DNA of 62,090 bases from an uncultured Prevotella sp. (GTDB lineage Bacteria > Bacteroidota > Bacteroidia > Bacteroidales > Bacteroidaceae). Below, one piece after another: positions 1 through 62,090 of the stretch. The notes beneath the pieces were generated by a model. That model ran no database searches. It had not been told where the DNA came from and saw only the letters and a list, made by a program, of their open reading frames with translations. The translations under genes were made by a program, and so were the position numbers. The stretch spans positions 1 to 62,090 of the forward strand of contig ONAK01000006.1 of assembly GCA_900315765.1 (NCBI GenBank), given 5' to 3'. Position 1 is the stretch's first letter, and every line of letters starts with the position of its first letter.

Positions 1-1
1 C

Positions 2-502
2 GACGACGAGGTGATCAACTCGTTCTATTACCTCGATCAGTGCATTGGCGATTTCATCCAGAAGCTCCGCAAGAGTGAGGCCTGGAAGAATACCCTCGTG
101 GTGATGCTGCCCGATCACGGCATCCCGCATAACGGCTTAGACGAAACCACATCTCTGCTCAACCACATCCCAATGATATGGGTGGGTGGTGCCGTAAAGG
201 CGCCCCGGAAGATTGAGCAAGTCTGCAATCAAACCGACCTGCCCGCCACCTTATTAGGTCAGTTGGGCGTACCTCACGACGATTTCTCTTTCAGTCGCGA
301 TGTGTTGAGTGCTACTTATACCCATCCTTTCGCCACTCACACCTTCGACAATGGCTTCTCGATGGTTGATAGCGCCAGTTTTGTAAGCTTCGACTTTGTC
401 AGCAACAAGGTCATCGCAGAGGAAGGTAAGAAGAACGAGCAGCTCCTCACAATAGGCAAAGCGATACTCCAGGCTGCCTCAAACGACTTTAAGGGAAGGT
501 GA
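2..502 (+). CDS. LTA synthase-like sulfatase-fold transferase, C-terminal part (5' end outside window)
   Basis: The reading frame is already open at base 2, so only the C-terminal part (about 166 residues) is present. The segment VVMLPDHGIPHNGLDE, with the DHG metal-site motif, and the following IPMIWVGG strand match the end of the alkaline phosphatase/sulfatase fold of LtaS-type phosphoglycerol transferases. It lies 27 bp before a full-length member of the same family, so the two are probably co-transcribed paralogues acting on cell-surface glycans or lipids. The catalytic nucleophile region and the membrane segments are outside the window. The family assignment is fairly sure; the transferred group is unknown. 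Confidence 0.75.
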   Translation, partial: DDEVINSFYYLDQCIGDFIQKLRKSEAWKNTLVVMLPDHGIPHNGLDETTSLLNHIPMIWVGGAVKAPRKIEQVCNQTDLPATLLGQLGVPHDDFSFSRDVLSATYTHPFATHTFDNGFSMVDSASFVSFDFVSNKVIAEEGKKNEQLLTIGKAILQAASNDFKGR

Positions 503-529
503 AACATTAATTAATATATAGAGATAAAA

Positions 530-2449
530 ATGAAAACGTTGAATAATAAGTTATTCTCTCCACTATTGGCCGTGCTATGGAACCTGTTACTTGTCTATCT
601 GGTTTATCAGGTAGCCAGAATAGAGTACTGGTTAGAGAATTCAGATTATCTCAACTACACCTTCGACGTATGGCGCGGGGGATTGATGTTCGACACTTCG
701 GCCATCCTTTACACCAATGCGCTCTATGTGGTGCTGATGCTGTTCCCCTTGCATCTCAAGGAGACAGTCACCTATCACCGCATCTGTAAGTGGGTATTCG
801 TCATCGTCAACGGCTTGGCGCTTTCCATCAATCTGGCCGACTCTGTCTATTTCCGATACACCATGAGGCGCACCACCTCTACGGTCTTCGATGAGTTCTC
901 GAGCGAAGGAAACCTTGGCAGCATCATCGGCACCGAGTTTCTGAGCCATTGGTATCTGGTGGTGCTGTTTGCCCTCCTGATGGTGTTCCTCTGGAAGTGC
1001 TACACCGCGCCCTCTCTCGATGCCAAACTGCTCAACAAGTGGAAGTACGCAGGCGCCTGTCTGTTGTCGCTCATCCTGTTCACCCCCTTCTGCATCGCCG
1101 GCATGCGTGGCGGATTTGCTACGGCCGTACGCCCCATCACCATCTCCAACGCGATGCAATATACCGAGCGCCCCACCGATGCGCCCTTGGTGCTGAACAC
1201 ACCTTTCGCACTGTTGCGCACCATCGACACCAACGTGTTTGTGGTCCCCAACTACTTCGAGAGTGCCACAGAGCTGGAGACTGTTTACTCCCCTATCCAC
1301 ACGCCCTCCGACTCGCTGCAGATGGACAAGAAGAATGTGGTGGTACTGATTGTCGAGAGCTTCGGCCGCGAATATATAGGCGCTCTGAACAAGTCGCTCG
1401 AAGATGGCCAATACAAGGGCTATACCCCCTGTGTCGACTCACTGATCAACAAGAGTACCACCTTCAGCTACTCCTTCTGTAACGGTCGAAAGAGTATCGA
1501 CGGTATGCCCAGCATCCTCAGCAGCATCCCGATGTTCGTAGAACCCTTCATCCTCACCCCTTCGTCCATGAACGACTATACGGGATTGGCAGGCATCTTG
1601 GCTAAGGAGGGATATGAAACAGCTTTCTTCCATGGGGCCCAGAATGGCAGTATGGGCTTTCAGGCCTTTGCTCAGAAGACGGGCTTCCAGCATTATTACG
1701 GACGCACAGAATACGAGGCATCGTGCGGCACCGACGATTTCGATGGCACTTGGGCAATATGGGACGAGCCGTTCCTGCAGTTCTTTGCCAACAAGATGAG
1801 CCAGATGAAGCAGCCGTTTATGACATCCGTCTTTACGGCTTCCAGTCATCATCCATTTGCTATTCCCGAGAAGTACAAGCAGCAGTTCCCAGAAGAGGCG
1901 CTGGAGATACACAAATGTATCCGTTATACCGACCTCTCGATAGGCCGATTCTTTGAAACAGCCAGTCGCCAGCCTTGGTTCAAGAACACCATTTTTGTAC
2001 TGACCAGCGACCATACCAACATGAGTAATCATGCTGAATATCAGACTGATTTAGGTGGTTTCTGCTCACCTATCATCATCTTCGATCCCAGTCGTCCCGA
2101 AGGTCAGATGCTCGATAAGATTGCCCAGCAGATAGACATTCTCCCCACGCTTTTGGGCATGCTCCATTACCCCAAACCCTACTTCGGATTTGGTATCGAC
2201 CTGTTCAGCACCCCGAAAGAAGACACTTGGGCCGTGAACTATCTCAACGGCATCTATCAGTATGTGCGCTATGGCTACGTCCTGCAGTTTGACGGCGCAG
2301 CCACCACAGGTGTCTATCGCCTCGACGACAAACTGATGAAACAAAACCTGAAGGGGAAAGTGGATGTACAACAGCAGATGGAACGCGAGCTGAAAGCTAT
2401 CATCCAGCAGTATATGGAGCGCATGAAGCAAGACCGCCTGCACCCTTAA
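530..2449 (+). CDS. LTA synthase family protein (phosphoglycerol/phosphoethanolamine-type transferase)
   Basis: 639 residues. The first ~220 carry about five hydrophobic membrane segments, and the rest is a periplasmic sulfatase-fold domain. Visible metal-site motifs are LIVESFGREY (Glu276), TASSHHPF and the late TSDHTN. The nucleophile position, Thr after Lys in classical LtaS, reads NGRKSIDG here, so Ser322 follows the Lys. In Gram-negative Bacteroidetes such enzymes are thought to add phosphoglycerol or phosphoethanolamine to surface glycans or LPS. The neighbouring lipid A acyltransferase and phosphonate glycan genes fit that role. Its stop codon overlaps that of the next convergent gene at TTAA (2446-2449). 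The substrate is not known. Confidence 0.85.
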   Translation: MKTLNNKLFSPLLAVLWNLLLVYLVYQVARIEYWLENSDYLNYTFDVWRGGLMFDTSAILYTNALYVVLMLFPLHLKETVTYHRICKWVFVIVNGLALSINLADSVYFRYTMRRTTSTVFDEFSSEGNLGSIIGTEFLSHWYLVVLFALLMVFLWKCYTAPSLDAKLLNKWKYAGACLLSLILFTPFCIAGMRGGFATAVRPITISNAMQYTERPTDAPLVLNTPFALLRTIDTNVFVVPNYFESATELETVYSPIHTPSDSLQMDKKNVVVLIVESFGREYIGALNKSLEDGQYKGYTPCVDSLINKSTTFSYSFCNGRKSIDGMPSILSSIPMFVEPFILTPSSMNDYTGLAGILAKEGYETAFFHGAQNGSMGFQAFAQKTGFQHYYGRTEYEASCGTDDFDGTWAIWDEPFLQFFANKMSQMKQPFMTSVFTASSHHPFAIPEKYKQQFPEEALEIHKCIRYTDLSIGRFFETASRQPWFKNTIFVLTSDHTNMSNHAEYQTDLGGFCSPIIIFDPSRPEGQMLDKIAQQIDILPTLLGMLHYPKPYFGFGIDLFSTPKEDTWAVNYLNGIYQYVRYGYVLQFDGAATTGVYRLDDKLMKQNLKGKVDVQQQMERELKAIIQQYMERMKQDRLHP

Positions 2450-3387
2450 CGGTTGGCGGGATGATCCTTCGCGATTACCTTACCGTCTATCACCTCAAAA
2501 CGCTCATTAAACTCCTCGCGTGTACGACTCCAGCGGTTATGACTCCATAACCACATGTCAGGCGACTGTCGGATGCTCTCTTCCAGCATCTTGAAGTAGA
2601 TATCAGTTATCTCGTAATCCTTCATCTTCTGCGGTTCGCGCGTCATCAGCTTGATTTCGGCCTCATAATAGCCACGCTTTACGCGCCGTATATCCAGGAA
2701 GAACACCGCATAGTTCATCTTGCGCACAATGCGCTCTGTGCCAGTCAGCACGGGGGTATCATGATGCAGAAAGTCCACCCAGTGATGAATGTTCACCCAG
2801 TGGGGCTTCTGGTCAGAGATGAATCCGATGACCACAGGCGTGTTCTTCCGTCGGTATTCCACCACCTTGCGCAAGGTATCCTGCATCGGGATACACTCTG
2901 CCCCTAATCTTTGGCGCAGGCGCAGGAAAAGCTTATCTATCGCCTTGTTCTCGATGGGGTGATAAATCTGTCCGCAATGCGCTTCGGGCGTAATCCAGAG
3001 GGGCAATGATGTCACCCATTCCCAGTTACACAAATGCCCCAGATATATGGCGCACGACTGTCCGTCGCGTATCGCTTCCTCCAACTGTTCTGTGCCCTTG
3101 AACTTCATGCGCTTCATCATGTTCTTCTTGCTGATTGTCATCAGCTTCACCGACTCCACCAGATAGTCGCAGAAGAAGTGATAGAATCCCTGCTCAATAC
3201 GCCTCAGTTCCGCCTCATCTTTCTCTGGGAAAGACTCCTTCAGATTCTTTCTCACCACCTTTTTGCGATACTGCATCAGACGGTAGACCAACAGGTAAAG
3301 AAAGTATGAGTTCACGTAATGTATTCTCATGGGCAGAAGTGAGAACACATACCAGAACGAAAGAATAACATAATACAATAATTTCAT
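2446..3387 (-). CDS. Lysophospholipid/lipid A acyltransferase (LpxL/HtrB family)
   Basis: 313 residues from the ATG at 3387; an in-frame upstream start would lie on the promoter. An N-terminal membrane anchor (FWYVFSLLPM region) is followed by the acyltransferase H-x4-E motif as HLCNWE (His118, Glu123). The family transfers a secondary acyl chain to lipid A from acyl-ACP at the inner membrane. It is divergent from pepM, with a TATCTTTG promoter at 3409-3416, and convergent with the LtaS-like gene. Placement between LtaS-like and phosphonate genes suggests a wider LPS-building region. Acyl chain specificity cannot be read from sequence. Confidence 0.85.
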   Translation of the reverse strand: MKLLYYVILSFWYVFSLLPMRIHYVNSYFLYLLVYRLMQYRKKVVRKNLKESFPEKDEAELRRIEQGFYHFFCDYLVESVKLMTISKKNMMKRMKFKGTEQLEEAIRDGQSCAIYLGHLCNWEWVTSLPLWITPEAHCGQIYHPIENKAIDKLFLRLRQRLGAECIPMQDTLRKVVEYRRKNTPVVIGFISDQKPHWVNIHHWVDFLHHDTPVLTGTERIVRKMNYAVFFLDIRRVKRGYYEAEIKLMTREPQKMKDYEITDIYFKMLEESIRQSPDMWLWSHNRWSRTREEFNERFEVIDGKVIAKDHPANR

Positions 3388-3408
3388 ATTTCGTAGGAAT
3401 TCCAAATG

Positions 3409-3416
3409 CAAAGATA
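3409..3416 (-). promoter_or_regulatory. Bacteroidetes -7 box (TATCTTTG) for the acyltransferase gene
   Basis: TATCTTTG on the minus strand, about 20 bp upstream of the chosen ATG at 3387. It matches TAnnTTTG. Confidence 0.6.
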
Positions 3417-3478
3417 GCTATTTAGCAGCACATATGCAAATAAAAATTAAAAAAATTGCTCATATGCCGATATTTCAG

Positions 3479-3486
3479 TACCTTTG
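3479..3486 (+). promoter_or_regulatory. Bacteroidetes -7 box (TACCTTTG) for the phosphonate/glycan operon
   Basis: TACCTTTG, with a TTG at 3456-3458 and a 20-bp spacer. The pepM ATG begins only 4 bases after the box, so the mRNA may be leaderless or nearly so. Confidence 0.7.
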
Positions 3487-3490
3487 CAAT

Positions 3491-4792
3491 ATGAATAAGA
3501 GAGTATATCTGGGCATGATAGGTGATATTATGCATCCCGGTTTGATAAACATCATCCATGAAGGAGCAAAATATGGTGAAGTGATGATAGGTCTTTTCAC
3601 TGACAAAGCCATTGCCGCCCATCAGCGCCTTCCTTACATGACTTACGATCAGCGTAAAAACGTTATCGAGAATATCAAAGGCGTGAGCGAGATTGTTCCG
3701 CAAGACGAGTGGAGCTATGTGCCAAACTTGTTGAAATACCGTCCTGATTACATCATACATGGCGACGACTGGTGCGAGGGAGTTGACTCCGAACTGCGCC
3801 AGCAGGTTTTCGACACCATGGAGCAGATAGGTGGCAAGGTCATCGAGATTCCTTACACCAAAGGCATCAATTCTTCTTCGCTCGATAAGGAGATCAAGAA
3901 AATAGGCACCACTCCCGATATCCGTCTGAGAGCCCTGCGCCGCCTGATTGCCGCCAAGCCCATTGTGCGCATCCTGGAGGTTCACGACGGTCTCAGCGGT
4001 TTGATTGTCGAGAATCTTGAAACCGAAAGGGGCACTAGCAAGGTGGCCTTCGACGGCATGTGGTCGAGCTCACTGACCGATTCCACCTCGAAAGGTAAGC
4101 CCGACATCGAGGCTGTCGATTTGACAACCCGCATGCAGGACCTGAACAACATTCTCGAGTGTACCACCAAGCCTATCATCTACGATGGCGACACAGGCGG
4201 CAAGCCCGAGCACTTTGTCTTCACCGTGAGAACGCTGGAGCGTAACGGCATCTCTGCGGTGATTATCGAAGATAAGATTGGTCTCAAGAAGAACTCCCTC
4301 TTCGGCACCGAAGCCATTCAGACGCAGGACACCATCGAGGGTTTCTGCCATAAGATCAGAATGGGCAAGGAAGCCCAGATTACCAAAGACTTCATGATTA
4401 TCGCCCGCTGCGAGAGTCTCATCGCCGGCAAGGATGTTGCCGATGCTCTGCAGCGCTGTCTGGCTTATGTCGATGCAGGAGCCGATGGCATCATGATTCA
4501 CTCTAAGGAGAAGACGGGCGAAGATATCAAGGCCTTCTGTCAGGCCTTCCGCCAGCATCATCCCGCAGTGCCCATCGTGGTGGTACCCACCACCTATAAC
4601 CACATCAAGGAGAGCGAGCTGGCAGAATGGGGCGTCAATGTGGTGATCTACGCCAACCACATGCTGCGTGCAGCCTATCCGGCCATGATGAAGTGCGCCG
4701 AGAGTATTCTGCAGAACGAGCGCTCATTAGAGGCAAACCCACTGTGTATGCCTATCAAGGAGATATTAGAATTAATACCGGGAACAAAATAA
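3491..4792 (+). CDS. pepM: Phosphoenolpyruvate mutase with N-terminal nucleotidyltransferase-like domain
   Basis: 433 residues from the ATG at 3491, just behind the promoter. Residues ~1-140 resemble a cytidylyltransferase-like Rossmann domain, but the HxGH motif reads HPGL (His15), so the second His is missing; a GINSSS stretch near 125-130 recalls the ISSS motif. Residues ~150-430 are the isocitrate-lyase-like mutase with the diagnostic EDK-x5-NS motif (EDKIGLKKNS, 260-269). It converts phosphoenolpyruvate to phosphonopyruvate, the entry step of C-P bond biosynthesis. It is first in a tightly packed operon; its stop overlaps the ppd start by one base. The function of the N-terminal domain is uncertain. 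Confidence 0.95.
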   Translation: MNKRVYLGMIGDIMHPGLINIIHEGAKYGEVMIGLFTDKAIAAHQRLPYMTYDQRKNVIENIKGVSEIVPQDEWSYVPNLLKYRPDYIIHGDDWCEGVDSELRQQVFDTMEQIGGKVIEIPYTKGINSSSLDKEIKKIGTTPDIRLRALRRLIAAKPIVRILEVHDGLSGLIVENLETERGTSKVAFDGMWSSSLTDSTSKGKPDIEAVDLTTRMQDLNNILECTTKPIIYDGDTGGKPEHFVFTVRTLERNGISAVIIEDKIGLKKNSLFGTEAIQTQDTIEGFCHKIRMGKEAQITKDFMIIARCESLIAGKDVADALQRCLAYVDAGADGIMIHSKEKTGEDIKAFCQAFRQHHPAVPIVVVPTTYNHIKESELAEWGVNVVIYANHMLRAAYPAMMKCAESILQNERSLEANPLCMPIKEILELIPGTK

Positions 4793-5919
4793 TGATACGT
4801 GCATCTTTTTTCTATCAGGAGCTGGCAGCTTACGGCATCAACTTCTACACAGGTGTGCCCGATTCTTTGCTGAAGAATCTCTGCGCCTATGTCACCGACC
4901 ATGCAGCCAACCATATCATCGCAGCCAACGAAGGCGGCGCCATGGGTATCGCAGCTGGTCATTACCTTGCCACAGGTCAGATTCCTGTTGTGTATATGCA
5001 GAATTCAGGCGAGGGCAATATCATCAATCCGTTGGCCTCGCTCGTCGATAAGGAAGTGTATAACATCCCCGTTCTTTTAGTGATTGGCTGGCGCGGCAAG
5101 CCTGGTGTTCACGACGAGCCCCAGCATGTAAAACAGGGCAAGGTAACCCTCTCTCTCTTAGAGACGATGGGCATTCCTTATACCGTTCTTTCCAAAGAAG
5201 AAACCGAGGCCAGCCTTCAGATCAAGCAGGCTGTCGAGTCGATGCAGCAGTCGAAGGAGTGCTACGCACTGATCATCGAGAAGGACACCTTCGAGCCCTA
5301 CCAGCTGTCATCGGTCACCGCCCATCCTGAGCTGTCGCTGTCGCGAGAAGAAGCCATCGGCATCGTTGCTTCCGCCATCGGTCCTAAAGATGTGATTGTA
5401 TCCACTACCGGTATGATCAGTCGCGAGCTCTTTGAGTACCGCACCCGTAACCATCAGGGCCACGAGCGCGATTTCCTCACCGTAGGTTCTATGGGCCACG
5501 CCTCTCAGATTGCCTTGGGCATCGCTTTAGAGAAGCGCGACCGCCGCGTATGGTGTTTCGATGGCGATGGTGCTGCCATCATGCACTTAGGTGGGTTGGC
5601 TATTGTAGGTAGCAAGGCGCCTGATAACTATATCCACGTGGTGTTTAATAATGGGGCTCACGATAGTGTGGGCGGTCAGCCTACAGTGGGGTTGGATATC
5701 GACTTGCCCACCATCGCCAAAGCCGCCGGCTACAAGCAGGCGGTGAGTGTTTCCTCTAAGGAGGAATTGGAGAGAGCCCTCTCACCTTCTCACCTTCTCA
5801 CCTTTTCACCTTTACTCTTGGAAGTAAGAGTACAGAAGGGTAATCGCAAGGACTTGGGGCGGCCTACTACCACACCGATTGAGAACAAGGAAGCCCTCAT
5901 GGATTTTTTAAAGCAATAA
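4792..5919 (+). CDS. ppd: Phosphonopyruvate decarboxylase
   Basis: 375 residues; the ATG overlaps the pepM stop (TAATG). It is a thiamine-diphosphate enzyme with N-terminal pyrimidine-binding domain (catalytic Glu47 in ANEGGA) and C-terminal TPP motif GDGAAIMH (258-265) closing with NN at 286-287. It decarboxylates phosphonopyruvate to phosphonoacetaldehyde, the irreversible step that pulls the mutase reaction forward. Residues ~331-342 (SPSHLLTFSPLL) are encoded by a short tandem repeat (5781-5813) and probably form an insert in a surface loop before the last strand. Function is well supported by motif and by neighbours. Confidence 0.95.
   Translation: MIRASFFYQELAAYGINFYTGVPDSLLKNLCAYVTDHAANHIIAANEGGAMGIAAGHYLATGQIPVVYMQNSGEGNIINPLASLVDKEVYNIPVLLVIGWRGKPGVHDEPQHVKQGKVTLSLLETMGIPYTVLSKEETEASLQIKQAVESMQQSKECYALIIEKDTFEPYQLSSVTAHPELSLSREEAIGIVASAIGPKDVIVSTTGMISRELFEYRTRNHQGHERDFLTVGSMGHASQIALGIALEKRDRRVWCFDGDGAAIMHLGGLAIVGSKAPDNYIHVVFNNGAHDSVGGQPTVGLDIDLPTIAKAAGYKQAVSVSSKEELERALSPSHLLTFSPLLLEVRVQKGNRKDLGRPTTTPIENKEALMDFLKQ
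5781..5813 (+). repeat. Short tandem repeat (TCACCTTC/TCACCTTT units) inside ppd
   Basis: About four consecutive 8-bp units of TCACCTTC/TCACCTTT. It is read in frame within ppd and encodes SPSHLLTFSPLL. The same unit type recurs at 12041 and 16294, and more weakly near 60195. Confidence 0.8.
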
Positions 5920-5923
5920 AGAC

Positions 5924-7057
5924 ATGGAATCACTCACTATCAAACGAAACATACTACTGAATCCTGGTCCCGCCACTACCACCGATACGGTGAAACTGGC
6001 ACAAGTGGTACCTGATATCTGTCCACGCGAACAGGATTTTGCCAGGCTCATGAAGCAGCTGCGTTCAGACCTTCTGAAGGTGGTTCATGCGCCCGAAGAC
6101 CAATATACATCTGTGCTGTTCTGCGGCTCAGGAACCATCAACATCGATATCTGCATCAACTCGCTGGTACCCGAAGGCAAGAAGATTCTGGTTGTCAACA
6201 ACGGTGCCTATAACACCCGCGCCGTCGAGGTTTGTCAGATGTACCATATTCCCCACATCAACCTCCAGTCGAGCGTGTACGAGCAGCCTGATCTTTCGGC
6301 CGTAGAGCAGGCGCTGAAGGATAATCCCGATGTGGCAGTGGTTTATTGCTGTCACCACGAGACGGGCACAGGCGTTCTGAACCCCATCCGCGAGATAGGT
6401 GCCCTGGCCCATCAGTATGGTGCCATCTTCATCACCGACACCACGTCAACCTTGGGCATGATTCCCCTCGATGTGGTCGAGGACAACGTCGATTTCTGCA
6501 TGGCGTCCGCCCAGAAGGGACTGATGGCCATGTCGGGCTTGTCGTTTATCATTGGTCGCGAGGATATCATCAAGGCGTCGAAGCACTACCCCACCCGCTC
6601 TTATTACTGCAATCTGTATCTGCAGTACGAGTACTTCGAAAAGACGGGCGAGATGCATTTCACCCCTCCTGTCCAGACCATCTATGCCACCATTCAGGCA
6701 CTGAAGGAGTATTTTGCTGAAGGCGAGACCGCCAAGTTCGCGCGCCATCGCCGTGTTTACGAAGCCATTCATCAGGGTCTCGACGCCTTAGGCTTCCAGA
6801 CCGCCATCGACCGCCGCATCGAGTCCGGACTGGTGGTATCGGTGAAATACCCCGACGACCCCAACTGGAGCTTTGAGCAGATTCACGATTACTGCTACGA
6901 GCGCGGCTTCACCATCTATCCCGGCAAGATTTCTACCACTAACACCTTCCGTTTGTGTGCCTTAGGCGCCATCGACGTCAAGGATATCCAGGACTTCTTT
7001 GTGGTCCTGAAAGCAGCACTGACTCATTACCATATCAAGTTAGTTTATCATGCTTAG
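5924..7057 (+). CDS. phnW: 2-aminoethylphosphonate aminotransferase (PhnW type)
   Basis: 377 residues, 4 bp after ppd. Class V PLP aminotransferase: GSGTINIDI phosphate-binding loop near 68, HHETGTG at 144-150, and SAQKGLMAMSG with the likely PLP lysine Lys198. PhnW interconverts AEP and phosphonoacetaldehyde. Downstream of PepM and Ppd, with no phosphonatase or C-P lyase nearby, the expected direction is AEP synthesis. The gene overlaps the following nucleotidyltransferase gene by 8 bp, which suggests translational coupling. Confidence 0.93.
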   Translation: MESLTIKRNILLNPGPATTTDTVKLAQVVPDICPREQDFARLMKQLRSDLLKVVHAPEDQYTSVLFCGSGTINIDICINSLVPEGKKILVVNNGAYNTRAVEVCQMYHIPHINLQSSVYEQPDLSAVEQALKDNPDVAVVYCCHHETGTGVLNPIREIGALAHQYGAIFITDTTSTLGMIPLDVVEDNVDFCMASAQKGLMAMSGLSFIIGREDIIKASKHYPTRSYYCNLYLQYEYFEKTGEMHFTPPVQTIYATIQALKEYFAEGETAKFARHRRVYEAIHQGLDALGFQTAIDRRIESGLVVSVKYPDDPNWSFEQIHDYCYERGFTIYPGKISTTNTFRLCALGAIDVKDIQDFFVVLKAALTHYHIKLVYHA

Positions 7058-7781
7058 AAAAGTAACTACAGCCATCATCATGGCAGCTGGTATGGGCACC
7101 CGCTTCGGCCATAAGACCGACGATATGCCCAAGGGCTTTATCGAGGTGGGCGGCGTTCCCATGATCGAGCGCTCGGTGCAGACGCTGATTGATTGCGGCA
7201 TCACGCGCATCATCATTGGCGTGGGCTATCATCAGGAGGCCTATCGCCACCTGCAGCAACGGTTTCCCCAGATAGAGTGTGTCGAGAATCCCATCTATGC
7301 CGACACCAACAGCATGTACACCCTGTACTGCTGTCGCACGGCGTTGGCGCCCGATGAGGACTTCCTGTTGCTCGAGAGCGACCTGGTTTTCGAGCATCGC
7401 GCCATCGAGGCCCTGATGACGTGCGAGCAACCCGATGTGATGCTCATCACGCCCGTCACCAAGTTCCAGGACCAGTATTATGTAGAGAGCGACAGCCACC
7501 ACATCCTCACGCGCTGCTCTGTCAATCAGGATGAGCTGCAGGCCAAAGGCGAGTTGGTGGGTATTCATAAGCTGTCGGCTCCGTTCTTCGCCAAGATGGC
7601 TGCCGACTACGAGCGCCAGCTGCCCCTCAACCGCAAGTTGGGCTACGAGTACCAGCTGCTCCACATGTCGCAATCGGGCAGTCCCGTCTACGTGCTTTGT
7701 GAAGAAGGGTTGGCCTGGTACGAGATCGACGACGAGCAAGACCTCGCCTACGCAGAAAAGAATATCATCAATCGCATTTAG
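7050..7781 (+). CDS. Sugar/choline-type nucleotidyltransferase, probable CTP:AEP cytidylyltransferase (PntC-like)
   Basis: 243 residues with the N-terminal signature AAGMGTRFG (12-20) and MPKGF with Lys28, typical of the LicC-like phosphocholine cytidylyltransferase family. In phosphonate loci, proteins of this kind activate AEP to CMP-AEP. Its position between phnW and licD, with overlap to phnW, makes AEP the best candidate substrate over phosphocholine, because no choline kinase or choline importer is seen. The activity is inferred from context; the fold assignment is firm. Confidence 0.85.
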   Translation: MLRKVTTAIIMAAGMGTRFGHKTDDMPKGFIEVGGVPMIERSVQTLIDCGITRIIIGVGYHQEAYRHLQQRFPQIECVENPIYADTNSMYTLYCCRTALAPDEDFLLLESDLVFEHRAIEALMTCEQPDVMLITPVTKFQDQYYVESDSHHILTRCSVNQDELQAKGELVGIHKLSAPFFAKMAADYERQLPLNRKLGYEYQLLHMSQSGSPVYVLCEEGLAWYEIDDEQDLAYAEKNIINRI

Positions 7782-7784
7782 CTT

Positions 7785-8615
7785 ATGCCAGCATATAGTA
7801 TCAAAGAATTACAACAGCACATCATCCCCATCCTTCTGGATGTCGACCGTGTGTGCCGCGAACACAATATCCGTTGCTACATCTGCGACGGCACCATGCT
7901 GGGCGCCGTCCGTCATGGCGGTTTCATTCCCTGGGACGACGACATCGATGTCTGCATGCCTCGCCCCGACTACGAGCGCTTCATGCAGCACGCCAAGGAG
8001 TGGTTGCCCCCACATCTGGAGGCCATCTGTGCCGAGAACGACGCAGACTACCCCTTCCCCTTTGGCAAGATTCAAGACAACACCACCACGCTGATAGAGC
8101 GCATGCACATCGACTATATGGGCGGCCTCTATATCGATGTATTCCCCATCGACGGCATGCCCCAGAGCAAGCTGCTGCAGGAGCTTCAGCTGTGGCGCTA
8201 CGAGTACTACAAGAAGGTGCTGTACTTCCTGCATCGCGACCCCTACAAGCATGGTCGCGGTCCCAGCTCATGGATTCCGCTGCTCTGTCGCAAGCTCTAT
8301 TCGCGCACCCGTCTGCAGCAGAAGATCAAGCGCCTCATGTGCAAGTACGATTACGAGCAGTCGCCCATGACCGTGAATTTCGACGATGGTCATCGTGGTG
8401 TCATGTCCAAGGAGCTCTACGGCGCGCCTACGCCTATCCGCTTCGAGGGCAAGGAGGTGATGGGTGTAGCCCATCCTCACGAGTACCTCACCTGCACCTA
8501 TGGCGAGTATATGGTCATCCCCAAGCAGGAGCACCAGCGCACCCACAACTTCCAGTATCTCGACTACCATCTTCCCTACAGAGAGTATACTGATAACCGC
8601 ACATTCGTCAGATAA
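7785..8615 (+). CDS. licD: LicD family phospho-/phosphono-transferase
   Basis: 276 residues, 3 bp after the cytidylyltransferase. The core motif is GTMLGAVRHGGFIPWDDDID (36-55), with the metal-binding aspartates of the nucleotidyltransferase-like LicD fold. LicD enzymes move phosphocholine from CDP-choline to surface glycans. Here the likely donor is CMP-AEP, which would give a glycan bearing aminoethylphosphonate. The acceptor is probably the glycan made by the following glycosyltransferase genes. The family is certain; donor and acceptor are inferred. Confidence 0.92.
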   Translation: MPAYSIKELQQHIIPILLDVDRVCREHNIRCYICDGTMLGAVRHGGFIPWDDDIDVCMPRPDYERFMQHAKEWLPPHLEAICAENDADYPFPFGKIQDNTTTLIERMHIDYMGGLYIDVFPIDGMPQSKLLQELQLWRYEYYKKVLYFLHRDPYKHGRGPSSWIPLLCRKLYSRTRLQQKIKRLMCKYDYEQSPMTVNFDDGHRGVMSKELYGAPTPIRFEGKEVMGVAHPHEYLTCTYGEYMVIPKQEHQRTHNFQYLDYHLPYREYTDNRTFVR

Positions 8616-8617
8616 TC

Positions 8618-9625
8618 ATGAATCGCAAGCTATACTATCTGTTCCACAGCGGCAAGAACTGCAAGTTCCTCTACTACCTCCGGAGTTATCTTCGCGAGGC
8701 AACACCCCGCTGGTTCACGCAGATACAACTGAAGCCGTTGCTGACCAAGCTCGACAGCCGTGCCGACAAGGATTATATCCTGGAGCGTGTCGACTATTAC
8801 AACAAGCTCACGCCCACCTCGCCCATCGATGCCACCCTGTGGAACGAGCGGGCCGTAGAGGTGTGCAAGCAGCCCATGACCAATCAGTCTACCTACTATC
8901 ACGATGCGATGGAGATAGCGCGCTATTTCAGCGGCCATCTCAAGTGGGTGCTGCGCCATGGCGACATCGTCACCCTGCTGCCTCTGCCCACCATCCTCAA
9001 GAGCCGTCCGCTGGGCAACGACAATCAGAATTCCGTGATTCTCAAGCTCGATAAAGTGCGCCATTTCCTGTTCGTCAACGATACCAGGTCGTGGCGCGAC
9101 AAGAAGGATATGGCCATCTTCCGGGGCGATATCGGAAACGAGGCTAATGGCGACAACAAGCCCAACCGCCGTGTATTTATGACCCTCTGGAAGGATCACC
9201 CGATGGTTGATGCCGCCTCGACCGATTTGGTGAGCGACCACCCCGAGTGGCGCCAGGAGAAGCTCACCATCGGCGAGCATCTCGACTATAAGTTCATCAT
9301 GTCGCTCGAGGGCAACGATGTCGCCTCCAACCTCAAGTGGGTGATGTCGTCCAACTCCATTGCCGTCACCCCTCGCCCCACCTGCGAGACCTGGTTCATG
9401 GAGGGCAAGCTCATCCCCAACTACCATTACATCGAGGTGAAGCCCGACTTCTCCGACCTTGAGGAGCGCCTGCAGTATTACATTGCCCACCCTGTCGAGG
9501 CCGAGGCCATCATCCAGCATGCCCACGAGTATGTCAGTCAGTTCCGCGACAAAGCGCGTGAGCAGCTCATATCGCTCCTGGTGCTGAAGAAGTATTTTGA
9601 AATCACAAACAAGGTAGAGCTATGA
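8618..9625 (+). CDS. Glycosyltransferase family 90 (CAP10/LPS-modifying type)
   Basis: 335 residues. Features of the CAP10/GT90 domain are FRGD at 168-171, the SLEGNDVASNLKW stretch at 229-241 (shared by LpsA-like and fungal CAP10 enzymes), and a C-terminal helical tail. The family transfers xylose, glucose or galactose residues to capsule or LPS inner-core sugars. It starts 2 bp after licD, and its TGA overlaps the next start (ATGA), so it is in the same operon. Sugar donor unknown. Confidence 0.85.
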   Translation: MNRKLYYLFHSGKNCKFLYYLRSYLREATPRWFTQIQLKPLLTKLDSRADKDYILERVDYYNKLTPTSPIDATLWNERAVEVCKQPMTNQSTYYHDAMEIARYFSGHLKWVLRHGDIVTLLPLPTILKSRPLGNDNQNSVILKLDKVRHFLFVNDTRSWRDKKDMAIFRGDIGNEANGDNKPNRRVFMTLWKDHPMVDAASTDLVSDHPEWRQEKLTIGEHLDYKFIMSLEGNDVASNLKWVMSSNSIAVTPRPTCETWFMEGKLIPNYHYIEVKPDFSDLEERLQYYIAHPVEAEAIIQHAHEYVSQFRDKAREQLISLLVLKKYFEITNKVEL

Positions 9626-10455
9626 TATTTGCCAGAGATAAGAGTCAGATGTGCAACAACCTGCTGCAGTACGCCCACGTCTATGCATGGGGCCGCGAGC
9701 ATGGCAGGAAGGTCATCTCCATGCGCTTCAGCTATAAGTATCAGTATTTCCACATCTGCCATACCAGTCTCACGGGTTTTGGCTGGTATCTGTTTGCCAA
9801 GTATATGGCTGCGCTCAAGCTGCTGCCCACGGCCAGCTTCAAGCATAGCGACTGCGACCGCGCCGCCTTAGAGCGCAAGATGCTCCGCCACAAGCACATC
9901 GTAGTGAGCGGCTGGAATGTCCGTTTCTACGATCTCTTTCTGAAGTACAGAAAAGAGATTTGCGAATTGTTCACTTTAGATGAGCAATACACCGCCCCCG
10001 TGAAGGCCAAAATGCCCCCCTCTGTCATGTCGAGCGCAGTCGAGACATCTCTTGCCCTCGGCGTACACATACGCCGGGGAGACTACGCCCAATGGCAGAA
10101 CGGCCAGTATTACTTCGACGATGCCGTATATGCAGCACATATCAACCGCTTCGCCGAGCTCCACCCTGGCAAGACCATCCACGTCTTCCTCTCGACCAAC
10201 GACAGTCAGGTCTCGGCCGAAGCCTACCAGCAATCCTGCCCCAAGGTAGTTATCCACCACTTCAAGGGCAGCGCCCCCGAAGACCTCTTCATGCTCTCCG
10301 AGTGCGACTACCTCATAGGTCCTCCCAGCACCTTCTCGCTCGTAGCCGCCATGTACCGCGATATTCCTTTATACCGCATGGACGTGGCCGACGAGCAGCA
10401 GATGACACCCGAGAGTTTCCGTTTGTTCGACTATTGGTTCAGAAGAATCCTTTAA
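9622..10455 (+). CDS. Glycosyltransferase family 11-like (alpha-1,2-fucosyltransferase type)
   Basis: 277 residues, overlapping GT90 by 4 bp. The nucleotide-sugar motif HIRRGDY (149-155) is the hallmark of GT11 alpha-1,2-fucosyltransferases; FLSTNDSQ and the later CDYLIGPPSTFS region also fit. It probably adds fucose or a related deoxyhexose to the AEP-bearing glycan. Residues 134-144 (SVMSSAVETSL), just before the motif, are encoded by a 31-bp palindromic repeat (10023-10053) that also occurs in another glycosyltransferase at 16318. It is a small in-frame insert that keeps the gene open. Confidence 0.85.
   Translation: MIFARDKSQMCNNLLQYAHVYAWGREHGRKVISMRFSYKYQYFHICHTSLTGFGWYLFAKYMAALKLLPTASFKHSDCDRAALERKMLRHKHIVVSGWNVRFYDLFLKYRKEICELFTLDEQYTAPVKAKMPPSVMSSAVETSLALGVHIRRGDYAQWQNGQYYFDDAVYAAHINRFAELHPGKTIHVFLSTNDSQVSAEAYQQSCPKVVIHHFKGSAPEDLFMLSECDYLIGPPSTFSLVAAMYRDIPLYRMDVADEQQMTPESFRLFDYWFRRIL
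10023..10053 (+). repeat. 31-bp palindromic interspersed element, copy 1 (inside GT11)
   Basis: Arms ATGTC (10027-10031) and GACAT (10044-10048) flank the 12-base core GAGCGCAGTCGA, with TGTC before and CTCTT after. Copy 2 at 16318-16348 has 28 of 31 bases identical. Two of the three differences are paired arm positions that keep base pairing. Confidence 0.85.
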
Positions 10456-10458
10456 GCT

Positions 10459-11313
10459 ATGTCACAATTACGCAAAATCAGATACCGTCTGTTTTCATGG
10501 CGCCACTTCCCGCCATTACAGGCCTCACCACAAGAGATTGATGTGGTCATCCCCATTGTATCCAAGGATCTGCACATCCTGCCTTTATGCCTCGAGGGTG
10601 TTCGCCAGCAGGTGGCCCACCCCATCAAGGACATCTATATTGTAGCCCCTGCCCAGGAAGACATCATCCGTTTTTGCGAGCAACACCAGTTGCATTTTGT
10701 AGAAGAGAGCTCCGTGTTAGGCTTCTCGCCTCGCGATCTGAACATCGTGATACAGAATCCCGACGGCACCACGCGCAACCGCAGCGGCTGGCTCTTCCAG
10801 CAGCTCATCAAACTCAGCGGCAAGGTAGGCACCTGCCAACATTACCTCTGCATCGATGCCGACCATGTGTTGATTCGTCCGCATGTGTTCCTCACGGCCG
10901 ACGACAAGACCGTGTTCTACATGAGCTACGAGGAGCATACACCCTATTACGAGAATATCCACCAGCTGATGCCTGGTCTGCCCTTAGACACGCTGTCGTA
11001 TGTCGACCATAAGATGCTGTTCGACAAAGCGCAGCTCCAGCAGCTTCATCAGGCCTTGACTCAGTCAGCCGACGGCACTTGGATCGACACCATCCTCCGC
11101 CACTACGACCGCACCAGCTTTGCCGGTTTCTCCGAGTTCGAGCTCTACGGCAATTTTGTGCAGCACAAGGAGCGCCGCCCCTGGTTGCAGAAGCGCCTGT
11201 CTTACAGTCATATCGCCGATTATGCCACCTTGCAGCGCAAGTGGAGCCGCAGCCGCTGGTCGCTCACCTTCCCCGAGTACATGCGCCAGAATCACAAGTC
11301 AACGGACTTGTAA
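10459..11313 (+). CDS. DUF6492 family protein, probable glycosyltransferase
   Basis: 284 residues, 3 bp after the GT11 gene. It opens with a basic stretch, then a GT-A like start (IDVVIPIVSKD) and a DADH sequence in CIDADHVLIRP that matches a DxD metal site. This fits DUF6492, which is regarded as glycosyltransferase-like. It is the last gene of the plus-strand phosphonate/glycan run and overlaps the end of the convergent GT87-SUMF1 gene by 15 bp. Substrate unknown. Confidence 0.75.
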   Translation: MSQLRKIRYRLFSWRHFPPLQASPQEIDVVIPIVSKDLHILPLCLEGVRQQVAHPIKDIYIVAPAQEDIIRFCEQHQLHFVEESSVLGFSPRDLNIVIQNPDGTTRNRSGWLFQQLIKLSGKVGTCQHYLCIDADHVLIRPHVFLTADDKTVFYMSYEEHTPYYENIHQLMPGLPLDTLSYVDHKMLFDKAQLQQLHQALTQSADGTWIDTILRHYDRTSFAGFSEFELYGNFVQHKERRPWLQKRLSYSHIADYATLQRKWSRSRWSLTFPEYMRQNHKSTDL

Positions 11314-13194
11314 CACCAGTCTCAGTCCCACGTGCTTAAACCTCCTTCGCTGGTCGTACATAAACCTGTTTGTCACCCTGCAGTATCTGGGATTACAATC
11401 GTAAGCCCCGCCGCGTATCACGTGGAAATTGCCCGAAGGTTTGCTTTCAGGCGTTTTCTGGTACCAGTCTTCGCACCATTCCCACACGTTACCGCTCATA
11501 TCATAGAGTCCTAACTCGTTCGGCTTCAGCAGCCCCACCTGCTCATGCGCATCCTGCGGGTTGTTCTGTAGCGTGTGCGCCACCTCGTCTATGTTGTTGC
11601 TGCCCGCATACAGATAGCCCTTCGACTTTCTGCCGCCCTTGGCAGCATACTCCCATTCAGCCTCGGTAGGCAGTCGGAAGTGCTTGCCCGTCATGGCGTT
11701 GAGCTTGGCTATAAACGCCTGACACATCTCGTAGGTCACGTATTCCACAGGCCGCTTGGCGCCGCTCTTCTTCGATGGGTTCTCGTGCATCACGGCCTCC
11801 CACAGCTCCTGCGTCACCTCCGTCTCACCTATAAAATAGTCGTCCACCTTCACGCGGTGCCTCCCTTCGTCGGCATCAGCCAGCGTGTCGCCCGCCAGCG
11901 CTCCCATCGTGAAGCTTCCCCCTTCCACAAATCTCATTTTGAAGGTAGCCCCATTAATATAATAGGTACGCGTTACGTTCCATCTATTCTGCGCCCCAAC
12001 CCCCATCGGCATCAGGAGCAGCATCAAAAGCAAAAACCCTTTCACCTTTTCACCTTTCAACTTTCCACTATTCACTATTCCCTGTTCACTATTCACTGGT
12101 CCTACTGCCCACCATATCATCCGCAGCCAGCAGAAGAAGTAAGTATACACATCCAGCCAGAATGTCTCATGCACATATCTGTGAATCCACGCCGGACAGA
12201 GCACGTCTGTTGGCAGAATGCAGAAGTTCACCACCAGCAGCCAGAACAGCGTCCAGTCTATCCATGTGCGCTGTTCGCGCAACCAGAAGGCCATCGCGTA
12301 GAAAGGCAGGGCGATGATATACGTATGCGTCTCCGGACAGTCGCTGAACATAATCATAAAACCCGTCAGCACCCCCAGCGCCTGCACTCTGAAGCTCAGC
12401 AGTCCCCAGCGCTTGTATCTGGCGAAGAAAGCCACCGCCAACAGGGCGAACACCACCACCTGCACCAGTCGGTAGTTGGGCAGCAGCAGCGGTTTCAGTC
12501 CGCGTGCAAACAGAATCCCCACAAAGTCGGTATCACTATGGTGACTCGCAATCATGTCGAACATCTGCTGATAGAGCACAAACACATTGTCGAAGTTCGT
12601 GTTCACTGCAGGCAACAGCAGGAAGAACGCCCCCCACAGTATCGCATAGCCGAAGTTACGCCACATTTTGGGGTAGCACAACAGAATGGCCAGCTCCGCC
12701 GCCCCATACACTTTCGTAGTAGCCGAGAGCATGATGAGCGCCACCGCCCAGAACCCCTTGCCCCGCTCCAGCAGGATAAAGGCAAAGATATAGATATACG
12801 CCACGATGATGTTATGCTGGTAGCAGAACACCGTCTGCAGCACCACCGACAGCAGGAATAGGAATATCCAGTGCTTGTATTTCTCCAGCTGTTGCGGCAG
12901 CATCTTGATGGCCAGCGCAAACAGGCTGTAGTTGCAGATGTTCCACACAAACGGCCCCAACCACCACGGCAGCATGAATATCGGCGCGAAGACCACGCTG
13001 AACACTGGCGAGTAGAGGAAGTAGATGTTGTGCGCCTGCGCATATTCCAGGTTATAAGGCGACAGCCCCTCCCAGAACATCCGCGTAGAGTCCTGGTAGT
13101 CGAAATAGTTGGTATTGCGCCCGCGCATCACCTCAATCCATGTGGCCAGCAGCACCACCACCAGTCCCAACACAAACAGCCCTTTCTTCTTCAT
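11299..13194 (-). CDS. GT87-like membrane mannosyltransferase fused to a SUMF1/FGE-type domain
   Basis: 631-residue continuous frame. Residues 1-365 have about ten hydrophobic segments and look like a GT87 (DUF2029) polyprenyl-sugar-dependent glycosyltransferase. Residues ~367-385 are encoded by short tandem repeats (12041-12097). Residues 386-402 (KGFLLLMLLLMPMGVGAQ) look like a signal peptide inside the protein. Residues ~405-631 are a formylglycine-generating-enzyme-like domain (FVEGGSFTMG, RLPTEAEWEYA, SGNVWEWCEDW, VIRGGAYDCNPRYCRV). A GTG at 12045 preceded by AAAGG could start the SUMF1 part separately. Probably two former genes joined through a repeat. It follows the rffA-like gene by 6 bp. 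Confidence 0.8.
   Translation of the reverse strand: MKKKGLFVLGLVVVLLATWIEVMRGRNTNYFDYQDSTRMFWEGLSPYNLEYAQAHNIYFLYSPVFSVVFAPIFMLPWWLGPFVWNICNYSLFALAIKMLPQQLEKYKHWIFLFLLSVVLQTVFCYQHNIIVAYIYIFAFILLERGKGFWAVALIMLSATTKVYGAAELAILLCYPKMWRNFGYAILWGAFFLLLPAVNTNFDNVFVLYQQMFDMIASHHSDTDFVGILFARGLKPLLLPNYRLVQVVVFALLAVAFFARYKRWGLLSFRVQALGVLTGFMIMFSDCPETHTYIIALPFYAMAFWLREQRTWIDWTLFWLLVVNFCILPTDVLCPAWIHRYVHETFWLDVYTYFFCWLRMIWWAVGPVNSEQGIVNSGKLKGEKVKGFLLLMLLLMPMGVGAQNRWNVTRTYYINGATFKMRFVEGGSFTMGALAGDTLADADEGRHRVKVDDYFIGETEVTQELWEAVMHENPSKKSGAKRPVEYVTYEMCQAFIAKLNAMTGKHFRLPTEAEWEYAAKGGRKSKGYLYAGSNNIDEVAHTLQNNPQDAHEQVGLLKPNELGLYDMSGNVWEWCEDWYQKTPESKPSGNFHVIRGGAYDCNPRYCRVTNRFMYDQRRRFKHVGLRLVLQVR
12041..12097 (+). 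repeat. Tandem heptamer/octamer repeat bridging GT87 and SUMF1 coding parts
   Basis: TTCACCTT units run into TTCACTAT-type units over 57 bp. On the minus strand the frame is open and encodes the linker ending VNSGKLKGEKVKG. It also supplies an AAAGG sequence before a GTG at 12045. Confidence 0.85.
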
Positions 13195-13200
13195 GGTGTC

Positions 13201-14319
13201 TTATTTAAACCTTTTAATCAGTTTCGTTATCAGCTCAATATCCTCGTCCTTCAGTTCGTAGAATAGCGGCAGCCTCACCAGCGTGTCGCCATAGCGGTCG
13301 CAGTTGACCAGCACCCTGCCGTCGTGCTTGTCCCGATAGTAGGCACTCGCATGCAGCGGCAGATAGTGGAACGTGGCCTGCACCCCGTTGTTCTTCAGAT
13401 AGTTGATCAGCGCCGTACGCTGCTCCAGACTCTCACACAGCAGATAGTACATGTGATAGTTGTTAGTAGCATACGCGGGCAGTTCGGGCCTTGTGATGCC
13501 CTTTGGCAACTTGCCTTTCAGCGCCTGGTCGTAGCTCTCCCAGATGTGCTTGCGCTTGCCCTGAATATCGTCTATCTGCTCCAGCTGCGCCCATAGGAAG
13601 GCCGCATTCAGCTCCGAAGGCAGAAACGACGACCCCGTGTCGCACCAGCCGTATTTGTTCACCATGCCGCGATAGAACTCCGCGCGGTTGGTACCTTTCT
13701 CCCACAGTATTTCCGATCGGCGCACAAATCGCTCGTCGTTCACCACCAGCATGCCCCCTTCGCCACAATTGATGTTCTTGGTCTCGTGGAATGAGAACGC
13801 CGCCAGATGGCCGATACCTCCCAGCGGTCTGCCTTTGTAGTACGAGTCGATGCTGTGCGCTGCATCCTCCACCACCAACAGGTGGTGCTTCTCGGCCAGC
13901 GCCATGATGGCGTCCATATCGCAGGCCACGCCCGCATAGTGCACCACCACTATCACCCGCGTCTTCTCGTTTATCAGCGGCTCTATGTTCTCCGCAGTCA
14001 CGTTCGGGTTGTCAGCCCCACTGTCGGCAAATCGGATGACCGCCCCTTCGCGGATAAACGCGATGGCCGACGACACAAACGTGTACGACGGCACTATCAC
14101 CTCGTCGCCCGCCTGCAGGTTGCACAGCATGGCGCACATCTCCAGCGCATCCGTTCCCGATGTACAGAGCAGACACTTGCGGAATCCGTAGTGTTTCTCA
14201 AAGAATCCGTGACACAGTTTGGTAAAATCGCCGTTACCCGACATGGTTGTCGAGTGGCACACCTCTTGTATATAGCTCAGTTCTCTGCCCGAGCAGTATG
14301 GTTTATTAAATGGAATCAT
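13201..14319 (-). CDS. rffA: dTDP-4-amino-4,6-dideoxygalactose transaminase-like aminotransferase
   Basis: 372 residues, close in pattern to WecE/RffA over the whole length: MIPFNKP start, GDEVIVPSYTFVSSA, VHYAGVACDMD, VVEDAAH (Asp152), SFHETKN with PLP lysine Lys181, and EKGTNRAEFYRG. DegT/DnrJ/EryC1 enzymes transfer an amino group from glutamate to a nucleotide-linked 4-keto-6-deoxysugar. This one should yield TDP-Fuc4N for a surface glycan. It is middle of a minus-strand run (GT2, rffA, GT87-SUMF1) with 4-6 bp gaps. The rml genes for the donor sugar are not in the window. Confidence 0.9.
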   Translation of the reverse strand: MIPFNKPYCSGRELSYIQEVCHSTTMSGNGDFTKLCHGFFEKHYGFRKCLLCTSGTDALEMCAMLCNLQAGDEVIVPSYTFVSSAIAFIREGAVIRFADSGADNPNVTAENIEPLINEKTRVIVVVHYAGVACDMDAIMALAEKHHLLVVEDAAHSIDSYYKGRPLGGIGHLAAFSFHETKNINCGEGGMLVVNDERFVRRSEILWEKGTNRAEFYRGMVNKYGWCDTGSSFLPSELNAAFLWAQLEQIDDIQGKRKHIWESYDQALKGKLPKGITRPELPAYATNNYHMYYLLCESLEQRTALINYLKNNGVQATFHYLPLHASAYYRDKHDGRVLVNCDRYGDTLVRLPLFYELKDEDIELITKLIKRFK

Positions 14320-14323
14320 ACGT

Positions 14324-15244
14324 TTAAAAGTTCAATGTTTCACTCACAATAAATACGGGGCGCCCCTTCACCTGGTCGAAAATCTTGCCGATATAGAGCC
14401 CCAGGATCCCCATCATAAAGAGCAGCAGTCCGCCCACGAACCAGATCGAGAAGATGGTCGACGTATAGCCCACCACCTCATTCAGTCCGTAGAACTTGGC
14501 AAAGATGTTATAGATGGCCATCAGGAACGAGATTACCGACATGATGAGCCCCAGCGACACCGCCAGATGCAGCGGTCGGTTACTGTTAGAGATGATCGAG
14601 TCGTACGAGAGTTTCAGCAGTCGGTAGAGGTTATACGAGCTCTCGCCCTCCAGTCGGTGGTCGTGCAGCACGTCAACCGTCGTCTTCTTGAATCCCAGCG
14701 TATGCACCAGCTCCACAAAGCTTCTCGAGTATTCCGGAATGCTGCAGTACACCTTCACCACCTTTCGGCTGTAGATGCCGAACTCCGCCACCGCCTTGTC
14801 CGTCTTAAATCCGCTCAGGAAGTCATACACCCTGTGGAAGGTAGCCGACGAGAGTCTTTTCAGGAAGGTGTCCTCCCTCACCACTCTGCGCGCACTCACA
14901 ATGTCGTAGCCCTCCTTCGCCTTCCTGTACATGGCGGGCAGGTCTTCTGGTTTGTTCTGCAGGTCGCAGTCAATCACCGCCACATATTCCCCGGCGGCGT
15001 AGCTCAGTCCCGCCGTTATCGCATAAGGCTGTCCAAAGTTGCGGCTCAGGTTGATACCCTTCACCTTTTTGTCGTGGCTGCATATCTCGGTAATCTTCTG
15101 CCACGACAAATCCGGCGAACAGTCGTTCACCAGTATGATTTCGTAGTCATCAGTCAGTTCTTTGATGGCAGCATGAATGCGCTGCACCAGTTCGTTCAGC
15201 ATTTTTTCGCCATGATACACAGGCGATACGATAGATAGTTCCAT
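14324..15244 (-). CDS. Family 2 glycosyltransferase with two C-terminal membrane segments (GtrB/ArnC-like)
   Basis: 306 residues starting MELSIVSPVYHGEKM at 15244; the upstream extension overlaps the promoter. GT-A domain with LVNDCSPD and the DxD-like VIDCDLQNKPED, then SARRVVREDT, and two hydrophobic C-terminal helices. This form transfers a sugar to undecaprenyl phosphate on the cytoplasmic face. The divergently oriented GtrA-like gene, 108 bp away, is the usual flippase partner. First gene of its operon, behind the TATCTTTG box at 15267-15274. Confidence 0.9.
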   Translation of the reverse strand: MELSIVSPVYHGEKMLNELVQRIHAAIKELTDDYEIILVNDCSPDLSWQKITEICSHDKKVKGINLSRNFGQPYAITAGLSYAAGEYVAVIDCDLQNKPEDLPAMYRKAKEGYDIVSARRVVREDTFLKRLSSATFHRVYDFLSGFKTDKAVAEFGIYSRKVVKVYCSIPEYSRSFVELVHTLGFKKTTVDVLHDHRLEGESSYNLYRLLKLSYDSIISNSNRPLHLAVSLGLIMSVISFLMAIYNIFAKFYGLNEVVGYTSTIFSIWFVGGLLLFMMGILGLYIGKIFDQVKGRPVFIVSETLNF

Positions 15245-15266
15245 AATAACAAATAGTAATTCTTTG

Positions 15267-15274
15267 CAAAGATA
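15267..15274 (-). promoter_or_regulatory. Bacteroidetes -7 box (TATCTTTG) for the GT2-rffA-GT87 operon
   Basis: TATCTTTG on the minus strand, 22 bp before the GT2 start. It is part of a divergent promoter pair with 15327-15334. Confidence 0.65.
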
Positions 15275-15326
15275 CAAACATTTTTTGTTTTTCAGCAATT
15301 TTTCGCCTATTTTCGTTTTTTTTGTT

Positions 15327-15334
15327 TAACTTTG
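15327..15334 (+). promoter_or_regulatory. Bacteroidetes -7 box (TAACTTTG) for the gtrA-GT4 operon
   Basis: TAACTTTG, 18 bp before the ATG at 15353. It lies in a T-rich divergent promoter region. Confidence 0.65.
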
Positions 15335-15352
15335 CAATCAAAATCACTGTCG

Positions 15353-15742
15353 ATGCAACAAAAGAGAGAAACACTTGGCCAGATCATGCGGTTTGGAGTA
15401 GTGGGTGCCATATCCACGGCGCTCCACCTGTCCATCTATTGGCTGCTGCAGCATTTCATCCATGTCAACATCGCCTATTCCGTGGGCTATTTCCTGAGTT
15501 TTCTGGCCAACTACTACCTCTCAGCCCGCTTCACGTTCCATCAGCGCACCTCGGCCCGCAACGGAGCCGGCTTTGCAGGCGCCCACATCTTCAACTATTT
15601 TCTGCAGTTGGGCCTGTTCAATGCCTTCCTGTGGTTAGGCGTCCACCGTCTGCTCGCCCCTTTGGCTGTGCTCATGATAGCCGTGCCCACCAATTTCGTC
15701 ATCGTGCGCTTTGTATTTAAACACTTCTCTAAAAAGTCATGA
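15353..15742 (+). CDS. GtrA-like flippase family membrane protein
   Basis: 129 residues with four hydrophobic segments and the GtrA pattern FGVVGAISTALHLSIYWLL near the start, plus FLANYYLSARFTF. GtrA proteins are thought to flip undecaprenyl-phosphate-linked sugar across the inner membrane for glycan decoration. The divergent GT2 gene is the likely partner. The ATG at 15353 is preferred to an upstream TTG lying inside the promoter. Its end overlaps the GT4 start by 4 bp (ATGA). Confidence 0.88.
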   Translation: MQQKRETLGQIMRFGVVGAISTALHLSIYWLLQHFIHVNIAYSVGYFLSFLANYYLSARFTFHQRTSARNGAGFAGAHIFNYFLQLGLFNAFLWLGVHRLLAPLAVLMIAVPTNFVIVRFVFKHFSKKS

Positions 15743-16881
15743 CTACCAGCACTCCCATCATAGGTTTCGATGCCAAGCGCATTGTTAGCAACGGCACAGG
15801 TCTCGGCTCTTACGGCCGCACCCTTATCAACGACCTCGCCCGTTTCCCTCTCACCCTCCGTCTCTACGCCCCCACCCCCGGCCGCGCCGACCTGCGTTCG
15901 CAAATCGCCGATCGCGAAAACATCACGTTTGTATATCCTCACTCCCCCTCTCACCTTCTCTCGCCTTTATGGCGAAGTCACTTCGTCGTTAACGACCTGA
16001 AACGCGACAACGTCCAATTATACCACGGTCTCTCCGGCGAGCTCCCCATCGGCATTCGCAAGAGCGGCATTAAGAGCGTCGTCACCATCCACGACCTCAT
16101 ATTCCTCCGCCACCCCGAGTTCTACAATCCCATCGATGTCAAGCTCTACGCCTGGAAGTTCCGCCGCACCCTCCGTGAGGCCGACCACATCATCGCCATC
16201 AGCGAGTGTACCAAGCGCGACATTCTGGAATACGGCGCTGGTCTCATCACCGAAGATAAGATCACCCTCATCTACCAGTCCTGCTCCCCCCGCTTCACCT
16301 TCTCACCTTTCACCCATTGTCATCTCGAGCGTAGTCGAGAGATCTCTTCCCCTTACATCCTCTCCGTCGGTTCCATCGAACCCCGCAAGAACACCCTCTT
16401 GGCCCTCAAAGCCCTGCACTACCTCCCATCCGATATATCGCTCGTCCTCGTAGGCCGCCACACCAAATACACCGACACCCTCCTGGCTTATGCCAAAGAG
16501 CACCAGTTAGAACATCGCCTAAAAGTCATGCATGGCGTCCCTGATTCCGAGCTCCCCGCCCTTTATGCCGGCGCCGAGTGTTTCGTCTATCCCAGTGTCT
16601 ACGAAGGTTTCGGCATCCCTATCATCGAGGCCATCAGCTGTGGTCTGCCTGTTGTGGCTTGCACAGGCTCCTGTCTTGAAGAGGCAGGCGGCCCCGACTC
16701 CCTTTATGTCGCCCCCGACGATGCCCTGGGCATGGCCGATGCTATCCGTCGCAGCCTCAAGGGTGCCGAAGGTCGCGAAGAGCGCATTCAGCGCAGCATG
16801 GACTATATCCGCCGTTTCAGCGGCACCGATGTCGCCGCCCAAGTCGTCGAAGTCTACAAAAAAGTCTTAGGGGGATATTAA
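15739..16881 (+). CDS. Family 4 glycosyltransferase
   Basis: 380 residues. N-terminal GTGLGSYGRTL donor/acceptor loop, C-terminal GT4 core with GSIEPRKN (Arg216-Lys217) and the retaining-type E-x7-E motif in YEGFGIPIIEA. Residues ~187-203 (TFSPFTHCHLERSREIS) come from a short tandem repeat followed by the 31-bp palindromic element, at the interdomain region. A weaker repeat encodes SPSHLLSP near 69-76. The frame is intact throughout. The stop shares TTAA with the convergent gene. Confidence 0.9.
   Translation: MTTSTPIIGFDAKRIVSNGTGLGSYGRTLINDLARFPLTLRLYAPTPGRADLRSQIADRENITFVYPHSPSHLLSPLWRSHFVVNDLKRDNVQLYHGLSGELPIGIRKSGIKSVVTIHDLIFLRHPEFYNPIDVKLYAWKFRRTLREADHIIAISECTKRDILEYGAGLITEDKITLIYQSCSPRFTFSPFTHCHLERSREISSPYILSVGSIEPRKNTLLALKALHYLPSDISLVLVGRHTKYTDTLLAYAKEHQLEHRLKVMHGVPDSELPALYAGAECFVYPSVYEGFGIPIIEAISCGLPVVACTGSCLEEAGGPDSLYVAPDDALGMADAIRRSLKGAEGREERIQRSMDYIRRFSGTDVAAQVVEVYKKVLGGY
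16294..16314 (+). repeat. Short tandem repeat (TTCACCTTC type) inside the GT4 gene
   Basis: Three TCACC-containing units of 7-8 bp immediately before the palindromic element copy 2. Read in frame as part of the GT4 protein. Confidence 0.75.
16318..16348 (+). repeat. 31-bp palindromic interspersed element, copy 2 (inside GT4)
   Basis: Arms ATCTC (16322-16326) and GAGAT (16339-16343) around GAGCGTAGTCGA, flanked by TGTC and CTCTT as in copy 1. It is read in a different frame from copy 1 and encodes CHLERSREIS. Confidence 0.85.
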
Positions 16882-18800
16882 AGCTTCCATCTTATTTGAA
16901 TATCCAGATCAGTTTGGCTCGATTGGTCAATCTGCTGATAGCTGCTGCTAATATGGTCGCGATTAAAGTAATCAGTCACACCAAGTTTTGCTGTAAGCAT
17001 AAGATTTCTACTAACAGAAGCTCTAACCATCAGCCAACAACGCATACCCTTGCCATAGAACTGCTGCATGGAATAGGTATAGAGCGGTCCATTTTCATAC
17101 AGATACACCCTGCTGTTATAACTATCGGTATTAAAATAGCCTACTCCAGCGTTCAGGCGTAACCAATCGTTGGTATATGCCACATTTTCACTTATCATAC
17201 CACCAAGTTCAGCTTTTCCCGAAGTACAACATCCACCATCAAATTGCGTACGTGCGCTGAATCTCGATGAAGAATATTCTACACTTAGTCGGGCACGATG
17301 TTCCTGTTCTTTCACTTTCAGTCTGTAGCGCCCCATCATTTTCCATTTTTTAGTCGTATGTACACATTGAATCAGATAATCAAACGAGTGCGATGCCGTT
17401 GATTCACGATACGTAGCCCAAGGATGATAAGCATAGTCTGCATATGCACTCAACTGCCATGTTTTCGATGGTTGCCACGATAGACCTGCATATACCCCAC
17501 TTTCGTTCTGCACCTTTCCACCGTCACTATAACTCTGTGCATCTAGCGATGCGTATTGGTAGGCATAAAATCGCTGCAACACCATGATATTCATATTATT
17601 ATTGGTATTAACGCTTATCGTGTTTATGGTTGCGATGTGTCCTTTGCTGTCAGTAGCAGTTTCGCCATTCAGTGCCCAGCGCCTACCTCTGTAGCCATAG
17701 TCTATACTCGCATTCATAAAGTCAGTACCTTCTGGCTTATAATAGTTGTAAATCTGCTCTTTATTGGGTTTTAGCTCTCTATCCAGATGATTATACAGTG
17801 CGTTTAGAGCTAGGTGCATTCTGCCCCTATCATACCTCACAGTTCCGCCAGCTTTCAATGCATGCAGATTGTGTTTCTTTTCCATCTCGGTTTCCGTACG
17901 ATGATAGCCAGTAGTTATAATCGTGCGTGCACTTCCGTCTTCGTTCAGTGTTGCATCCATCGGAGCGTACGATACAAACGCCGTTGTCCGTATGCCCCTT
18001 CCAAGTTTGATGGTGGATCCTACACCTTGAAGATAACCTTCCGATCTTGAAGAATGTGCTCGCAGCCCAACAGTGTTCCGTCCTAGATTCTGCAATATAG
18101 CAATTTTGCCTAATCCAAAACTATTGTTCATCACCATACCCATACCCATCGATACCCTATAGTTTCCAAGCACCAGTGTTTCCAGGCGTCCCATCTTTCT
18201 CAGTTGCAGATATGGTGAATAATAATCGTAGCCGAACTTATTCCCATTTGTAAAGAAAGGTTCACCAGCATCTTTCGATGCCACAACACCTAATTTCATA
18301 TTATCGCCACGCTCCACCTGATAGCGGAACCAATGGCGATACCTGTCGCCCAAATAGCCATCCCTGTCACCTTTCCGCTCATAAAATGGCACACGTCCGT
18401 TTGCTATCAATTCGTGCCTGATACGCGGCATCTGCTTGGTTTCATCACCAATATACACAAAGCATTCCAGCAGTTTTCTAACCTGCGGTCCAATCTCCTT
18501 AATCATCTGCAGTTCAGCCAACGATTTCATCGAACCATAACGATACAGATACTCCATCAAAGCCTCCACCTGCTGGGTAGACAGAAATGGAATTTGTTCC
18601 AATTCTTCACGTGTAGTTTTATTGATATTTATGGGGTGTTGTTCCAGTTCACAAAGCAAATCGTAGTTCTCTTGCCACTGCTCCGATGCCATATCCTCAG
18701 CAGTCATTACTTGGTTCAGATATTGTTCCCAATCATGCTGTTCCTGCGCCCGTATCCAAAGCACAGTCAAACACATCAACAATAATAGTTTCAATCTCAT
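16878..18800 (-). CDS. Helix-hairpin-helix domain outer-membrane protein, function unknown
   Basis: 640 residues from the ATG at 18800, giving a clear signal peptide (MRLKLLLLMCLTVLWIRAQ). Residues ~55-125 contain ComEA-like helix-hairpin-helix repeats (NINKTTREELEQIPFLS, LAELQMIKEIGPQVRKLL). The rest alternates polar and aromatic residues like a beta-barrel and ends in a short hydrophobic strand (DLDIQIRWKL). Such proteins are widespread in Bacteroidales; HhH motifs normally bind DNA without sequence preference, so a role in DNA handling at the envelope is possible but unproven. Single gene, convergent with GT4. Confidence 0.75.
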   Translation of the reverse strand: MRLKLLLLMCLTVLWIRAQEQHDWEQYLNQVMTAEDMASEQWQENYDLLCELEQHPININKTTREELEQIPFLSTQQVEALMEYLYRYGSMKSLAELQMIKEIGPQVRKLLECFVYIGDETKQMPRIRHELIANGRVPFYERKGDRDGYLGDRYRHWFRYQVERGDNMKLGVVASKDAGEPFFTNGNKFGYDYYSPYLQLRKMGRLETLVLGNYRVSMGMGMVMNNSFGLGKIAILQNLGRNTVGLRAHSSRSEGYLQGVGSTIKLGRGIRTTAFVSYAPMDATLNEDGSARTIITTGYHRTETEMEKKHNLHALKAGGTVRYDRGRMHLALNALYNHLDRELKPNKEQIYNYYKPEGTDFMNASIDYGYRGRRWALNGETATDSKGHIATINTISVNTNNNMNIMVLQRFYAYQYASLDAQSYSDGGKVQNESGVYAGLSWQPSKTWQLSAYADYAYHPWATYRESTASHSFDYLIQCVHTTKKWKMMGRYRLKVKEQEHRARLSVEYSSSRFSARTQFDGGCCTSGKAELGGMISENVAYTNDWLRLNAGVGYFNTDSYNSRVYLYENGPLYTYSMQQFYGKGMRCWLMVRASVSRNLMLTAKLGVTDYFNRDHISSSYQQIDQSSQTDLDIQIRWKL

Positions 18801-18931
18801 AGGTTTATGCTTTCTTTTCCAGCTTGCAAAAATAGTACTTTTTTCTATAACCTCCAAGCAATTACACAAAAAAAACAAAACTGAGTTAGATATTTTTTCT
18901 CATTTGCTTCATAACGTTAATTACCATCTTT

Positions 18932-18972
18932 ACAAATGAAAAGTAGTTAGCGAACAAATGAAAAGTAGTTAG
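18932..18972 (+). repeat. Direct repeat, 19 bp x 2, period 22
   Basis: Two identical 19-base units separated by 3 bp, upstream of the DUF4294 promoter. Possible operator or remnant; no protein is assigned. Confidence 0.75.
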
Positions 18973-19061
18973 AGAGCAAATAAAAATAAACAAAAGAGAG
19001 ATAATGTATACAAAAGATCCAAATTAGTTGCATTTTATTTTGTAGTTCGCTCGATTTCCAC

Positions 19062-19069
19062 TACCTTTG
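19062..19069 (+). promoter_or_regulatory. Bacteroidetes promoter for DUF4294 gene
   Basis: TACCTTTG at 19062-19069 with a TTTTG ending at 19042 and a 19-bp spacer. The ATG follows 8 bases later. Confidence 0.7.
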
Positions 19070-19077
19070 CACCCGAA

Positions 19078-19716
19078 ATGAGAAAGGTAGTTGTTTTATC
19101 GATGATGTTGCTGCTCTGCATCTCGGCTGCCAAAGGGCAGGAGGAACAGAGAATGACCGCTGAGCAGGTGCTGGCGGAAATGGACTCGCCTACTTTTGTG
19201 CCTACCGTGAAGGTGAGCAAAGTGATGCACGAGGGAGACAGCATACAGTATATGGAGATGAACAACGTGTATGTATACCCACAACTGACATTTAAGAACA
19301 AAAGACAGGCGCAACACTATATGCGACTGGTGACAAACGTGAAAAAGGTGCTGCCGATAGCGAAAGAGGCCAGAATGATGCTGATAGAGACTACAGAGTA
19401 TCTGGAGACACTGCCTGACGACAAAGCTAAGGCGGAACACATGAAACGCGTGGAACAGGACATATTCAAGACATATAAGCCTAAAATGAAAAAACTGACC
19501 TACAGCCAGGGAAAACTGCTGATAAAACTGATAGACCGCGAGTGCCACTCGAGCAGCTACGACATGATTAAGGCTTTTATGGGGCCGCTGAGAGCGGGAT
19601 TCTGGCAGGTGTTTGCCTGGGGATTCGGCGCCTCGCTGAAAAAAGAGTACGACGCTCAGGGGGTGGACAGACTGACGGAGCGCGTGGTGCTGATGGTGGA
19701 GAGCGGACAGATTTAA
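19078..19716 (+). CDS. DUF4294 domain protein, secreted
   Basis: 212 residues with a signal peptide (MRKVVVLSMMLLLCISAAKG). The body is mostly charged helices followed by a glycine/aromatic region (MGPLRAGFWQVFAWGFGASLKKEYDA), as in the Bacteroidetes DUF4294 family. The family has no known biochemical role; its members are exported proteins often found near housekeeping genes, as here before dxs. Monocistronic, with its own promoter. Assignment is by overall pattern. Confidence 0.8.
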   Translation: MRKVVVLSMMLLLCISAAKGQEEQRMTAEQVLAEMDSPTFVPTVKVSKVMHEGDSIQYMEMNNVYVYPQLTFKNKRQAQHYMRLVTNVKKVLPIAKEARMMLIETTEYLETLPDDKAKAEHMKRVEQDIFKTYKPKMKKLTYSQGKLLIKLIDRECHSSSYDMIKAFMGPLRAGFWQVFAWGFGASLKKEYDAQGVDRLTERVVLMVESGQI

Positions 19717-19778
19717 ATTAGTTTAATACTTATGGGCGCAAAATATGACATTAATTTTGTAATTTGAATAAAATTGCT

Positions 19779-19786
19779 TAACTTTG
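19779..19786 (+). promoter_or_regulatory. Bacteroidetes promoter for dxs-trkA-trkH
   Basis: TAACTTTG with TTTG at 19756-19759 and a 19-bp spacer, 22 bp before the dxs GTG start. Confidence 0.7.
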
Positions 19787-19808
19787 CACTCGAAAAAATA
19801 TATTTTGT

Positions 19809-21707
19809 GTGGAAAAAATTGAGTTTACTCTATTAAATAAGATAGATACACCTGAGGATTTAAGAAAACTGAGGGTGGAGGATTTGCCACAGGTGTGCGC
19901 GGAACTGCGCCGAGACATCATTGAGGAAGTGGCGGTGAACCCGGGGCACCTGGCGTCGAGCCTGGGTGTGGCGGAGATAACTGTGGCTCTACACTATGTG
20001 TTTAACACGCCGGAAGACAGAATAGTTTGGGACGTGGGGCATCAGGCCTACGGACATAAGATACTGACGGGCAGAAGAGATAAATTCTGCACGAACAGAA
20101 AGCTGGGTGGCATCAAGCCGTTTCCATCGCCGGAAGAGAGCGAATACGACACCTTTGCCTGCGGACATGCCAGCAACTCGGTATCGGCGGCTCTGGGCAT
20201 GGCGGTGGCAGCTGAACTGGAAGGCAAGAAGGACCGACACGTGGTGGCAGTGATAGGCGACGGCGCACTGAGCGGCGGACTGGCGTTTGAAGGACTGAAC
20301 AACGTGTCGAGCAGTCCGAACAACCTGCTCATCATACTGAACGACAACAACATGAGCATAGACCGCAGCGTGGGCGGCATGAAGCAGTATCTGCTGAACC
20401 TGAGCACGAACGAGCATTACAACGCGCTGAAATTTAAAACGGTGCGCTGGCTGAAAAACCACGGTATGATGCCAGATGACCGCAAGAAGGGGCTGATAAG
20501 ACTGAGCAACGCCGTGAAGAGTGCCATCAGCCACCAGCAGAACATCTTCGACGGCATGAACATACAATACTTCGGGCCGTTTGACGGACACAACGTGCAG
20601 GAACTGGTGCGCATACTGAGTCAGCTGAAGAACATGACTGGACCGAAGCTGCTGCATCTGCACACCAAGAAGGGACACGGCTATGCGCCTGCTGAGAAGG
20701 ACGTGACGACCTGGCACGCACCGGGAAAATTCAACCCGGACACGGGCGAGCGCATTGTGGACAATGACCCGACGAAACCGCAGAAATATCAGGATGTATT
20801 CGGACACACGCTGCTGGAACTGGCGCAACAGAACCCGAAGATAGTGGGCGTGACACCGGCCATGCCGAGCGGATGCTCGATGAACATCATGATGAAGGAG
20901 ATGCCGGAAAGGACCTTCGACGTGGGTATAGCCGAGGGGCATGCGGTGACCTTCAGCGGGGGTATGGCGAAAGACGGACTGCTGCCCTTCTGCAACATAT
21001 ACAGTGCGTTTGCACAAAGGGCTTTCGACAATATCATTCACGACGTGGCGCTGCTGAACCTGAACGTGGTGTTCTGCTTTGACCGCGCCGGACTGGTGGG
21101 CGAAGACGGAGCGACGCACCACGGGGCGTTTGACCTGGCGGCGCTGAGACCGGTGCCTAACCTGACTATCTGCTCGCCACTGGACGAGCACGAGCTGCGC
21201 AGACTGATGTATACGGCACAGCTGCCCAACAAGGGGCCGTTTGTGATTCGCTATCCACGAGGCGGCGGAGAGCTGCAGGACTGGAGATGCCCGCTGGAGG
21301 AGATAAAAGTGGGCACGGGACGGAAGCTGCATGACGGTAAGGACGTGGCGGTGCTGAGTATCGGACCGATAGGCAACAATGTGGTTCGCGCGATTGCGCA
21401 GCTGGAAGAGGAAAATGGAGAAATCTCTGTGGCGCATTATGATATGAGATTCCTGAAGCCGATAGATGAGGAGATTCTCGAGGAGGTGGGGCGCAACTTT
21501 AAGCGCGTGATCACCGTTGAGAACGGCGTCGTAAGAGGCGGATTGGGATCGGCCGTGCTGGAGTGGATGAACGACCACGGCTACTCGCCCAGAATACAGC
21601 GACTGGGTCTGCCCGACCACTTTGTGGAGCACGGCACCGTGAAGGAACTGATGCACATCGTTGGCATAGACGAAGAGGGCATCATAAAAGCGATTTGCGA
21701 GGTATGA
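19809..21707 (+). CDS. dxs: 1-deoxy-D-xylulose-5-phosphate synthase
   Basis: 632 residues, close to the usual ~620. It uses a GTG start (GTGGAAAAA), the first in-frame start after the promoter. TPP-binding motif [16 protein letters not shown] begins at 150, the N-terminal [12 protein letters not shown] is typical, and the C-terminal transketolase domain includes [11 protein letters not shown] and [16 protein letters not shown]. It condenses pyruvate and glyceraldehyde-3-phosphate, the first step of the methylerythritol isoprenoid route whose later enzyme IspG is encoded at 51157. The end overlaps trkA by 4 bp (ATGA). Confidence 0.97.
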
Positions 21708-23059
21708 AGATCGTCATAGTAGGTGCAGGCGCCGTGGGTACTCACCTGTCGAAACTGCTGTCGAGAGAGCATCAGGACTGCATACTGATTGACGCCGACG
21801 ACGAACGTCTGGCGAAGATGAGCGAGTATGACGTGATGACTTACTGCGCATCGCCAACCAGCATCAAAGCGCTGAAAGAGGCGGGGGTGCAGAACGCCGA
21901 CTTGTTTGTGGGCGTGACGCCGGAAGAGAGCACGAACATCAACGCCTGCATACTGGCGCACGCGCTAGGTGCGAAAAAGACGGTGGCGCGCATTGACAAC
22001 TACGAATATCTGGCTCCAGGACTGCAACAGTTCTTCAAGAACCTGGGACTGGACTCGCTGATTTACCCAGAGGTGCTGGCGGCCATCGACATCAACAACG
22101 GACTGAAACTGAGTTGGGTGCGCCAGCGATGGGACGTGCACGACGGGGCACTGATACTGTTAGGCATCAAGCTGAGAGAACAGGCGGAGATACTGAACCA
22201 GCCGCTGAAGGACCTGTGCGGGCCCGACGACCCGTACCACATCGTGGCCATCAAGCGTGGCGGTGACACCATCATTCCAGGCGGTCTGGACGAGCTGAGA
22301 GTGAACGACCTGGCTTACTTTATGACCACCAAGGAGTATATTCCCTACATCCGCAAGATAGTGGGAAAAGAGCACTATACCGACGTGAAGAACGTGATTA
22401 TGATGGGTGGCGGAAAAACCACCGTGAGAGCGGCTCTGACTGCGCCCGACTATATGAACATCAAGATTATAGAGAAGGACGCCAAGCGATGCGACAGACT
22501 GAACGAGCTTCTGGATAACAAAGACATCATGGTGATTCACGGCGACGGACGAGACCTGGGACTGCTGGAGGAGGAGAACATCAGAAACACGCAGGCGTTT
22601 GTGGCGCTGACAGAGAATGCGGAGACAAACATCCTGGCGTGTCTGACTGCCAAGAAAATGGGCGTGCGCAAGACCATAGCCATGGTGGAGAACCTGGACT
22701 ATGTGACCATGGCCGAGAGTCTGGATATAGGTACCATCATCAATAAGAAAACCATTGCTGCCAGCCATATCTACCAGATGCTGCTGGAGGCGGATGTGGA
22801 CAACCTGAGATCGCTGATGATGGTGGACAGTGAGGTGGCGGAGTTTACGGCTGCCGAGGGCTCGAAGGTGACCAAGAAGCCGGTGAAAGACCTGGGACTG
22901 CCCTTCGGCATGACCATCGGAGGACTGGTGCGCAACGGCGTGGGAATGCTGGTGAACGGTAACTCGCAGATTGAGGCGGGCGACTCGGTGATGGTGTTCT
23001 GCCACGAACAGAAATTAAACAACATAGAGAAATTCTTCAAGAAGAACGCGATATGGTAA
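21704..23059 (+). CDS. trkA: Trk potassium uptake regulatory subunit TrkA
   Basis: 451 residues from the ATG at 21704. Two Rossmann RCK_N domains are visible, [15 protein letters not shown] at the N-terminus and [13 protein letters not shown] in the middle, each followed by an RCK_C-type segment. TrkA is the peripheral NAD(H)/ATP-binding gating subunit of the Trk potassium channel. Translationally coupled to dxs upstream (4 bp) and to trkH downstream (7 bp overlap). The second Rossmann glycine motif is GGGKTT rather than GxGxxG. Confidence 0.95.
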
Positions 23060-24510
23060 ACTTCCGTATCATCAGTAAGATTATCGGCTCGCTGCTCTTT
23101 ATCGAGGGGCAGTTCATGGGATGGTGCGCCCTGATGTCGTTTCTATACCACGAAGACGACCTGATGGCGTTTCTGATTTCGCTGCTGATAACCTTCGGAA
23201 GCGGATTCTTCTTCCTGTACTTAGGAAGAAACGCTGACAACACGCTGAGCCGTAGGGATGCGTACCTGGTGGTGACAGCTGCCTGGGTGGTGTTCTCGTT
23301 CTTCGGCATGTTCCCCTTCCTGATTCATGGCAGCATCACGAACATTACGGATGCCTTCTTTGAATCGACATCGGGATTTACGACGACGGGGGCCTCGATA
23401 CTGGACGACGTGGAGACGCTGCCGCACGCCATACTCTTCTGGCGATCGCTGACGCAATGGATAGGCGGACTGGGAATCGTATTCTTTACCATCGCCATCC
23501 TGCCATCGCTGGTGGGAGGTAGCGTGAAGATATTCGCGGCAGAGGCCACGGGACCAATCAAGGCGAAGATGCACCCCAGACTGTCGACAACGGCAAAGTG
23601 GATATGGAGCATCTACTTTATACTGACCATCGGTTGCGGACTGGCCTACTGGCTGGCGGGCATGGACCTGTTTGAGGCTACCAACTACTCGATGACAACG
23701 ACGGCAACAGGCGGATTTGCCATCCACAACGAGAGTACGGAGTACTTCAACTCGCCTACCATCGACTATATCTCGATAGCCTTCCAGTTCCTCTCGGGCA
23801 TCAACTTCACCTTATTATATCTATGTATCATCAAGATGAAGCTGAAAGCGCTGCTGACAAACTCGGAATTCAAACTCTATCTGGGCGTAGTGACGGGTGC
23901 CACGCTGTGGATTATGTATCTGCTGCTGACACGTATGGACTACGACCTGGAGCACGCCTTCAGAGCGGCGCTGTTCCAGGTGGTATCGTTTATGACTACC
24001 ACGGGTATGTTTAACGAGGACGCCGGAGCCTGGCCTCACATCACCTGGGTGATACTGGGTGTGGTGATGTATTTGGGCGCCTGCGCAGGCAGTACGAGCG
24101 GCGGATTTAAATGCGTGAGAGGCGTGATGCTGCTGAAGGTGATACGTAACAACTTCCGCCAGATACTGCACCCGAATGCGGTGCTGCCCGTGAAGATTAA
24201 CGGGGTGAACATACCGCAATCGAAACTGGTGGCGCTGTTTGCATTCTTTACGCTGACCATCCTGATGACGCTGGTAACGGCTACCATCATGATTGTGGCT
24301 GGCATAGACAATACCAATGCCATCACCATCGCACTGAGTTGTGTGGGCAATGTGGGTCCGACACTGGGCACGCAGATTGGTCCGGTGATGTCGTGGTCGA
24401 CCCTACCCGACTTTATCAAGTGGATTCTATGTCCGCTGATGCTGATGGGACGTCTGGAGATCATGACGGTGCTGGTGCTGTTCACACCCAGCTTCTGGAA
24501 AGAAAATTGA
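23053..24510 (+). CDS. trkH: Trk potassium uptake channel TrkH
   Basis: 485 residues with about ten membrane segments. Selectivity-filter-like stretches occur after pore helices: STSGFTTTGAS, TTTATGGFAI, SFMTTTGMFN and CVGNVGPTLG, the four-repeat SKT superfamily layout. It forms the inner-membrane K+ channel gated by TrkA. The stop codon TGA (24508-24510) lies inside a tandem repeat (TTGATAA units), so the repeat borders or supplies the C-terminus. Confidence 0.95.
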   Translation: MVNFRIISKIIGSLLFIEGQFMGWCALMSFLYHEDDLMAFLISLLITFGSGFFFLYLGRNADNTLSRRDAYLVVTAAWVVFSFFGMFPFLIHGSITNITDAFFESTSGFTTTGASILDDVETLPHAILFWRSLTQWIGGLGIVFFTIAILPSLVGGSVKIFAAEATGPIKAKMHPRLSTTAKWIWSIYFILTIGCGLAYWLAGMDLFEATNYSMTTTATGGFAIHNESTEYFNSPTIDYISIAFQFLSGINFTLLYLCIIKMKLKALLTNSEFKLYLGVVTGATLWIMYLLLTRMDYDLEHAFRAALFQVVSFMTTTGMFNEDAGAWPHITWVILGVVMYLGACAGSTSGGFKCVRGVMLLKVIRNNFRQILHPNAVLPVKINGVNIPQSKLVALFAFFTLTILMTLVTATIMIVAGIDNTNAITIALSCVGNVGPTLGTQIGPVMSWSTLPDFIKWILCPLMLMGRLEIMTVLVLFTPSFWKEN

Positions 24511-24541
24511 CAATTGATAATTGATAATTGATAATTAAGCA
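24507..24541 (+). repeat. Tandem heptamer repeat (TTGATAA) between trkH and manA
   Basis: TTGACAA, three TTGATAA units and TTAAGCA fill the whole gap between trkH and manA. The trkH stop codon lies in the first unit. The same unit recurs at 29669-29700. Confidence 0.9.
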
Positions 24542-25444
24542 ATGTACAAGTTCGAACCATTAATTAAGCAAATGATCTGGGGCAGCGAGAGCTGGATGAT
24601 TTCAGGAGTAGAAAACAATGAGACCTTAGTGGCCAACGGTAGCGAGAAGGGCAAAAGCCTGAACGCACTGGTGGGGGAACTGAAGGAGAAGCTGGTAGGA
24701 CAAGAGAACTACGAGCGATTCGGCAATGAGTTCCCACTGCTCATTAAGTTTATCGACGCAAAACGCGACCTGAGCATACAGGTACACCCCAACGATGAGA
24801 TAGCGCATAAGCACGGTAAGTCGCGCGGAAAAACGGAGATGTGGTACGCACTGCCTTCGGCGGCAGACGCCAAGCTGTACTGCGGACTGAAGCAGCAGAT
24901 TACGCCTGAGGAGTATAAGGCGATGGTGGAAAACGACACCATCACGGAGGCGCTGGCGCAATATGACGTGAAAGAGGACGACAGCTTCTTTATTCCTGCC
25001 GGGCGAATTCATGCCATCGGAGGCGGATGCGTGGTGGCTGAGATTCAGCAGACGAGTGATGTGACTTACCGCATCTATGACTACAAGCGCAAGGATAAGG
25101 ATGGCAACTACCGCGAGTTGCACACGGAGAAGGCGGCTGAGAGTATAGACTACACGGTGCTGCCCGACTACCGCACGGCTTACACGCCTGCGAAAAACGA
25201 GGGGGTAATGATAGCAGACTGCCCCTATTTTACCACAGCGGTATACGACCTGACGGAGCCCATGGTGCTGGATTACTCGGAGCTGGACTCATTTGTGATC
25301 CTCATCGCAGTAAAGGGCGAGGGAACGATCAAGGCGAACGGTGAGGAAATGGCGTTCGGCAAGGGTGACACAATCCTTCTACCCGCCACGACCACCGAAG
25401 TGGTCATCACAGGAACCGTAAAATTCCTCGAAACCTTCGTATAA
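24542..25444 (+). CDS. manA: Mannose-6-phosphate isomerase, class I
   Basis: 300 residues of the short bacterial type I PMI. Cupin metal-site features are IQVHPNDEIAHKHG and GKTEMWYAL, then IPAGRIHAIGGGCVVAEIQQTSD with the substrate-side Gln/His/Glu. It interconverts fructose-6-phosphate and mannose-6-phosphate, feeding GDP-mannose and GDP-fucose. That could supply the fucosyl- and mannosyl-type transferases encoded at 9.6-13.2 kb. Convergent with the DUF4435 gene, with only 10 bp between stops. Confidence 0.93.
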   Translation: MYKFEPLIKQMIWGSESWMISGVENNETLVANGSEKGKSLNALVGELKEKLVGQENYERFGNEFPLLIKFIDAKRDLSIQVHPNDEIAHKHGKSRGKTEMWYALPSAADAKLYCGLKQQITPEEYKAMVENDTITEALAQYDVKEDDSFFIPAGRIHAIGGGCVVAEIQQTSDVTYRIYDYKRKDKDGNYRELHTEKAAESIDYTVLPDYRTAYTPAKNEGVMIADCPYFTTAVYDLTEPMVLDYSELDSFVILIAVKGEGTIKANGEEMAFGKGDTILLPATTTEVVITGTVKFLETFV

Positions 25445-25446
25445 TT

Positions 25447-25475
25447 TTTTGGCACTAATCCGTGCCTAAATATGA
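25447..25475. repeat. Short inverted repeat GGCAC...GTGCC at the manA/DUF4435 convergence
   Basis: GGCAC and GTGCC arms with a TTTTTT run on the plus side. Contains ATCCGTGCCTAAA, which also appears in the cobB-ispG intergenic repeats near 51014-51126. It may end transcription; the stem is short. Confidence 0.5.
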
Positions 25476-26453
25476 CTGAATGTCGGATTGGATGCGGCGG
25501 AACTGCTCGGAGGTGGTGTAGCCGGTATTCTTTTTAAGCATAACCTTGATGTCCTGGAGCGAGTTTTCGTAACAGGACATTTCATTTCGTTTCTGCGTCT
25601 TGTGGGCGGTGGCGTAGAAAATCTCGTTCTGACGCTCCTGGCGCAGGAGGTTGCACACCTTGGTGAGGATGGGCGACACAACGGTGTCGAACAGATGATG
25701 GCCCTGAATATAGAGATAGGTGGTCTGGGGGGTGACACCCAGGGCTCGGATATCGTCCTTGGTGGCCAGATACTCATCCTTGGCATCGGGGTACTGGCGC
25801 TGAAGCTCATTGATCTTGGTATGTACCTTGCGCTTGACATTGGCTATAGACGCTCCCGGGTTCTGAACATTGAAACCACCGGGGTCGGCAATGCGGTTGA
25901 AATCGGTGATGGAGAACTTGGGATAGAGGCCGTTGCGATACATCATGACAGACCACACAAACAACGGGAACAAGGCCTCGCTGAACTGCGTGAAATACTC
26001 GCGGAAGTCGAAGATGCGGTGATCGTTGAGCGTGACCGACACGCAGACATTATGCAACGAAGGGGCGTAGCACTGAAAATTCTCGATGGCATACACATAG
26101 GTGTGGAAGACATACGGACTGTCGAGGACACTGCGCGACTGACGGGTGCGGCCCTGAATAAGATAGTCGTAATCGGCATCGACGCAGGCTATCATATCGC
26201 GACCAAGGGGCTCGCCCTCCAAAAAATTCATCAGCACCGACTTCTTGCCGCGCGTGAGGTTGACCTTAGAAGGCAGCATGACCTCGAAGTAACGCTTGTC
26301 GTTCTCGAACTCGGTGAGTACCGTGCGCCAGAAGTAGATATCGTCGTAGCTCTCGACATAGGCCACAATCCTACGGCGCGCCTTCTTGGAGGTGAGCGCA
26401 TTGGCCGCCTCGAAATACTTGCTGTTGATATTATCCTTTAATCTACTAGTCAT
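25455..26453 (-). CDS. DUF4435 (TOPRIM-like) protein, partner of adjacent ATPase
   Basis: 332 residues. The start of a TOPRIM fold is visible as IVAYVESYDDIYFW with the conserved Glu34, followed by ACVDADYDYL with the DxD pair Asp92/Asp94. DUF4435 proteins are usually paired with an ABC-type ATPase; in the PARIS anti-phage system AriB is such a protein. The gene lies 43 bp after the ATPase gene on the same strand, the AriA-AriB order. Its first codons, ATGACTAGT, are one unit of a tandem repeat (26445-26487). A housekeeping DNA or RNA role is also possible. Confidence 0.8.
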   Translation of the reverse strand: MTSRLKDNINSKYFEAANALTSKKARRRIVAYVESYDDIYFWRTVLTEFENDKRYFEVMLPSKVNLTRGKKSVLMNFLEGEPLGRDMIACVDADYDYLIQGRTRQSRSVLDSPYVFHTYVYAIENFQCYAPSLHNVCVSVTLNDHRIFDFREYFTQFSEALFPLFVWSVMMYRNGLYPKFSITDFNRIADPGGFNVQNPGASIANVKRKVHTKINELQRQYPDAKDEYLATKDDIRALGVTPQTTYLYIQGHHLFDTVVSPILTKVCNLLRQERQNEIFYATAHKTQKRNEMSCYENSLQDIKVMLKKNTGYTTSEQFRRIQSDIQSYLGTD

Positions 26454-26487
26454 AAGCTAGAAATACTAGTCATACTAGTCATACTAG
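26445..26487 (-). repeat. 9-bp tandem repeat (ATGACTAGT) covering the DUF4435 start
   Basis: Three full units and one partial, in the gap between ATPase and DUF4435 genes. One unit provides the start codon and codons 2-3. Related CTAG-centred units occur at 40546-40592. Confidence 0.85.
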
Positions 26488-26496
26488 AAAAAAAAA

Positions 26497-27333
26497 TTAT
26501 ACCGTTATATCAGAAACCTCGGTGACGCTGTCTACCCAGCCGTTCATGACGATGGCGGGAGAATGGGTGGTGAGAATAATCTGCACGTTGGGGTTGAGCT
26601 CCAGACAGAGGTCGACAAGGCACTTCTGCCACTCAAGATGCAACGACACCTCGGGCTCGTCCATAAACAGTACATAGGGCTGATTATCCTCTACCAGAAC
26701 GGTGAGCAGGATGATGAGAATCTGCTTCTCTCCACTCGACAGCTGATAGGGCAACAGCACCTCGCCTATCTGAGTGAAACGGAGCTCGTTCTCGGTGCGG
26801 ATCATCTTCTTACCTGTCTCGCGGAACAGGTCGTCGACGATATCCTGGAAGCGGGTTTTCTTCTGAGACAGCTGCTGAGCGGCATCGGTATCGCCACTCT
26901 GAAGCTTCTGGATGATACGATTACCAATGTTTACCTGATAATCGAGATACTTACGCTGCAGATTGTAGAGCTGGATGTCGAGCAGCGAACCGCCGCCAAC
27001 GCCTGCTAAGGCAGAGAGTGCCTGTCGCAAAAAGCCCTCGCCCTCGGCCAATGCTTGTTGCAGATTGGAGTCGAGCGAGCGAATGATGTCGAAGCGAATC
27101 CACTTGGCATCATCGGGCTCTACATCGAGGTGGACACCCTTGAGCATGTGGGACGGGAACTCGCCACCAGCAATAAGGCCCTTAACAACCTTGTTAAGGA
27201 TGGTGCTCTTACCTACGCCATTCATGCCGCTGAGGATATTGACATGGCGGTTAAGCTCCCACACAATATGTTTCTTTCCGCTCCAAAGCGAATCAATCTC
27301 TATCCTTTTGATGTAATCAGCGTACTTAGGCAT
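26497..27333 (-). CDS. ABC/SMC-like AAA family ATPase
   Basis: 278 residues from the ATG at 27333. Walker A GMNGVGKST (36-44), ABC-type signature LSSGEKQ (198-204), Walker B VLFMDE (Glu226) and H-loop TTHSPA (His257) are all intact. An insert of ~100 residues between Walker A and signature is helical. This is the compact AAA_21/AAA_15 type found as AriA-like partners of DUF4435 proteins and in OLD-like systems. Cytoplasmic; probably cotranscribed with the FKBP and glyS genes upstream and DUF4435 downstream. Confidence 0.88.
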   Translation of the reverse strand: MPKYADYIKRIEIDSLWSGKKHIVWELNRHVNILSGMNGVGKSTILNKVVKGLIAGGEFPSHMLKGVHLDVEPDDAKWIRFDIIRSLDSNLQQALAEGEGFLRQALSALAGVGGGSLLDIQLYNLQRKYLDYQVNIGNRIIQKLQSGDTDAAQQLSQKKTRFQDIVDDLFRETGKKMIRTENELRFTQIGEVLLPYQLSSGEKQILIILLTVLVEDNQPYVLFMDEPEVSLHLEWQKCLVDLCLELNPNVQIILTTHSPAIVMNGWVDSVTEVSDITV

Positions 27334-27370
27334 AGGCAAGGTTTTTAGTAAGTTTCAGAATGCTATTTGA

Positions 27371-28000
27371 CTATTTAAACGCAGGGCGTTTCTCGCCTGG
27401 ATGCCAGATGTCGTAAACAGCTATATCGAATACCAAATCGCTATATCCGGGAATATCGCTGTAGTCGGCAGTGCCGTATCCAAGCTTGTAAGAGAAGTGT
27501 ACACGCCAGCGATCGCCCACGCGCATGTTCTGCAGAGCGGTAGAGAAACCGTCGCGCAAACCTGACTCGCCTGGGGAGAACTTGGTGGTTCCAGCGGTGG
27601 TCCAGTCGAAATCGCCCAGATAGGTCTGGTCGAACACATAACCATCGGTGTAAGACGGACTGGGGATGAGACGACCGCGATAAGCCACACGGACTGTATC
27701 GGTGAACAGCGCTGGCTCTCCACTACCCGACTCGAGCACCTCTACATAGACGTAATCGGTGGCGTCGGCACCAGAGATGGTGGTGTTCTTACTGTAGGTG
27801 AGATACTTAGGCATGGAACTGGCAGCGAGCTTCTGGATATAAGCATCGTTCTTTTCCTGCCACTGGGCATACTCCTCTTCAGTATCGCTGTTCTCGCTGC
27901 AAGAGACAAGGAATAGTGAACAGTGAATAGTGAATAGTATCACCCCCACAAATCCAAGCCATTTCCTACAGCTATATTTAATATTCATACTTTTCATCAT
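27371..28000 (-). CDS. FKBP-type peptidyl-prolyl isomerase, lipoprotein
   Basis: 209 residues. The N-terminus is a lipoprotein signal peptide ending LFLVSC, and the core FTIHCSLF is encoded by a TTCACTAT-type tandem repeat (27912-27938). The FKBP domain (residues ~75-200) has VRVAYRGRL, VFDQTY, LQNMRVGDRWRVHF and LGYG, but the usual IPPNS region is altered (ADYSDIPGYS). It is expected to assist folding of envelope proteins. It lies between glyS and the ATPase gene. Several ATG codons are possible at the start (28000, 27997, 27988). Confidence 0.87.
   Translation of the reverse strand: MMKSMNIKYSCRKWLGFVGVILFTIHCSLFLVSCSENSDTEEEYAQWQEKNDAYIQKLAASSMPKYLTYSKNTTISGADATDYVYVEVLESGSGEPALFTDTVRVAYRGRLIPSPSYTDGYVFDQTYLGDFDWTTAGTTKFSPGESGLRDGFSTALQNMRVGDRWRVHFSYKLGYGTADYSDIPGYSDLVFDIAVYDIWHPGEKRPAFK
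27912..27938 (+). repeat. Tandem heptamer repeat encoding part of a signal peptide
   Basis: AATAGTGA-type units (minus strand TTCACTAT/TTCACTGT) within the FKBP lipoprotein signal peptide. In frame, encoding the residues just before LVSC. Confidence 0.85.
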
Positions 28001-28077
28001 TCACTATTCACTCTTCACTAATCACTATTCACTAATCACTATTCACTAATCACTATTCACTAATCACTATTCACTAA
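28001..28077 (+). repeat. Tandem heptamer array TCACTAT/TCACTAA x 11
   Basis: Eleven consecutive 7-bp units, mostly alternating TCACTAT and TCACTAA, so the last 56 bp are four perfect 14-bp copies. The array fills the gap between the FKBP start and the glyS stop. Confidence 0.95.
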
Positions 28078-28080
28078 TGA

Positions 28081-29622
28081 TTACTGAAGCTTCTTTAGCA
28101 GACTGGCGATGCTAACCTTATCCTCGATGATAGCGTTAAGATCGCTGATGTTGACGCGCTCCTGCTCCATAGTGTCGCGGAAACGCAGGGTTACCTTACC
28201 ATCGGTGAGAGAATCGTGATCGACGGTGACGCAGTAAGGAGTACCAATGGCATCCTGACGGCGATAGCGCTTTCCGATAGAATCCTTCTCATCGTACTGA
28301 CAAGCGAAGTGATACTTCAGCTGGTCGATAATCTCACGAGCCTTCTCGGGCAGACCGTCTTTCTTAACCAGAGGCATTACAGCGCACTTAACTGGTGCGA
28401 GGGCTGCTGGCAGACGAAGTACGGTACGGGTCTCGCCATTCTCGAGCTTCTCCTCGTCGAAAGCATGACACATGATTGAGAGGAACATACGGTCGACACC
28501 AATAGAGGTCTCGATGACATACGGTGTGTAGCTCTCGTTGGTCTGAGGATCGAAGTACTTGATGCTCTTGCCTGAGAACTTCTCGTGCTGAGAAAGGTCG
28601 AAGTTGGTACGAGAGTGGATACCCTCAACCTCCTTGAAGCCGAATGGCATCTTGAACTCGATATCGGTAGCTGCGTTAGCATAGTGAGCCAGTTTGTCGT
28701 GATCGTGGAAACGATAGTTCTCAGCACCAAAGCCCAGTGCCTGATGCCACTTCATACGAGTCTCCTTCCACTTGGGGAACCACTCGAGCTCAGTGCCAGG
28801 AGCTACGAAGAACTGCATCTCCATCTGCTCGAACTCGCGCATACGGAAGATGAACTGACGGGCTACAATCTCGTTACGGAAAGCCTTACCAATCTGGGCG
28901 ATACCGAAAGGAATCTTCATACGACCGGTCTTCTGTACGTTCAGGTAGTTTACGAAGATACCCTGAGCAGTCTCAGGACGCAGGTAAACCTTCATCGAAG
29001 CATCGGCGCTGGCACCCATCTCGGTAGCGAACATGAGGTTGAACTGACGAACATCGGTCCAGTTCTTGGTACCGCTGATAGGATCAACAATCTCCTCGTC
29101 GAGGATAATCTGCTTGAGAGCCTCGAGATCGGGCCCCTGCATGGCAGCTGCATAACGGGCATGCAGATTGTCGCGCTTCTCCTTAGTTTCCTTGACGCGC
29201 TCGCTGGTCTCCATGTACTTAGCCTCGTCGAAGCTGTCGCCAAAACGCTTGCGAGCCTTCTCTACTTCCTTCTGAATCTTCTCGTCGTACTTGGCAATCT
29301 GATCCTCGATGAGTACGTCGGCACGATAGCGCTTCTTAGAGTCGCGGTTGTCGATAAGAGGATCGTTGAAGGCATCAACGTGACCTGAAGCCTTCCATAT
29401 GGTGGGGTGCATAAAGATGGCGCTATCGATACCTACGATATTCTCGTGAAGCATGGTCATAGCCTTCCACCAATACTGCTTAATGTTATTCTTCAACTCA
29501 ACACCGTTCTGACCGTAATCGTAAACGGCTCCTAAACCATCGTAAATCTCACTTGAGGGGAATACAAAGCCATACTCCTTGCAGTGGCTTACGATTTTCT
29601 TAAATACATCTTCCTGTGCCAT
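28081..29622 (-). CDS. glyS: Glycine--tRNA ligase (dimeric type)
   Basis: 513 residues. Class II synthetase motifs are visible: motif 1 around SGHVDAFNDPLIDNR, motif 2 FRNEIVARQFIFRMREFEQME, and motif 3 in GVDRMFLSIMCHAF, with the C-terminal anticodon-binding domain (LPLVKKDG region onward). It charges tRNA-Gly. Promoter TACCTTTG at 29651-29658. It is the single-chain alpha2 type despite the symbol often used for the beta subunit. Followed by a heptamer array and the FKBP gene. Confidence 0.95.
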   Translation of the reverse strand: MAQEDVFKKIVSHCKEYGFVFPSSEIYDGLGAVYDYGQNGVELKNNIKQYWWKAMTMLHENIVGIDSAIFMHPTIWKASGHVDAFNDPLIDNRDSKKRYRADVLIEDQIAKYDEKIQKEVEKARKRFGDSFDEAKYMETSERVKETKEKRDNLHARYAAAMQGPDLEALKQIILDEEIVDPISGTKNWTDVRQFNLMFATEMGASADASMKVYLRPETAQGIFVNYLNVQKTGRMKIPFGIAQIGKAFRNEIVARQFIFRMREFEQMEMQFFVAPGTELEWFPKWKETRMKWHQALGFGAENYRFHDHDKLAHYANAATDIEFKMPFGFKEVEGIHSRTNFDLSQHEKFSGKSIKYFDPQTNESYTPYVIETSIGVDRMFLSIMCHAFDEEKLENGETRTVLRLPAALAPVKCAVMPLVKKDGLPEKAREIIDQLKYHFACQYDEKDSIGKRYRRQDAIGTPYCVTVDHDSLTDGKVTLRFRDTMEQERVNISDLNAIIEDKVSIASLLKKLQ

Positions 29623-29650
29623 AATAAACGTTTATTTTACAATTTTGCTG

Positions 29651-29658
29651 CAAAGGTA
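29651..29658 (-). promoter_or_regulatory. Bacteroidetes -7 box (TACCTTTG) for glyS
   Basis: TACCTTTG on the minus strand, 28 bp before the glyS ATG. A heptamer repeat (29669-29700) lies immediately upstream, at the -33 region. Confidence 0.7.
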
Positions 29659-29668
29659 CACAAATTAA

Positions 29669-29700
29669 TTGATAATTGACAATTGATAGTTGATAATTAA
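29669..29700 (+). repeat. Tandem heptamer repeat (TTGATAA type)
   Basis: TTGATAA, TTGACAA, TTGATAG, TTGATAA, TTAA between the glyS promoter and the receptor terminator. Same family as 24507-24541. Confidence 0.85.
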
Positions 29701-29715
29701 CAAAAAATCATAGAA

Positions 29716-29739
29716 AATCCCCGCCTTTGGGCGAGGATT
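29716..29739 (-). terminator. Rho-independent terminator after the first TonB-dependent receptor
   Basis: AATCCCCGCC and GGCGAGGATT arms around a short loop; on the minus strand the hairpin is followed by TTTTCTATGATTTTTTG. It lies just past the receptor stop at 29748. Confidence 0.8.
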
Positions 29740-29747
29740 AACGTGAT

Positions 29748-32700
29748 TTAGTTGAACAGATAGCGTATCGTGAACATTATCTGATAGGTGGACTGCAGTC
29801 CGAGGAAATCGGAATAAGTACTCAGATGGCGTTCGCCGTTCACGGTGTTGTAGGTGTACTTGCCCTTGTTGTAAGAGAGAAGCGAAGTCTCGGTGACCTG
29901 CTTGAACAAGCCCCACTTCTTGTTAAGGAAATTGGGCAGGTTCAGAATGTCGACACCCAACTGCAGTGTGTGCTTGGTCTTGCCAACGTTCAGACTCATA
30001 TCGTGTTCAAACTTAAAGTCAATCTGATGATGCCAAGGCATCTTGGCGCCGCCGCGCTCGGCATATTTTCCAGTGCGGTTCTTCAGGTAGTCGTCTTGCT
30101 GGATATAGGCCCAGAAGTCGTCGCGCTGCATGTCGGCTGTATATACCTTATGATCGGCACCGTAAGTGCTCTCGGCAAAGTCCCAACTGTCGAGTTCCTG
30201 ACGCGAAGCGGGCACGTAGATAAGGTTGGCTGGCGCCAAGGCATCGCTGTTGACATTCGTCGAGAAGATATAGCTGTAGCGACTGAAAGCATACTCAGTG
30301 AGGAAGCCATACTGATAGCCATCGTAAACCAGCGAGAAACGAGAGCTGTTGTTCTTCGACTCCTTGAGGGTATAGCTGGCAGATATCAACAGGCGGTTAG
30401 GAGCAACGTAAGTGGCATAACCCAACTCGTTATCGTTGACTGCATTCACGGAGTTACGATAGTTGTTGTAGGCAGAGGCTACCTGGTTTCCGATACCATC
30501 GGTATAGGTCTTGGCCTTTGACAAGGTGTAGCTGGCAGAGAGGTCGAGACCGAAGTCGAACTTCTTGCGCAGCTGGGCGCTCAACGACATGTAGTAGGCC
30601 TTGCCACCAGCATTCTCGAGCACATAGGCTGAGGAATTGGCGTCGTAATACGACATCCTATGGCGCACATCGCCGTGACCCAGATCGATGGTTGATGAGC
30701 CATCCCAATAGATATCGCGATTGGCCACCACAACTGGGTTGATATCCTTATTATAGATAGCCTCGACGGTTAAATCGATATCGCCAGGCAGTTTGGCATC
30801 TACAGCGAGTGAGGTCTTCCAAGTCTTTGGCATGCGCAAATCATCGCTCAGGATAGTGGCGCTGCTGGGCACACTGATCTTACTCTGGGCACCAATCTGC
30901 TGCAGCATATCCTGCTGACTGGTGGTAAAGGTAGGAATAGTGCCCTTGGTTTGAGAGGCGATATAAGAGGTCTGACCCATACCTGAGTTACCTACAGCCG
31001 AAATGAGCCAAACGAAAGGCAGACGACCTATGAACAGACCCGAACCTCCACGCAGGATGATATTGCGCTCGCCTGTAATATCCCAGTTAAAGCCCACACG
31101 AGGTGATACTGAGACGCTGGCCTTTGGCACATTATCAGTGCGGAAATGCTGACCGCCGAAGTCAATCTTATAAAAATCCTCGTTGAAATTATCTTTCAGA
31201 CTGGGATATGAAGGCAACTCGAAACGCAAGCCAAGCGACAGGCGGAAGCGATCGGAGAGGCTCATATTATCCTGGAAATAGAGCGACCACTGGTTGGTGC
31301 TCATCTTGGATACAAACTGAGAGTGGTCGGCATTATTACCAAAAGTGATACCAAACAAGCGGGTGTTCTCCTTGGTGAACACGCTGGCCCAATCGCCTGC
31401 TGCCACCTGCTCGGGGGTAGCCTGGAAAGCATAATAGCCGGCTCCAGCCTGAGCGTAACCATTGGCTGCCCAATCGTGCTCGTACTGGATACCACCAAAC
31501 AGATTGTGCTTACCCAGCAAGATGTTCACCTCGTCGGTAATCACTGTGGTCTTGGTCTTGGCCACATTGCCGTAAGTAAACAAATCGCCTGTGAGTGCCC
31601 AGTAGGGATAATGGTCCTGACCATCGTTCATCACGATTTCGACCACAGGCACATCAACGCCGTACTCATTGCTTCGTGGTTGGTCCTGATAGGAATAAGT
31701 GGCGCGCAGGGTGTTGTGCAACTTACCGAACTTGCTGTTCAACTCGGCTGCTACAGAAGTGAAACGGAACTCAGTCATATAGCGGCTTGAAAGGGCCGAC
31801 ATACCGTAATCGGTATTATCGCCATAAGAGTTCTGGTTTCCACCATAGATGATAGAGGTGCGATTGCTACCGATGCTACGAGAGGCGGAAGCTGGGTTAG
31901 ACTCCTTGCGGTTTGACTTGGTGAAACGGATGTTGAACTTATGATCGTCGTTGATGTTCCAATCCAAACGGGCCAGAATACGATAGGCTGGCGTCTTAAT
32001 ATTATAATTCTGCCAAGGACCTGTGGTAATGCCATAGGTGTTCTGCAGATAGTTTGACAGGCTCTCCAACTCAGAAAGTCGGGGGCGGCGATTGGTGGCG
32101 GTATAAGGTGTAGAACCATTACCAGCCTGAACAGCAGGACCTGCTGTGACATTATCTTCGTACTCGCCATTGACGAAGAAGAAGAGCTTATCCTTCAAGA
32201 TAGGACCGCCAAAGCTCAAGCCGAAAGTGCTGTTATGGCTCTTGGGCTGAGGCAGTTCGGCAGAACGAATCTTATTTCCCTTCAGGGCCGAACTGGTGAG
32301 GAAGGTATAAGCCACACCCTTAAAGGTGTTGGTACCACTCTTGGTAACCGCATTGATGCCACCACCTGTAAAACCGCTTTGGCGCACATCGTATGGGGTT
32401 ACAGAAACCGTCATCTGGTCGAGGGCCTCGAGTGAGATAGGTGTACCGCCACCAGGCAGAGGCGTGGGTTCCATACCAAACGAATCGTTGAACGAAGCAC
32501 CATCGATGGTCACAAACGACTGGCGATAGTTACCACCACCAATAGCCATTCCGCTGGCAGAACTTGACTGTGGCGTCATCTTCATCAGGTCGGTCATCGA
32601 GCGCCCAATGGTAGGCACAGCGGCCATCTGATTGGCATTCAGACTGGTAACAGCACCACTGCGATCGCTACGCATAGTGTTGTTGGCCTTAGCCGTAACC

Positions 32701-33050
32701 ACAATCTCCTGAATCATCTCAGAGCCCTCGCTGAGCGATGCATTTACAACAGCATTCTGACCCAGAGACAGCTGGATGTCGGAGAACTTGGCCGTCTGGA
32801 AGCCGATGTACGACACTTCAACCTCGTAAGGACCACCTGCCTTCATACCCGTAATGGTATAATGGCCATCGATGTTAGTTACAGCACGATATACTGAACC
32901 TGAGGGAACATGCTTTGCTGTAATGGTTGCTCCAATAGCCTCTTCGCCACCAGCCATCACGGCGCCTGTGATTCCAGAGGTTGTAACCTGAGCAAAAACG
33001 GAAAGCGAAACTGTTAATATTGCTACCGTTATCAGTAGTATTCTTTTCAT
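29748..33050 (-). CDS. TonB-dependent receptor, Oar-like
   Basis: 1100 residues from the ATG at 33050, with signal peptide MKRILLITVAILTVSLSVFAQ. Order: CarboxypepD_reg-like domain (GITGAVMAGGEEAIGATI), plug (EIVVTAKANN; FVTIDGASFNDSFG), then a long beta-barrel ending TIRYLFN. The layout and length resemble Oar-type receptors, which move large substrates or signals. No SusD gene is adjacent. Promoter TACCTTTG at 33079-33086. A paralogue lies 2.9 kb upstream beyond the nuclease and OB-fold lipoprotein genes, so the four may work together. Confidence 0.9.
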   Translation of the reverse strand: MKRILLITVAILTVSLSVFAQVTTSGITGAVMAGGEEAIGATITAKHVPSGSVYRAVTNIDGHYTITGMKAGGPYEVEVSYIGFQTAKFSDIQLSLGQNAVVNASLSEGSEMIQEIVVTAKANNTMRSDRSGAVTSLNANQMAAVPTIGRSMTDLMKMTPQSSSASGMAIGGGNYRQSFVTIDGASFNDSFGMEPTPLPGGGTPISLEALDQMTVSVTPYDVRQSGFTGGGINAVTKSGTNTFKGVAYTFLTSSALKGNKIRSAELPQPKSHNSTFGLSFGGPILKDKLFFFVNGEYEDNVTAGPAVQAGNGSTPYTATNRRPRLSELESLSNYLQNTYGITTGPWQNYNIKTPAYRILARLDWNINDDHKFNIRFTKSNRKESNPASASRSIGSNRTSIIYGGNQNSYGDNTDYGMSALSSRYMTEFRFTSVAAELNSKFGKLHNTLRATYSYQDQPRSNEYGVDVPVVEIVMNDGQDHYPYWALTGDLFTYGNVAKTKTTVITDEVNILLGKHNLFGGIQYEHDWAANGYAQAGAGYYAFQATPEQVAAGDWASVFTKENTRLFGITFGNNADHSQFVSKMSTNQWSLYFQDNMSLSDRFRLSLGLRFELPSYPSLKDNFNEDFYKIDFGGQHFRTDNVPKASVSVSPRVGFNWDITGERNIILRGGSGLFIGRLPFVWLISAVGNSGMGQTSYIASQTKGTIPTFTTSQQDMLQQIGAQSKISVPSSATILSDDLRMPKTWKTSLAVDAKLPGDIDLTVEAIYNKDINPVVVANRDIYWDGSSTIDLGHGDVRHRMSYYDANSSAYVLENAGGKAYYMSLSAQLRKKFDFGLDLSASYTLSKAKTYTDGIGNQVASAYNNYRNSVNAVNDNELGYATYVAPNRLLISASYTLKESKNNSSRFSLVYDGYQYGFLTEYAFSRYSYIFSTNVNSDALAPANLIYVPASRQELDSWDFAESTYGADHKVYTADMQRDDFWAYIQQDDYLKNRTGKYAERGGAKMPWHHQIDFKFEHDMSLNVGKTKHTLQLGVDILNLPNFLNKKWGLFKQVTETSLLSYNKGKYTYNTVNGERHLSTYSDFLGLQSTYQIMFTIRYLFN

Positions 33051-33078
33051 TGTCAACCGGTTTTATTAGACTTTGGGG

Positions 33079-33086
33079 CAAAGGTA
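33079..33086 (-). promoter_or_regulatory. Bacteroidetes -7 box (TACCTTTG) for the first receptor
   Basis: TACCTTTG on the minus strand, 28 bp before the ATG at 33050. It lies downstream of the endonuclease gene's terminator. Confidence 0.7.
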
Positions 33087-33126
33087 CAAAAAAAACAGAT
33101 ACGCTGCAAGTTTTTGTGTAAAAAAA

Positions 33127-33168
33127 TGAAAAGTACCTAGGCAACAATTACATCCTAAGTACTTTTCA
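33127..33168 (-). terminator. Hairpin terminator after endonuclease I gene
   Basis: 15-bp arms (33127-33141 and 33154-33168, one wobble) around a 12-base loop, followed on the minus strand by TTTTTTT. A third copy of the arm half (CCAGGTACTTTTCA) lies at 33177-33190. Confidence 0.75.
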
Positions 33169-33199
33169 AATGAAATCCAGGTACTTTTCAAAAACAGTA

Positions 33200-34252
33200 C
33201 TACTTCACGATAATCTTCTTATTCTTCTTAATGTAGATGCCCTTCTTCAGGCGATTTCCATCAACGCGCTGACCACGCAGGTTGTAAATAGCACCATCGT
33301 CCTCGATGAAGATGCTTCGGGTAATCTCCTCAATACCAGAGGTTACAGGCATATAATTGTTGTAGCTGAAAGCCTCGTCCATCATACTACCCCAGATATA
33401 CTGCTCCAGACCAGGATAATCGACAAACGGATTGCGGTTGCCCTGAATGCCATAGATAGCCTCATTACGCTTGATCTCCTTCTCGCTGACAGGATCATTT
33501 GCTGCCCAACGGAGCAACATCTTCAGTGCCCAATCAGTAAAGAATGGATATACATTCGATGCTAGCATATCACTCGACCAGTTAGCAGGACTACGAGTTA
33601 CACCTTTCTCGTTTTTATACGACTCATAGCAAGTAGCCATATAGAAGTAAACACGAGCCAAGTCACCCTTATACTCGTCATTAGGTTCAAACACTCGTCC
33701 GTTCTGTCCATTCACCTTGTAACCTAGGTCGTCCTTACAACGTCCAAACTTTGAGAAACCACCCGCTGACTGTTTGGTGATATTAGGCCCCACCTCGCCA
33801 TAAGGATAATTTGATCTCATAGTGTTAATTAAGCGGTCTGTTGGGAACAGATGATGAAGATCTGTATACATAGGATATACATTGACAGTATAATTATCCT
33901 GAGTAGCTTCATTAAACCAACTCTTAGGCATAGCGTGCTCACGATTATACTTCACACCTTCTTCTACATCATCTCCCTTATCGCGGTCAGTCCTTGGGGT
34001 GAAATTAGAAATACCTGAATAGATTTCCCAAATCATACCATCCTCACGAAGATCGTAAGACTCAATCGCATCCCATACACCATAGGTGTACTTCTGGATG
34101 GTATGCGGACTGATGATAGAGAAAAGAGCTGTTTTCAGTTCTTGAGCTTTCTTACCATCAGCTGCCTGATAGTAAGTTCCCGTTTCGTTTGGTCCCTGTG
34201 CCCAAGCTGAGCATACGGAAAGGACAAAAAGAAAAAGTAGAGATTTCTTCAT
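33200..34252 (-). CDS. Secreted endonuclease I family nuclease
   Basis: 350 residues with signal peptide MKKSLLFLFVLSVCSAWAQ. The EndA-type beta-beta-alpha metal motif is present as YNREHAMPKSW (102-112), with DLHHLFPTD (131-139) following. The last ~35 residues (IYNLRGQRVDGNRLKKGIYI) look like the C-terminal segment found on many exported Prevotella proteins, possibly a type IX secretion signal. The family cuts DNA and sometimes RNA without sequence specificity. It lies between a terminator-like hairpin and the receptor promoter; its own promoter is not evident, so it may rely on readthrough. Confidence 0.9.
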   Translation of the reverse strand: MKKSLLFLFVLSVCSAWAQGPNETGTYYQAADGKKAQELKTALFSIISPHTIQKYTYGVWDAIESYDLREDGMIWEIYSGISNFTPRTDRDKGDDVEEGVKYNREHAMPKSWFNEATQDNYTVNVYPMYTDLHHLFPTDRLINTMRSNYPYGEVGPNITKQSAGGFSKFGRCKDDLGYKVNGQNGRVFEPNDEYKGDLARVYFYMATCYESYKNEKGVTRSPANWSSDMLASNVYPFFTDWALKMLLRWAANDPVSEKEIKRNEAIYGIQGNRNPFVDYPGLEQYIWGSMMDEAFSYNNYMPVTSGIEEITRSIFIEDDGAIYNLRGQRVDGNRLKKGIYIKKNKKIIVK

Positions 34253-34280
34253 ATGTATAACATCTTGGTTTAAGGAAAAA

Positions 34281-34312
34281 TGCTCCCAATGCCTCTTACG
34301 GCATCGGGAGCA
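34281..34312 (-). terminator. Strong hairpin between the OB-fold lipoprotein and endonuclease genes
   Basis: 13-bp arms TGCTCCCAATGCC and GGCATCGGGAGCA with a 6-base loop; on the minus strand TTTTTCC follows. It may partly end transcription or protect the upstream mRNA, since no separate endonuclease promoter is seen. Confidence 0.8.
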
Positions 34313-34332
34313 AATAATATATTCGTAATAGA

Positions 34333-35919
34333 TTACTCAGCGTGCTGGAATCCGAAGCAGATACCACCGCAGAGCTCTACGAGTCCTTTATAGGTATCCT
34401 TATAACCAATCATGGTCAGCTGGTCACCTACCTGAATATTGTTGTCGGCAATGAAGAACTTGCGATCGTCGCCTGTAGCACCCCAACCAGGATAGCAACC
34501 ATAAACGTAAAGTTCGTTGGTACCATCGGTGATGTAGAGGTTACCATAATCGTTTGGTTTTCCATTGCTACCATTCAGCGAGCTGATAGTACCAGTTACC
34601 ATATAATAGGTATTCTTATCATCAGGCTTAGAGAGGAACTCCTCGATTGTAACAGGTGTTACAGGGATGTGGCTCTCATACTGAGCACCAGTCATCTGGG
34701 CTGAGCCCTTGTACTCACCACGCTTACCAACGAGTGTTACGATGTCACCCTCCTTCAGGCCAAGCTTCTCAAAGTCGCCCTTAGCGCCTACACCATAAAC
34801 GTAAGCCTCGCCAGAGAAGTCCTTAATGTAGATGTTACCATACTCAGCCTTAGCAATCTTGGTGATAACACCAGTTACACGATACTGAGAGTTTCCAACA
34901 GGTGCAGCAAGGAACTCAGCCACGTTGCACTCTACGATAGCACCCTTCTGAGAGATAGTAGCCTGAGAGGTGTACTCCTTAGAACCATCAGTGGTCTTGA
35001 AGGTTACAGTTGTCTCACGATCGCCACCCTCATTGTTCTTAGCATAGAAGGTAACAGTTGGGTTAGTACCTACTGTAGATGAGGTAACACCCAGCCAATC
35101 CTTAGCATCAGCAGGAATCTCAACAGCCACACCAGTACCCTTACATGTGAGGTGAGCAGTGATCTCGCCACCCTCAACAGGCAGTTCGCTAGTAACAACA
35201 TCGCCAACAGTCAGAGAGTCTACCTTGATAAGAGACTTAACAATCTTAACTACGGTTACGTCAACCAGTTCAACAGTACCATTGTAGGTAGTCTTTGGAC
35301 CCTGTACAGTAATCTGGTCGCCTACCTCGAGACCCCAGCTTGAGAAGTTCTTAGTACCACCATTCTTATCGAGCGTACCATAGATGTAAACCTCACCTGT
35401 ACCATCATTGAGATACCAGTTACCATAAGTGGTATTGGCAATAGATGTAACCACACCAGTTACCTGATAGGTCTTAGAGTCAGGACCAGCAAGAACCTCA
35501 GCGCAAGAAGCGTTCTCGATAGTTACCAATCCCTGAATAACGCGAATGCGCTGCTCCTCACCATTAGATGAGATAATGAGTTCGCATGAACGGCCTTCGC
35601 CAGCCTCAGCACTGAACACGAGCTTAGTCTCGCCTGCAGCACCTGATTCCTGATTAACCTTAAGCCATGTTGGAGTGGCATAATGTTTAACCACCTCTTT
35701 ATCACCTTCTTTCTCTTTTACCTCGAAAATCTTCTCGAACTCCCAATTACCATTGGCTGTGAGTTCAATCTCTGTTGATCCGCCAGCAGTGTTAAGAGAA
35801 ACGTATGACTGAGAAACTCTGATGCCCTCGAGATATGAAGGATCATTATCTTTTGCACAGCTAGTGAATAATGCAGCTACAACTGCTACAAGAGACGGAA
35901 TGAAATATTTAAGTTTCAT
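34333..35919 (-). CDS. Lipoprotein with BACON-type and OB-fold repeats
   Basis: 528 residues. Lipobox ALFTSC gives a lipid-anchored Cys near 21. Residues ~35-130 and ~235-330 look like BACON-type Ig-like domains (VSLNTAGGSTEIELTANGNWEF; TVTFYAKNNEGGDRETTVTF). Three OB-fold-like repeats follow the pattern YQVTGVVTSIANTTYGNWYLNDG, YRVTGVITKIAKAEYGNIYIKD and YMVTGTISSLNGS. Such OB repeats occur beside nucleases in bacterial YhcR-type proteins and may bind nucleic acid. It is 21 bp after the second receptor gene and upstream of the endonuclease gene. Binding role is inferred. Confidence 0.75.
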   Translation of the reverse strand: MKLKYFIPSLVAVVAALFTSCAKDNDPSYLEGIRVSQSYVSLNTAGGSTEIELTANGNWEFEKIFEVKEKEGDKEVVKHYATPTWLKVNQESGAAGETKLVFSAEAGEGRSCELIISSNGEEQRIRVIQGLVTIENASCAEVLAGPDSKTYQVTGVVTSIANTTYGNWYLNDGTGEVYIYGTLDKNGGTKNFSSWGLEVGDQITVQGPKTTYNGTVELVDVTVVKIVKSLIKVDSLTVGDVVTSELPVEGGEITAHLTCKGTGVAVEIPADAKDWLGVTSSTVGTNPTVTFYAKNNEGGDRETTVTFKTTDGSKEYTSQATISQKGAIVECNVAEFLAAPVGNSQYRVTGVITKIAKAEYGNIYIKDFSGEAYVYGVGAKGDFEKLGLKEGDIVTLVGKRGEYKGSAQMTGAQYESHIPVTPVTIEEFLSKPDDKNTYYMVTGTISSLNGSNGKPNDYGNLYITDGTNELYVYGCYPGWGATGDDRKFFIADNNIQVGDQLTMIGYKDTYKGLVELCGGICFGFQHAE

Positions 35920-35940
35920 ATTTGTCTTACCTTTAATTAA

Positions 35941-38900
35941 TTAGTTGAAATAATACTTAACACCGATAGAAGCATACCAGCACTGACCAATACTATAGTT
36001 AGTGGTCCAAGTCTGAGTGTTGCCATTGATAGACTTTGGAGTAGAGAAGGTAGCGAAGCCCTGTGCGTCGACACCCTCGTACTTCAGGATCTTAGCCTCT
36101 GAACCAATCTCTGGATTCAGGTACTTAGCTACACCCCATGAAGAGTCGAAGAAGTTGAGAACGTTCTTCATATCGAATGTGAGCTGCAGCATGTGCTTGG
36201 TCTTACCGATGTTCAGCTTGAAGTCGTGCTTGTAGCCGAAGTCAAGGCGGTGTACCCATGGAGAGTAAACGCTGTAAGCCTCAGCATACTCACCCTGGTG
36301 CTTGCTCAGATAGCTATCGTTGTGAACATAGTCCATGAAGCGGGTCTTGTCGTCGTCGCTTACAAAGCGGAACATATTGTTAGCAACCTCCTCATCTGTT
36401 GGGATGTAGAGTGCATCGTAAGCGTAACCATCGCCGTTCATATCGTTCTGCATCATGTAAGAGTAGCTGTTTCCACCACGCCATGCTTCGTATACGAAGT
36501 TATAGTGGTTGCCACACTTATCGTGAAGAGTAGCGCTTGCTACGATACGATCAGGAGTTACATACTGAGAGTTGTGCAACTTAATGTTGTTTGGTCCCTC
36601 GTAAGTAGGAACGTATGTGAATGCAGACTCAGCAGCTGAACCAGGCATACCAGTAACCTCCTTAGATACAGTGTGAGTATAAGCAGCCATCAGGCTAATC
36701 CAGTCGGCAGGCTGAGCGTTCAGAGTAATGTTAGCACTCCAACCGTAACCACGGCTTGTGTTCTCAAGAACAAATGCCTTGGTACCTGAACGGAAGTCGT
36801 CTGGGAAGATAGGACGGTTGTCAACACCATTGAAGCGGGCGAAACCACCTACATTCTTAATACTCCAGTCAGAGATTGACACACCATTAAGAGTCTTATT
36901 GTAGATTCCCTCAACAGTAACTGTGAATGGGAACTCAACAGGAATCTGATAGTCGATAGCCAAAGAGGTCTTCCAAACCTGAGGCATTTTGAAGCTAGGA
37001 TCAACACCGTTAACAGCAGAAGGAACTGTTCCGTCCTCAGGCTTAACAGTTGTAGGATAGCCGAGACTCTGGAGCTTAGCAAGCATATCGCTGACATTTG
37101 TCATAGGACCACCAGCGAACTCTTCCATACCAAAGCCCATCTTGCTGGCATTCTTAGCATTGATCTGTGCCTGATACTGAACCAGACCACCATTGGTAGG
37201 CATGTTGGTGAAGAATACCAGAGGCAGACGACCAGAGAAGAGACCAGTACCACCACGAACCTTCAGGCTCTTGTCACCAAATACGTCGTAGGTGAATCCC
37301 AGACGTGGAGAGAAGGTGATGCTGTTCTTTGGCCACTTACCTGTATCAACGTGGCGACCGTTATAATCGAGATTCAGAATAGCTGCGTTAGTCATCAGGT
37401 CGTTGTTGTTGAAGAACAATCCATCAACACGCAGACCGTAGGTGAGCTTGAACTTATCGTTGATGTTCCACTCATCCTGAGCATAGATACCAGGACGATT
37501 GAACTGAACGCGAGCAGCAGGAGCTGTCTCACCATCGTAACCGTAAGTCAGACAGAAAATCTCAGGAGTCTGGTTGAACAGCATATCTGGCTGAAGCTTA
37601 CCAGCTATGTACATATCGTCAGTAAGGTTGTAACGATAGTAACCAGAACCATTACGCATATACATATTGTCGGCCATCTGATGCTCGAAACTGATACCAG
37701 CCATAATCTTATGGGCACCAGCATAATAGGTTACATCGTCCTTGATGTTCCAAATGGTGTTGTGAACAGCGTTGTTCCATGTGAACAGCTCATAACCCAG
37801 AGCGATGTAGTTGTTATCGTCCTTAGTGATATCAATGAATGGGAACTCAGAAGAGTTTGTACCACGGATATCATCGAGCTTAGAGATAGTAGCCAGCAAC
37901 TGGTTAGAAAGATTATCAGTAAGACGGCTATTGAAGTCGAGTGACCAAGAATGTACGGTATTCTTCATAGAGTACATAGCGTTGGCATACGACATAGAAT
38001 ACTGAGACATACGGGCACCACTCATACGAGTACCACCATCCATAGAGGTAGCATTTGGAGCATTCCAAACATTATTCTTAGTATAGTTATAGCGCAGAGC
38101 TACCTTGTGACGATCGTTGATGTTCCAGTCTAAGCGGGCCATCAGCTTATAGTTACTCTCATCAGCTGGGAAACTTGTCCAAGAGCCTGTATCGTAACCA
38201 TACTTGCTGGCCATATAATTAGAGATAGCCTCAAGATCCTTGTTTGTTGTACGAGAGATATAGTTATCAGCATCAGCCTTACCATCCTCAGAGCCCTTCC
38301 AACGGTTAACAACTGATGGAATCTTAATCATCTCACCGTTGACGAAGAAGAAGAGTTTGTTCTTGATGATTGGGCCACCCAGAGTGAAACCGTAAGTTGT
38401 AGTCTGAGACTTCTCACGAGCACCCTGAATCTGCTGACGATTTACAGCGTCACCCTGCATATTCTCGTTCTTGTGGTAAACATAAGCACTACCCTTGAAG
38501 GTGTTAGTACCCGACTTAGTAATAGCGTTTACACCACCACCAATGAAGTTGGTCTGACGTACATCGTAAGGAGAGATAACAACCTGCAACTCCTCGATAG
38601 CATCGATAGAGATTGGGTTACCACCACCAGGAAGGTTTGCACTCAAACCAAAGTTGTTGTTAAAGTTAGCACCATCAACAGTGAAGTTGGCAGTACGACC
38701 ATCAGCACCAGCGAAGCTCATGCCATTACCTCCATAAGGAGACAGACGAGTAACATCTGTGATTGAACGGCTAACGGTTGGCAGGTTGGTAATCTGCGAG
38801 CTGTTAATGTTAGTAGCAGCACCTGTCTTCTCAGCAGCGAACTTTGAAGCCTTACCACTTACTACAACCTCTGCAAGCTCAGTAGCGTCCTCTGACAAGA

Positions 38901-39225
38901 ATACTGAGAGATTGTAGGTTTCAGCCAGCTGGAGGATAATCCCCTTAACGGTTTTGGGCTGGAAACCGATGTAAGAAATGGTCACATTGTAAGGACCACC
39001 AGTACGCATACCATTAATCGAGAAACGACCTGTGGTATTGGTCACTGCTGTGTAACGAGTACCAGAAGGCTCGTGAACAGCCACAACTGTAGCACCGATG
39101 ACTTCCTCGCCATTAGCATTGTCGAGGGTCACCTTTCCAGCCATACTTGAAGTTGTGATTTGCGCCATCAATGTTAGCGAAAACGTTAACATCATAGCAA
39201 CCAGAAAGAGTAATCTTTTCTGCAT
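35941..39225 (-). CDS. TonB-dependent receptor, Oar-like (second copy)
   Basis: 1094 residues with signal peptide MQKRLLFLVAMMLTFSLTLMAQ. It has the same layout as the receptor at 29748: CarboxypepD_reg-like domain (AGKVTLDNANGEEVIGATV), plug with EVVVSGKASK and FTVDGANFNNNFG, and a long barrel ending YASIGVKYYFN. The shared plug sequence GGGTP/GGGNPISIxALxxxxVxxxPYDVRQ marks them as paralogues. First gene of the operon with the OB-fold lipoprotein. Promoter TAACTTTG at 39289-39296. No SusD partner. Confidence 0.9.
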   Translation of the reverse strand: MQKRLLFLVAMMLTFSLTLMAQITTSSMAGKVTLDNANGEEVIGATVVAVHEPSGTRYTAVTNTTGRFSINGMRTGGPYNVTISYIGFQPKTVKGIILQLAETYNLSVFLSEDATELAEVVVSGKASKFAAEKTGAATNINSSQITNLPTVSRSITDVTRLSPYGGNGMSFAGADGRTANFTVDGANFNNNFGLSANLPGGGNPISIDAIEELQVVISPYDVRQTNFIGGGVNAITKSGTNTFKGSAYVYHKNENMQGDAVNRQQIQGAREKSQTTTYGFTLGGPIIKNKLFFFVNGEMIKIPSVVNRWKGSEDGKADADNYISRTTNKDLEAISNYMASKYGYDTGSWTSFPADESNYKLMARLDWNINDRHKVALRYNYTKNNVWNAPNATSMDGGTRMSGARMSQYSMSYANAMYSMKNTVHSWSLDFNSRLTDNLSNQLLATISKLDDIRGTNSSEFPFIDITKDDNNYIALGYELFTWNNAVHNTIWNIKDDVTYYAGAHKIMAGISFEHQMADNMYMRNGSGYYRYNLTDDMYIAGKLQPDMLFNQTPEIFCLTYGYDGETAPAARVQFNRPGIYAQDEWNINDKFKLTYGLRVDGLFFNNNDLMTNAAILNLDYNGRHVDTGKWPKNSITFSPRLGFTYDVFGDKSLKVRGGTGLFSGRLPLVFFTNMPTNGGLVQYQAQINAKNASKMGFGMEEFAGGPMTNVSDMLAKLQSLGYPTTVKPEDGTVPSAVNGVDPSFKMPQVWKTSLAIDYQIPVEFPFTVTVEGIYNKTLNGVSISDWSIKNVGGFARFNGVDNRPIFPDDFRSGTKAFVLENTSRGYGWSANITLNAQPADWISLMAAYTHTVSKEVTGMPGSAAESAFTYVPTYEGPNNIKLHNSQYVTPDRIVASATLHDKCGNHYNFVYEAWRGGNSYSYMMQNDMNGDGYAYDALYIPTDEEVANNMFRFVSDDDKTRFMDYVHNDSYLSKHQGEYAEAYSVYSPWVHRLDFGYKHDFKLNIGKTKHMLQLTFDMKNVLNFFDSSWGVAKYLNPEIGSEAKILKYEGVDAQGFATFSTPKSINGNTQTWTTNYSIGQCWYASIGVKYYFN

Positions 39226-39288
39226 AAATTTTTAACTGTTTTAATTAATTAATTATCGGAATAAAACCGGATTATTTAAATTTCGCCG

Positions 39289-39296
39289 CAAAGTTA
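39289..39296 (-). promoter_or_regulatory. Bacteroidetes -7 box (TAACTTTG) for the second receptor operon
   Basis: TAACTTTG on the minus strand, about 63 bp before the receptor ATG, leaving an AT-rich 5' leader. Confidence 0.65.
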
Positions 39297-39366
39297 GAAA
39301 AAATATTCTATTTATTGATAAAAATCGACAACTTTTTTAAAAAAACGCAAAAAAACTTGAGTAAAG

Positions 39367-40536
39367 TTAATCCTCCTCCTCAAGGTCCTCAAACTCAAAA
39401 TCGTCCAAATCTTCGATTTCGTCGTCATCAATGTACTCTATGTCCTCATCTTCGCCCTCATCGGCAAGTTCCTGAGCAAAAACACTCATATCCTTGTCGC
39501 GATGCACAAGAGAGTCCTCAGAGGTAATCACATTGAGTTTATTGCTTTCAGAGTTAAGTTCACTCCAAAGCACATCCTTTAGTTCGTCTAGTCCGTAACC
39601 TGTTACTGCCGAGATAAACACCACGGGAAGATCGCTTGGCAGAGTCTCCTTAAGCATCTCTATCAGCTCTTCGTCAAGGAGATCGCACTTGGTTACAGCC
39701 AGAACGCGATGTTTATCGAGCATCTCAGGATTAAACTGAGCAAGCTCGTTGAGCAAAATTTCATATTCTCGCTTGATATCATCTGTATCGCCAGGTACCA
39801 TAAAGAGCAACAGCGAGTTTCGCTCTATATGGCGCAAGAACCTGAGTCCCAAGCCCTTACCCTCGGAAGCACCCTCGATAATTCCTGGTATATCGGCCAT
39901 AACAAACGACTTGTTATCGCGATAACCAACAATACCCAAAGAGGGTTCCATCGTAGTAAAGGGATAATTTGCTATCTTGGGCTTAGCATTCGAAAGCGAT
40001 GAGACCAAGGTAGATTTTCCCGCATTAGGAAAACCTACCAAGCCCACATCAGCTAAGAGTTTCAATTCAAGAATAATGGTCATCTCCTGCATAGGCTCAC
40101 CAGGCTGAGCGTAACGCGGAGCCTGATTGGTAGCTGTACGGAACTGGAAATTACCCAATCCGCCACGACCACCCTTGAGCAGCAGAACTTCCTGACCATC
40201 GTATGTAACATCGCAGACATATTTACCCGTTTCAGCGTTATAGACTACAGTACCACAAGGCACATCAATGTAAACATCTTTTCCATCGGTACCATGACAC
40301 TTGTCGCGACCGCCATTACCTCCGTGTTCTGCAAAGATATGGCGCTCATATTTGAGGTGCAAAAGAGTCCAGTAGTTATGGTTTCCGCGCAGAATAATAC
40401 TTCCACCCTTTCCACCATCACCACCATCAGGGCCACCATTAGGATTATACTTTACATGGCGCAAATGCATACTGCCCTTACCACCCTTACCAGAGCGGCA
40501 GTAAATCTTAACGTAGTCTACGAAATTACTCTCCAT
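39367..40536 (-). CDS. obg: Obg/CgtA GTPase
   Basis: 389 residues. N-terminal glycine-rich Obg fold ([29 protein letters not shown]), G domain with [14 protein letters not shown] (G1), DIPGII (G3) and TKCD (G4), and a strongly acidic C-terminal tail ([19 protein letters not shown]). Obg links ribosome maturation with growth state. On the same strand as adk and hpt, with a repeat-filled 53-bp gap before it. Confidence 0.96.
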
Positions 40537-40545
40537 ACAAGTTCT

Positions 40546-40592
40546 GCTAGGTATGCTAGGTATGCTTGTTATACTAGTTATGCTAGCCTCTA
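40546..40592 (+). repeat. 9-bp tandem repeat centred on CTAG, between adk and obg
   Basis: GCTAGGTAT twice, GCTTGTTAT, ACTAGTTAT, then GCTAGCCTC and TAG. The adk stop codon (TAG on the minus strand, 40590-40592) lies in the last part. Same family as the ATGACTAGT repeat at 26445. Confidence 0.85.
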
Positions 40593-41162
40593 GATATTAT
40601 CAATAACACTGCAAATATCTGCAAAGATGCGATCCAGCTCACCCAGACCGTCGATATGATAGTGAACACCCTCCTGCTTATACCACTCGATGAGAGGCAT
40701 TGTCTGAGAGTGATAAACCACGAGGCGCTTTTTGATGGTCTCCTCGTTGTCGTCAGCACGTCCGCTCTGCTGTCCACGCAGGATGAGGCGCTTCATCAAC
40801 TCGTCCTCTGGAACATCAAGCTCAATCATAGCTGCCACCTTGTCGCCACGCTCATCGAGCATCTTCTTCAAGGCCTCAGCCTGTGGGATAGTACGGGGGA
40901 ATCCGTCGAAGATTACACCCTTGCTATCACGTCCGAAACTATCGTATACAGAAGCAAGGATGCTAACCATCAGATCATCTGGAATCAGCTGACCCTTCTC
41001 AATATAGCTGGCAGCAGTCTTACCAAGTTCTGTACCTTTTTTGATTTCTCCACGAAGCACGTCACCAGTTGAGATGTGGTTTAGTCCGTACTTCTCAATC
41101 ATCTTATCACTCTGTGTTCCCTTGCCTGAGCCAGGAGCACCAAAAATAACGATATTCTTCAT
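40590..41162 (-). CDS. adk: Adenylate kinase
   Basis: 190 residues. P-loop [10 protein letters not shown] at the start, [12 protein letters not shown], and [13 protein letters not shown] in the LID region. It is the short-LID form without a zinc finger ([14 protein letters not shown]). It interconverts ATP, AMP and ADP. Cotranscribed with hpt upstream (27-bp gap) and perhaps obg downstream. Confidence 0.97.
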
Positions 41163-41189
41163 TATCCTGATATTTAGTTTGATTAAGTA

Positions 41190-41726
41190 TTATTCAACTA
41201 TCGTATAAACATCCTTCAAACCTCTTCCCTGCTGATCGTAATCAAGTCCATAGCCCACGATAAAATCATCGGGGATGCTGAATGCGACATACTCTGGATG
41301 GATATCTTCCTTCAACTTACAAGGTTTGAAGAAAAGAGTGCAGATATGGATGGCTGCTGGATTGCGAGTGCCCAGCGACTCTATCATTTGTTTCATGGTG
41401 AGTCCACTCTCCACAATATCCTCTACGATAACAACAGTGCGATTAGTAAGATCCTCGTTAATACCAAAAACCTCTTTGATTTTTCCTGTAGAAGTTGTTC
41501 CCTGATAAGAAGCCAACTTCACAAACGAAATTTCACAAGGAATCGTCATCTCACGCATCAGGTCGGCAGCAAAAATAAACGACCCGTTCAGAACACCAAG
41601 GAACAATGGATTCTTACCTTCCAAATCCTTGCTCATCTGCTGAGCCACAGCCTTTACACGCTCCTTAATTTCTGCCTCGGTAATAGAGATTTTGAACGAC
41701 TTATCCTTTAACTTAACGATGCTCAT
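41190..41726 (-). CDS. hpt: Hypoxanthine phosphoribosyltransferase
   Basis: 178 residues. The PRPP-binding motif VVIVEDIVESGLTMKQM and the metal-side GVLNGSFIFAADLMR stretch are intact; the C-terminal VGYGLDYDQQGRGLKDV is typical. It salvages hypoxanthine/guanine to nucleotides. First in the run hpt-adk-obg; promoter TAATTTTG at 41752-41759, divergent from nnr. Confidence 0.95.
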   Translation of the reverse strand: MSIVKLKDKSFKISITEAEIKERVKAVAQQMSKDLEGKNPLFLGVLNGSFIFAADLMREMTIPCEISFVKLASYQGTTSTGKIKEVFGINEDLTNRTVVIVEDIVESGLTMKQMIESLGTRNPAAIHICTLFFKPCKLKEDIHPEYVAFSIPDDFIVGYGLDYDQQGRGLKDVYTIVE

Positions 41727-41751
41727 ACGCTGAAAGAATTAAAAATTTGTG

Positions 41752-41759
41752 CAAAATTA
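41752..41759 (-). promoter_or_regulatory. Bacteroidetes -7 box (TAATTTTG) for hpt-adk-obg
   Basis: TAATTTTG on the minus strand, 25 bp before the hpt ATG. Confidence 0.6.
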
Positions 41760-41802
41760 CAAAAAATCTGCCAAACTCTATCATTCATTAGCAATTTTTT
41801 CG

Positions 41803-41810
41803 TATTTTTG
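41803..41810 (+). promoter_or_regulatory. Bacteroidetes -7 box (TATTTTTG) for nnr-DUF4831
   Basis: TATTTTTG, 7 bases before the ATG at 41818, so the leader is very short. Confidence 0.6.
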
Positions 41811-41817
41811 CACCATT

Positions 41818-43329
41818 ATGAAGATATTTACGAGCGCACAAGTCCATGAATTGGATAAATATACTATAGATAACGAGCCCATTAAATCAATCGATTTGAT
41901 GGAGCGAGCTGCAAAAGCATTGACACAAGCCATAACTGACAATTGGAATTTTAACACGCCTGTTATCATATTTGCCGGTCCTGGCAATAATGGTGGCGAC
42001 GCATTGGCTGTGGCCAGAATGCTGATAGAGAAAGACTATGACGTAACAGCATACCTGTTTAATATCAATGGGCATCTATCGGAAGACTGCCTGACCAACA
42101 AAAAGCGCCTGATTGAAAAACGTTCGAAAGCGCTCATTGAGGTGATGCAGGAGTTTGAACCTCCCCAGCTGACAGAAAAGACATTAGTGATTGACGGGCT
42201 GTTTGGTTCGGGACTAAACAAGCCGTTGGCTGGAGGTTTCGCCTCACTCGTAAAATATATCAATGCATCACGTGCGCAGGTGGTTAGTATTGATGTGCCA
42301 TCTGGACTGATGACAGAGGACAACACCTATAATGTGAAAGCCAACATCATACGTGCAGACATGACGCTCACGCTCCAACTGCCCAAACTATCATTCCTAT
42401 TTCCAGAGAATCAGCAGTTTATTGGCCAACTTAAGATTCTAGACATACGTCTAAGCAAAGAAGGAATTGATAAGATAGAGGCCAACTACACACTACTTGA
42501 AGAGAACGACGTACGTCCTCGCATCCTTAAGCGCGATCCGTTTGCCCACAAGGGAAAGATGGGTAACGCACTCATCATTGCAGGCAGTTACGGAATGTGT
42601 GGGGCTTCTGTCCTCGCCACCCAAGCATGCCTTCGGGTTGGAGCCGGAAAGGTGACAACACACACGCCTAAACGCAACAGTACAATACTACAGATAAGCG
42701 TACCAGAAGCTATCATTCAGTTCGACAGAGAAGAAACCACATTCTCGGAAGCAGTAGATACTGAGGATTTCAATGCATTGGGTATAGGACCTGGATTGGG
42801 TACCAGCGAACAAACAGCCATCGCCATCATTGCCCAATTGCGCAGGACACAATGTCCAACAGTTGTAGATGCTGATGCCATCAACATCTTAGCCAATCAT
42901 CGTGCCTGGATACAACAACTGCCTAAGGGAATCATCATGACACCACATCCCAAAGAGTTCGACAGACTTGAAGGCCCATCGAACGACAGTTTCGAGCGTT
43001 TGATGAAAGCGCGCGATCTGGCTGAACGCATTCAGGGATATGTTCTGCTTAAAGGTCATCACAGTTCACTCTGCCTGCCTGACGGTCACATCATCTTCAA
43101 CTCTACAGGTAATGCCGGCATGGCAACAGCAGGAAGTGGCGACGTGCTAACAGGTATCATTACTGGTCTGCTGGCTCGCGGATACAATCAGGAAAACGCT
43201 TGTATTGTTGGTATGTATCTACATGGGGTAGCTGGCGACATTGCCGCACGCGAATTAGGAGAAGAGAGTGTGATAGCAAGCGACCTTATCAAGAATCTGC
43301 CTTACGCATTTAAACGACTTAATGAATGA
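41818..43329 (+). CDS. nnr: Bifunctional NAD(P)H-hydrate epimerase / ADP-dependent dehydratase
   Basis: 503 residues from the ATG at 41818. The N-terminal half is the YjeF epimerase (FAGPGNNGGDALAVARML; VSIDVPSGL), and the C-terminal half the ribokinase-like dehydratase (HKGKMGNALIIAGSYGMCGA; AGMATAGSGDVLTGIITGLLA). It repairs damaged hydrated NAD(P)H. The stop overlaps the start of the DUF4831 gene by 4 bp (ATGA). Confidence 0.95.
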   Translation: MKIFTSAQVHELDKYTIDNEPIKSIDLMERAAKALTQAITDNWNFNTPVIIFAGPGNNGGDALAVARMLIEKDYDVTAYLFNINGHLSEDCLTNKKRLIEKRSKALIEVMQEFEPPQLTEKTLVIDGLFGSGLNKPLAGGFASLVKYINASRAQVVSIDVPSGLMTEDNTYNVKANIIRADMTLTLQLPKLSFLFPENQQFIGQLKILDIRLSKEGIDKIEANYTLLEENDVRPRILKRDPFAHKGKMGNALIIAGSYGMCGASVLATQACLRVGAGKVTTHTPKRNSTILQISVPEAIIQFDREETTFSEAVDTEDFNALGIGPGLGTSEQTAIAIIAQLRRTQCPTVVDADAINILANHRAWIQQLPKGIIMTPHPKEFDRLEGPSNDSFERLMKARDLAERIQGYVLLKGHHSSLCLPDGHIIFNSTGNAGMATAGSGDVLTGIITGLLARGYNQENACIVGMYLHGVAGDIAARELGEESVIASDLIKNLPYAFKRLNE

Positions 43330-44405
43330 ATAAAATATCAGCTTTATTTTTTGCCTTGGCATTTGGCGCCAGTGGCTCATTGGCTCAGACCGTTATCAGT
43401 AATTACAAGCCAGGAGTAACCAGCGAGGGAGCAGTGTATTATCTGCCCAAGACCGCTATACGTATAACACTGCAGATTGAAAAGACAACCTACAAGCCAG
43501 GAGAATTCTGTAAGTATTCAGAGAAATACCTGCGAATAAAAGATGTCTCTTCTACTCCATCAACCAAATATCGTTTGATATCAGTACAGCAAGAACCATT
43601 TGCCGTTGCTGACACATCGAAGTGTTATGCGGTAAAATATGACGCAAAAACATCAGCTTGTAACGTCAGACTATCTGACGAGGGGATTCTGTTGGCTATC
43701 AATCAGGACATCAAGCAACAGGCCCCCATAAAAAAAGCAAATGAGCGCAGAAATGCACCTATCGCAAAGTCGCCTAAGTCATATCTTAGCGAGGAGATTC
43801 TCTCTGCAGGCAGCACATCTAAGATGGCAGAGCTTACAGCTCAAGAGATTTATGAGATTCGCGAGAGTCGAGGGATGCTTGCCAAAGGACAGGCTGACTT
43901 TATGCCAAAAGACGGCGAGCAACTGCGACTGATGCTGCAGGAACTCAGCACACAGGATCAGGCACTAACAAGCCTCTTTACTGGTGTAACAACAAGCGAC
44001 ACTACTACACACACGATAACCTATCTGGTTGACAAACCCGTAAAGCGCGACGTTTTGTTCCGTTTCTCATCTGATTTCGGACTTGTAGATAGCGATGATC
44101 TTTCAGGTACACCTTATTATATATATATAGAAGACCTGAAAACAGTTGCCGAGCCGGCACCCGTTGATCCCAAGAAAGCAGCAAAGCCGCAACAGGCTGG
44201 CATCTATGTCAATATCCCAGGTAAGATGCGTTCAACAATCTTCGACGCTAAGACGCAGATTGTTGCTAACGATTTCCCTGCCCCACAATTTGGAAATGTG
44301 GAATTGCTGAGCGGAGCTCTGTTCAACAAACGTTACACCAGCAGACTACTGCTCCACCCCTTGACAGGAGCGGTTGAGAAACTGGAAGCAGAGCAACCAA
44401 AATAA
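43326..44405 (+). CDS. DUF4831 family secreted protein
   Basis: 359 residues with signal peptide ending GASGSLAQ. The region YYLPKTAIRITLQIEKTTYKPGEF is characteristic of the Bacteroidetes DUF4831 family, which has no known activity. A central basic/helical segment (KKANERRNAPIAKS) is followed by predicted strands. It is translationally coupled to nnr, which is unusual for an exported protein. Ends directly against the stop of the convergent M28 gene with no gap. Confidence 0.8.
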   Translation: MNKISALFFALAFGASGSLAQTVISNYKPGVTSEGAVYYLPKTAIRITLQIEKTTYKPGEFCKYSEKYLRIKDVSSTPSTKYRLISVQQEPFAVADTSKCYAVKYDAKTSACNVRLSDEGILLAINQDIKQQAPIKKANERRNAPIAKSPKSYLSEEILSAGSTSKMAELTAQEIYEIRESRGMLAKGQADFMPKDGEQLRLMLQELSTQDQALTSLFTGVTTSDTTTHTITYLVDKPVKRDVLFRFSSDFGLVDSDDLSGTPYYIYIEDLKTVAEPAPVDPKKAAKPQQAGIYVNIPGKMRSTIFDAKTQIVANDFPAPQFGNVELLSGALFNKRYTSRLLLHPLTGAVEKLEAEQPK

Positions 44406-45395
44406 TTATTTCTCAGAGTAGATTACCTGAATAAGAGTCTGCCCTACAGCTTGTAGGGTATTCTTATCGATATGCTCCATATCATCATTAATGGTATGCC
44501 ATGTAGGACCAAAGCTACTTTGTTCACAGTTTGGATAATATGAAATAATATCGATAGTAGGAATCTTTGCCTTGGTGTTTACAGGCACATGGTCATCGGT
44601 AACTCCTGTTCCTATCTGAGTAGGGAACATACTTCCATAACCAACAACCTGAGCTGCACGCCACACCTTATCAACAACAGTACTGGCATACTGGACGGAA
44701 AGAGTCTCTTTATAGAACTGAGCACCTTGTCCACCTACCATATCAAGCAGGATTCCAAAACGCGCCTTATATCCCTTCTTATGCAGATTAGTAGCCCAGT
44801 ACTGTGAACCAAGTGCCCACGAATCGCCATCAAAGTCGGCAGTGCTCCATTGAGGCACGCCCCAGTCTTCAGCATCGAAACAAACAAAATCTACACCTAT
44901 CTGCAGAGTGTCGTTCGAGAGCAGTCTGGCTATCTCGAGCATCACAGCCACACCCGACGCTCCATCATTAGCAGCCAACACGGGGGTTTTATGATTAGCC
45001 TCATCAGGATCGTTATCAGCCCAAGGACGACTATCCCAATGTGCACAAAGTAAGATGCGATCAGTGAGTTCTGGACGATAGCTTGCTATTATATTGGTAC
45101 TTTTGAGTGATGTACCATCGTAGCCTTTAAGCACAGCCTTTTGAGGAACAACCTCCATTCCAAAACCCTTAAACTTAGCAATAATCCACTGCTCACAGTC
45201 ATCATGAGCCTTGCTGTTCATGGTTCGAGGGCCGAAATCGCACTGATTCTTGCAGTACTGATAAGCACTATCCGCACAGAACACAGGACCAACAGGCTGC
45301 ATGGAAGCAGACTCATCAGTAGTCTGCTTACGTAAATTACCGCAGCTTGCCACTAAAAGTATAAGAGCAAAGACCGCTAAGATATTCTTATTCAT
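44406..45395 (-). CDS. M28 family aminopeptidase / glutaminyl cyclase-like lipoprotein
   Basis: 329 residues with lipobox LLVASC. Zinc ligands of the M28 fold are visible in LLCAHWDSRPW (His, Asp), ANDGASGVAVMLE, and VCFDAEDWG (Asp-Glu). Glutaminyl-cyclase-type residues WGVPQW and WHTIND also occur, so either aminopeptidase or N-terminal pyroglutamate formation is possible. Third gene of the lrp / C26-M19 / M28 run (4-bp gap). It probably acts on peptides at the envelope. Confidence 0.85.
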   Translation of the reverse strand: MNKNILAVFALILLVASCGNLRKQTTDESASMQPVGPVFCADSAYQYCKNQCDFGPRTMNSKAHDDCEQWIIAKFKGFGMEVVPQKAVLKGYDGTSLKSTNIIASYRPELTDRILLCAHWDSRPWADNDPDEANHKTPVLAANDGASGVAVMLEIARLLSNDTLQIGVDFVCFDAEDWGVPQWSTADFDGDSWALGSQYWATNLHKKGYKARFGILLDMVGGQGAQFYKETLSVQYASTVVDKVWRAAQVVGYGSMFPTQIGTGVTDDHVPVNTKAKIPTIDIISYYPNCEQSSFGPTWHTINDDMEHIDKNTLQAVGQTLIQVIYSEK

Positions 45396-45399
45396 TTTT

Positions 45400-47115
45400 T
45401 TACTTTCTAACTTTTTGGCATTCTTCCATGACTCGCAAGAAGTTGCCTCCCCAGATTTTCTGGATATCCTGCTCGCTGAATCTGCGAGCCAACAATCTGC
45501 GAGTAAAATTAATCAACTCCGACGAATTGGCCAAACCTTTAACGCCACCATCACCATCAAAATCTGTTCCAAGACCTACGTGATCAATACCCATAACATC
45601 AATAGCATGTTCCAAATGGGCCATCACATCGTTGATGGTTGCTTCGCCTTCCTTACGAAGGAACCCGTGATAGATAGTGGTTTGAGCCACACCACCCTTT
45701 TGGGCAAGAGCGCGCATCTGATCATCGGTCAAATTGCGCTGATGATCACAAAGTGCACGTGCAGAAGAATGGCTGCAGACTATAGGCACACTACTTATCT
45801 CCAAAGCCTGATAGAAACTTTCTTCACCAGCATGACTCATATCTACCAGCACTCCAAGACGATTCATCTCCTTAATGACCTTTTCGCCAAACTCACTCAC
45901 TCCATGATGAGTATGCTGGGTTTTCGAAGCAGAATCACAGATATCATTATCACCATTGTGACAGAGGGTCATATACACAATTCCTCTATCAACGAAGTGC
46001 ATAATATTATCCAAATCGCCATCAATAGCGATACCATTCTCTATACCCAACATGATGCTCTTCAGCCCCATATGCTTATTCATCCACAAGTCATGAGGCG
46101 AGCTGGCAATACGGATATAATCATTATTCTGACTGGCTATAACCTCAATCTGATCGAAAATACTATCAGCATAAGCCTTCGGATTATCAGTGGGTTGAGG
46201 AAGATAAGCCACCATGATGGTTGCATCCTGGCGACCTTCAGTCATCTTATGGAGGTCAACAAGTATCTTCTTGTCGCGATGGTCAAAATGTATTCCTTGC
46301 GAAAAGAACATCGGTGTATCGCAATGGGTATCGAGCGTCAGAACCCTATCATGTATTCTGTGCGCCTCGCGATAACTCTTGGCCTCACCCACAAGCCATT
46401 GGAACAAAGGCAGACCTTCTTCCAAACACTCAGGATGCCACTGAACACCGAGTATGGACTTATACTCAGCACTCTCCATTGCTTCTACTATTCCATCAGT
46501 CGATTTTGCAACAATTCTGAATTTGTCGCCAGCCTCAGCCACAGCCTGATGATGGAAAGAGTTAACCATCAATTTATCTTCCCTATATATATTAAATAAG
46601 GTAGAATCCTGCTCTATTGTTACACTATGAGTTGCCTCCGAACGGTCTGCATCCTGAGAATGCTTTACCGTTGCCACATCACTGATATCTTGTAGAACCC
46701 TACCTCCGAAAGCAGCTGCTAACGTCTGGATTCCTCTGCAGATACCCAACATAGGTATCTGACGATTGTATGCCAAACGGGCAATCAACAGTTCAGGAAG
46801 ATCACGCTCCTGATTGATACCATGAAGTCTGGGCGATGGTTCTTCACCAGTCCAAAGAGGATTGATATCAGCTCCACCACTCAATATCAGAGCATCGATA
46901 TGCTCTAACGTATTAATAATAACATGCTTATCAGCCACAGGCGGAATGACAACGGGCACACCACCCGCCTCAACTACCGACTGATAATAGCCTCGTCCCA
47001 ACTTACAGGTAAGATCTTCGTAGTTACCAGTTATTCCAATAACAGGACGTTTATCAGACTCTGGATAGTGACAATAAACGTCGTTCAGATACGACTTGAT
47101 GTCAAATCTGCTCAT
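45400..47115 (-). CDS. Fusion of class I glutamine amidotransferase-like hydrolase (C26) and membrane dipeptidase (M19)
   Basis: 571 residues. Residues ~23-240 are a PuuD-like gamma-glutamyl hydrolase domain: LILSGGADINP, nucleophile Cys126 in LGICRGIQ, and His226/Glu228 in GVQWHPE. Residues ~250-571 are an M19 renal-dipeptidase-type amidohydrolase: zinc ligands in LDTHCDTP, VDMSHAG, CSHSSARAL and VGLGTDFDGDGG. No signal peptide is seen, so it is likely cytoplasmic. The pairing suggests breakdown of gamma-glutamyl di/tripeptides or related wall peptides. It overlaps the lrp gene by 4 bp. Confidence 0.9.
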   Translation of the reverse strand: MSRFDIKSYLNDVYCHYPESDKRPVIGITGNYEDLTCKLGRGYYQSVVEAGGVPVVIPPVADKHVIINTLEHIDALILSGGADINPLWTGEEPSPRLHGINQERDLPELLIARLAYNRQIPMLGICRGIQTLAAAFGGRVLQDISDVATVKHSQDADRSEATHSVTIEQDSTLFNIYREDKLMVNSFHHQAVAEAGDKFRIVAKSTDGIVEAMESAEYKSILGVQWHPECLEEGLPLFQWLVGEAKSYREAHRIHDRVLTLDTHCDTPMFFSQGIHFDHRDKKILVDLHKMTEGRQDATIMVAYLPQPTDNPKAYADSIFDQIEVIASQNNDYIRIASSPHDLWMNKHMGLKSIMLGIENGIAIDGDLDNIMHFVDRGIVYMTLCHNGDNDICDSASKTQHTHHGVSEFGEKVIKEMNRLGVLVDMSHAGEESFYQALEISSVPIVCSHSSARALCDHQRNLTDDQMRALAQKGGVAQTTIYHGFLRKEGEATINDVMAHLEHAIDVMGIDHVGLGTDFDGDGGVKGLANSSELINFTRRLLARRFSEQDIQKIWGGNFLRVMEECQKVRK

Positions 47116-47591
47116 GGTTTCTTTTCTTCTTCGTCGAGTACGATGGGAATCTCACGCTTAAGGCTCTGCTCCAGCGAAATAAGAGTCTCTGTAGCAACTA
47201 CTCCAGGTGTTCCCTGCAATTTGCCATTCAGCAACTCCATCAGCTGTTCATTATCTCGTGCATAGAGTTTTACCAACATCGTATACGGACCTGTGGTGAA
47301 GTGACATTCCACCACCTCAGGTATATGTTTCAAACGCTCTACCACCTCCTTGTACATAGAACCTCTCTCAAGGTTGATACCTACATAGGTACAGGTAGAA
47401 TAACCCAAGCTCTTAGGATTAACATCGAAACCACTACCAGTTATCACATCGGCATCGATAAGATGCTGAACACGCTGATGAATAGCGGCTCGCGACACAT
47501 TACACTCTGCGGCTACATCCTTAAAAGGGATACGCGCATTCTTGGAAAGAATACTAAGAATCTTCTTGTCCAAAAAATCAATTTTCTCCAT
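47112..47591 (-). CDS. Lrp/AsnC family transcriptional regulator
   Basis: 159 residues. N-terminal helix-turn-helix (LDKKILSILSKNARIPFKDVA, SRAAIHQRVQHL), then the RAM ligand-binding domain (YVGINLERGS; VVECHFTTGPYTMLVKLYARD). It is first in an operon with two peptide-cleaving enzymes and overlaps the next start. Autogenous control and sensing of an amino acid released by those enzymes is a reasonable inference. Promoter TACTTTTG at 47621-47628. Confidence 0.92.
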   Translation of the reverse strand: MEKIDFLDKKILSILSKNARIPFKDVAAECNVSRAAIHQRVQHLIDADVITGSGFDVNPKSLGYSTCTYVGINLERGSMYKEVVERLKHIPEVVECHFTTGPYTMLVKLYARDNEQLMELLNGKLQGTPGVVATETLISLEQSLKREIPIVLDEEEKKP

Positions 47592-47620
47592 TAAGTTTCC
47601 TTTTCGTTACATTTTGTTAG

Positions 47621-47628
47621 CAAAAGTA
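47621..47628 (-). promoter_or_regulatory. Bacteroidetes -7 box (TACTTTTG) for the lrp operon
   Basis: TACTTTTG on the minus strand, 29 bp before the lrp ATG. Confidence 0.6.
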
Positions 47629-47674
47629 AGCATTTTTATTGAATATAGCAACTTTTTTGGAGAAAAAATTAAAA

Positions 47675-47700
47675 AAGTGTGCCACTTTCGTGACACACTT
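47675..47700 (-). terminator. Rho-independent terminator of the FKBP cluster
   Basis: Arms AAGTGTG (47675-47681) and CACACTT (47694-47700), extended inward by CAC/GTG around GAAA on the minus strand, and followed there by TTTTAATTTTTT. Just past the FKBP stop at 47703. Confidence 0.85.
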
Positions 47701-47702
47701 GC

Positions 47703-48662
47703 TTATTTCTTGGCTTTTTTCTGTGTTTTTGTATTTTTATTGGTTGCAGGCTTATCACCTACGATTCCAACCAACTCTATATCAAAAACCAAAGCGCTGT
47801 ATGGTTTTATCTGACCAGCATCACGACTGCCGTAAGCTATATCATAAGGTATATAAACCTGCCACTTTGAACCTACAGGCATCATTGTGAGTGCCTCAGT
47901 CCAACCCTTGATAACATCAGTTGGACGGAACTCAGCTGGCTCTTCGCCATGCTTCTTTGATGCATCGAACACTGTTCCATCAATCAAACGACCTTCATAA
48001 TGCACCTGAACCTTGTCGTTAAGAGTAGGAACGGCACCTGTTCCCTGCTTCAGCACTTTGTACTGAAGTCCGCTAGGAAGAACAACTACACCATCCTTCT
48101 TGGCATTCTCCTTCAGGAACTCCTCACCAGCCTTACGGTTTGCACCATAAAGTTTCTCATCACGTTCTGCTCTGGCTGCATCTACCTTATTTCTAACCAT
48201 AGCGGCAGCATCAGCAGTTTTAAAGAATGTAGTATCATTCAGAAGCGCATCAGCAAAGCCCTTGAAGAACAAGTTGGCAGAAATAGAGTCAGAACTATCC
48301 TTGAATTCAGCCACCAACTGGGGCAACATACGCTCTTTCAGCTGCTGAGCGATGGTTGTTCCCATATTATAGGCCTTAATCTTTGGATCATTAACATCCT
48401 TAGCTACAGTCTCTTTGAAACCACTAATAAAGTCGGCCATATAAGCGGTATCGACCTTCTGCTGAAGCAGATACTCAAGCAGGCCCTGTGTTGCCGACAT
48501 ACCTGCAGCATAGCTCACAGAGTCTGAACTGCTATTCAAACTAATAGTCTCTACTACCGGAGCCTGCGCTGCTACTACGACCTTCTTTTTCTTGGCAGCG
48601 TCGACAGTAGACAAAGAAGCACTCGCCACAAGGGCGAGTGCAATTATCAGATTCTTTTTCAT
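47703..48662 (-). CDS. FKBP-type peptidyl-prolyl isomerase, periplasmic (Mip/FkpA-like)
   Basis: 319 residues with a signal peptide (MKKNLIIALALVASASLSTVDA) and a basic stretch. The N-terminal helical dimerisation region (SYAAGMSATQGLLEYL) is followed by the FKBP domain (VQVHYEGRLIDGTVFDASKKHG, IKGWTEALTMMPVGSKW, IPYDIAYG). The basic tail ends KTQKKAKK. Last of three tandem FKBP genes; it abuts the middle one without a gap. Periplasmic folding assistance is expected. Confidence 0.92.
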   Translation of the reverse strand: MKKNLIIALALVASASLSTVDAAKKKKVVVAAQAPVVETISLNSSSDSVSYAAGMSATQGLLEYLLQQKVDTAYMADFISGFKETVAKDVNDPKIKAYNMGTTIAQQLKERMLPQLVAEFKDSSDSISANLFFKGFADALLNDTTFFKTADAAAMVRNKVDAARAERDEKLYGANRKAGEEFLKENAKKDGVVVLPSGLQYKVLKQGTGAVPTLNDKVQVHYEGRLIDGTVFDASKKHGEEPAEFRPTDVIKGWTEALTMMPVGSKWQVYIPYDIAYGSRDAGQIKPYSALVFDIELVGIVGDKPATNKNTKTQKKAKK

Positions 48663-49544
48663 TTACTTTCTCTTAGGATTAACCTCAATCAGTTCAATCT
48701 TGAAAATCAGAGCTGAGAAAGGATCGATTTTACTCTGGGCACGCTCACCGTAAGCCAGCTCCTGAGGAATGTAAACCTCCCAAACAGAACCAGCAGGCAT
48801 GTGAGTAAGAGCCTCTGTCCAACCCTTGATTACCTGATTGGCACGGAATGTAGCAGGCTCACCACGCTTGTAAGAGCTATCAAAGATAGTATCGTTGATG
48901 AGACGACCCTCGTAGTGAACCTTAACGAGTGAAGTATCAGCAGGGATAGCACCTGTACCCTCCTTAATAACCTTGTACTGAACACCACCAGCCAGAGTCT
49001 TTACACCATCTTTCTTAGCGTTTGCAGCAAGGAACTTCTCACCAGCCTCCTTGTTAGGACCATAGGTCTTAACCAGCTCCTTAGCCTTGATTTCCTGAAT
49101 CAGGCGCTGAGCTACAGCCTGAGCAGAGTCAACAGTCATAAGACCCTTCTTACCAGTAGTTCCGCTGATGAATCCAGCGAGGAAGTTCTTCAGTGAGATA
49201 GTCTTTGTAGAATCATCACCAAATACCTCGTGGTTGATACCCTTAACCATACGGTTTGCTATCTGCTGACCAATCTGGATACCTGCATAGTAAGCAGCCT
49301 TCTTCTTGTTGTCACCAGCGTTAGCACCCTCGTTCAAACCTTTGATAAACTCAGCCATATAAGCGGTGTCTACATCAAGACTACCTACGAGATACTCTTT
49401 CAGACCCTGAGTCTGAGCCATACCAATGGCGTAACTCATGGTGTCAACATCGGTCTTCAGATTGGCTTTTGGACCCTGATTGCCACATGCTGTGAAACCA
49501 GCAGCAGCGATAGCCAGAACGGCTACAATTGAAATCTTTTTCAT
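48663..49544 (-). CDS. FKBP-type peptidyl-prolyl isomerase, lipoprotein
   Basis: 293 residues. Lipobox GFTAC places the lipidated Cys at 20. The FkpA-type N-terminal helices (MSYAIGMAQTQGLKEYL) precede an FKBP domain with VKVHYEGRLINDTIFDSSYKRG, IKGWTEALTHMPAG and IPQELAYG. The N-terminal SYAxGMxxTQGLxEYL is shared with the next gene, so the two are tandem duplicates with different anchors. It is middle gene of the cluster. Confidence 0.92.
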   Translation of the reverse strand: MKKISIVAVLAIAAAGFTACGNQGPKANLKTDVDTMSYAIGMAQTQGLKEYLVGSLDVDTAYMAEFIKGLNEGANAGDNKKKAAYYAGIQIGQQIANRMVKGINHEVFGDDSTKTISLKNFLAGFISGTTGKKGLMTVDSAQAVAQRLIQEIKAKELVKTYGPNKEAGEKFLAANAKKDGVKTLAGGVQYKVIKEGTGAIPADTSLVKVHYEGRLINDTIFDSSYKRGEPATFRANQVIKGWTEALTHMPAGSVWEVYIPQELAYGERAQSKIDPFSALIFKIELIEVNPKRK

Positions 49545-49560
49545 TGTTTTCTGTTATTTT

Positions 49561-50166
49561 TTAAACTACTTGTATTAACTCTACATCAAAGATAAGAGCA
49601 GCGAATGGAGGAATAGATGCACCTGCACCACCCTCGCCATAAGCCAGGCGATAAGGGATGAAGAAACGATACTTAGCGCCCTCCTGCATCAGCTGCAATC
49701 CCTCTGTCCAACCTGCAATAACTTGCTGGAGTGGGAATGTGGCGGGCTCGCCGCGCTGATAAGAGCTATCGAATACTGTTCCGTCGATAAGTGTACCCTC
49801 GTAGTGGCACATTACGGTATCCTTGGCACTTGGCTTCTTACCATTACCCTCTTTAAGCACCTGATACTGCAGTCCGCTAGGCAGTGTTACAACACCATCC
49901 TTCTTGGCATTCTCAGCCAGATATTTCTCGCCTGCCTCCTTATGTGCCTTTCCCTTCTCGGCACGCTCAGCCTGGAGTTTCTGCTCCTGCTTCTGGAAAT
50001 ATTCCTGTACAATTGTCTGAGCCTCACGGTGTGAAACCTTCAGCTCGTTACCTTTCAAAACATCGGTGATGGCCTGAGCAAAATCCTCGGCGCTGATATT
50101 GTCAGCACCCATCTGAGCCAGCTGCTGGCCGATGCCCAAACCTAAAGCATAACTTAATTTATCCAT
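49561..50166 (-). CDS. FKBP-type peptidyl-prolyl isomerase, cytoplasmic (FklB-like)
   Basis: 201 residues starting MDKLSYALGLGIGQQL with no signal peptide. Helical N-terminal dimer domain with coiled-coil-like KQEQKLQAERAEKGKAHKEAGEKYL, then a complete FKBP domain (MCHYEGTLIDGTVFDSSYQRG, VIAGWTEGLQLM, IPYRLAYGEGGAGASIPPFAAL). First of the three; promoter TACCTTTG at 50208-50215. The active-site region here is closest to the canonical FKBP pattern. Confidence 0.93.
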   Translation of the reverse strand: MDKLSYALGLGIGQQLAQMGADNISAEDFAQAITDVLKGNELKVSHREAQTIVQEYFQKQEQKLQAERAEKGKAHKEAGEKYLAENAKKDGVVTLPSGLQYQVLKEGNGKKPSAKDTVMCHYEGTLIDGTVFDSSYQRGEPATFPLQQVIAGWTEGLQLMQEGAKYRFFIPYRLAYGEGGAGASIPPFAALIFDVELIQVV

Positions 50167-50207
50167 TCTCTATTTATTAATAATGTGTAATCTTATAAAA
50201 TCGGGCG

Positions 50208-50215
50208 CAAAGGTA
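50208..50215 (-). promoter_or_regulatory. Bacteroidetes -7 box (TACCTTTG) for the FKBP cluster
   Basis: TACCTTTG on the minus strand, 41 bp before the FKBP ATG. Divergent from the sirtuin gene. Confidence 0.65.
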
Positions 50216-50288
50216 CAATATTTTTTAGACATAAGTACACAAGAACATGATTTTTTTTGTTTCTTTTGTTCTTTTGTCTAAAAATTTG

Positions 50289-50296
50289 TATATTTG
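50289..50296 (+). promoter_or_regulatory. Bacteroidetes -7 box (TATATTTG) for the sirtuin gene
   Basis: TATATTTG, 24 bp before the ATG at 50321. T-rich upstream sequence. Confidence 0.65.
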
Positions 50297-50320
50297 CACA
50301 TCATTAACACGTATTTGCTT

Positions 50321-51013
50321 ATGAAAAAGATTGTTGTACTTACAGGTGCAGGCATGTCGGTAGAAAGTGGACTCAAGACTTTCCGCGATGCTGATGGCCT
50401 TTGGGAGAATTACCCCGTACAGAAAGTTGCCACTCATGAAGGGTGGTTGGCCGATCCAACGTTAGTTACAAAATTCTATAATATGCTCCGCAAAAAATGT
50501 TGGGGAGTAAAACCAAACGAGGGGCATAAGCTGGTAGCCGAACTCGAGAAAAATTACGACGTAACAGTTGTCACTCAGAATGTTGATAACCTGCACGAGA
50601 TGGCTGGTTCTTCAAAAGTCATCCACCTTCATGGCGAGCTGATGAAGGTTTGTTCAAGTCGCGATGTTGACGATCCTCGCTATCAGATACAGCTCACGCC
50701 TGAGAACTGTGAGATTGAGCCAGGCACAAAGGCAGGCGATGGCTCTCTGTTGCGTCCGTTCATCGTATTCTTCGGCGAGGCTGTTCCTAACATCACCATC
50801 GCTGCCGAAGAAGTGCAACAAGCTGATATTCTGATTATTATCGGGACATCGCTGGTTGTTTATCCTGCAGCAGGATTGTTACATTACGCCAAGCCTGATG
50901 CGCCTATCTATCTCATCGACCCCAATCCCGTAAATGCCGGTGGTCGCGTTACACAAATCCAGAAAGGCGCCAGCGAGGGCATGAAGGAACTCATGAAAAT
51001 CTTGAGCGAATAG
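50321..51013 (+). CDS. cobB: Sirtuin-type NAD-dependent protein deacylase
   Basis: 230 residues from the ATG at 50321. NAD-binding GAGMSVESGLKTFR (9-22), QNVDNLH (86-92), catalytic His104 in IHLHGE, and GTSLVVYPAA. The zinc-binding CxxC pairs of E. coli CobB are absent (CSSR at 111-114; a lone Cys later), as in some Bacteroidetes sirtuins. The Tyr-x2-Arg pair that favours succinyl substrates reads YNML before RKK, so acyl preference is unclear. Single gene between promoter and a large bidirectional hairpin region. Confidence 0.92.
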   Translation: MKKIVVLTGAGMSVESGLKTFRDADGLWENYPVQKVATHEGWLADPTLVTKFYNMLRKKCWGVKPNEGHKLVAELEKNYDVTVVTQNVDNLHEMAGSSKVIHLHGELMKVCSSRDVDDPRYQIQLTPENCEIEPGTKAGDGSLLRPFIVFFGEAVPNITIAAEEVQQADILIIIGTSLVVYPAAGLLHYAKPDAPIYLIDPNPVNAGGRVTQIQKGASEGMKELMKILSE

Positions 51014-51126
51014 TTTTTTAGGCACGGATTAACACGGCTCTTTTTTAAAGAAACACGGCTTTAGTTTACAATAACTAAGCCGTGTTTTTAATTTATTAAA
51101 GCCGCGTAAATCCGTGCCTAAAAAAA
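51014..51126. terminator. Nested inverted repeats, bidirectional terminator region between cobB and ispG
   Basis: Outer arms of 25 bp (51014-51038 and 51101-51125ish, two mismatches, each containing AGGCACGGATT) enclose an inner hairpin (51051-51066 with 51073-51087) followed by TTTTT. It separates convergent genes. Another partial copy of the outer arm lies at 51147-51157. Confidence 0.75.
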
Positions 51127-51156
51127 AAATCGTGTAAATTCGCGAGATCCGTGCCT

Positions 51157-52536
51157 TTATTTAATACCGCGGTCCTTACGGATGAATTCGATAAGACGTT
51201 CTACAGCTTCTTCTTCGGGAATATTCTTTTCAATACACTCCTTAGCCTTGTAGAGCGAGATCTTACCGCGACCAGCACCTACGTATCCGTAATCAGCATC
51301 AGCCATCTCGCCTGGCCCATTCACGATACAACCCATGATACCAATCTTAAGTCCGACGAGATCCTTTGTTGCTGCCTTAATCTTTGCAATAGTTTCCTGC
51401 AAATTATAGAGGGTACGACCGCAACCTGGACACGAGATATACTCTGTTTTGGTAAATTTTATGCGGGCAGCCTGCAGAATAGCATCAGAAAGCTCTGTGA
51501 GCTTTTCAATTGAGAATTTAGAATTGACAATTGACAATTTATGTGCCTTCTTATCAATCAGCAAGGCACCTACAGCCATAGCGGCTTTAAGCTGCAGTGT
51601 TTCCCAATCTGGGGCTTCAACATTCAGAGTAATGGTATCGTCTTTGATACTTGCTTCAGCCTCCTCACGAAGTTTGCTACACTCTGGTATCATATCAACC
51701 AGTTTACGAGCCACAGGAATCTCACACTCTGGCTCCTCTGACAGCGATACACGGATGGTATCGCCTATGCCCTCAGTAAGCAGTGCGCCAATACCTACAG
51801 CACTCTTTATGCGACCATCTTCGCCTTCACCAGCCTCAGTAACTCCAAGATGCAGAGGATAATGCATATCCTCCTTATCCATTGTTGCAACAAGCAGGCG
51901 CATTGTAGTCACCATCACTACCGTATTGGAAGCTTTGATTGAAATCACAACATCATTGAAATTCTCTCGGCGGAAGATGCGAAGAAATTCCATACAGCTC
52001 TCAACGATTCCTTCTGGCGTGTCGCCGTAACGACTCATTATTCTGTCGGACAATGAACCATGATTAACGCCGATACGAACGGCAGTGTGGTGCTCCTTAC
52101 AGATATTCAGGAAAGGAACCAGTTTTGCCTCAATCTTCTGTAGCTCTGCAGCATACTCTTCATCGGTATATTCCAAGTGCTTGAACGTACGTCCCGGGTC
52201 AACATAGTTACCTGGATTAATACGCACCTTCTCACAATAAAGTGCAGCCACATCAGCTGTATGAGCAGTAAAATGCACATCGGCCACAAGTGGCGTGTTA
52301 TAACCGTCGGCCTTAAGCTGTGCCGATATATTCTTCATATTCTCAGCCTCACGGGTACCTTGGGTGGTAAAGCGCACCAGCTCTCCTCCTGCGTCGATTA
52401 TACGCTTGGCCTGAGCTACGCAACCCTCTGTATTATTGGTATCAACAGTACCCATCGACTGAATACGAATAGGATTCTGTCCGCCTATACCGATATTCCC
52501 CACGCGAGTTTCGGATGACAATCTTCTTTTATACAT
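51157..52536 (-). CDS. ispG: 4-hydroxy-3-methylbut-2-enyl diphosphate synthase (IspG/GcpE)
   Basis: 459 residues. TIM-barrel part with GGQNPIRIQSMGTVDT, VADVHF, RINPGN and GVNHGSL; the [4Fe-4S] ligands are Cys369, Cys372 (CPGCGR) and Cys403 (MGCIVNGPGE). It makes HMBPP in the methylerythritol pathway begun by Dxs. The segment between barrel and cluster domain (~275-350) is short compared with the large insert I expect in many Bacteroidetes IspG proteins. Residues 333-344 (KLSIVNSKFSIE) are encoded by a tandem repeat (51510-51539). Last gene of the operon, 2 bp after purE. Confidence 0.95.
   Translation of the reverse strand: MYKRRLSSETRVGNIGIGGQNPIRIQSMGTVDTNNTEGCVAQAKRIIDAGGELVRFTTQGTREAENMKNISAQLKADGYNTPLVADVHFTAHTADVAALYCEKVRINPGNYVDPGRTFKHLEYTDEEYAAELQKIEAKLVPFLNICKEHHTAVRIGVNHGSLSDRIMSRYGDTPEGIVESCMEFLRIFRRENFNDVVISIKASNTVVMVTTMRLLVATMDKEDMHYPLHLGVTEAGEGEDGRIKSAVGIGALLTEGIGDTIRVSLSEEPECEIPVARKLVDMIPECSKLREEAEASIKDDTITLNVEAPDWETLQLKAAMAVGALLIDKKAHKLSIVNSKFSIEKLTELSDAILQAARIKFTKTEYISCPGCGRTLYNLQETIAKIKAATKDLVGLKIGIMGCIVNGPGEMADADYGYVGAGRGKISLYKAKECIEKNIPEEEAVERLIEFIRKDRGIK
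51510..51539 (+). repeat. Tandem heptamer repeat inside ispG
   Basis: TTGAGAATTTAGAATTGACA then ATTGACAATT; in frame on the minus strand, encoding KLSIVNSKFSI in the linker region. Unit type TTGACAA as at 24507 and 29669. Confidence 0.8.
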
Positions 52537-52538
52537 CT

Positions 52539-53045
52539 TTAATTTGTTTTGAACTGATATTTAATTTCAGCCAGTTCCTCGTTGGCCTTTTCAATCTTGA
52601 TACGCAGATTTCCCTTGTATACAGCCAGACGCTGCGCCAGGTCCTGATCGCCCAGAGCCATCATCTCAACAGCCAATATAGCAGCATTCTGTGCGCCGTT
52701 CACACCTACTGTTGCTACAGGTATTCCCGGAGGCATCTGGATGATAGACAGCATGGCATCAAGCCCGTCGAGCATACCCTTGATAGGCACTCCGATAACG
52801 GGCAATGTGGTAGATGCAGCGATAACACCAGGCAGGGCTGCAGCCATACCGGCTCCTGCAATGATCACCTTGATACCGCGATCCTTGGCAGTACGGGCAA
52901 ACTCCTCAACAGCATCGGGAGTGCGATGAGCCGAGAGGGCATTCACTTCAAAAGGCACCTGCATCTCGTCGAGCAACTTGCAGGCTTTTTCCATAATGGG
53001 CAGATCACTTGTGCTACCCATGATAATACTTACTAATGGCTTCAT
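52539..53045 (-). CDS. purE: N5-carboxyaminoimidazole ribonucleotide mutase (PurE)
   Basis: 168 residues from the ATG at 53045. Class I PurE motifs: IMGSTSDLPIM near the start, SAHRTPD, IAGAGMAAALPGVIA, and GVNGAQNAAILA. It performs a step in purine synthesis. The frame extends far upstream across a repeat, but only this start gives the family N-terminus. It lies after a repeat-filled 38-bp gap from the PAP2-like gene. Confidence 0.95.
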   Translation of the reverse strand: MKPLVSIIMGSTSDLPIMEKACKLLDEMQVPFEVNALSAHRTPDAVEEFARTAKDRGIKVIIAGAGMAAALPGVIAASTTLPVIGVPIKGMLDGLDAMLSIIQMPPGIPVATVGVNGAQNAAILAVEMMALGDQDLAQRLAVYKGNLRIKIEKANEELAEIKYQFKTN

Positions 53046-53048
53046 ATA

Positions 53049-53083
53049 TTTGACAATTTGACTATTTACTATTTGACTATTTT
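53049..53083 (+). repeat. Tandem repeat (TTGACTAT type) between the PAP2-like gene and purE
   Basis: TTTGACAA, TTTGACTA, TTTACTA, TTTGACTA units fill the gap between the two genes. Same general family as the TTGATAA repeats. Confidence 0.75.
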
Positions 53084-53704
53084 TTATAGATAAATCAACC
53101 CGAGGACTGAGCATATCAGACCTACGAAAAATCCTGCCAAGACCTGCGCCAATGAGTGCTGACGCAAAATCATTCTGCTGGTACCAAGCACGCCTGCCAG
53201 TATGAGTACCAGACAGAGCCACCATACAGGATTGAATCCAAAGAATTCGCCAAACACGAACAGGGCTCCAGCCACACCTCCGATAGCCGATGTATGTGTA
53301 GAGATTTTCCACCATACGTTTATCAGCGCGCATACTATCTGAATAGAGAGCGCAGCCGACACAATGGTTCCCATAAAGTGCGGAATATGCAGCATGTCCA
53401 TAATATACACACAGAAAAAATAGCAGAGAATGGAGATTACATAGGGCACCATACGGCGTTCTTTGTGACCCAATTCAATCAAGTTCCACCCCTGATATTT
53501 GCGATACAGATGGATAAGCACCGTGGGCAACAATATGGTGAAGAAGTAAACCAGCGTAAGCACCTGCAGCTTGTAGGCTGTAGGCATCAGACTGAGATAG
53601 CTCAGGAAGAAGAGCGACATCAAGCCCACTATAGGCAGATAGAATGGTGTGAACACCATACTGATCACTCTTGCTGTTAGAATTATATTTTTTTCTCTAC
53701 TCAT
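53084..53704 (-). CDS. PAP2-like phosphatase family membrane protein
   Basis: 206 residues with about six membrane segments. Partial PAP2 motifs: KISTHTSAIGG in place of the PSGH motif and SRMILRQHSLAQVLAG matching SR-x5-H-x3-D only in part, since the Asp is not present. The KX6RP motif is not clear (GHKERRMVPY). It may be a lipid phosphatase or a non-catalytic relative. Start overlaps the rpoN stop by 4 bp. Confidence 0.7.
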   Translation of the reverse strand: MSREKNIILTARVISMVFTPFYLPIVGLMSLFFLSYLSLMPTAYKLQVLTLVYFFTILLPTVLIHLYRKYQGWNLIELGHKERRMVPYVISILCYFFCVYIMDMLHIPHFMGTIVSAALSIQIVCALINVWWKISTHTSAIGGVAGALFVFGEFFGFNPVWWLCLVLILAGVLGTSRMILRQHSLAQVLAGFFVGLICSVLGLIYL

Positions 53705-55212
53705 TTTCTTAGTCGTGCTATGGGTATACCCAACTGTTCGCGATACTTGGCCACCGTACGACGGGCGATGGGGAATCCCTTTTCTGCAAGCTGATCTTTC
53801 AGTTGGTCGTCGCTAAGCGGTTTGCGCTTATCCTCTGCGTCAATCAGGTCGCGCAGGGCAGCTTTTATCTGTCGGGTGCTCAATTCCTCACCGCTTTCAG
53901 TAACATATCCGTCGCTGAAAAAGTGGCGTAGCGGGAAAGTCCCCCAACGTGTCTGGGCGTATTTCGAATTGCTAACTCGCGATACAGTCGATATATCAAG
54001 GCCAGCCTTCTCAGCCACGTCTTTCAGAATCATCGGGCGCAGCGATGCTTCATCGCCGTCGAGGAAGAACTGTCGCTGCAACTGTATGATGGCACGCATG
54101 GTTACAGTAAGCGTATGGCGGCGCACCTTTACAGCCTCAATAAATCCTTGTGCAGCATCCACCTTCTTCTTGATATACAGCAGAGCCTCCTTGGTCTGAC
54201 GACTCAAGTGGTCTTTGTTCTGCTGATACTCCTTCATCGAGTCTACAAACGACTGAGACACTTTCAGTTCAGGCACCTCACCGTTATTCAGCGTAAAAGA
54301 TATTGTCCCGTCGTCCTGTGTGTCTACGATGAAATCGGGCGTAATCTGCTGCATGTTTCTGCCCACCACCTCACCAAGCGATGCTCCTGGACGGGGATTC
54401 AGCTTACGCAATTCACGAAACAGCACTTCGGCCTGAGTATCGTTAAGCCCAAGATCGGCCTGAATCTTGTCCCAGTGCTTACGTGTAAACGCCTCGAAAT
54501 AATTGTTCACCACACGCTCCATCAGGTCGCGCAACTTCGACGGGTCGCGGCGTTCTATCTGCAGCAGCAAGCACTCCTGCAGCGATCGTGCTCCGATACC
54601 AGCCGGATCGAAGGCTTGTAACATCAGCAGCACTTGTTCTATCTCTTTCTCGGTAGCATCGATGTTATGATAGATGGCAAGCTCGTCGCTCACAATGTCG
54701 AGCGCTTTCCGCAGCAAGCCGTCATCGTCGAGCGAGCCTATTAGATATTCAATAATATCGCGCTGCTTAGGCGTCAGATTCATCTCGCCAACCTGCTCTT
54801 TCAGTTGGTCGTAAAACGATTCTGTCTCACCATACACGATCTCCTCGCGATCCTCACTATACGAACTACCACTCTGGTATACGGGCAAGTCCTCATCGTC
54901 GCGCCCCAATCCGCTCAGAGCTTCGTCGAGTGCCGACTGGCGTTCTTCACGCTCTGTAGCCGCCTCGTAGTCGTCCTGAGCATCTGAGTCGTCATTATTA
55001 TTGTAATCAACTTCACCAGATGCCTCATTGTCATCGAACGACGACTCACTCTCGAGTGCGGGGTTGTCGTTCATTTCGGTGTTGATACGGTCAATCAACT
55101 GCGCCACTGGTAGTTCTATCAGCGACGATTGCAACAACTGTTGCTGCGAGAACGTCTGTCCTAACTTCTGTTGTTGTAGTTGTTCCTGTATCTGTGTATT
55201 TTCGTTTTTCAC
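53701..55212 (-). CDS. rpoN: RNA polymerase sigma-54 factor
   Basis: 503 residues. Region I is glutamine-rich (QLQQQKLGQTFSQQQLLQSSLIELP), region II is acidic (DDNEASGEVDYNNNDDSD), and region III ends with a helix-turn-helix and the RpoN box ARRTVAKYRE. It directs transcription at -24/-12 promoters and needs an activator ATPase, none of which is in this window. Second gene of an operon with a hypothetical gene, the PAP2-like gene, purE and ispG. A degenerate TTCACCTTT repeat lies by its start codon. Confidence 0.97.
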   Translation of the reverse strand: MKNENTQIQEQLQQQKLGQTFSQQQLLQSSLIELPVAQLIDRINTEMNDNPALESESSFDDNEASGEVDYNNNDDSDAQDDYEAATEREERQSALDEALSGLGRDDEDLPVYQSGSSYSEDREEIVYGETESFYDQLKEQVGEMNLTPKQRDIIEYLIGSLDDDGLLRKALDIVSDELAIYHNIDATEKEIEQVLLMLQAFDPAGIGARSLQECLLLQIERRDPSKLRDLMERVVNNYFEAFTRKHWDKIQADLGLNDTQAEVLFRELRKLNPRPGASLGEVVGRNMQQITPDFIVDTQDDGTISFTLNNGEVPELKVSQSFVDSMKEYQQNKDHLSRQTKEALLYIKKKVDAAQGFIEAVKVRRHTLTVTMRAIIQLQRQFFLDGDEASLRPMILKDVAEKAGLDISTVSRVSNSKYAQTRWGTFPLRHFFSDGYVTESGEELSTRQIKAALRDLIDAEDKRKPLSDDQLKDQLAEKGFPIARRTVAKYREQLGIPIARLRK

Positions 55213-55222
55213 TTTTTCACCT

Positions 55223-55870
55223 TTACTTATAGTATTCCTTCAGTTGCTCGGCATACGATGCCAACTCCTCGGGATTAGCGTTTCCGAATCGGCGCCACAC
55301 CTGCTGACAGGCAAGCACCAAATCGCCCATAACTACATCTTTACGATTAAGGTATGGGTCGCAATGCATAAATGCTTCAAGCACCTCCACCACAGCTTCC
55401 GGTTTCTGTTTTATCAGTTTGGCCAGTTCCTGCACCTCAGGCGTCTCAGGCACCATCGTTATGGGTGTAAGACGGAAATACAAGTCGAGAATCAACGTTA
55501 GCGCCACTGGTGTCAGCGTTGCACCATCGGCTATCGGCTTAAAATCTTTCTCAAAACTCTCGTTGGTTTCAACACCGTCGTAGAACTCCATCGCATTGTT
55601 GAACCCCCACATTTCGCGCAGCAGATTGACGGCACGCTTCAACTTCTTGGGGTTGTTGCCATACAACTCCCAGAATCGTTCCACGCGTGGTGTTTCAAGG
55701 TTGGCTATCTGGCACATTTTGTTAAAAAGCAAGTTGGGAGCAATGTGCAGTTCTAAGCTCAAATCTACCATGCCACGACTGTACATTGGCTTGATTCCTA
55801 CGGGCTTTTGTAGGTACAACTGAAGCAGTAGTAACCAGTATTCATCCTGCCATTTTGAGTTTTTTGCCAT
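55223..55870 (-). CDS. Conserved hypothetical protein upstream of rpoN
   Basis: 215 residues, not recognised as a named domain. It is soluble, rich in aromatic residues and helices, begins MAKNSKWQDEYWLLLLQLYL, and has the basic helix NPKKLKRAVNLLREMWGF near 75-92. No signal peptide or catalytic motif is evident. It starts the rpoN operon (10 bp before rpoN) with promoter TATTTTTG at 55891-55898. A role linked to sigma-54 is possible only by position. Confidence 0.75.
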   Translation of the reverse strand: MAKNSKWQDEYWLLLLQLYLQKPVGIKPMYSRGMVDLSLELHIAPNLLFNKMCQIANLETPRVERFWELYGNNPKKLKRAVNLLREMWGFNNAMEFYDGVETNESFEKDFKPIADGATLTPVALTLILDLYFRLTPITMVPETPEVQELAKLIKQKPEAVVEVLEAFMHCDPYLNRKDVVMGDLVLACQQVWRRFGNANPEELASYAEQLKEYYK

Positions 55871-55890
55871 AATTATCTGCTATTTTTTTG

Positions 55891-55898
55891 CAAAAATA
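55891..55898 (-). promoter_or_regulatory. Bacteroidetes -7 box (TATTTTTG) for the rpoN operon
   Basis: TATTTTTG on the minus strand, 20 bp before the first gene. Closely spaced divergent pair with 55911-55918. Confidence 0.55.
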
Positions 55899-55910
55899 AT
55901 GCTTTTTTTG

Positions 55911-55918
55911 TATATTTG
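55911..55918 (+). promoter_or_regulatory. Bacteroidetes -7 box (TATATTTG) for the histidine phosphatase gene
   Basis: TATATTTG, 21 bp before the ATG at 55940. A good ribosome site AAAGGAG lies at 55927-55933. Confidence 0.65.
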
Positions 55919-55939
55919 CAACCGAAAAAGGAGAAATTT

Positions 55940-57229
55940 ATGAGAAAAGTTATATTATTTGCCCTTTGGGCACTTTCATTAACCTGTATTGACGCCCAAA
56001 ATGTACGAGATCAGCTCATGCGCGACTTTCTTAAAGCCGGAAGTAACTATTATGCATATCAAGGTCCCACTCGCAAGCTTACCCCAGCTCCAAGTGGTTA
56101 CAAGCCTTTCTATCTCAGCAGCTACGCCCGTCACGGGTCGCGATATCTGATCAAGGAGAAAGAGTATGACTACCCTTATTTTGAGTTAGAGAAAGCCGAA
56201 GAAGCAGGAAAACTAACCAACTTAGGAAAGAAGGCATTAAGGCTGTTAGGTTACTTACGCGAAGATGCTAAGGGGCGCTATGGCGACCTTACTCCTCTGG
56301 GTGCTGCTCAGCATCGCCAGATAGCCCAACGCATGTACGACCGTTTCCCCGAGGTTTTCAGCGGTCGTGCAATCGTAGAAGCCAAGAGTACCGTTGTTAT
56401 CCGCTGCATCTTATCTATGCAGAATGAGCTACTGCAGTTGTCCAAGAACAATCCGCGCCTGATTTTCAACTCCGACGCTTCGCAGTACGACATGTACTAT
56501 ATGAACTTCCAGGATTCAGCACTTTACAAGAAGCGCTACTCGCAGAAGACGCAAGAAATTTACAACGAGTTCTGCAAGAAATACGCGATTCATAAAAGGG
56601 CCATGATTAAGCTGTTCAACGATACAGCCTACTTCAACCATGAGGTTGATGCATTTGAGCTTAACAAGTCGATATTCAAGATTGCGTCGAGCGTTCAAGG
56701 CACTGAGATGCGCGATCTGTTTAACCTGTTCAACATCTACAGCCCTGACGAGCTTTACGACAACTGGCTGCAGGCCAACGCGTTTTGGTTCCTCAGTTTC
56801 GGATGCAACCCCTACAACGGCGCCCAGCAGCCTTATACACAGCGCAACCTACTGCGTCGCATCATCGTAGATGCCGACAGCTGCATCCATCGTTCTACCC
56901 CGGGCGCCACACTACGTTTCGGTCACGAGACGATTATCCTGCCGCTGGCCTGCTTGTTAGACCTTAACGGATATGGTAGGCAGATAGACGATTTGGAAAA
57001 GCTGGACATCAACGGATGGATTAACTTTGAGGTATTCCCGATGGCGGCAAACATACAATTTGTGTTCTACCGTAGGAACAAGAAAGAAAACGACATTATT
57101 TTCAAGGTATTACTGAACGAAAACGAGGCTACCCTGCCCCTTAAAACCGACATCGCTCCGTATTATCACTGGAAGGATTTCCGCGAATTCTATCTCAAGA
57201 AATTAGATGCTTATGTCCTCGCGCCATAA
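55940..57229 (+). CDS. Secreted histidine-type phosphatase (histidine acid phosphatase / MINPP-like)
   Basis: 429 residues from the ATG at 55940, with signal peptide MRKVILFALWALSLTCIDAQ. Catalytic RHGSR at 64-68 (SYARHGSRY) and the proton-donor region LRFGHETIILPL (HE) fit the clade-2 histidine phosphatases that include multiple inositol polyphosphate phosphatases. It may release phosphate from phytate or similar esters outside the cytoplasm. The end overlaps nrdG by 27 bp on the opposite strand. Confidence 0.88.
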   Translation: MRKVILFALWALSLTCIDAQNVRDQLMRDFLKAGSNYYAYQGPTRKLTPAPSGYKPFYLSSYARHGSRYLIKEKEYDYPYFELEKAEEAGKLTNLGKKALRLLGYLREDAKGRYGDLTPLGAAQHRQIAQRMYDRFPEVFSGRAIVEAKSTVVIRCILSMQNELLQLSKNNPRLIFNSDASQYDMYYMNFQDSALYKKRYSQKTQEIYNEFCKKYAIHKRAMIKLFNDTAYFNHEVDAFELNKSIFKIASSVQGTEMRDLFNLFNIYSPDELYDNWLQANAFWFLSFGCNPYNGAQQPYTQRNLLRRIIVDADSCIHRSTPGATLRFGHETIILPLACLLDLNGYGRQIDDLEKLDINGWINFEVFPMAANIQFVFYRRNKKENDIIFKVLLNENEATLPLKTDIAPYYHWKDFREFYLKKLDAYVLAP

Positions 57230-57700
57230 CACCACCTTGCCCTGATAGAGCGAAGTTGGCACGTCGATAATCCGTTGGTTCGATGAACCACGGAACAGCA
57301 GATCGGGGTCTTTCAATCGCTCTACAAACGGACCATCCACCAGCACGTCGATCTGTTCCAGCAGTTCACGCTGATCATCTTGTATCAGGCTTTCGAAAGT
57401 AAAGCCTGTAAAACACCAGATATCCTTATTCGTATTCTCGTGAATAGCACGGGCCAGTTCGGCGAAGCCTGCAGCCTGATACATAGGGTCGCCCCCCGAA
57501 AAGGTTACGTTAGCAAAGGGGTCGTCCATGATAATCTTCAACAGCTGCTGAGTAGTCATCTCGTGCCCGCCGTCGAATGCCCACGACTGGGGATTATGAC
57601 ATCCCGGACACTGATGATTACACCCGGCACAATAAATGGAGGTCCGGAACCCCGGACCATCCACCATTGTATCTTCAAGAATATCTAAGACCCTTATCAT
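57203..57700 (-). CDS. nrdG: Anaerobic ribonucleotide reductase activating protein NrdG
   Basis: 165 residues. Radical SAM motif C-x3-C-x2-C as CNHQCPGC (Cys27, Cys31, Cys34) after the VDGPGFRTSIY start, and FSGGDPM for SAM binding. It installs the glycyl radical on NrdD. It appears intact although nrdD directly upstream is broken. Separated from nrdD by a 71-bp palindrome. Confidence 0.95.
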   Translation of the reverse strand: MIRVLDILEDTMVDGPGFRTSIYCAGCNHQCPGCHNPQSWAFDGGHEMTTQQLLKIIMDDPFANVTFSGGDPMYQAAGFAELARAIHENTNKDIWCFTGFTFESLIQDDQRELLEQIDVLVDGPFVERLKDPDLLFRGSSNQRIIDVPTSLYQGKVVLWREDISI

Positions 57701-57709
57701 ATTCTTTTT

Positions 57710-57780
57710 GCAACGGACTACAGGACTTGAGGACTTTTTTCTCAGTGATAATCAGTCCTGTTAGTCCTGTAGTCCGTTGC
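57710..57780. repeat. Long palindrome with tandem AGTCCTG units between nrdG and nrdD
   Basis: Perfect 18-bp arms (57710-57727 and 57763-57780, GCAACGGACTACAGGACT type), continued by a second 6-bp pair AGGACT/AGTCCT after small internal loops. Each arm is itself made of repeated AGTCCTG-like units. Confidence 0.9.
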
Positions 57781-57787
57781 TATAATA

Positions 57788-59928
57788 TTAGTTATCAAAT
57801 AAATCTTTCGCTCCGTGGTTTATGTGGGTTACGCGGTCGTTAAGCTCAGCCAGTTTGCCTGAGTTCCAACGGTCGGTAGTACCTACCAGATATCCAGTGA
57901 TGCGCTGCAGTTTGTCGATGTTTGTCGATCCGCATTTTGGGCATTTCTCCAGATGGTCGTCGGCATTCTCATAGCCGCAGTCCATACAGCGGTTGCGATT
58001 ATGGTTCACACTGCCGTATCCCATGTTCAGCTGGTCCATCATGTCAACCACACTCATAATAACCTGTGGGTTATGTGTAGCGTCGCCGTCAATCTCTACG
58101 TAGAAGATATGTCCACCACGGGTCTAACACCAGGAATCACGCCAAACTCCTTGCGGTCTTTCTTTGTGAACTTTCCGCTCAGTCCCTCGGCTGGTGTGGC
58201 CAGCACGCTGTAGTTATGATGGTAGCGCTCGCAGAATTCGTTCGCGCGCTCGCGCATGTATCCTACTATCTTCAGTCCCAGCTCCTGCGATTTCTCACTC
58301 TCGCCATGATGCTTACCGGTGAGTGCAACCAGTGCCTCGGCCAGTCCGATGAAACCGATGCCCAGTGTTCCCTGATTGATAACGCTCTCGATGGTATCCA
58401 TTGGCTTCAGCTTGTCGGCACCAATCCACAAGTTCTGCATCAGCAGTGGGAACTGCTTGGCAAAAGCTGTCTTTTGGAACTGGAATCGGTCATCAAGCTG
58501 CTTGGCAGTAATCTCCAACATCTGGTCGAGCTTGGCAAAGAACATATCTATACGTTTCTGTTCGTTCTGCTCATCGCGGCACTCCAGTGCCAGCTTTACA
58601 ATGTTGATAGTAGAGAAGCTCAGGTTTCCGCGACCGATACTGGTCTTTGGTCCGAATCGGTTCTCGAACACGCGGGTACGGCATCCCATTGTAGCCACCT
58701 CGTGAACATAGCGCTTAGGATCGTCGGCCTTCCATTCCTCATCCTGATTGAATGTAGCATCCAGATTCAGGAAGTTAGGGAAGAATCTGCGAGCCGTTAC
58801 CTTGCAAGCCAGCTGATAGAGGTCGAAGTTACGATCCTCGGGCAGATAGTTCACACCACGCTTCTTCTTCCATATCTGTATGGGGAAGATGGCAGTCTCG
58901 CCGTTACCCACACCTTCGTAGGTGCTCAGCAGTATCTCGCGCATCACGCAGCGACCTTCGGCACTGGTGTCGGTACCGTAGTTGATACTTGAGAACACCA
59001 CTTGGTTACCACCACGCGAATGAATCGTGTTCATGTTGTGGATAAATGCCTCCATTGCCTGATGCACTCTGCCCACAGTCTTATTGATGGCATGCTGACG
59101 CGCACGGTCCTTGCCCTGCAGACCGTCAAGTGGTGCCTTCAGATAGTCCATCAAAGGCTCGTCATACAGTTCTTTGTAGTCCTCACCGTTCAGCTCTTCC
59201 AGCGCCTTCAGCTCCTCAATGTAGCTCATACGCACGTATGGAGCCAGATAGAAGTCGAACGCAGGAATAGCCTGTCCGCCGTGCATCTCGTTCTGTGCAC
59301 ACTCCATCGAGATACAGGCCAGCACGCTGGCTGTCTCAATGCGCTTAGCTGCGCGCGATGCGCCGTGCCCGGCAGTAAAGCCATTCTGCAGGATATTATC
59401 AAGCGGATGCTGCACACAGGTAAGACTCTTGGTTGGATAGTAATCCTTGTCGTGAATGTGCAGGTAGTTATGCTCCACAGCGTTGCGACTCTCTTCACTC
59501 AGAAGGTAGTCGTCAACAAACGGCTTTGTTGTCTCGCTGGCAAACTTCATCATCATGCCGGCAGGTGTATCGGCGTTCATATTGGCATTCTCGCGCGTTA
59601 CATCGTTGTTCTTGATATTAACAATGTCGAGAAATACCTCGCGGGTCTTTGCCTTACGTGCTATCGAGCGCTGGTTGCGATAGGCGATGTACTTCTGAGC
59701 CACGTCTTTACGACTCGACTTCATCAGCTCCATCTCCACCAGGTCTTGTATCTCCTCCACCGTCATCTGTCCGTCGCCCTTCTGAGCTATACGGTCGGTA
59801 ATCTGGTAGAGCAGTCGCTCGTCCTCGCCTTTGTCTGTATGTAACATGGCCTTTCGTATGGCGGCCATCACCTTCTGTTCGTTAAATCCAACTATGCGCC
59901 CATCGCGCTTTACTACTGTCTGTATCAT
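57788..59928 (-). pseudogene. nrdD: Anaerobic ribonucleoside-triphosphate reductase NrdD, interrupted by deletion and frameshift
   Basis: Codons 1-601 (59928 to 58126) encode an ATP-cone (VVKRDGRIVGFNEQKV) and most of the class III catalytic barrel, ending FGVIPGV. The frame then runs out after nine off-frame residues (stop at 58096-58098). The remaining 111 codons continue in another frame from about 58123: TRGGHIFYVEIDGD, the zinc site CMDCGYE...CPKCG, and the glycyl-radical region RITGYLVGTTD. Compared with the family, about 30-40 residues (YYTNS region) seem lost at the join. It is either a real lesion or an assembly error. Confidence 0.8.
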
Positions 59929-59951
59929 GAGGTTCTTAATTATTACATTTT

Positions 59952-60404
59952 TCAATTTTTACATTTTTCGCTAAATGCCAGTGCATATACTTTCATTTGT
60001 TTCACCATCGCCAGCAGTCCGTTACTGCGGGTTGGCGACAGGTGCTCTTTCAGTCCGATTTCTTCGATAAAATAGAGGTCGGCATCCAGGATCTCCTGTG
60101 GAGTATGGTCGCTCAGCACGCGTATCAGCAGCGCCACAATACCCTTCACTATCAGCGCATCGCTCTCGGCACTGAAGTGAATCACATCCACTTCTTCACC
60201 TTTTGCATTTTCACCTTTAACCAGGTCGGCCTGCAGCCACACACGACTCTGACAACCATCAATCAGGTTCTGCTCGGTCTTGTATTTATCGTCCAGCGGC
60301 TCCTGCTCGTTGCCTAAGTCAATGAGCAGCTGATACTTATCCATCCAGTCGTCGAAACCACTGAACTCCTCTATAATCTCATCTTGTATTTCGTTTATTG
60401 TCAT
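59952..60404 (-). CDS. sufE: SufE family iron-sulfur cluster assembly protein
   Basis: 150 residues from the ATG at 60404. The active-site cysteine is Cys51 in LIDGCQSRVW, the same position as in E. coli SufE. It accepts sulfur from SufS and stimulates cluster assembly. Residues near 62-70 (VKGENAKGEEV) lie over a degenerate TTCACCTTT repeat (60195-60220). Promoter TAATTTTG at 60423-60430; nrdD follows after 23 bp. Confidence 0.93.
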   Translation of the reverse strand: MTINEIQDEIIEEFSGFDDWMDKYQLLIDLGNEQEPLDDKYKTEQNLIDGCQSRVWLQADLVKGENAKGEEVDVIHFSAESDALIVKGIVALLIRVLSDHTPQEILDADLYFIEEIGLKEHLSPTRSNGLLAMVKQMKVYALAFSEKCKN

Positions 60405-60422
60405 AGCTCTGATTTTTGCCTG

Positions 60423-60430
60423 CAAAATTA
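60423..60430 (-). promoter_or_regulatory. Bacteroidetes -7 box (TAATTTTG) for sufE
   Basis: TAATTTTG on the minus strand, 18 bp before the sufE ATG; may also serve nrdD and nrdG. Confidence 0.6.
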
Positions 60431-60497
60431 ATAAATTTCCCCTATCCCACCAAACATATCCCATATTAAAATGCGTTAATTATTTGCCCCAATTTTG

Positions 60498-60953
60498 TTA
60501 CGCGTTGATAAACAGCACCTTGTGCCGATTCCCTCTAAAACGCACTGCAAAATGCAGCCAAATGGCTCCAAATCTGTTTCTTTCAACCAACAGTTCGTCG
60601 AACTCCTGCTGCGATTCGTCGGCATAATCCAGCAATATTGCTGCGTAGCGAATCACCTGCTCAAATCCCGTCACTCTTATATCGACCGCACAGCCCGTAA
60701 GGTGGTTACTATTGCTGGCTCCGCCAACCGCACGGTTAAGCTGTGGCGAGCGATAGCCCGAGTTTATCACGATGGGCCCGCCCGAGCGTTCACGCAACAC
60801 CTCAAGCCACTGGCACAGGTGTTTCATATTGGCTATCGCCTCGTGCGTGGGTACATTATATATATTAGGGTGACTCCCACTCTTTGTAAACTCCCCGAGC
60901 AAAAAATGCTCGGAGAGTTTTGCATTTGCATTTAATTGAATTATCTTTTCCAT
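60498..60953 (-). CDS. M15 family D-Ala-D-Ala carboxypeptidase-like endolysin
   Basis: 151 residues, no signal peptide. Peptidase_M15_3 features: NSGYRSPQLNRAVGGASNS, zinc motif H-x3-C-x-V-D (HLTGCAVDI), and WLHFAV near the end. Proteins of this size occur as phage-type lysins or in small modules with DUF3987 proteins in Bacteroides/Prevotella genomes. The start region contains a strong hairpin (60888-60920). No holin or phage structural gene is present. Cuts wall peptides by family knowledge. Confidence 0.85.
   Translation of the reverse strand: MEKIIQLNANAKLSEHFLLGEFTKSGSHPNIYNVPTHEAIANMKHLCQWLEVLRERSGGPIVINSGYRSPQLNRAVGGASNSNHLTGCAVDIRVTGFEQVIRYAAILLDYADESQQEFDELLVERNRFGAIWLHFAVRFRGNRHKVLFINA
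60888..60920 (-). other. Hairpin within the early codons of the M15 peptidase gene
   Basis: 14-bp arms AAACTCCCCGAGCA / TGCTCGGAGAGTTT (one wobble pair) with a 5-base loop, lying over codons ~12-22. It could affect translation. Confidence 0.7.
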
Positions 60954-60977
60954 TTTAATTTTTAAATTGTTGCATTT

Positions 60978-62090
60978 TTACATTTGAGAACTGTATTTCC
61001 TGCTCTTTTCAAAACTGTGCTCTGTGCGCTGTGCGCAGTAGCCGCGATTGGTCCATGTCCTAATCATGTGCATAGTGTCACGCCTGCTGGCATTCTTACC
61101 TTGCTGCTGACGAATGCGGATAGCATCTTCGAGCGTAAACACATCGGGCAACAACTCCAGCATATTTTGAGGACCACGAGAGCCAATGCGCTCGCCTACT
61201 CGATTTGCAGCTTCGATGTCCTCGCCAAAGAACTGCATCTTGCACCATAGGTCGTACTGCAGACTCCAACGCACAAAGTCCTCAATGTTCTTTTCCCATT
61301 GGTTACCATTGGCCACATAAAGCACGCAGGCCTTAAGCCAAGCTATTACGATGGCACGATGGCTTAAATTCCAATAGGTCTCGTCTTGCGACAATCGGGC
61401 AAACTCAGCGCATTCTTCCTGCAGCTTCTTGGCCAACTTGAATGCCTGCGGACAATCAACCCTGCCGCGAGCGGCAACAAGGTTGTCGATGTAAGGTTTA
61501 AGTTCCTCATCGAATGCGGAATCATATTTTCCGTAGATGGGCTGCTCGGCACCAATCTCCATTTCGGGGATAGTGCAGAAGTTGATACGGCTAATAGGTC
61601 CATCAGTCAGCACCTTGCTGAAGAATCTTCTGCCTTTCTGAATAGTGGTACACGCGTTCCAATTAAAGCGGCACTTAGGGCGAGCTGTTACGCTCTGAGT
61701 ACCTACGCGAGTCTGTCCGAACTCGGCACCTGGGTCGAAGGCTAAGCACATCAGTTGGAAGTGCTGCTTGCCAGTCTGCCCCTTCAGCTGCTCAAACAAG
61801 TCAATCTCGTTCAGTTTCACGTAAACAAAGTGTCCTCCTGTTTATCCTTGTTAGCACCCTTCTTCTGACAGTCCTTCTTCCATTCCGCCTCGCGCCGGGT
61901 GTTCTCCTCGTCACGACGTTTTATGTCGGCCATAATGTGGCGAATAGGCTCGTCAATACATCCCTTACCAGCGCCCGTGTGCGCCATCAGGCAGTTCATC
62001 AGCGTGGCCTCATGAGGCACATAGTCGGTGTACTCAAACGATACCTCTTTCAGGTGCGTTCCAAGCGGCGGAAACACCGCATGCGCCACT
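60978..62090 (-). pseudogene. DUF3987 family protein, split by frameshift with internal deletion; 5' end outside window
   Basis: The upstream frame (62089 to 61817) encodes AHTGAGKGCIDEPIRHIMADI, where the P-loop has Gly after Lys, and ends after KKGANKDKQEDTLFT. A second frame (about 61841 to 60978) continues TGGHFVYVKLNEIDLFEQ and runs through the typical FDPGAEFGQTRVGTQSVT and DGPISRINFCTIPEMEIGAEQP to the C-terminus. The join lacks roughly 25-30 residues seen in relatives. DUF3987 proteins belong to primase/helicase-like modules of mobile elements. It is likely inactive unless the break is an assembly fault. Confidence 0.75.

Follow-up and report, generated by a model that had tools for sequence, protein, structure and literature searches.

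A putative pnt (phosphonyl tailoring) operon in a probable LPS-core locus of a Prevotella-like bacterium from the rumen

The window analysed here is a stretch of 62,090 nucleotides from an uncultured Prevotella sp. (contig ONAK01000006.1, assembly GCA_900315765.1), to which all coordinates refer. A single plus-strand run at 3491–11313 encodes a cytidylyltransferase-PepM fusion (CyTase-PepM), Ppd, PhnW, PntC, LicD, a GT90 enzyme, a GT11-like enzyme and a DUF6492 protein; at each junction the genes overlap by 1 to 8 bases or lie at most 4 bases apart. The first gene, pepM (3491–4792; 433 aa), scores as a phosphoenolpyruvate mutase (TIGR02320, 422 bits; cut-off 320) and carries EDKIGLKKNS at residue 260, conforming to the EDKxxxxxNS motif of the pnt pathway; its mechanical open reading frame begins at 3434, the gene being called from 3491. 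The N-terminus of its product is a Fom1-like cytidylyltransferase domain (3503–3904; PF01467, 9e-10; Fom1 chain 5x3d, E = 1e-43). The phosphonopyruvate decarboxylase gene ppd (4792–5919; TIGR03297, 513 bits, cut-off 312.5; GDGAA at 258) and the 2-aminoethylphosphonate (AEP) aminotransferase gene phnW/aepZ (5924–7057; TIGR03301, 477 bits, cut-off 361; Lys198) follow, so that synthesis of AEP by PepM, Ppd and PhnW, proposed in an earlier note on this DNA, is backed by family models above cut-off at each step.

Next in the run are pntC (7050–7781), predicted to encode a CTP:AEP cytidylyltransferase of the NTP_transf_3 type with GMGTR at residue 14, and licD (7785–8615; PF04991, 1e-44, 153.6 bits against a cut-off of 22.6; DDDID at 51), the predicted transferase of the CMP-activated group. 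The GT90 (8618–9625; PF05686, 8e-14), GT11-like (9622–10455; PF01531, 5e-7, a weak 29.8 bits against 23.9) and DUF6492 (10459–11313; PF20102, 4e-10) products, the last perhaps glycosyltransferase-like, exceed their Pfam cut-offs, as does LicD. The gene assignments, motifs and tight same-strand spacing of the earlier note are thus borne out by coordinates, motifs and family-model scores.

Upstream and divergent, about 80 bases from pepM, lies a gene for an LpxL/HtrB-like lipid A acyltransferase (2446–3411, minus strand; PF03279, 6e-36), with, on its far side, a plus-strand gene for a sulfatase-fold membrane protein of the LtaS/OpgB-like phosphotransferase type (530–2449; PF00884, 5e-36; best NCBIfam model LtaS, 4e-23, below cut-off). 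Bacteroidetes -7-like boxes are found at the lpxL start (TATCTTTGC; 3408–3416, minus strand) and immediately 5′ of pepM (TACCTTTGC; 3479–3487, plus strand), the next plus-strand box being at 15327; TANNTTTGC occurs 22 times in the window against 7.7 expected, a count reached by 0 of 100 shuffles. The TANNTTTGC-type boxes at the lpxL and pepM starts are candidate promoter elements. Downstream, the run converges on a minus-strand gene for a GT87 enzyme fused to an FGE-sulfatase domain (11299–13194; PF09594, PF03781), beyond which lies a DegT/DnrJ aminotransferase gene of the same surface-glycan region (13201–14319, minus strand; PF01041, 3e-81).

Among solved structures, the product of 7050–7781 is closest to the AEP enzyme of Treponema denticola, Tde-PntC (6PD1; E = 2e-44, 155 bits), followed by LicC (1jyk; 1e-15, 61 bits). 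It contains PF12804 and the GxG(T/S)R...PK signature, and its R18, K28, E109 and E200 align with R15, K25, E104 and E196 of Tde-PntC, of which Glu104 and Glu196 adjoin the AEP amine in 6PD1. The position of Glu104 is Glu in 47/47 PntC-like sequences and Asp in 14/14 nucleotidyltransferases of a different LicD module, and that of Glu196 is Glu in both sets, one gap excepted. In the phmmer alignment Tde Lys153 corresponds to V158; this residue is required for full activity of Tde-PntC but is called partially conserved by Rice et al. (PMC6697681) and was therefore not taken as defining PntC, the 47 PntC-like sequences having Lys in 5, Thr in 31 and Val in 10. These features support a PntC-type rather than LicC-type CMP activation of AEP, and homology and gene context together uphold the PntC-like step of the earlier note. 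That the enzyme is instead a LicC, with the operon decorating its target with phosphocholine, might be argued from the relatedness of LicC to PntC and the rank of 1jyk. We rejected this reading as extremely improbable on structure-match scores and gene content: 6PD1 far outscores LicC, Glu109 and Glu200 match the AEP type, pepM, ppd and phnW share the operon with the cytidylyltransferase gene, and none of the 17 Pfam-scanned proteins (positions 11–18878) was recognised as a choline kinase.

The operon encodes a second cytidylyltransferase domain, that fused to PepM, which the earlier note does not mention and which aligns with Fom1 (5x3d) over 134 residues without a gap (51–52% identity in the case of L036 and L037, its near-identical relatives). 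Its HxGH motif, however, reads HPGL (residues 15–18; bases 3533–3544), the first histidine being kept and the second replaced by leucine, in contrast to the HPGH of Fom1. Since the second histidine is lost and a separate PntC is present, the fused domain probably does not perform the activation in this operon.

The same position was scored in 99 relatives, of which 45 have His and 54 Leu or Ile. The 102 PepM rows surveyed omit the window's own PepM and include its near-copies L035–L037; L162, L163 and L171, in which PepM has no CyTase domain, are unscored, L048 was scored as His despite a masked first motif position, and two duplicates (L080, L164) were dropped, as were two genes that lack the EDK motif, L068 and the second PepM-like gene of L073. 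L073 was also left out of the pathway table, as its nearby Fe-alcohol dehydrogenase (Fe-ADH) was assigned to that second gene and the contig stops 420 bases further along. Leu/Ile rows are accompanied by PhnW in 37 cases, a reductase in 1 and an uncalled partner in 16, and His rows by Fe-ADH in 30, PhnW in 6 and an uncalled partner in 9, an association that amounts to 3–4 changes on the tree and for which significance is out of reach of a pairwise sign test. Among 301 genomes of the family, 50 have PepM above cut-off (34 HxGL, 16 HxGH); 32/34 HxGL but 0/16 HxGH genomes match PntC at E ≤ 1e-40 (cross-table compiled by hand; Fisher test). These patterns suggest that loss of a catalytic residue from the domain went hand in hand with the kind of phosphonate made. 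At 35 other loci, too, an HxG[L/I] PepM has both PhnW and PntC within 8 kb, which indicates that the gene content exceeds chance.

Individual rows depart from these patterns. The HxGH rows with PhnW are L156, L158, L159 and L160, all from other Bacteroidota families, together with L062 and L064; the HxGL row with a reductase is L067. For the 99 rows, PntC was counted as present at >200 bits within 8 kb, given flanks of at least 5 kb, and the hits of L156 and L158–L160 (163–173 bits, 7.7 kb off) were therefore counted as absent. L075 and L210 are HxGL and are accompanied by another nucleotidyltransferase-like gene in place of PhnW, reductase or PntC; L098, L100, L101, L102 and L109 have PntC and no PhnW within 8 kb; and in L089 and L090 pepM stands separately, the remaining genes being on another contig (L203, L204).

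A rebuilt, still working fused domain, with PntC as a second and perhaps differently specific activator, has to be weighed against a silent one. None of the 54 Leu/Ile rows lacks the domain, its first His, Asp34, Arg77 and HGxDW are invariant in them, and loss of His40 (Fom1 numbering) is accompanied by Trp96 in 54/54 and His66 in 50/54; in the window these are His44 and Trp74, where Tyr and Leu otherwise stand. We nonetheless consider continued activity rather unlikely, as both histidines of HxGH enzymes are described as critical (PMC6060094) and the near-universal PntC of HxGL genomes would make a second activator redundant. Among the matches listed in a literature search whose coverage left subscription journals mostly outside, no paper described the HxGH change in CyTase-PepM.

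The donor used by LicD is less readily read from its own sequence. Its ten closest relatives (57–60% identity), which are the best non-self matches in the 301 family genomes, all come from genomes without PntC, and LicD alone thus does not prove an AEP donor. All ten genomes carry a HisC-like gene, which in eight of them is no more than 3 kb from licD, and this gene is absent from the window's own genome. The pattern is a hint that a phosphonate has replaced the analogous phosphate ester as head group. It could also be taken to mean that LicD and the glycosyltransferases form a separate phosphate-ester system, beside which the phosphonate genes lie by chance, with AEP going to lipid or elsewhere; this we regard as quite improbable, given that only 3 bases separate pntC from licD on the same strand, that many other clusters also bring licD together with pepM, pntC and phnW, in more than one gene order, and that the genome does not have the HisC-like gene typical of the nearest LicD relatives. 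Transfer to a surface glycan, as the earlier note proposed, stands on homology and context, but LicD itself is not AEP-specific. An AEP-dedicated LicD subfamily was refuted by a 53-row tree, which interleaves AEP-associated, HisC-associated and unassociated rows with weak backbone support. Nor is it established that PntC and the HisC-like gene exclude each other: found in 35 and 39 of the 301 genomes, they co-occur in one (G181; p = 0.06). In G248 and G936 an HxGL PepM is found together with the HisC-like gene.

With regard to the acceptor, lpxL, matched in 54/60 genomes of the genus (twice in two of them), is found within 6 kb of 7/44 AEP-type clusters and 0/30 reductase-type clusters. Three of the seven (L036–L038) have the window's own arrangement and 37/44 lack lpxL within that distance. 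LPS is thus not what AEP-type clusters generally point to. In L041 the order pepM-ppd-pntC-phnW-licD-lpxL-GT11-like is on one strand, and in L108 a GT9 heptosyltransferase-like gene and lpxL precede the pnt genes, again on one strand. Homologues of the GT90, GT11, DUF6492, GT87 and DegT genes recur, in varying sets and mostly without pepM, in lpxL regions of the genus, the DegT homologues at 74–85% identity on the lpxL contig (for example in G890, G936 and G891).

The adjoining lpxL, the lpxL and heptosyltransferase-like neighbours of some pnt clusters and the pepM-less lpxL regions with GT90, GT11 and DUF6492 homologues favour outer-membrane LPS over capsule as the predicted acceptor, which narrows the "LPS or capsule" of the earlier note. 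LicD could instead transfer AEP from CMP-AEP to the repeat unit of a capsule or exopolysaccharide, as AEP is borne by the capsular polysaccharide of Bacteroides fragilis (PMC6697681) most AEP-type clusters are away from lpxL, and many are set among GT2/GT4 genes. None of the 17 Pfam-scanned proteins (positions 11–18878) was recognised as a flippase or polymerase, and the recurrence of the flanking genes in lpxL regions mostly without pepM also counts against a capsule, which we judge unlikely here. AEP in Prevotella LPS was not the subject of any paper among the matches listed, subscription journals being mostly outside the coverage.

We therefore read the locus, with a probability of roughly 0.7, as a pnt operon that a Prevotella-like rumen bacterium carries among its LPS-core genes, by which AEP would be attached to the core via LicD. 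PepM would convert phosphoenolpyruvate to phosphonopyruvate, Ppd would decarboxylate this to phosphonoacetaldehyde, PhnW would transaminate the aldehyde to AEP, and PntC would couple AEP with CMP to give CMP-AEP. From CMP, LicD would then pass AEP on to one of the sugars of the core oligosaccharide, and the GT90, GT11-like and DUF6492 proteins may help to build this core; the fused CyTase of PepM is probably idle in activation, the separate PntC performing that step. Gene identity and order, conserved residues, co-occurrence and context were observed directly, and from them each reaction, the acceptor and the fused domain's loss of activity are inferred. The gene combination is that of the already published pnt pathway (PMC6697681) and is not new. 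Surface phosphonates are the predicted main product of bacterial phosphonate genes, and the steps after CMP activation are described as unknown (PMC6697681); in this compact operon from a rumen genus, LicD is a candidate for the transferase and the LPS core for the acceptor.

A wider reading, offered tentatively at somewhat under even odds, joins these observations: HxGH would mark an active hydroxyethylphosphonate cytidylyltransferase working with a reductase, and HxG[L/I], with Trp96 and mostly His66, a silenced or rebuilt domain accompanying AEP transamination and PntC. The AEP set of Prevotella LPS regions would then be a drop-in, hydrolysis-resistant substitute for a phosphoethanolamine-type set (HisC-like gene plus Asp-type cytidylyltransferase) using the same LicD family. 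If the HxGH rule is true, some PF01467 domains counted as nucleotidyltransferases in PepM clusters skip activation, and a single residue would help to predict AEP or hydroxyethylphosphonate from sequence.

Several known systems share parts of this arrangement. Fom1 of fosfomycin biosynthesis (5x3d) has the same two-domain architecture but makes CMP-HEP, and the window has PhnW in place of a reductase. Clusters with CyTase-PepM and Fe-ADH, recovered in this analysis from Bacteroidales and Ignavibacteria MAGs among others, likewise have PepM, Ppd and the fused CyTase; unlike the window, they keep HxGH intact and encode a reductase, not PhnW, and their product is probably hydroxyethylphosphonate. 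PntC at >200 bits was not found within 8 kb in them, save for a divergent domain fused to PepM. The Lic pathway (LicA-LicC-LicD) also proceeds by CMP activation and then LicD, but the activated group here would be a phosphonate made de novo, not phosphocholine. B. fragilis matches the window in phylum, predicted product and PntC homologue (Bfr-PntC; PMC6697681), its AEP-bearing polysaccharide, known here by published description, being capsular, whereas the window's neighbours indicate LPS core. The pnt pathway of T. denticola (Tde1415, a fused PntC-AEP transaminase; 6PD1/6PD2) and of Atopobium rimae (Ari1348) shares with the window PepM, Ppd, an AEP transaminase, a LicC-like PntC that activates AEP and LicD-like or glycosyltransferase genes nearby; published pnt clusters also combine PepM-fused and separate nucleotidyltransferases (PMC6697681). 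The window differs from Tde1415 in its separate PntC and PhnW proteins, in the valine at the Lys153 position and in its lpxL region. The Leu/Ile change of the window is shared by PepM loci from Treponema MAGs.

The phosphonate operon starts at 3491 on the + strand, in the window, which is one contig (C78) of a genome of 3.4 Mb, and comprises eight genes in the order pepM, ppd, phnW, pntC, licD, GT90, GT11-like and DUF6492, each backed by family models and joined to the next by an overlap of 1 to 8 bases or a gap of at most 4 bases. A TANNTTTGC box, which we take to be a Bacteroidetes -7 type promoter box, is located at 3479–3487 (+), upstream of pepM, and is mirrored at 3408–3416, ahead of the divergent lpxL. 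The window holds 22 such boxes against 7.7 expected (approximately three times commoner than in shuffles); several stand directly ahead of gene starts. Since the next + strand box lies only at 15327, the single promoter upstream of pepM may drive all eight genes; a sigma-70 and terminator scan gave nothing exceeding chance. Three named records of uncultured Prevotella (L035, L036 and L037), presumably from rumen judging by isolate names, encode a PepM 99% identical to that of the window. At 11299–13194 a GT87 membrane glycosyltransferase is joined in frame with an FGE-sulfatase domain, and homologues of comparable length occur in the fetched loci L172, L173 and L177.

PepM, Ppd and PhnW all score above their equivalog cut-offs. 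The PntC candidate, a 243-residue NTP_transf_3 protein, is closer to T. denticola PntC (6pd1; E=2e-44) than to S. pneumoniae LicC (1jyk; E=1e-15). Arg15, Lys25, Glu104 and Glu196 of Tde-PntC align with R18, K28, E109 and E200, and Val158 occupies the Lys153 position; the Glu109 position is Glu in 47/47 PntC-like sequences of the compared set. Glu104 and Glu196 are described as near the amine of 2-aminoethylphosphonate (AEP), with Asp in LicC, in the available part of Rice et al. (PMC6697681). The gene set proposed in the earlier note for AEP synthesis, CMP activation and LicD transfer is present and complete. The combination is not new, because the same portion of that paper already covers the pathway, including clusters with fused and separate nucleotidyltransferases together. 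The operon is a real, complete phosphonate tailoring operon of known type; the parts worth following are a Leu-for-His change in the cytidylyltransferase (CyTase) domain fused to PepM, and a possible module swap.

This N-terminal CyTase domain, overlooked in the earlier note, aligns ungapped over 134 residues with the Fom1 cytidylyltransferase (5x3d; E=1e-43), the product of which is CMP-hydroxyethylphosphonate (PMC6697681, in part). Fom1 has HPGH, whereas the window PepM has HPGL; both motif histidines are termed critical in superfamily enzymes in the accessible text of PMC6060094. The comparison set, which excludes the window's own PepM, comprises 102 distinct sequences taken from named records and further genomes; 99 had a scorable domain, with Leu or Ile in 54 (HxGL or HxGI) and His in 45 (HxGH). 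The first His, Asp34, Arg77, His112, Gly113, Asp115 and Trp116 (Fom1 numbering) are kept in 54/54 Leu/Ile rows, as is Trp96, with His66 in 50/54; His66 and Trp96 correspond to window residues His44 and Trp74. Such retention argues that the domain is not in decay; it would then be a part kept without catalytic function or else carry a rebuilt site.

The motif state tends to go with the pathway partner. His rows comprise 30 with a reductase, six with PhnW and nine unresolved; Leu/Ile rows comprise 37 with PhnW, one with a reductase and 16 unresolved. In nine sampled His clusters a PF00465 iron-containing alcohol dehydrogenase (Fe-ADH) directly follows ppd; none of the six scanned against NCBIfam exceeded a cut-off, with TIGR03405 (Phn_Fe-ADH) within the best three matches for each. 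Across the 301 genomes of the family sample, 32/34 HxGL genomes and 0/16 HxGH genomes have PntC at E≤1e-40; in 13 of the latter, PepM is fused to a divergent NTP_transf_3 domain whose score falls short of that limit. PntC is missing at this level from two HxGL genomes, G269 and G248 (77% complete, with pepM at a contig end), and occurs without PepM in 3/35 genomes (G006, G034 and G060); the cross-table and these three genomes were counted by hand from tables. Fisher values for the association are tiny, but the rows share kinship: the PepM tree requires four changes of the His state (three without L067) and offers two or three independent supported pairs, about two in the expected direction, with which a sign test cannot reach 0.05.

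The start of lpxL lies approximately 80 bases from pepM, and of the targets named in the earlier note, LPS or capsule, LPS core is most likely, judged from gene neighbourhood. An lpxL gene lies within 6 kb of 7/44 AEP-type clusters vs 0/30 reductase-type clusters. The seven are L036–L038, which have the window's arrangement, L040, L041 (pepM, ppd, pntC, phnW, licD, lpxL and GT11-like on one strand), L083 and L108 (a GT9 heptosyltransferase-like gene, lpxL and pepM in that order on one strand); in L207 and L208 lpxL precedes ppd. The gene is mostly single copy, with a match in 54/60 genus genomes, twice in two. Hand counts of 18 stretches fetched around it gave both GT90 and GT11-like homologues in six (L172–L174, L176–L178), five of them with a DUF6492 homologue; LicD adjoins lpxL in several (e.g. 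L178–L180, L185). A whole-genome search of 16 of the 18 source genomes found PepM absent in 15 and on another contig in G936 (L173); of the remaining two, G246 (L188) has PepM on another contig and G150 is without it. PepM occurs in 2/22 genus genomes of the family sample. With these genes near lpxL mostly where PepM is absent, the glycosyltransferases appear to be resident, as does LicD in several genomes, and the phosphonate genes to have been added. Against this, and against an LPS core target, lpxL is not near 37/44 AEP-type clusters.

The ten LicDs closest to that of the window in the family sample (57–60%; hand count from tables) all come from genomes without PntC. A HisC-like enzyme is encoded in all ten genomes, no more than 3 kb from licD in eight of them, accompanied at fetched loci by a small NTP transferase. 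The HisC-like enzyme presumably shares an aminotransferase fold with C. jejuni Cj1436. The latter converts phosphoserine to ethanolamine phosphate by decarboxylation (PMC12409886, available portion). If the HisC-like enzyme acts likewise, a head-group swap is possible, in which the relatives would add phosphoethanolamine and the window genome its phosphonate analogue, via the same LicD family. The small NTP transferase has Asp at the Glu109 position in 14/14 distinct sequences, as does LicC (PMC6697681, in part), but has Glu at the second position. The HisC-like gene was not found in the window's own genome. PntC- and HisC-type rows are mixed on the LicD tree, the backbone of which is weak; exclusion between the two modules is a tendency only (p=0.06), and HxGL PepM occurs together with a HisC-like gene in G181, G248 and G936.

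Fourteen loci (L091, L106, L110, L112–L114, L117–L123, L168) encode NTP_transf_3-CyTase-PepM fusions of 666–679 residues with an intact HSGH or HFGH motif and Fe-ADH close by, except in L117, near a contig end; in 13 the NTP_transf_3 part has GxGHR or GxGQR in place of the GxG(T/S)R...PK pattern. In L115 (7227–8684) and L116 (10053–11534) an ORF adjoining PepM combines a radical-SAM-like region (CxxxCxxC, by eye) with a cytidylyltransferase domain with intact HPGH. In L075 (3686–8487) and L210 (9586–14357), HxGL PepM and Ppd are followed by phosphoesterase-like, epimerase-like and different nucleotidyltransferase-like genes (by eye), without PhnW, PntC or a reductase; these clusters possibly make a third phosphonate product. 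A permease-like gene (by eye) lies within or next to several phosphonyl tailoring clusters (L108 11876–13324, L207 5054–6517, L208 4333–5787, L205 9357–10826); in L108 and L208, ppd and pntC flank it.

Elsewhere in the genus, a PhnW-like class V aminotransferase adjoins a protein in which a TagD-like cytidylyltransferase and a Gfo/Idh/MocA oxidoreductase are fused: L126 9795–12213 (contig C37 of the window's own genome), L186 13018–15438, L187 14734–17151 and L189 15644–18100. The one aminotransferase scanned, that of L186, fell below the cut-off. The pair is found a few kb from lpxL at three genus loci and probably makes a CDP-linked compound.
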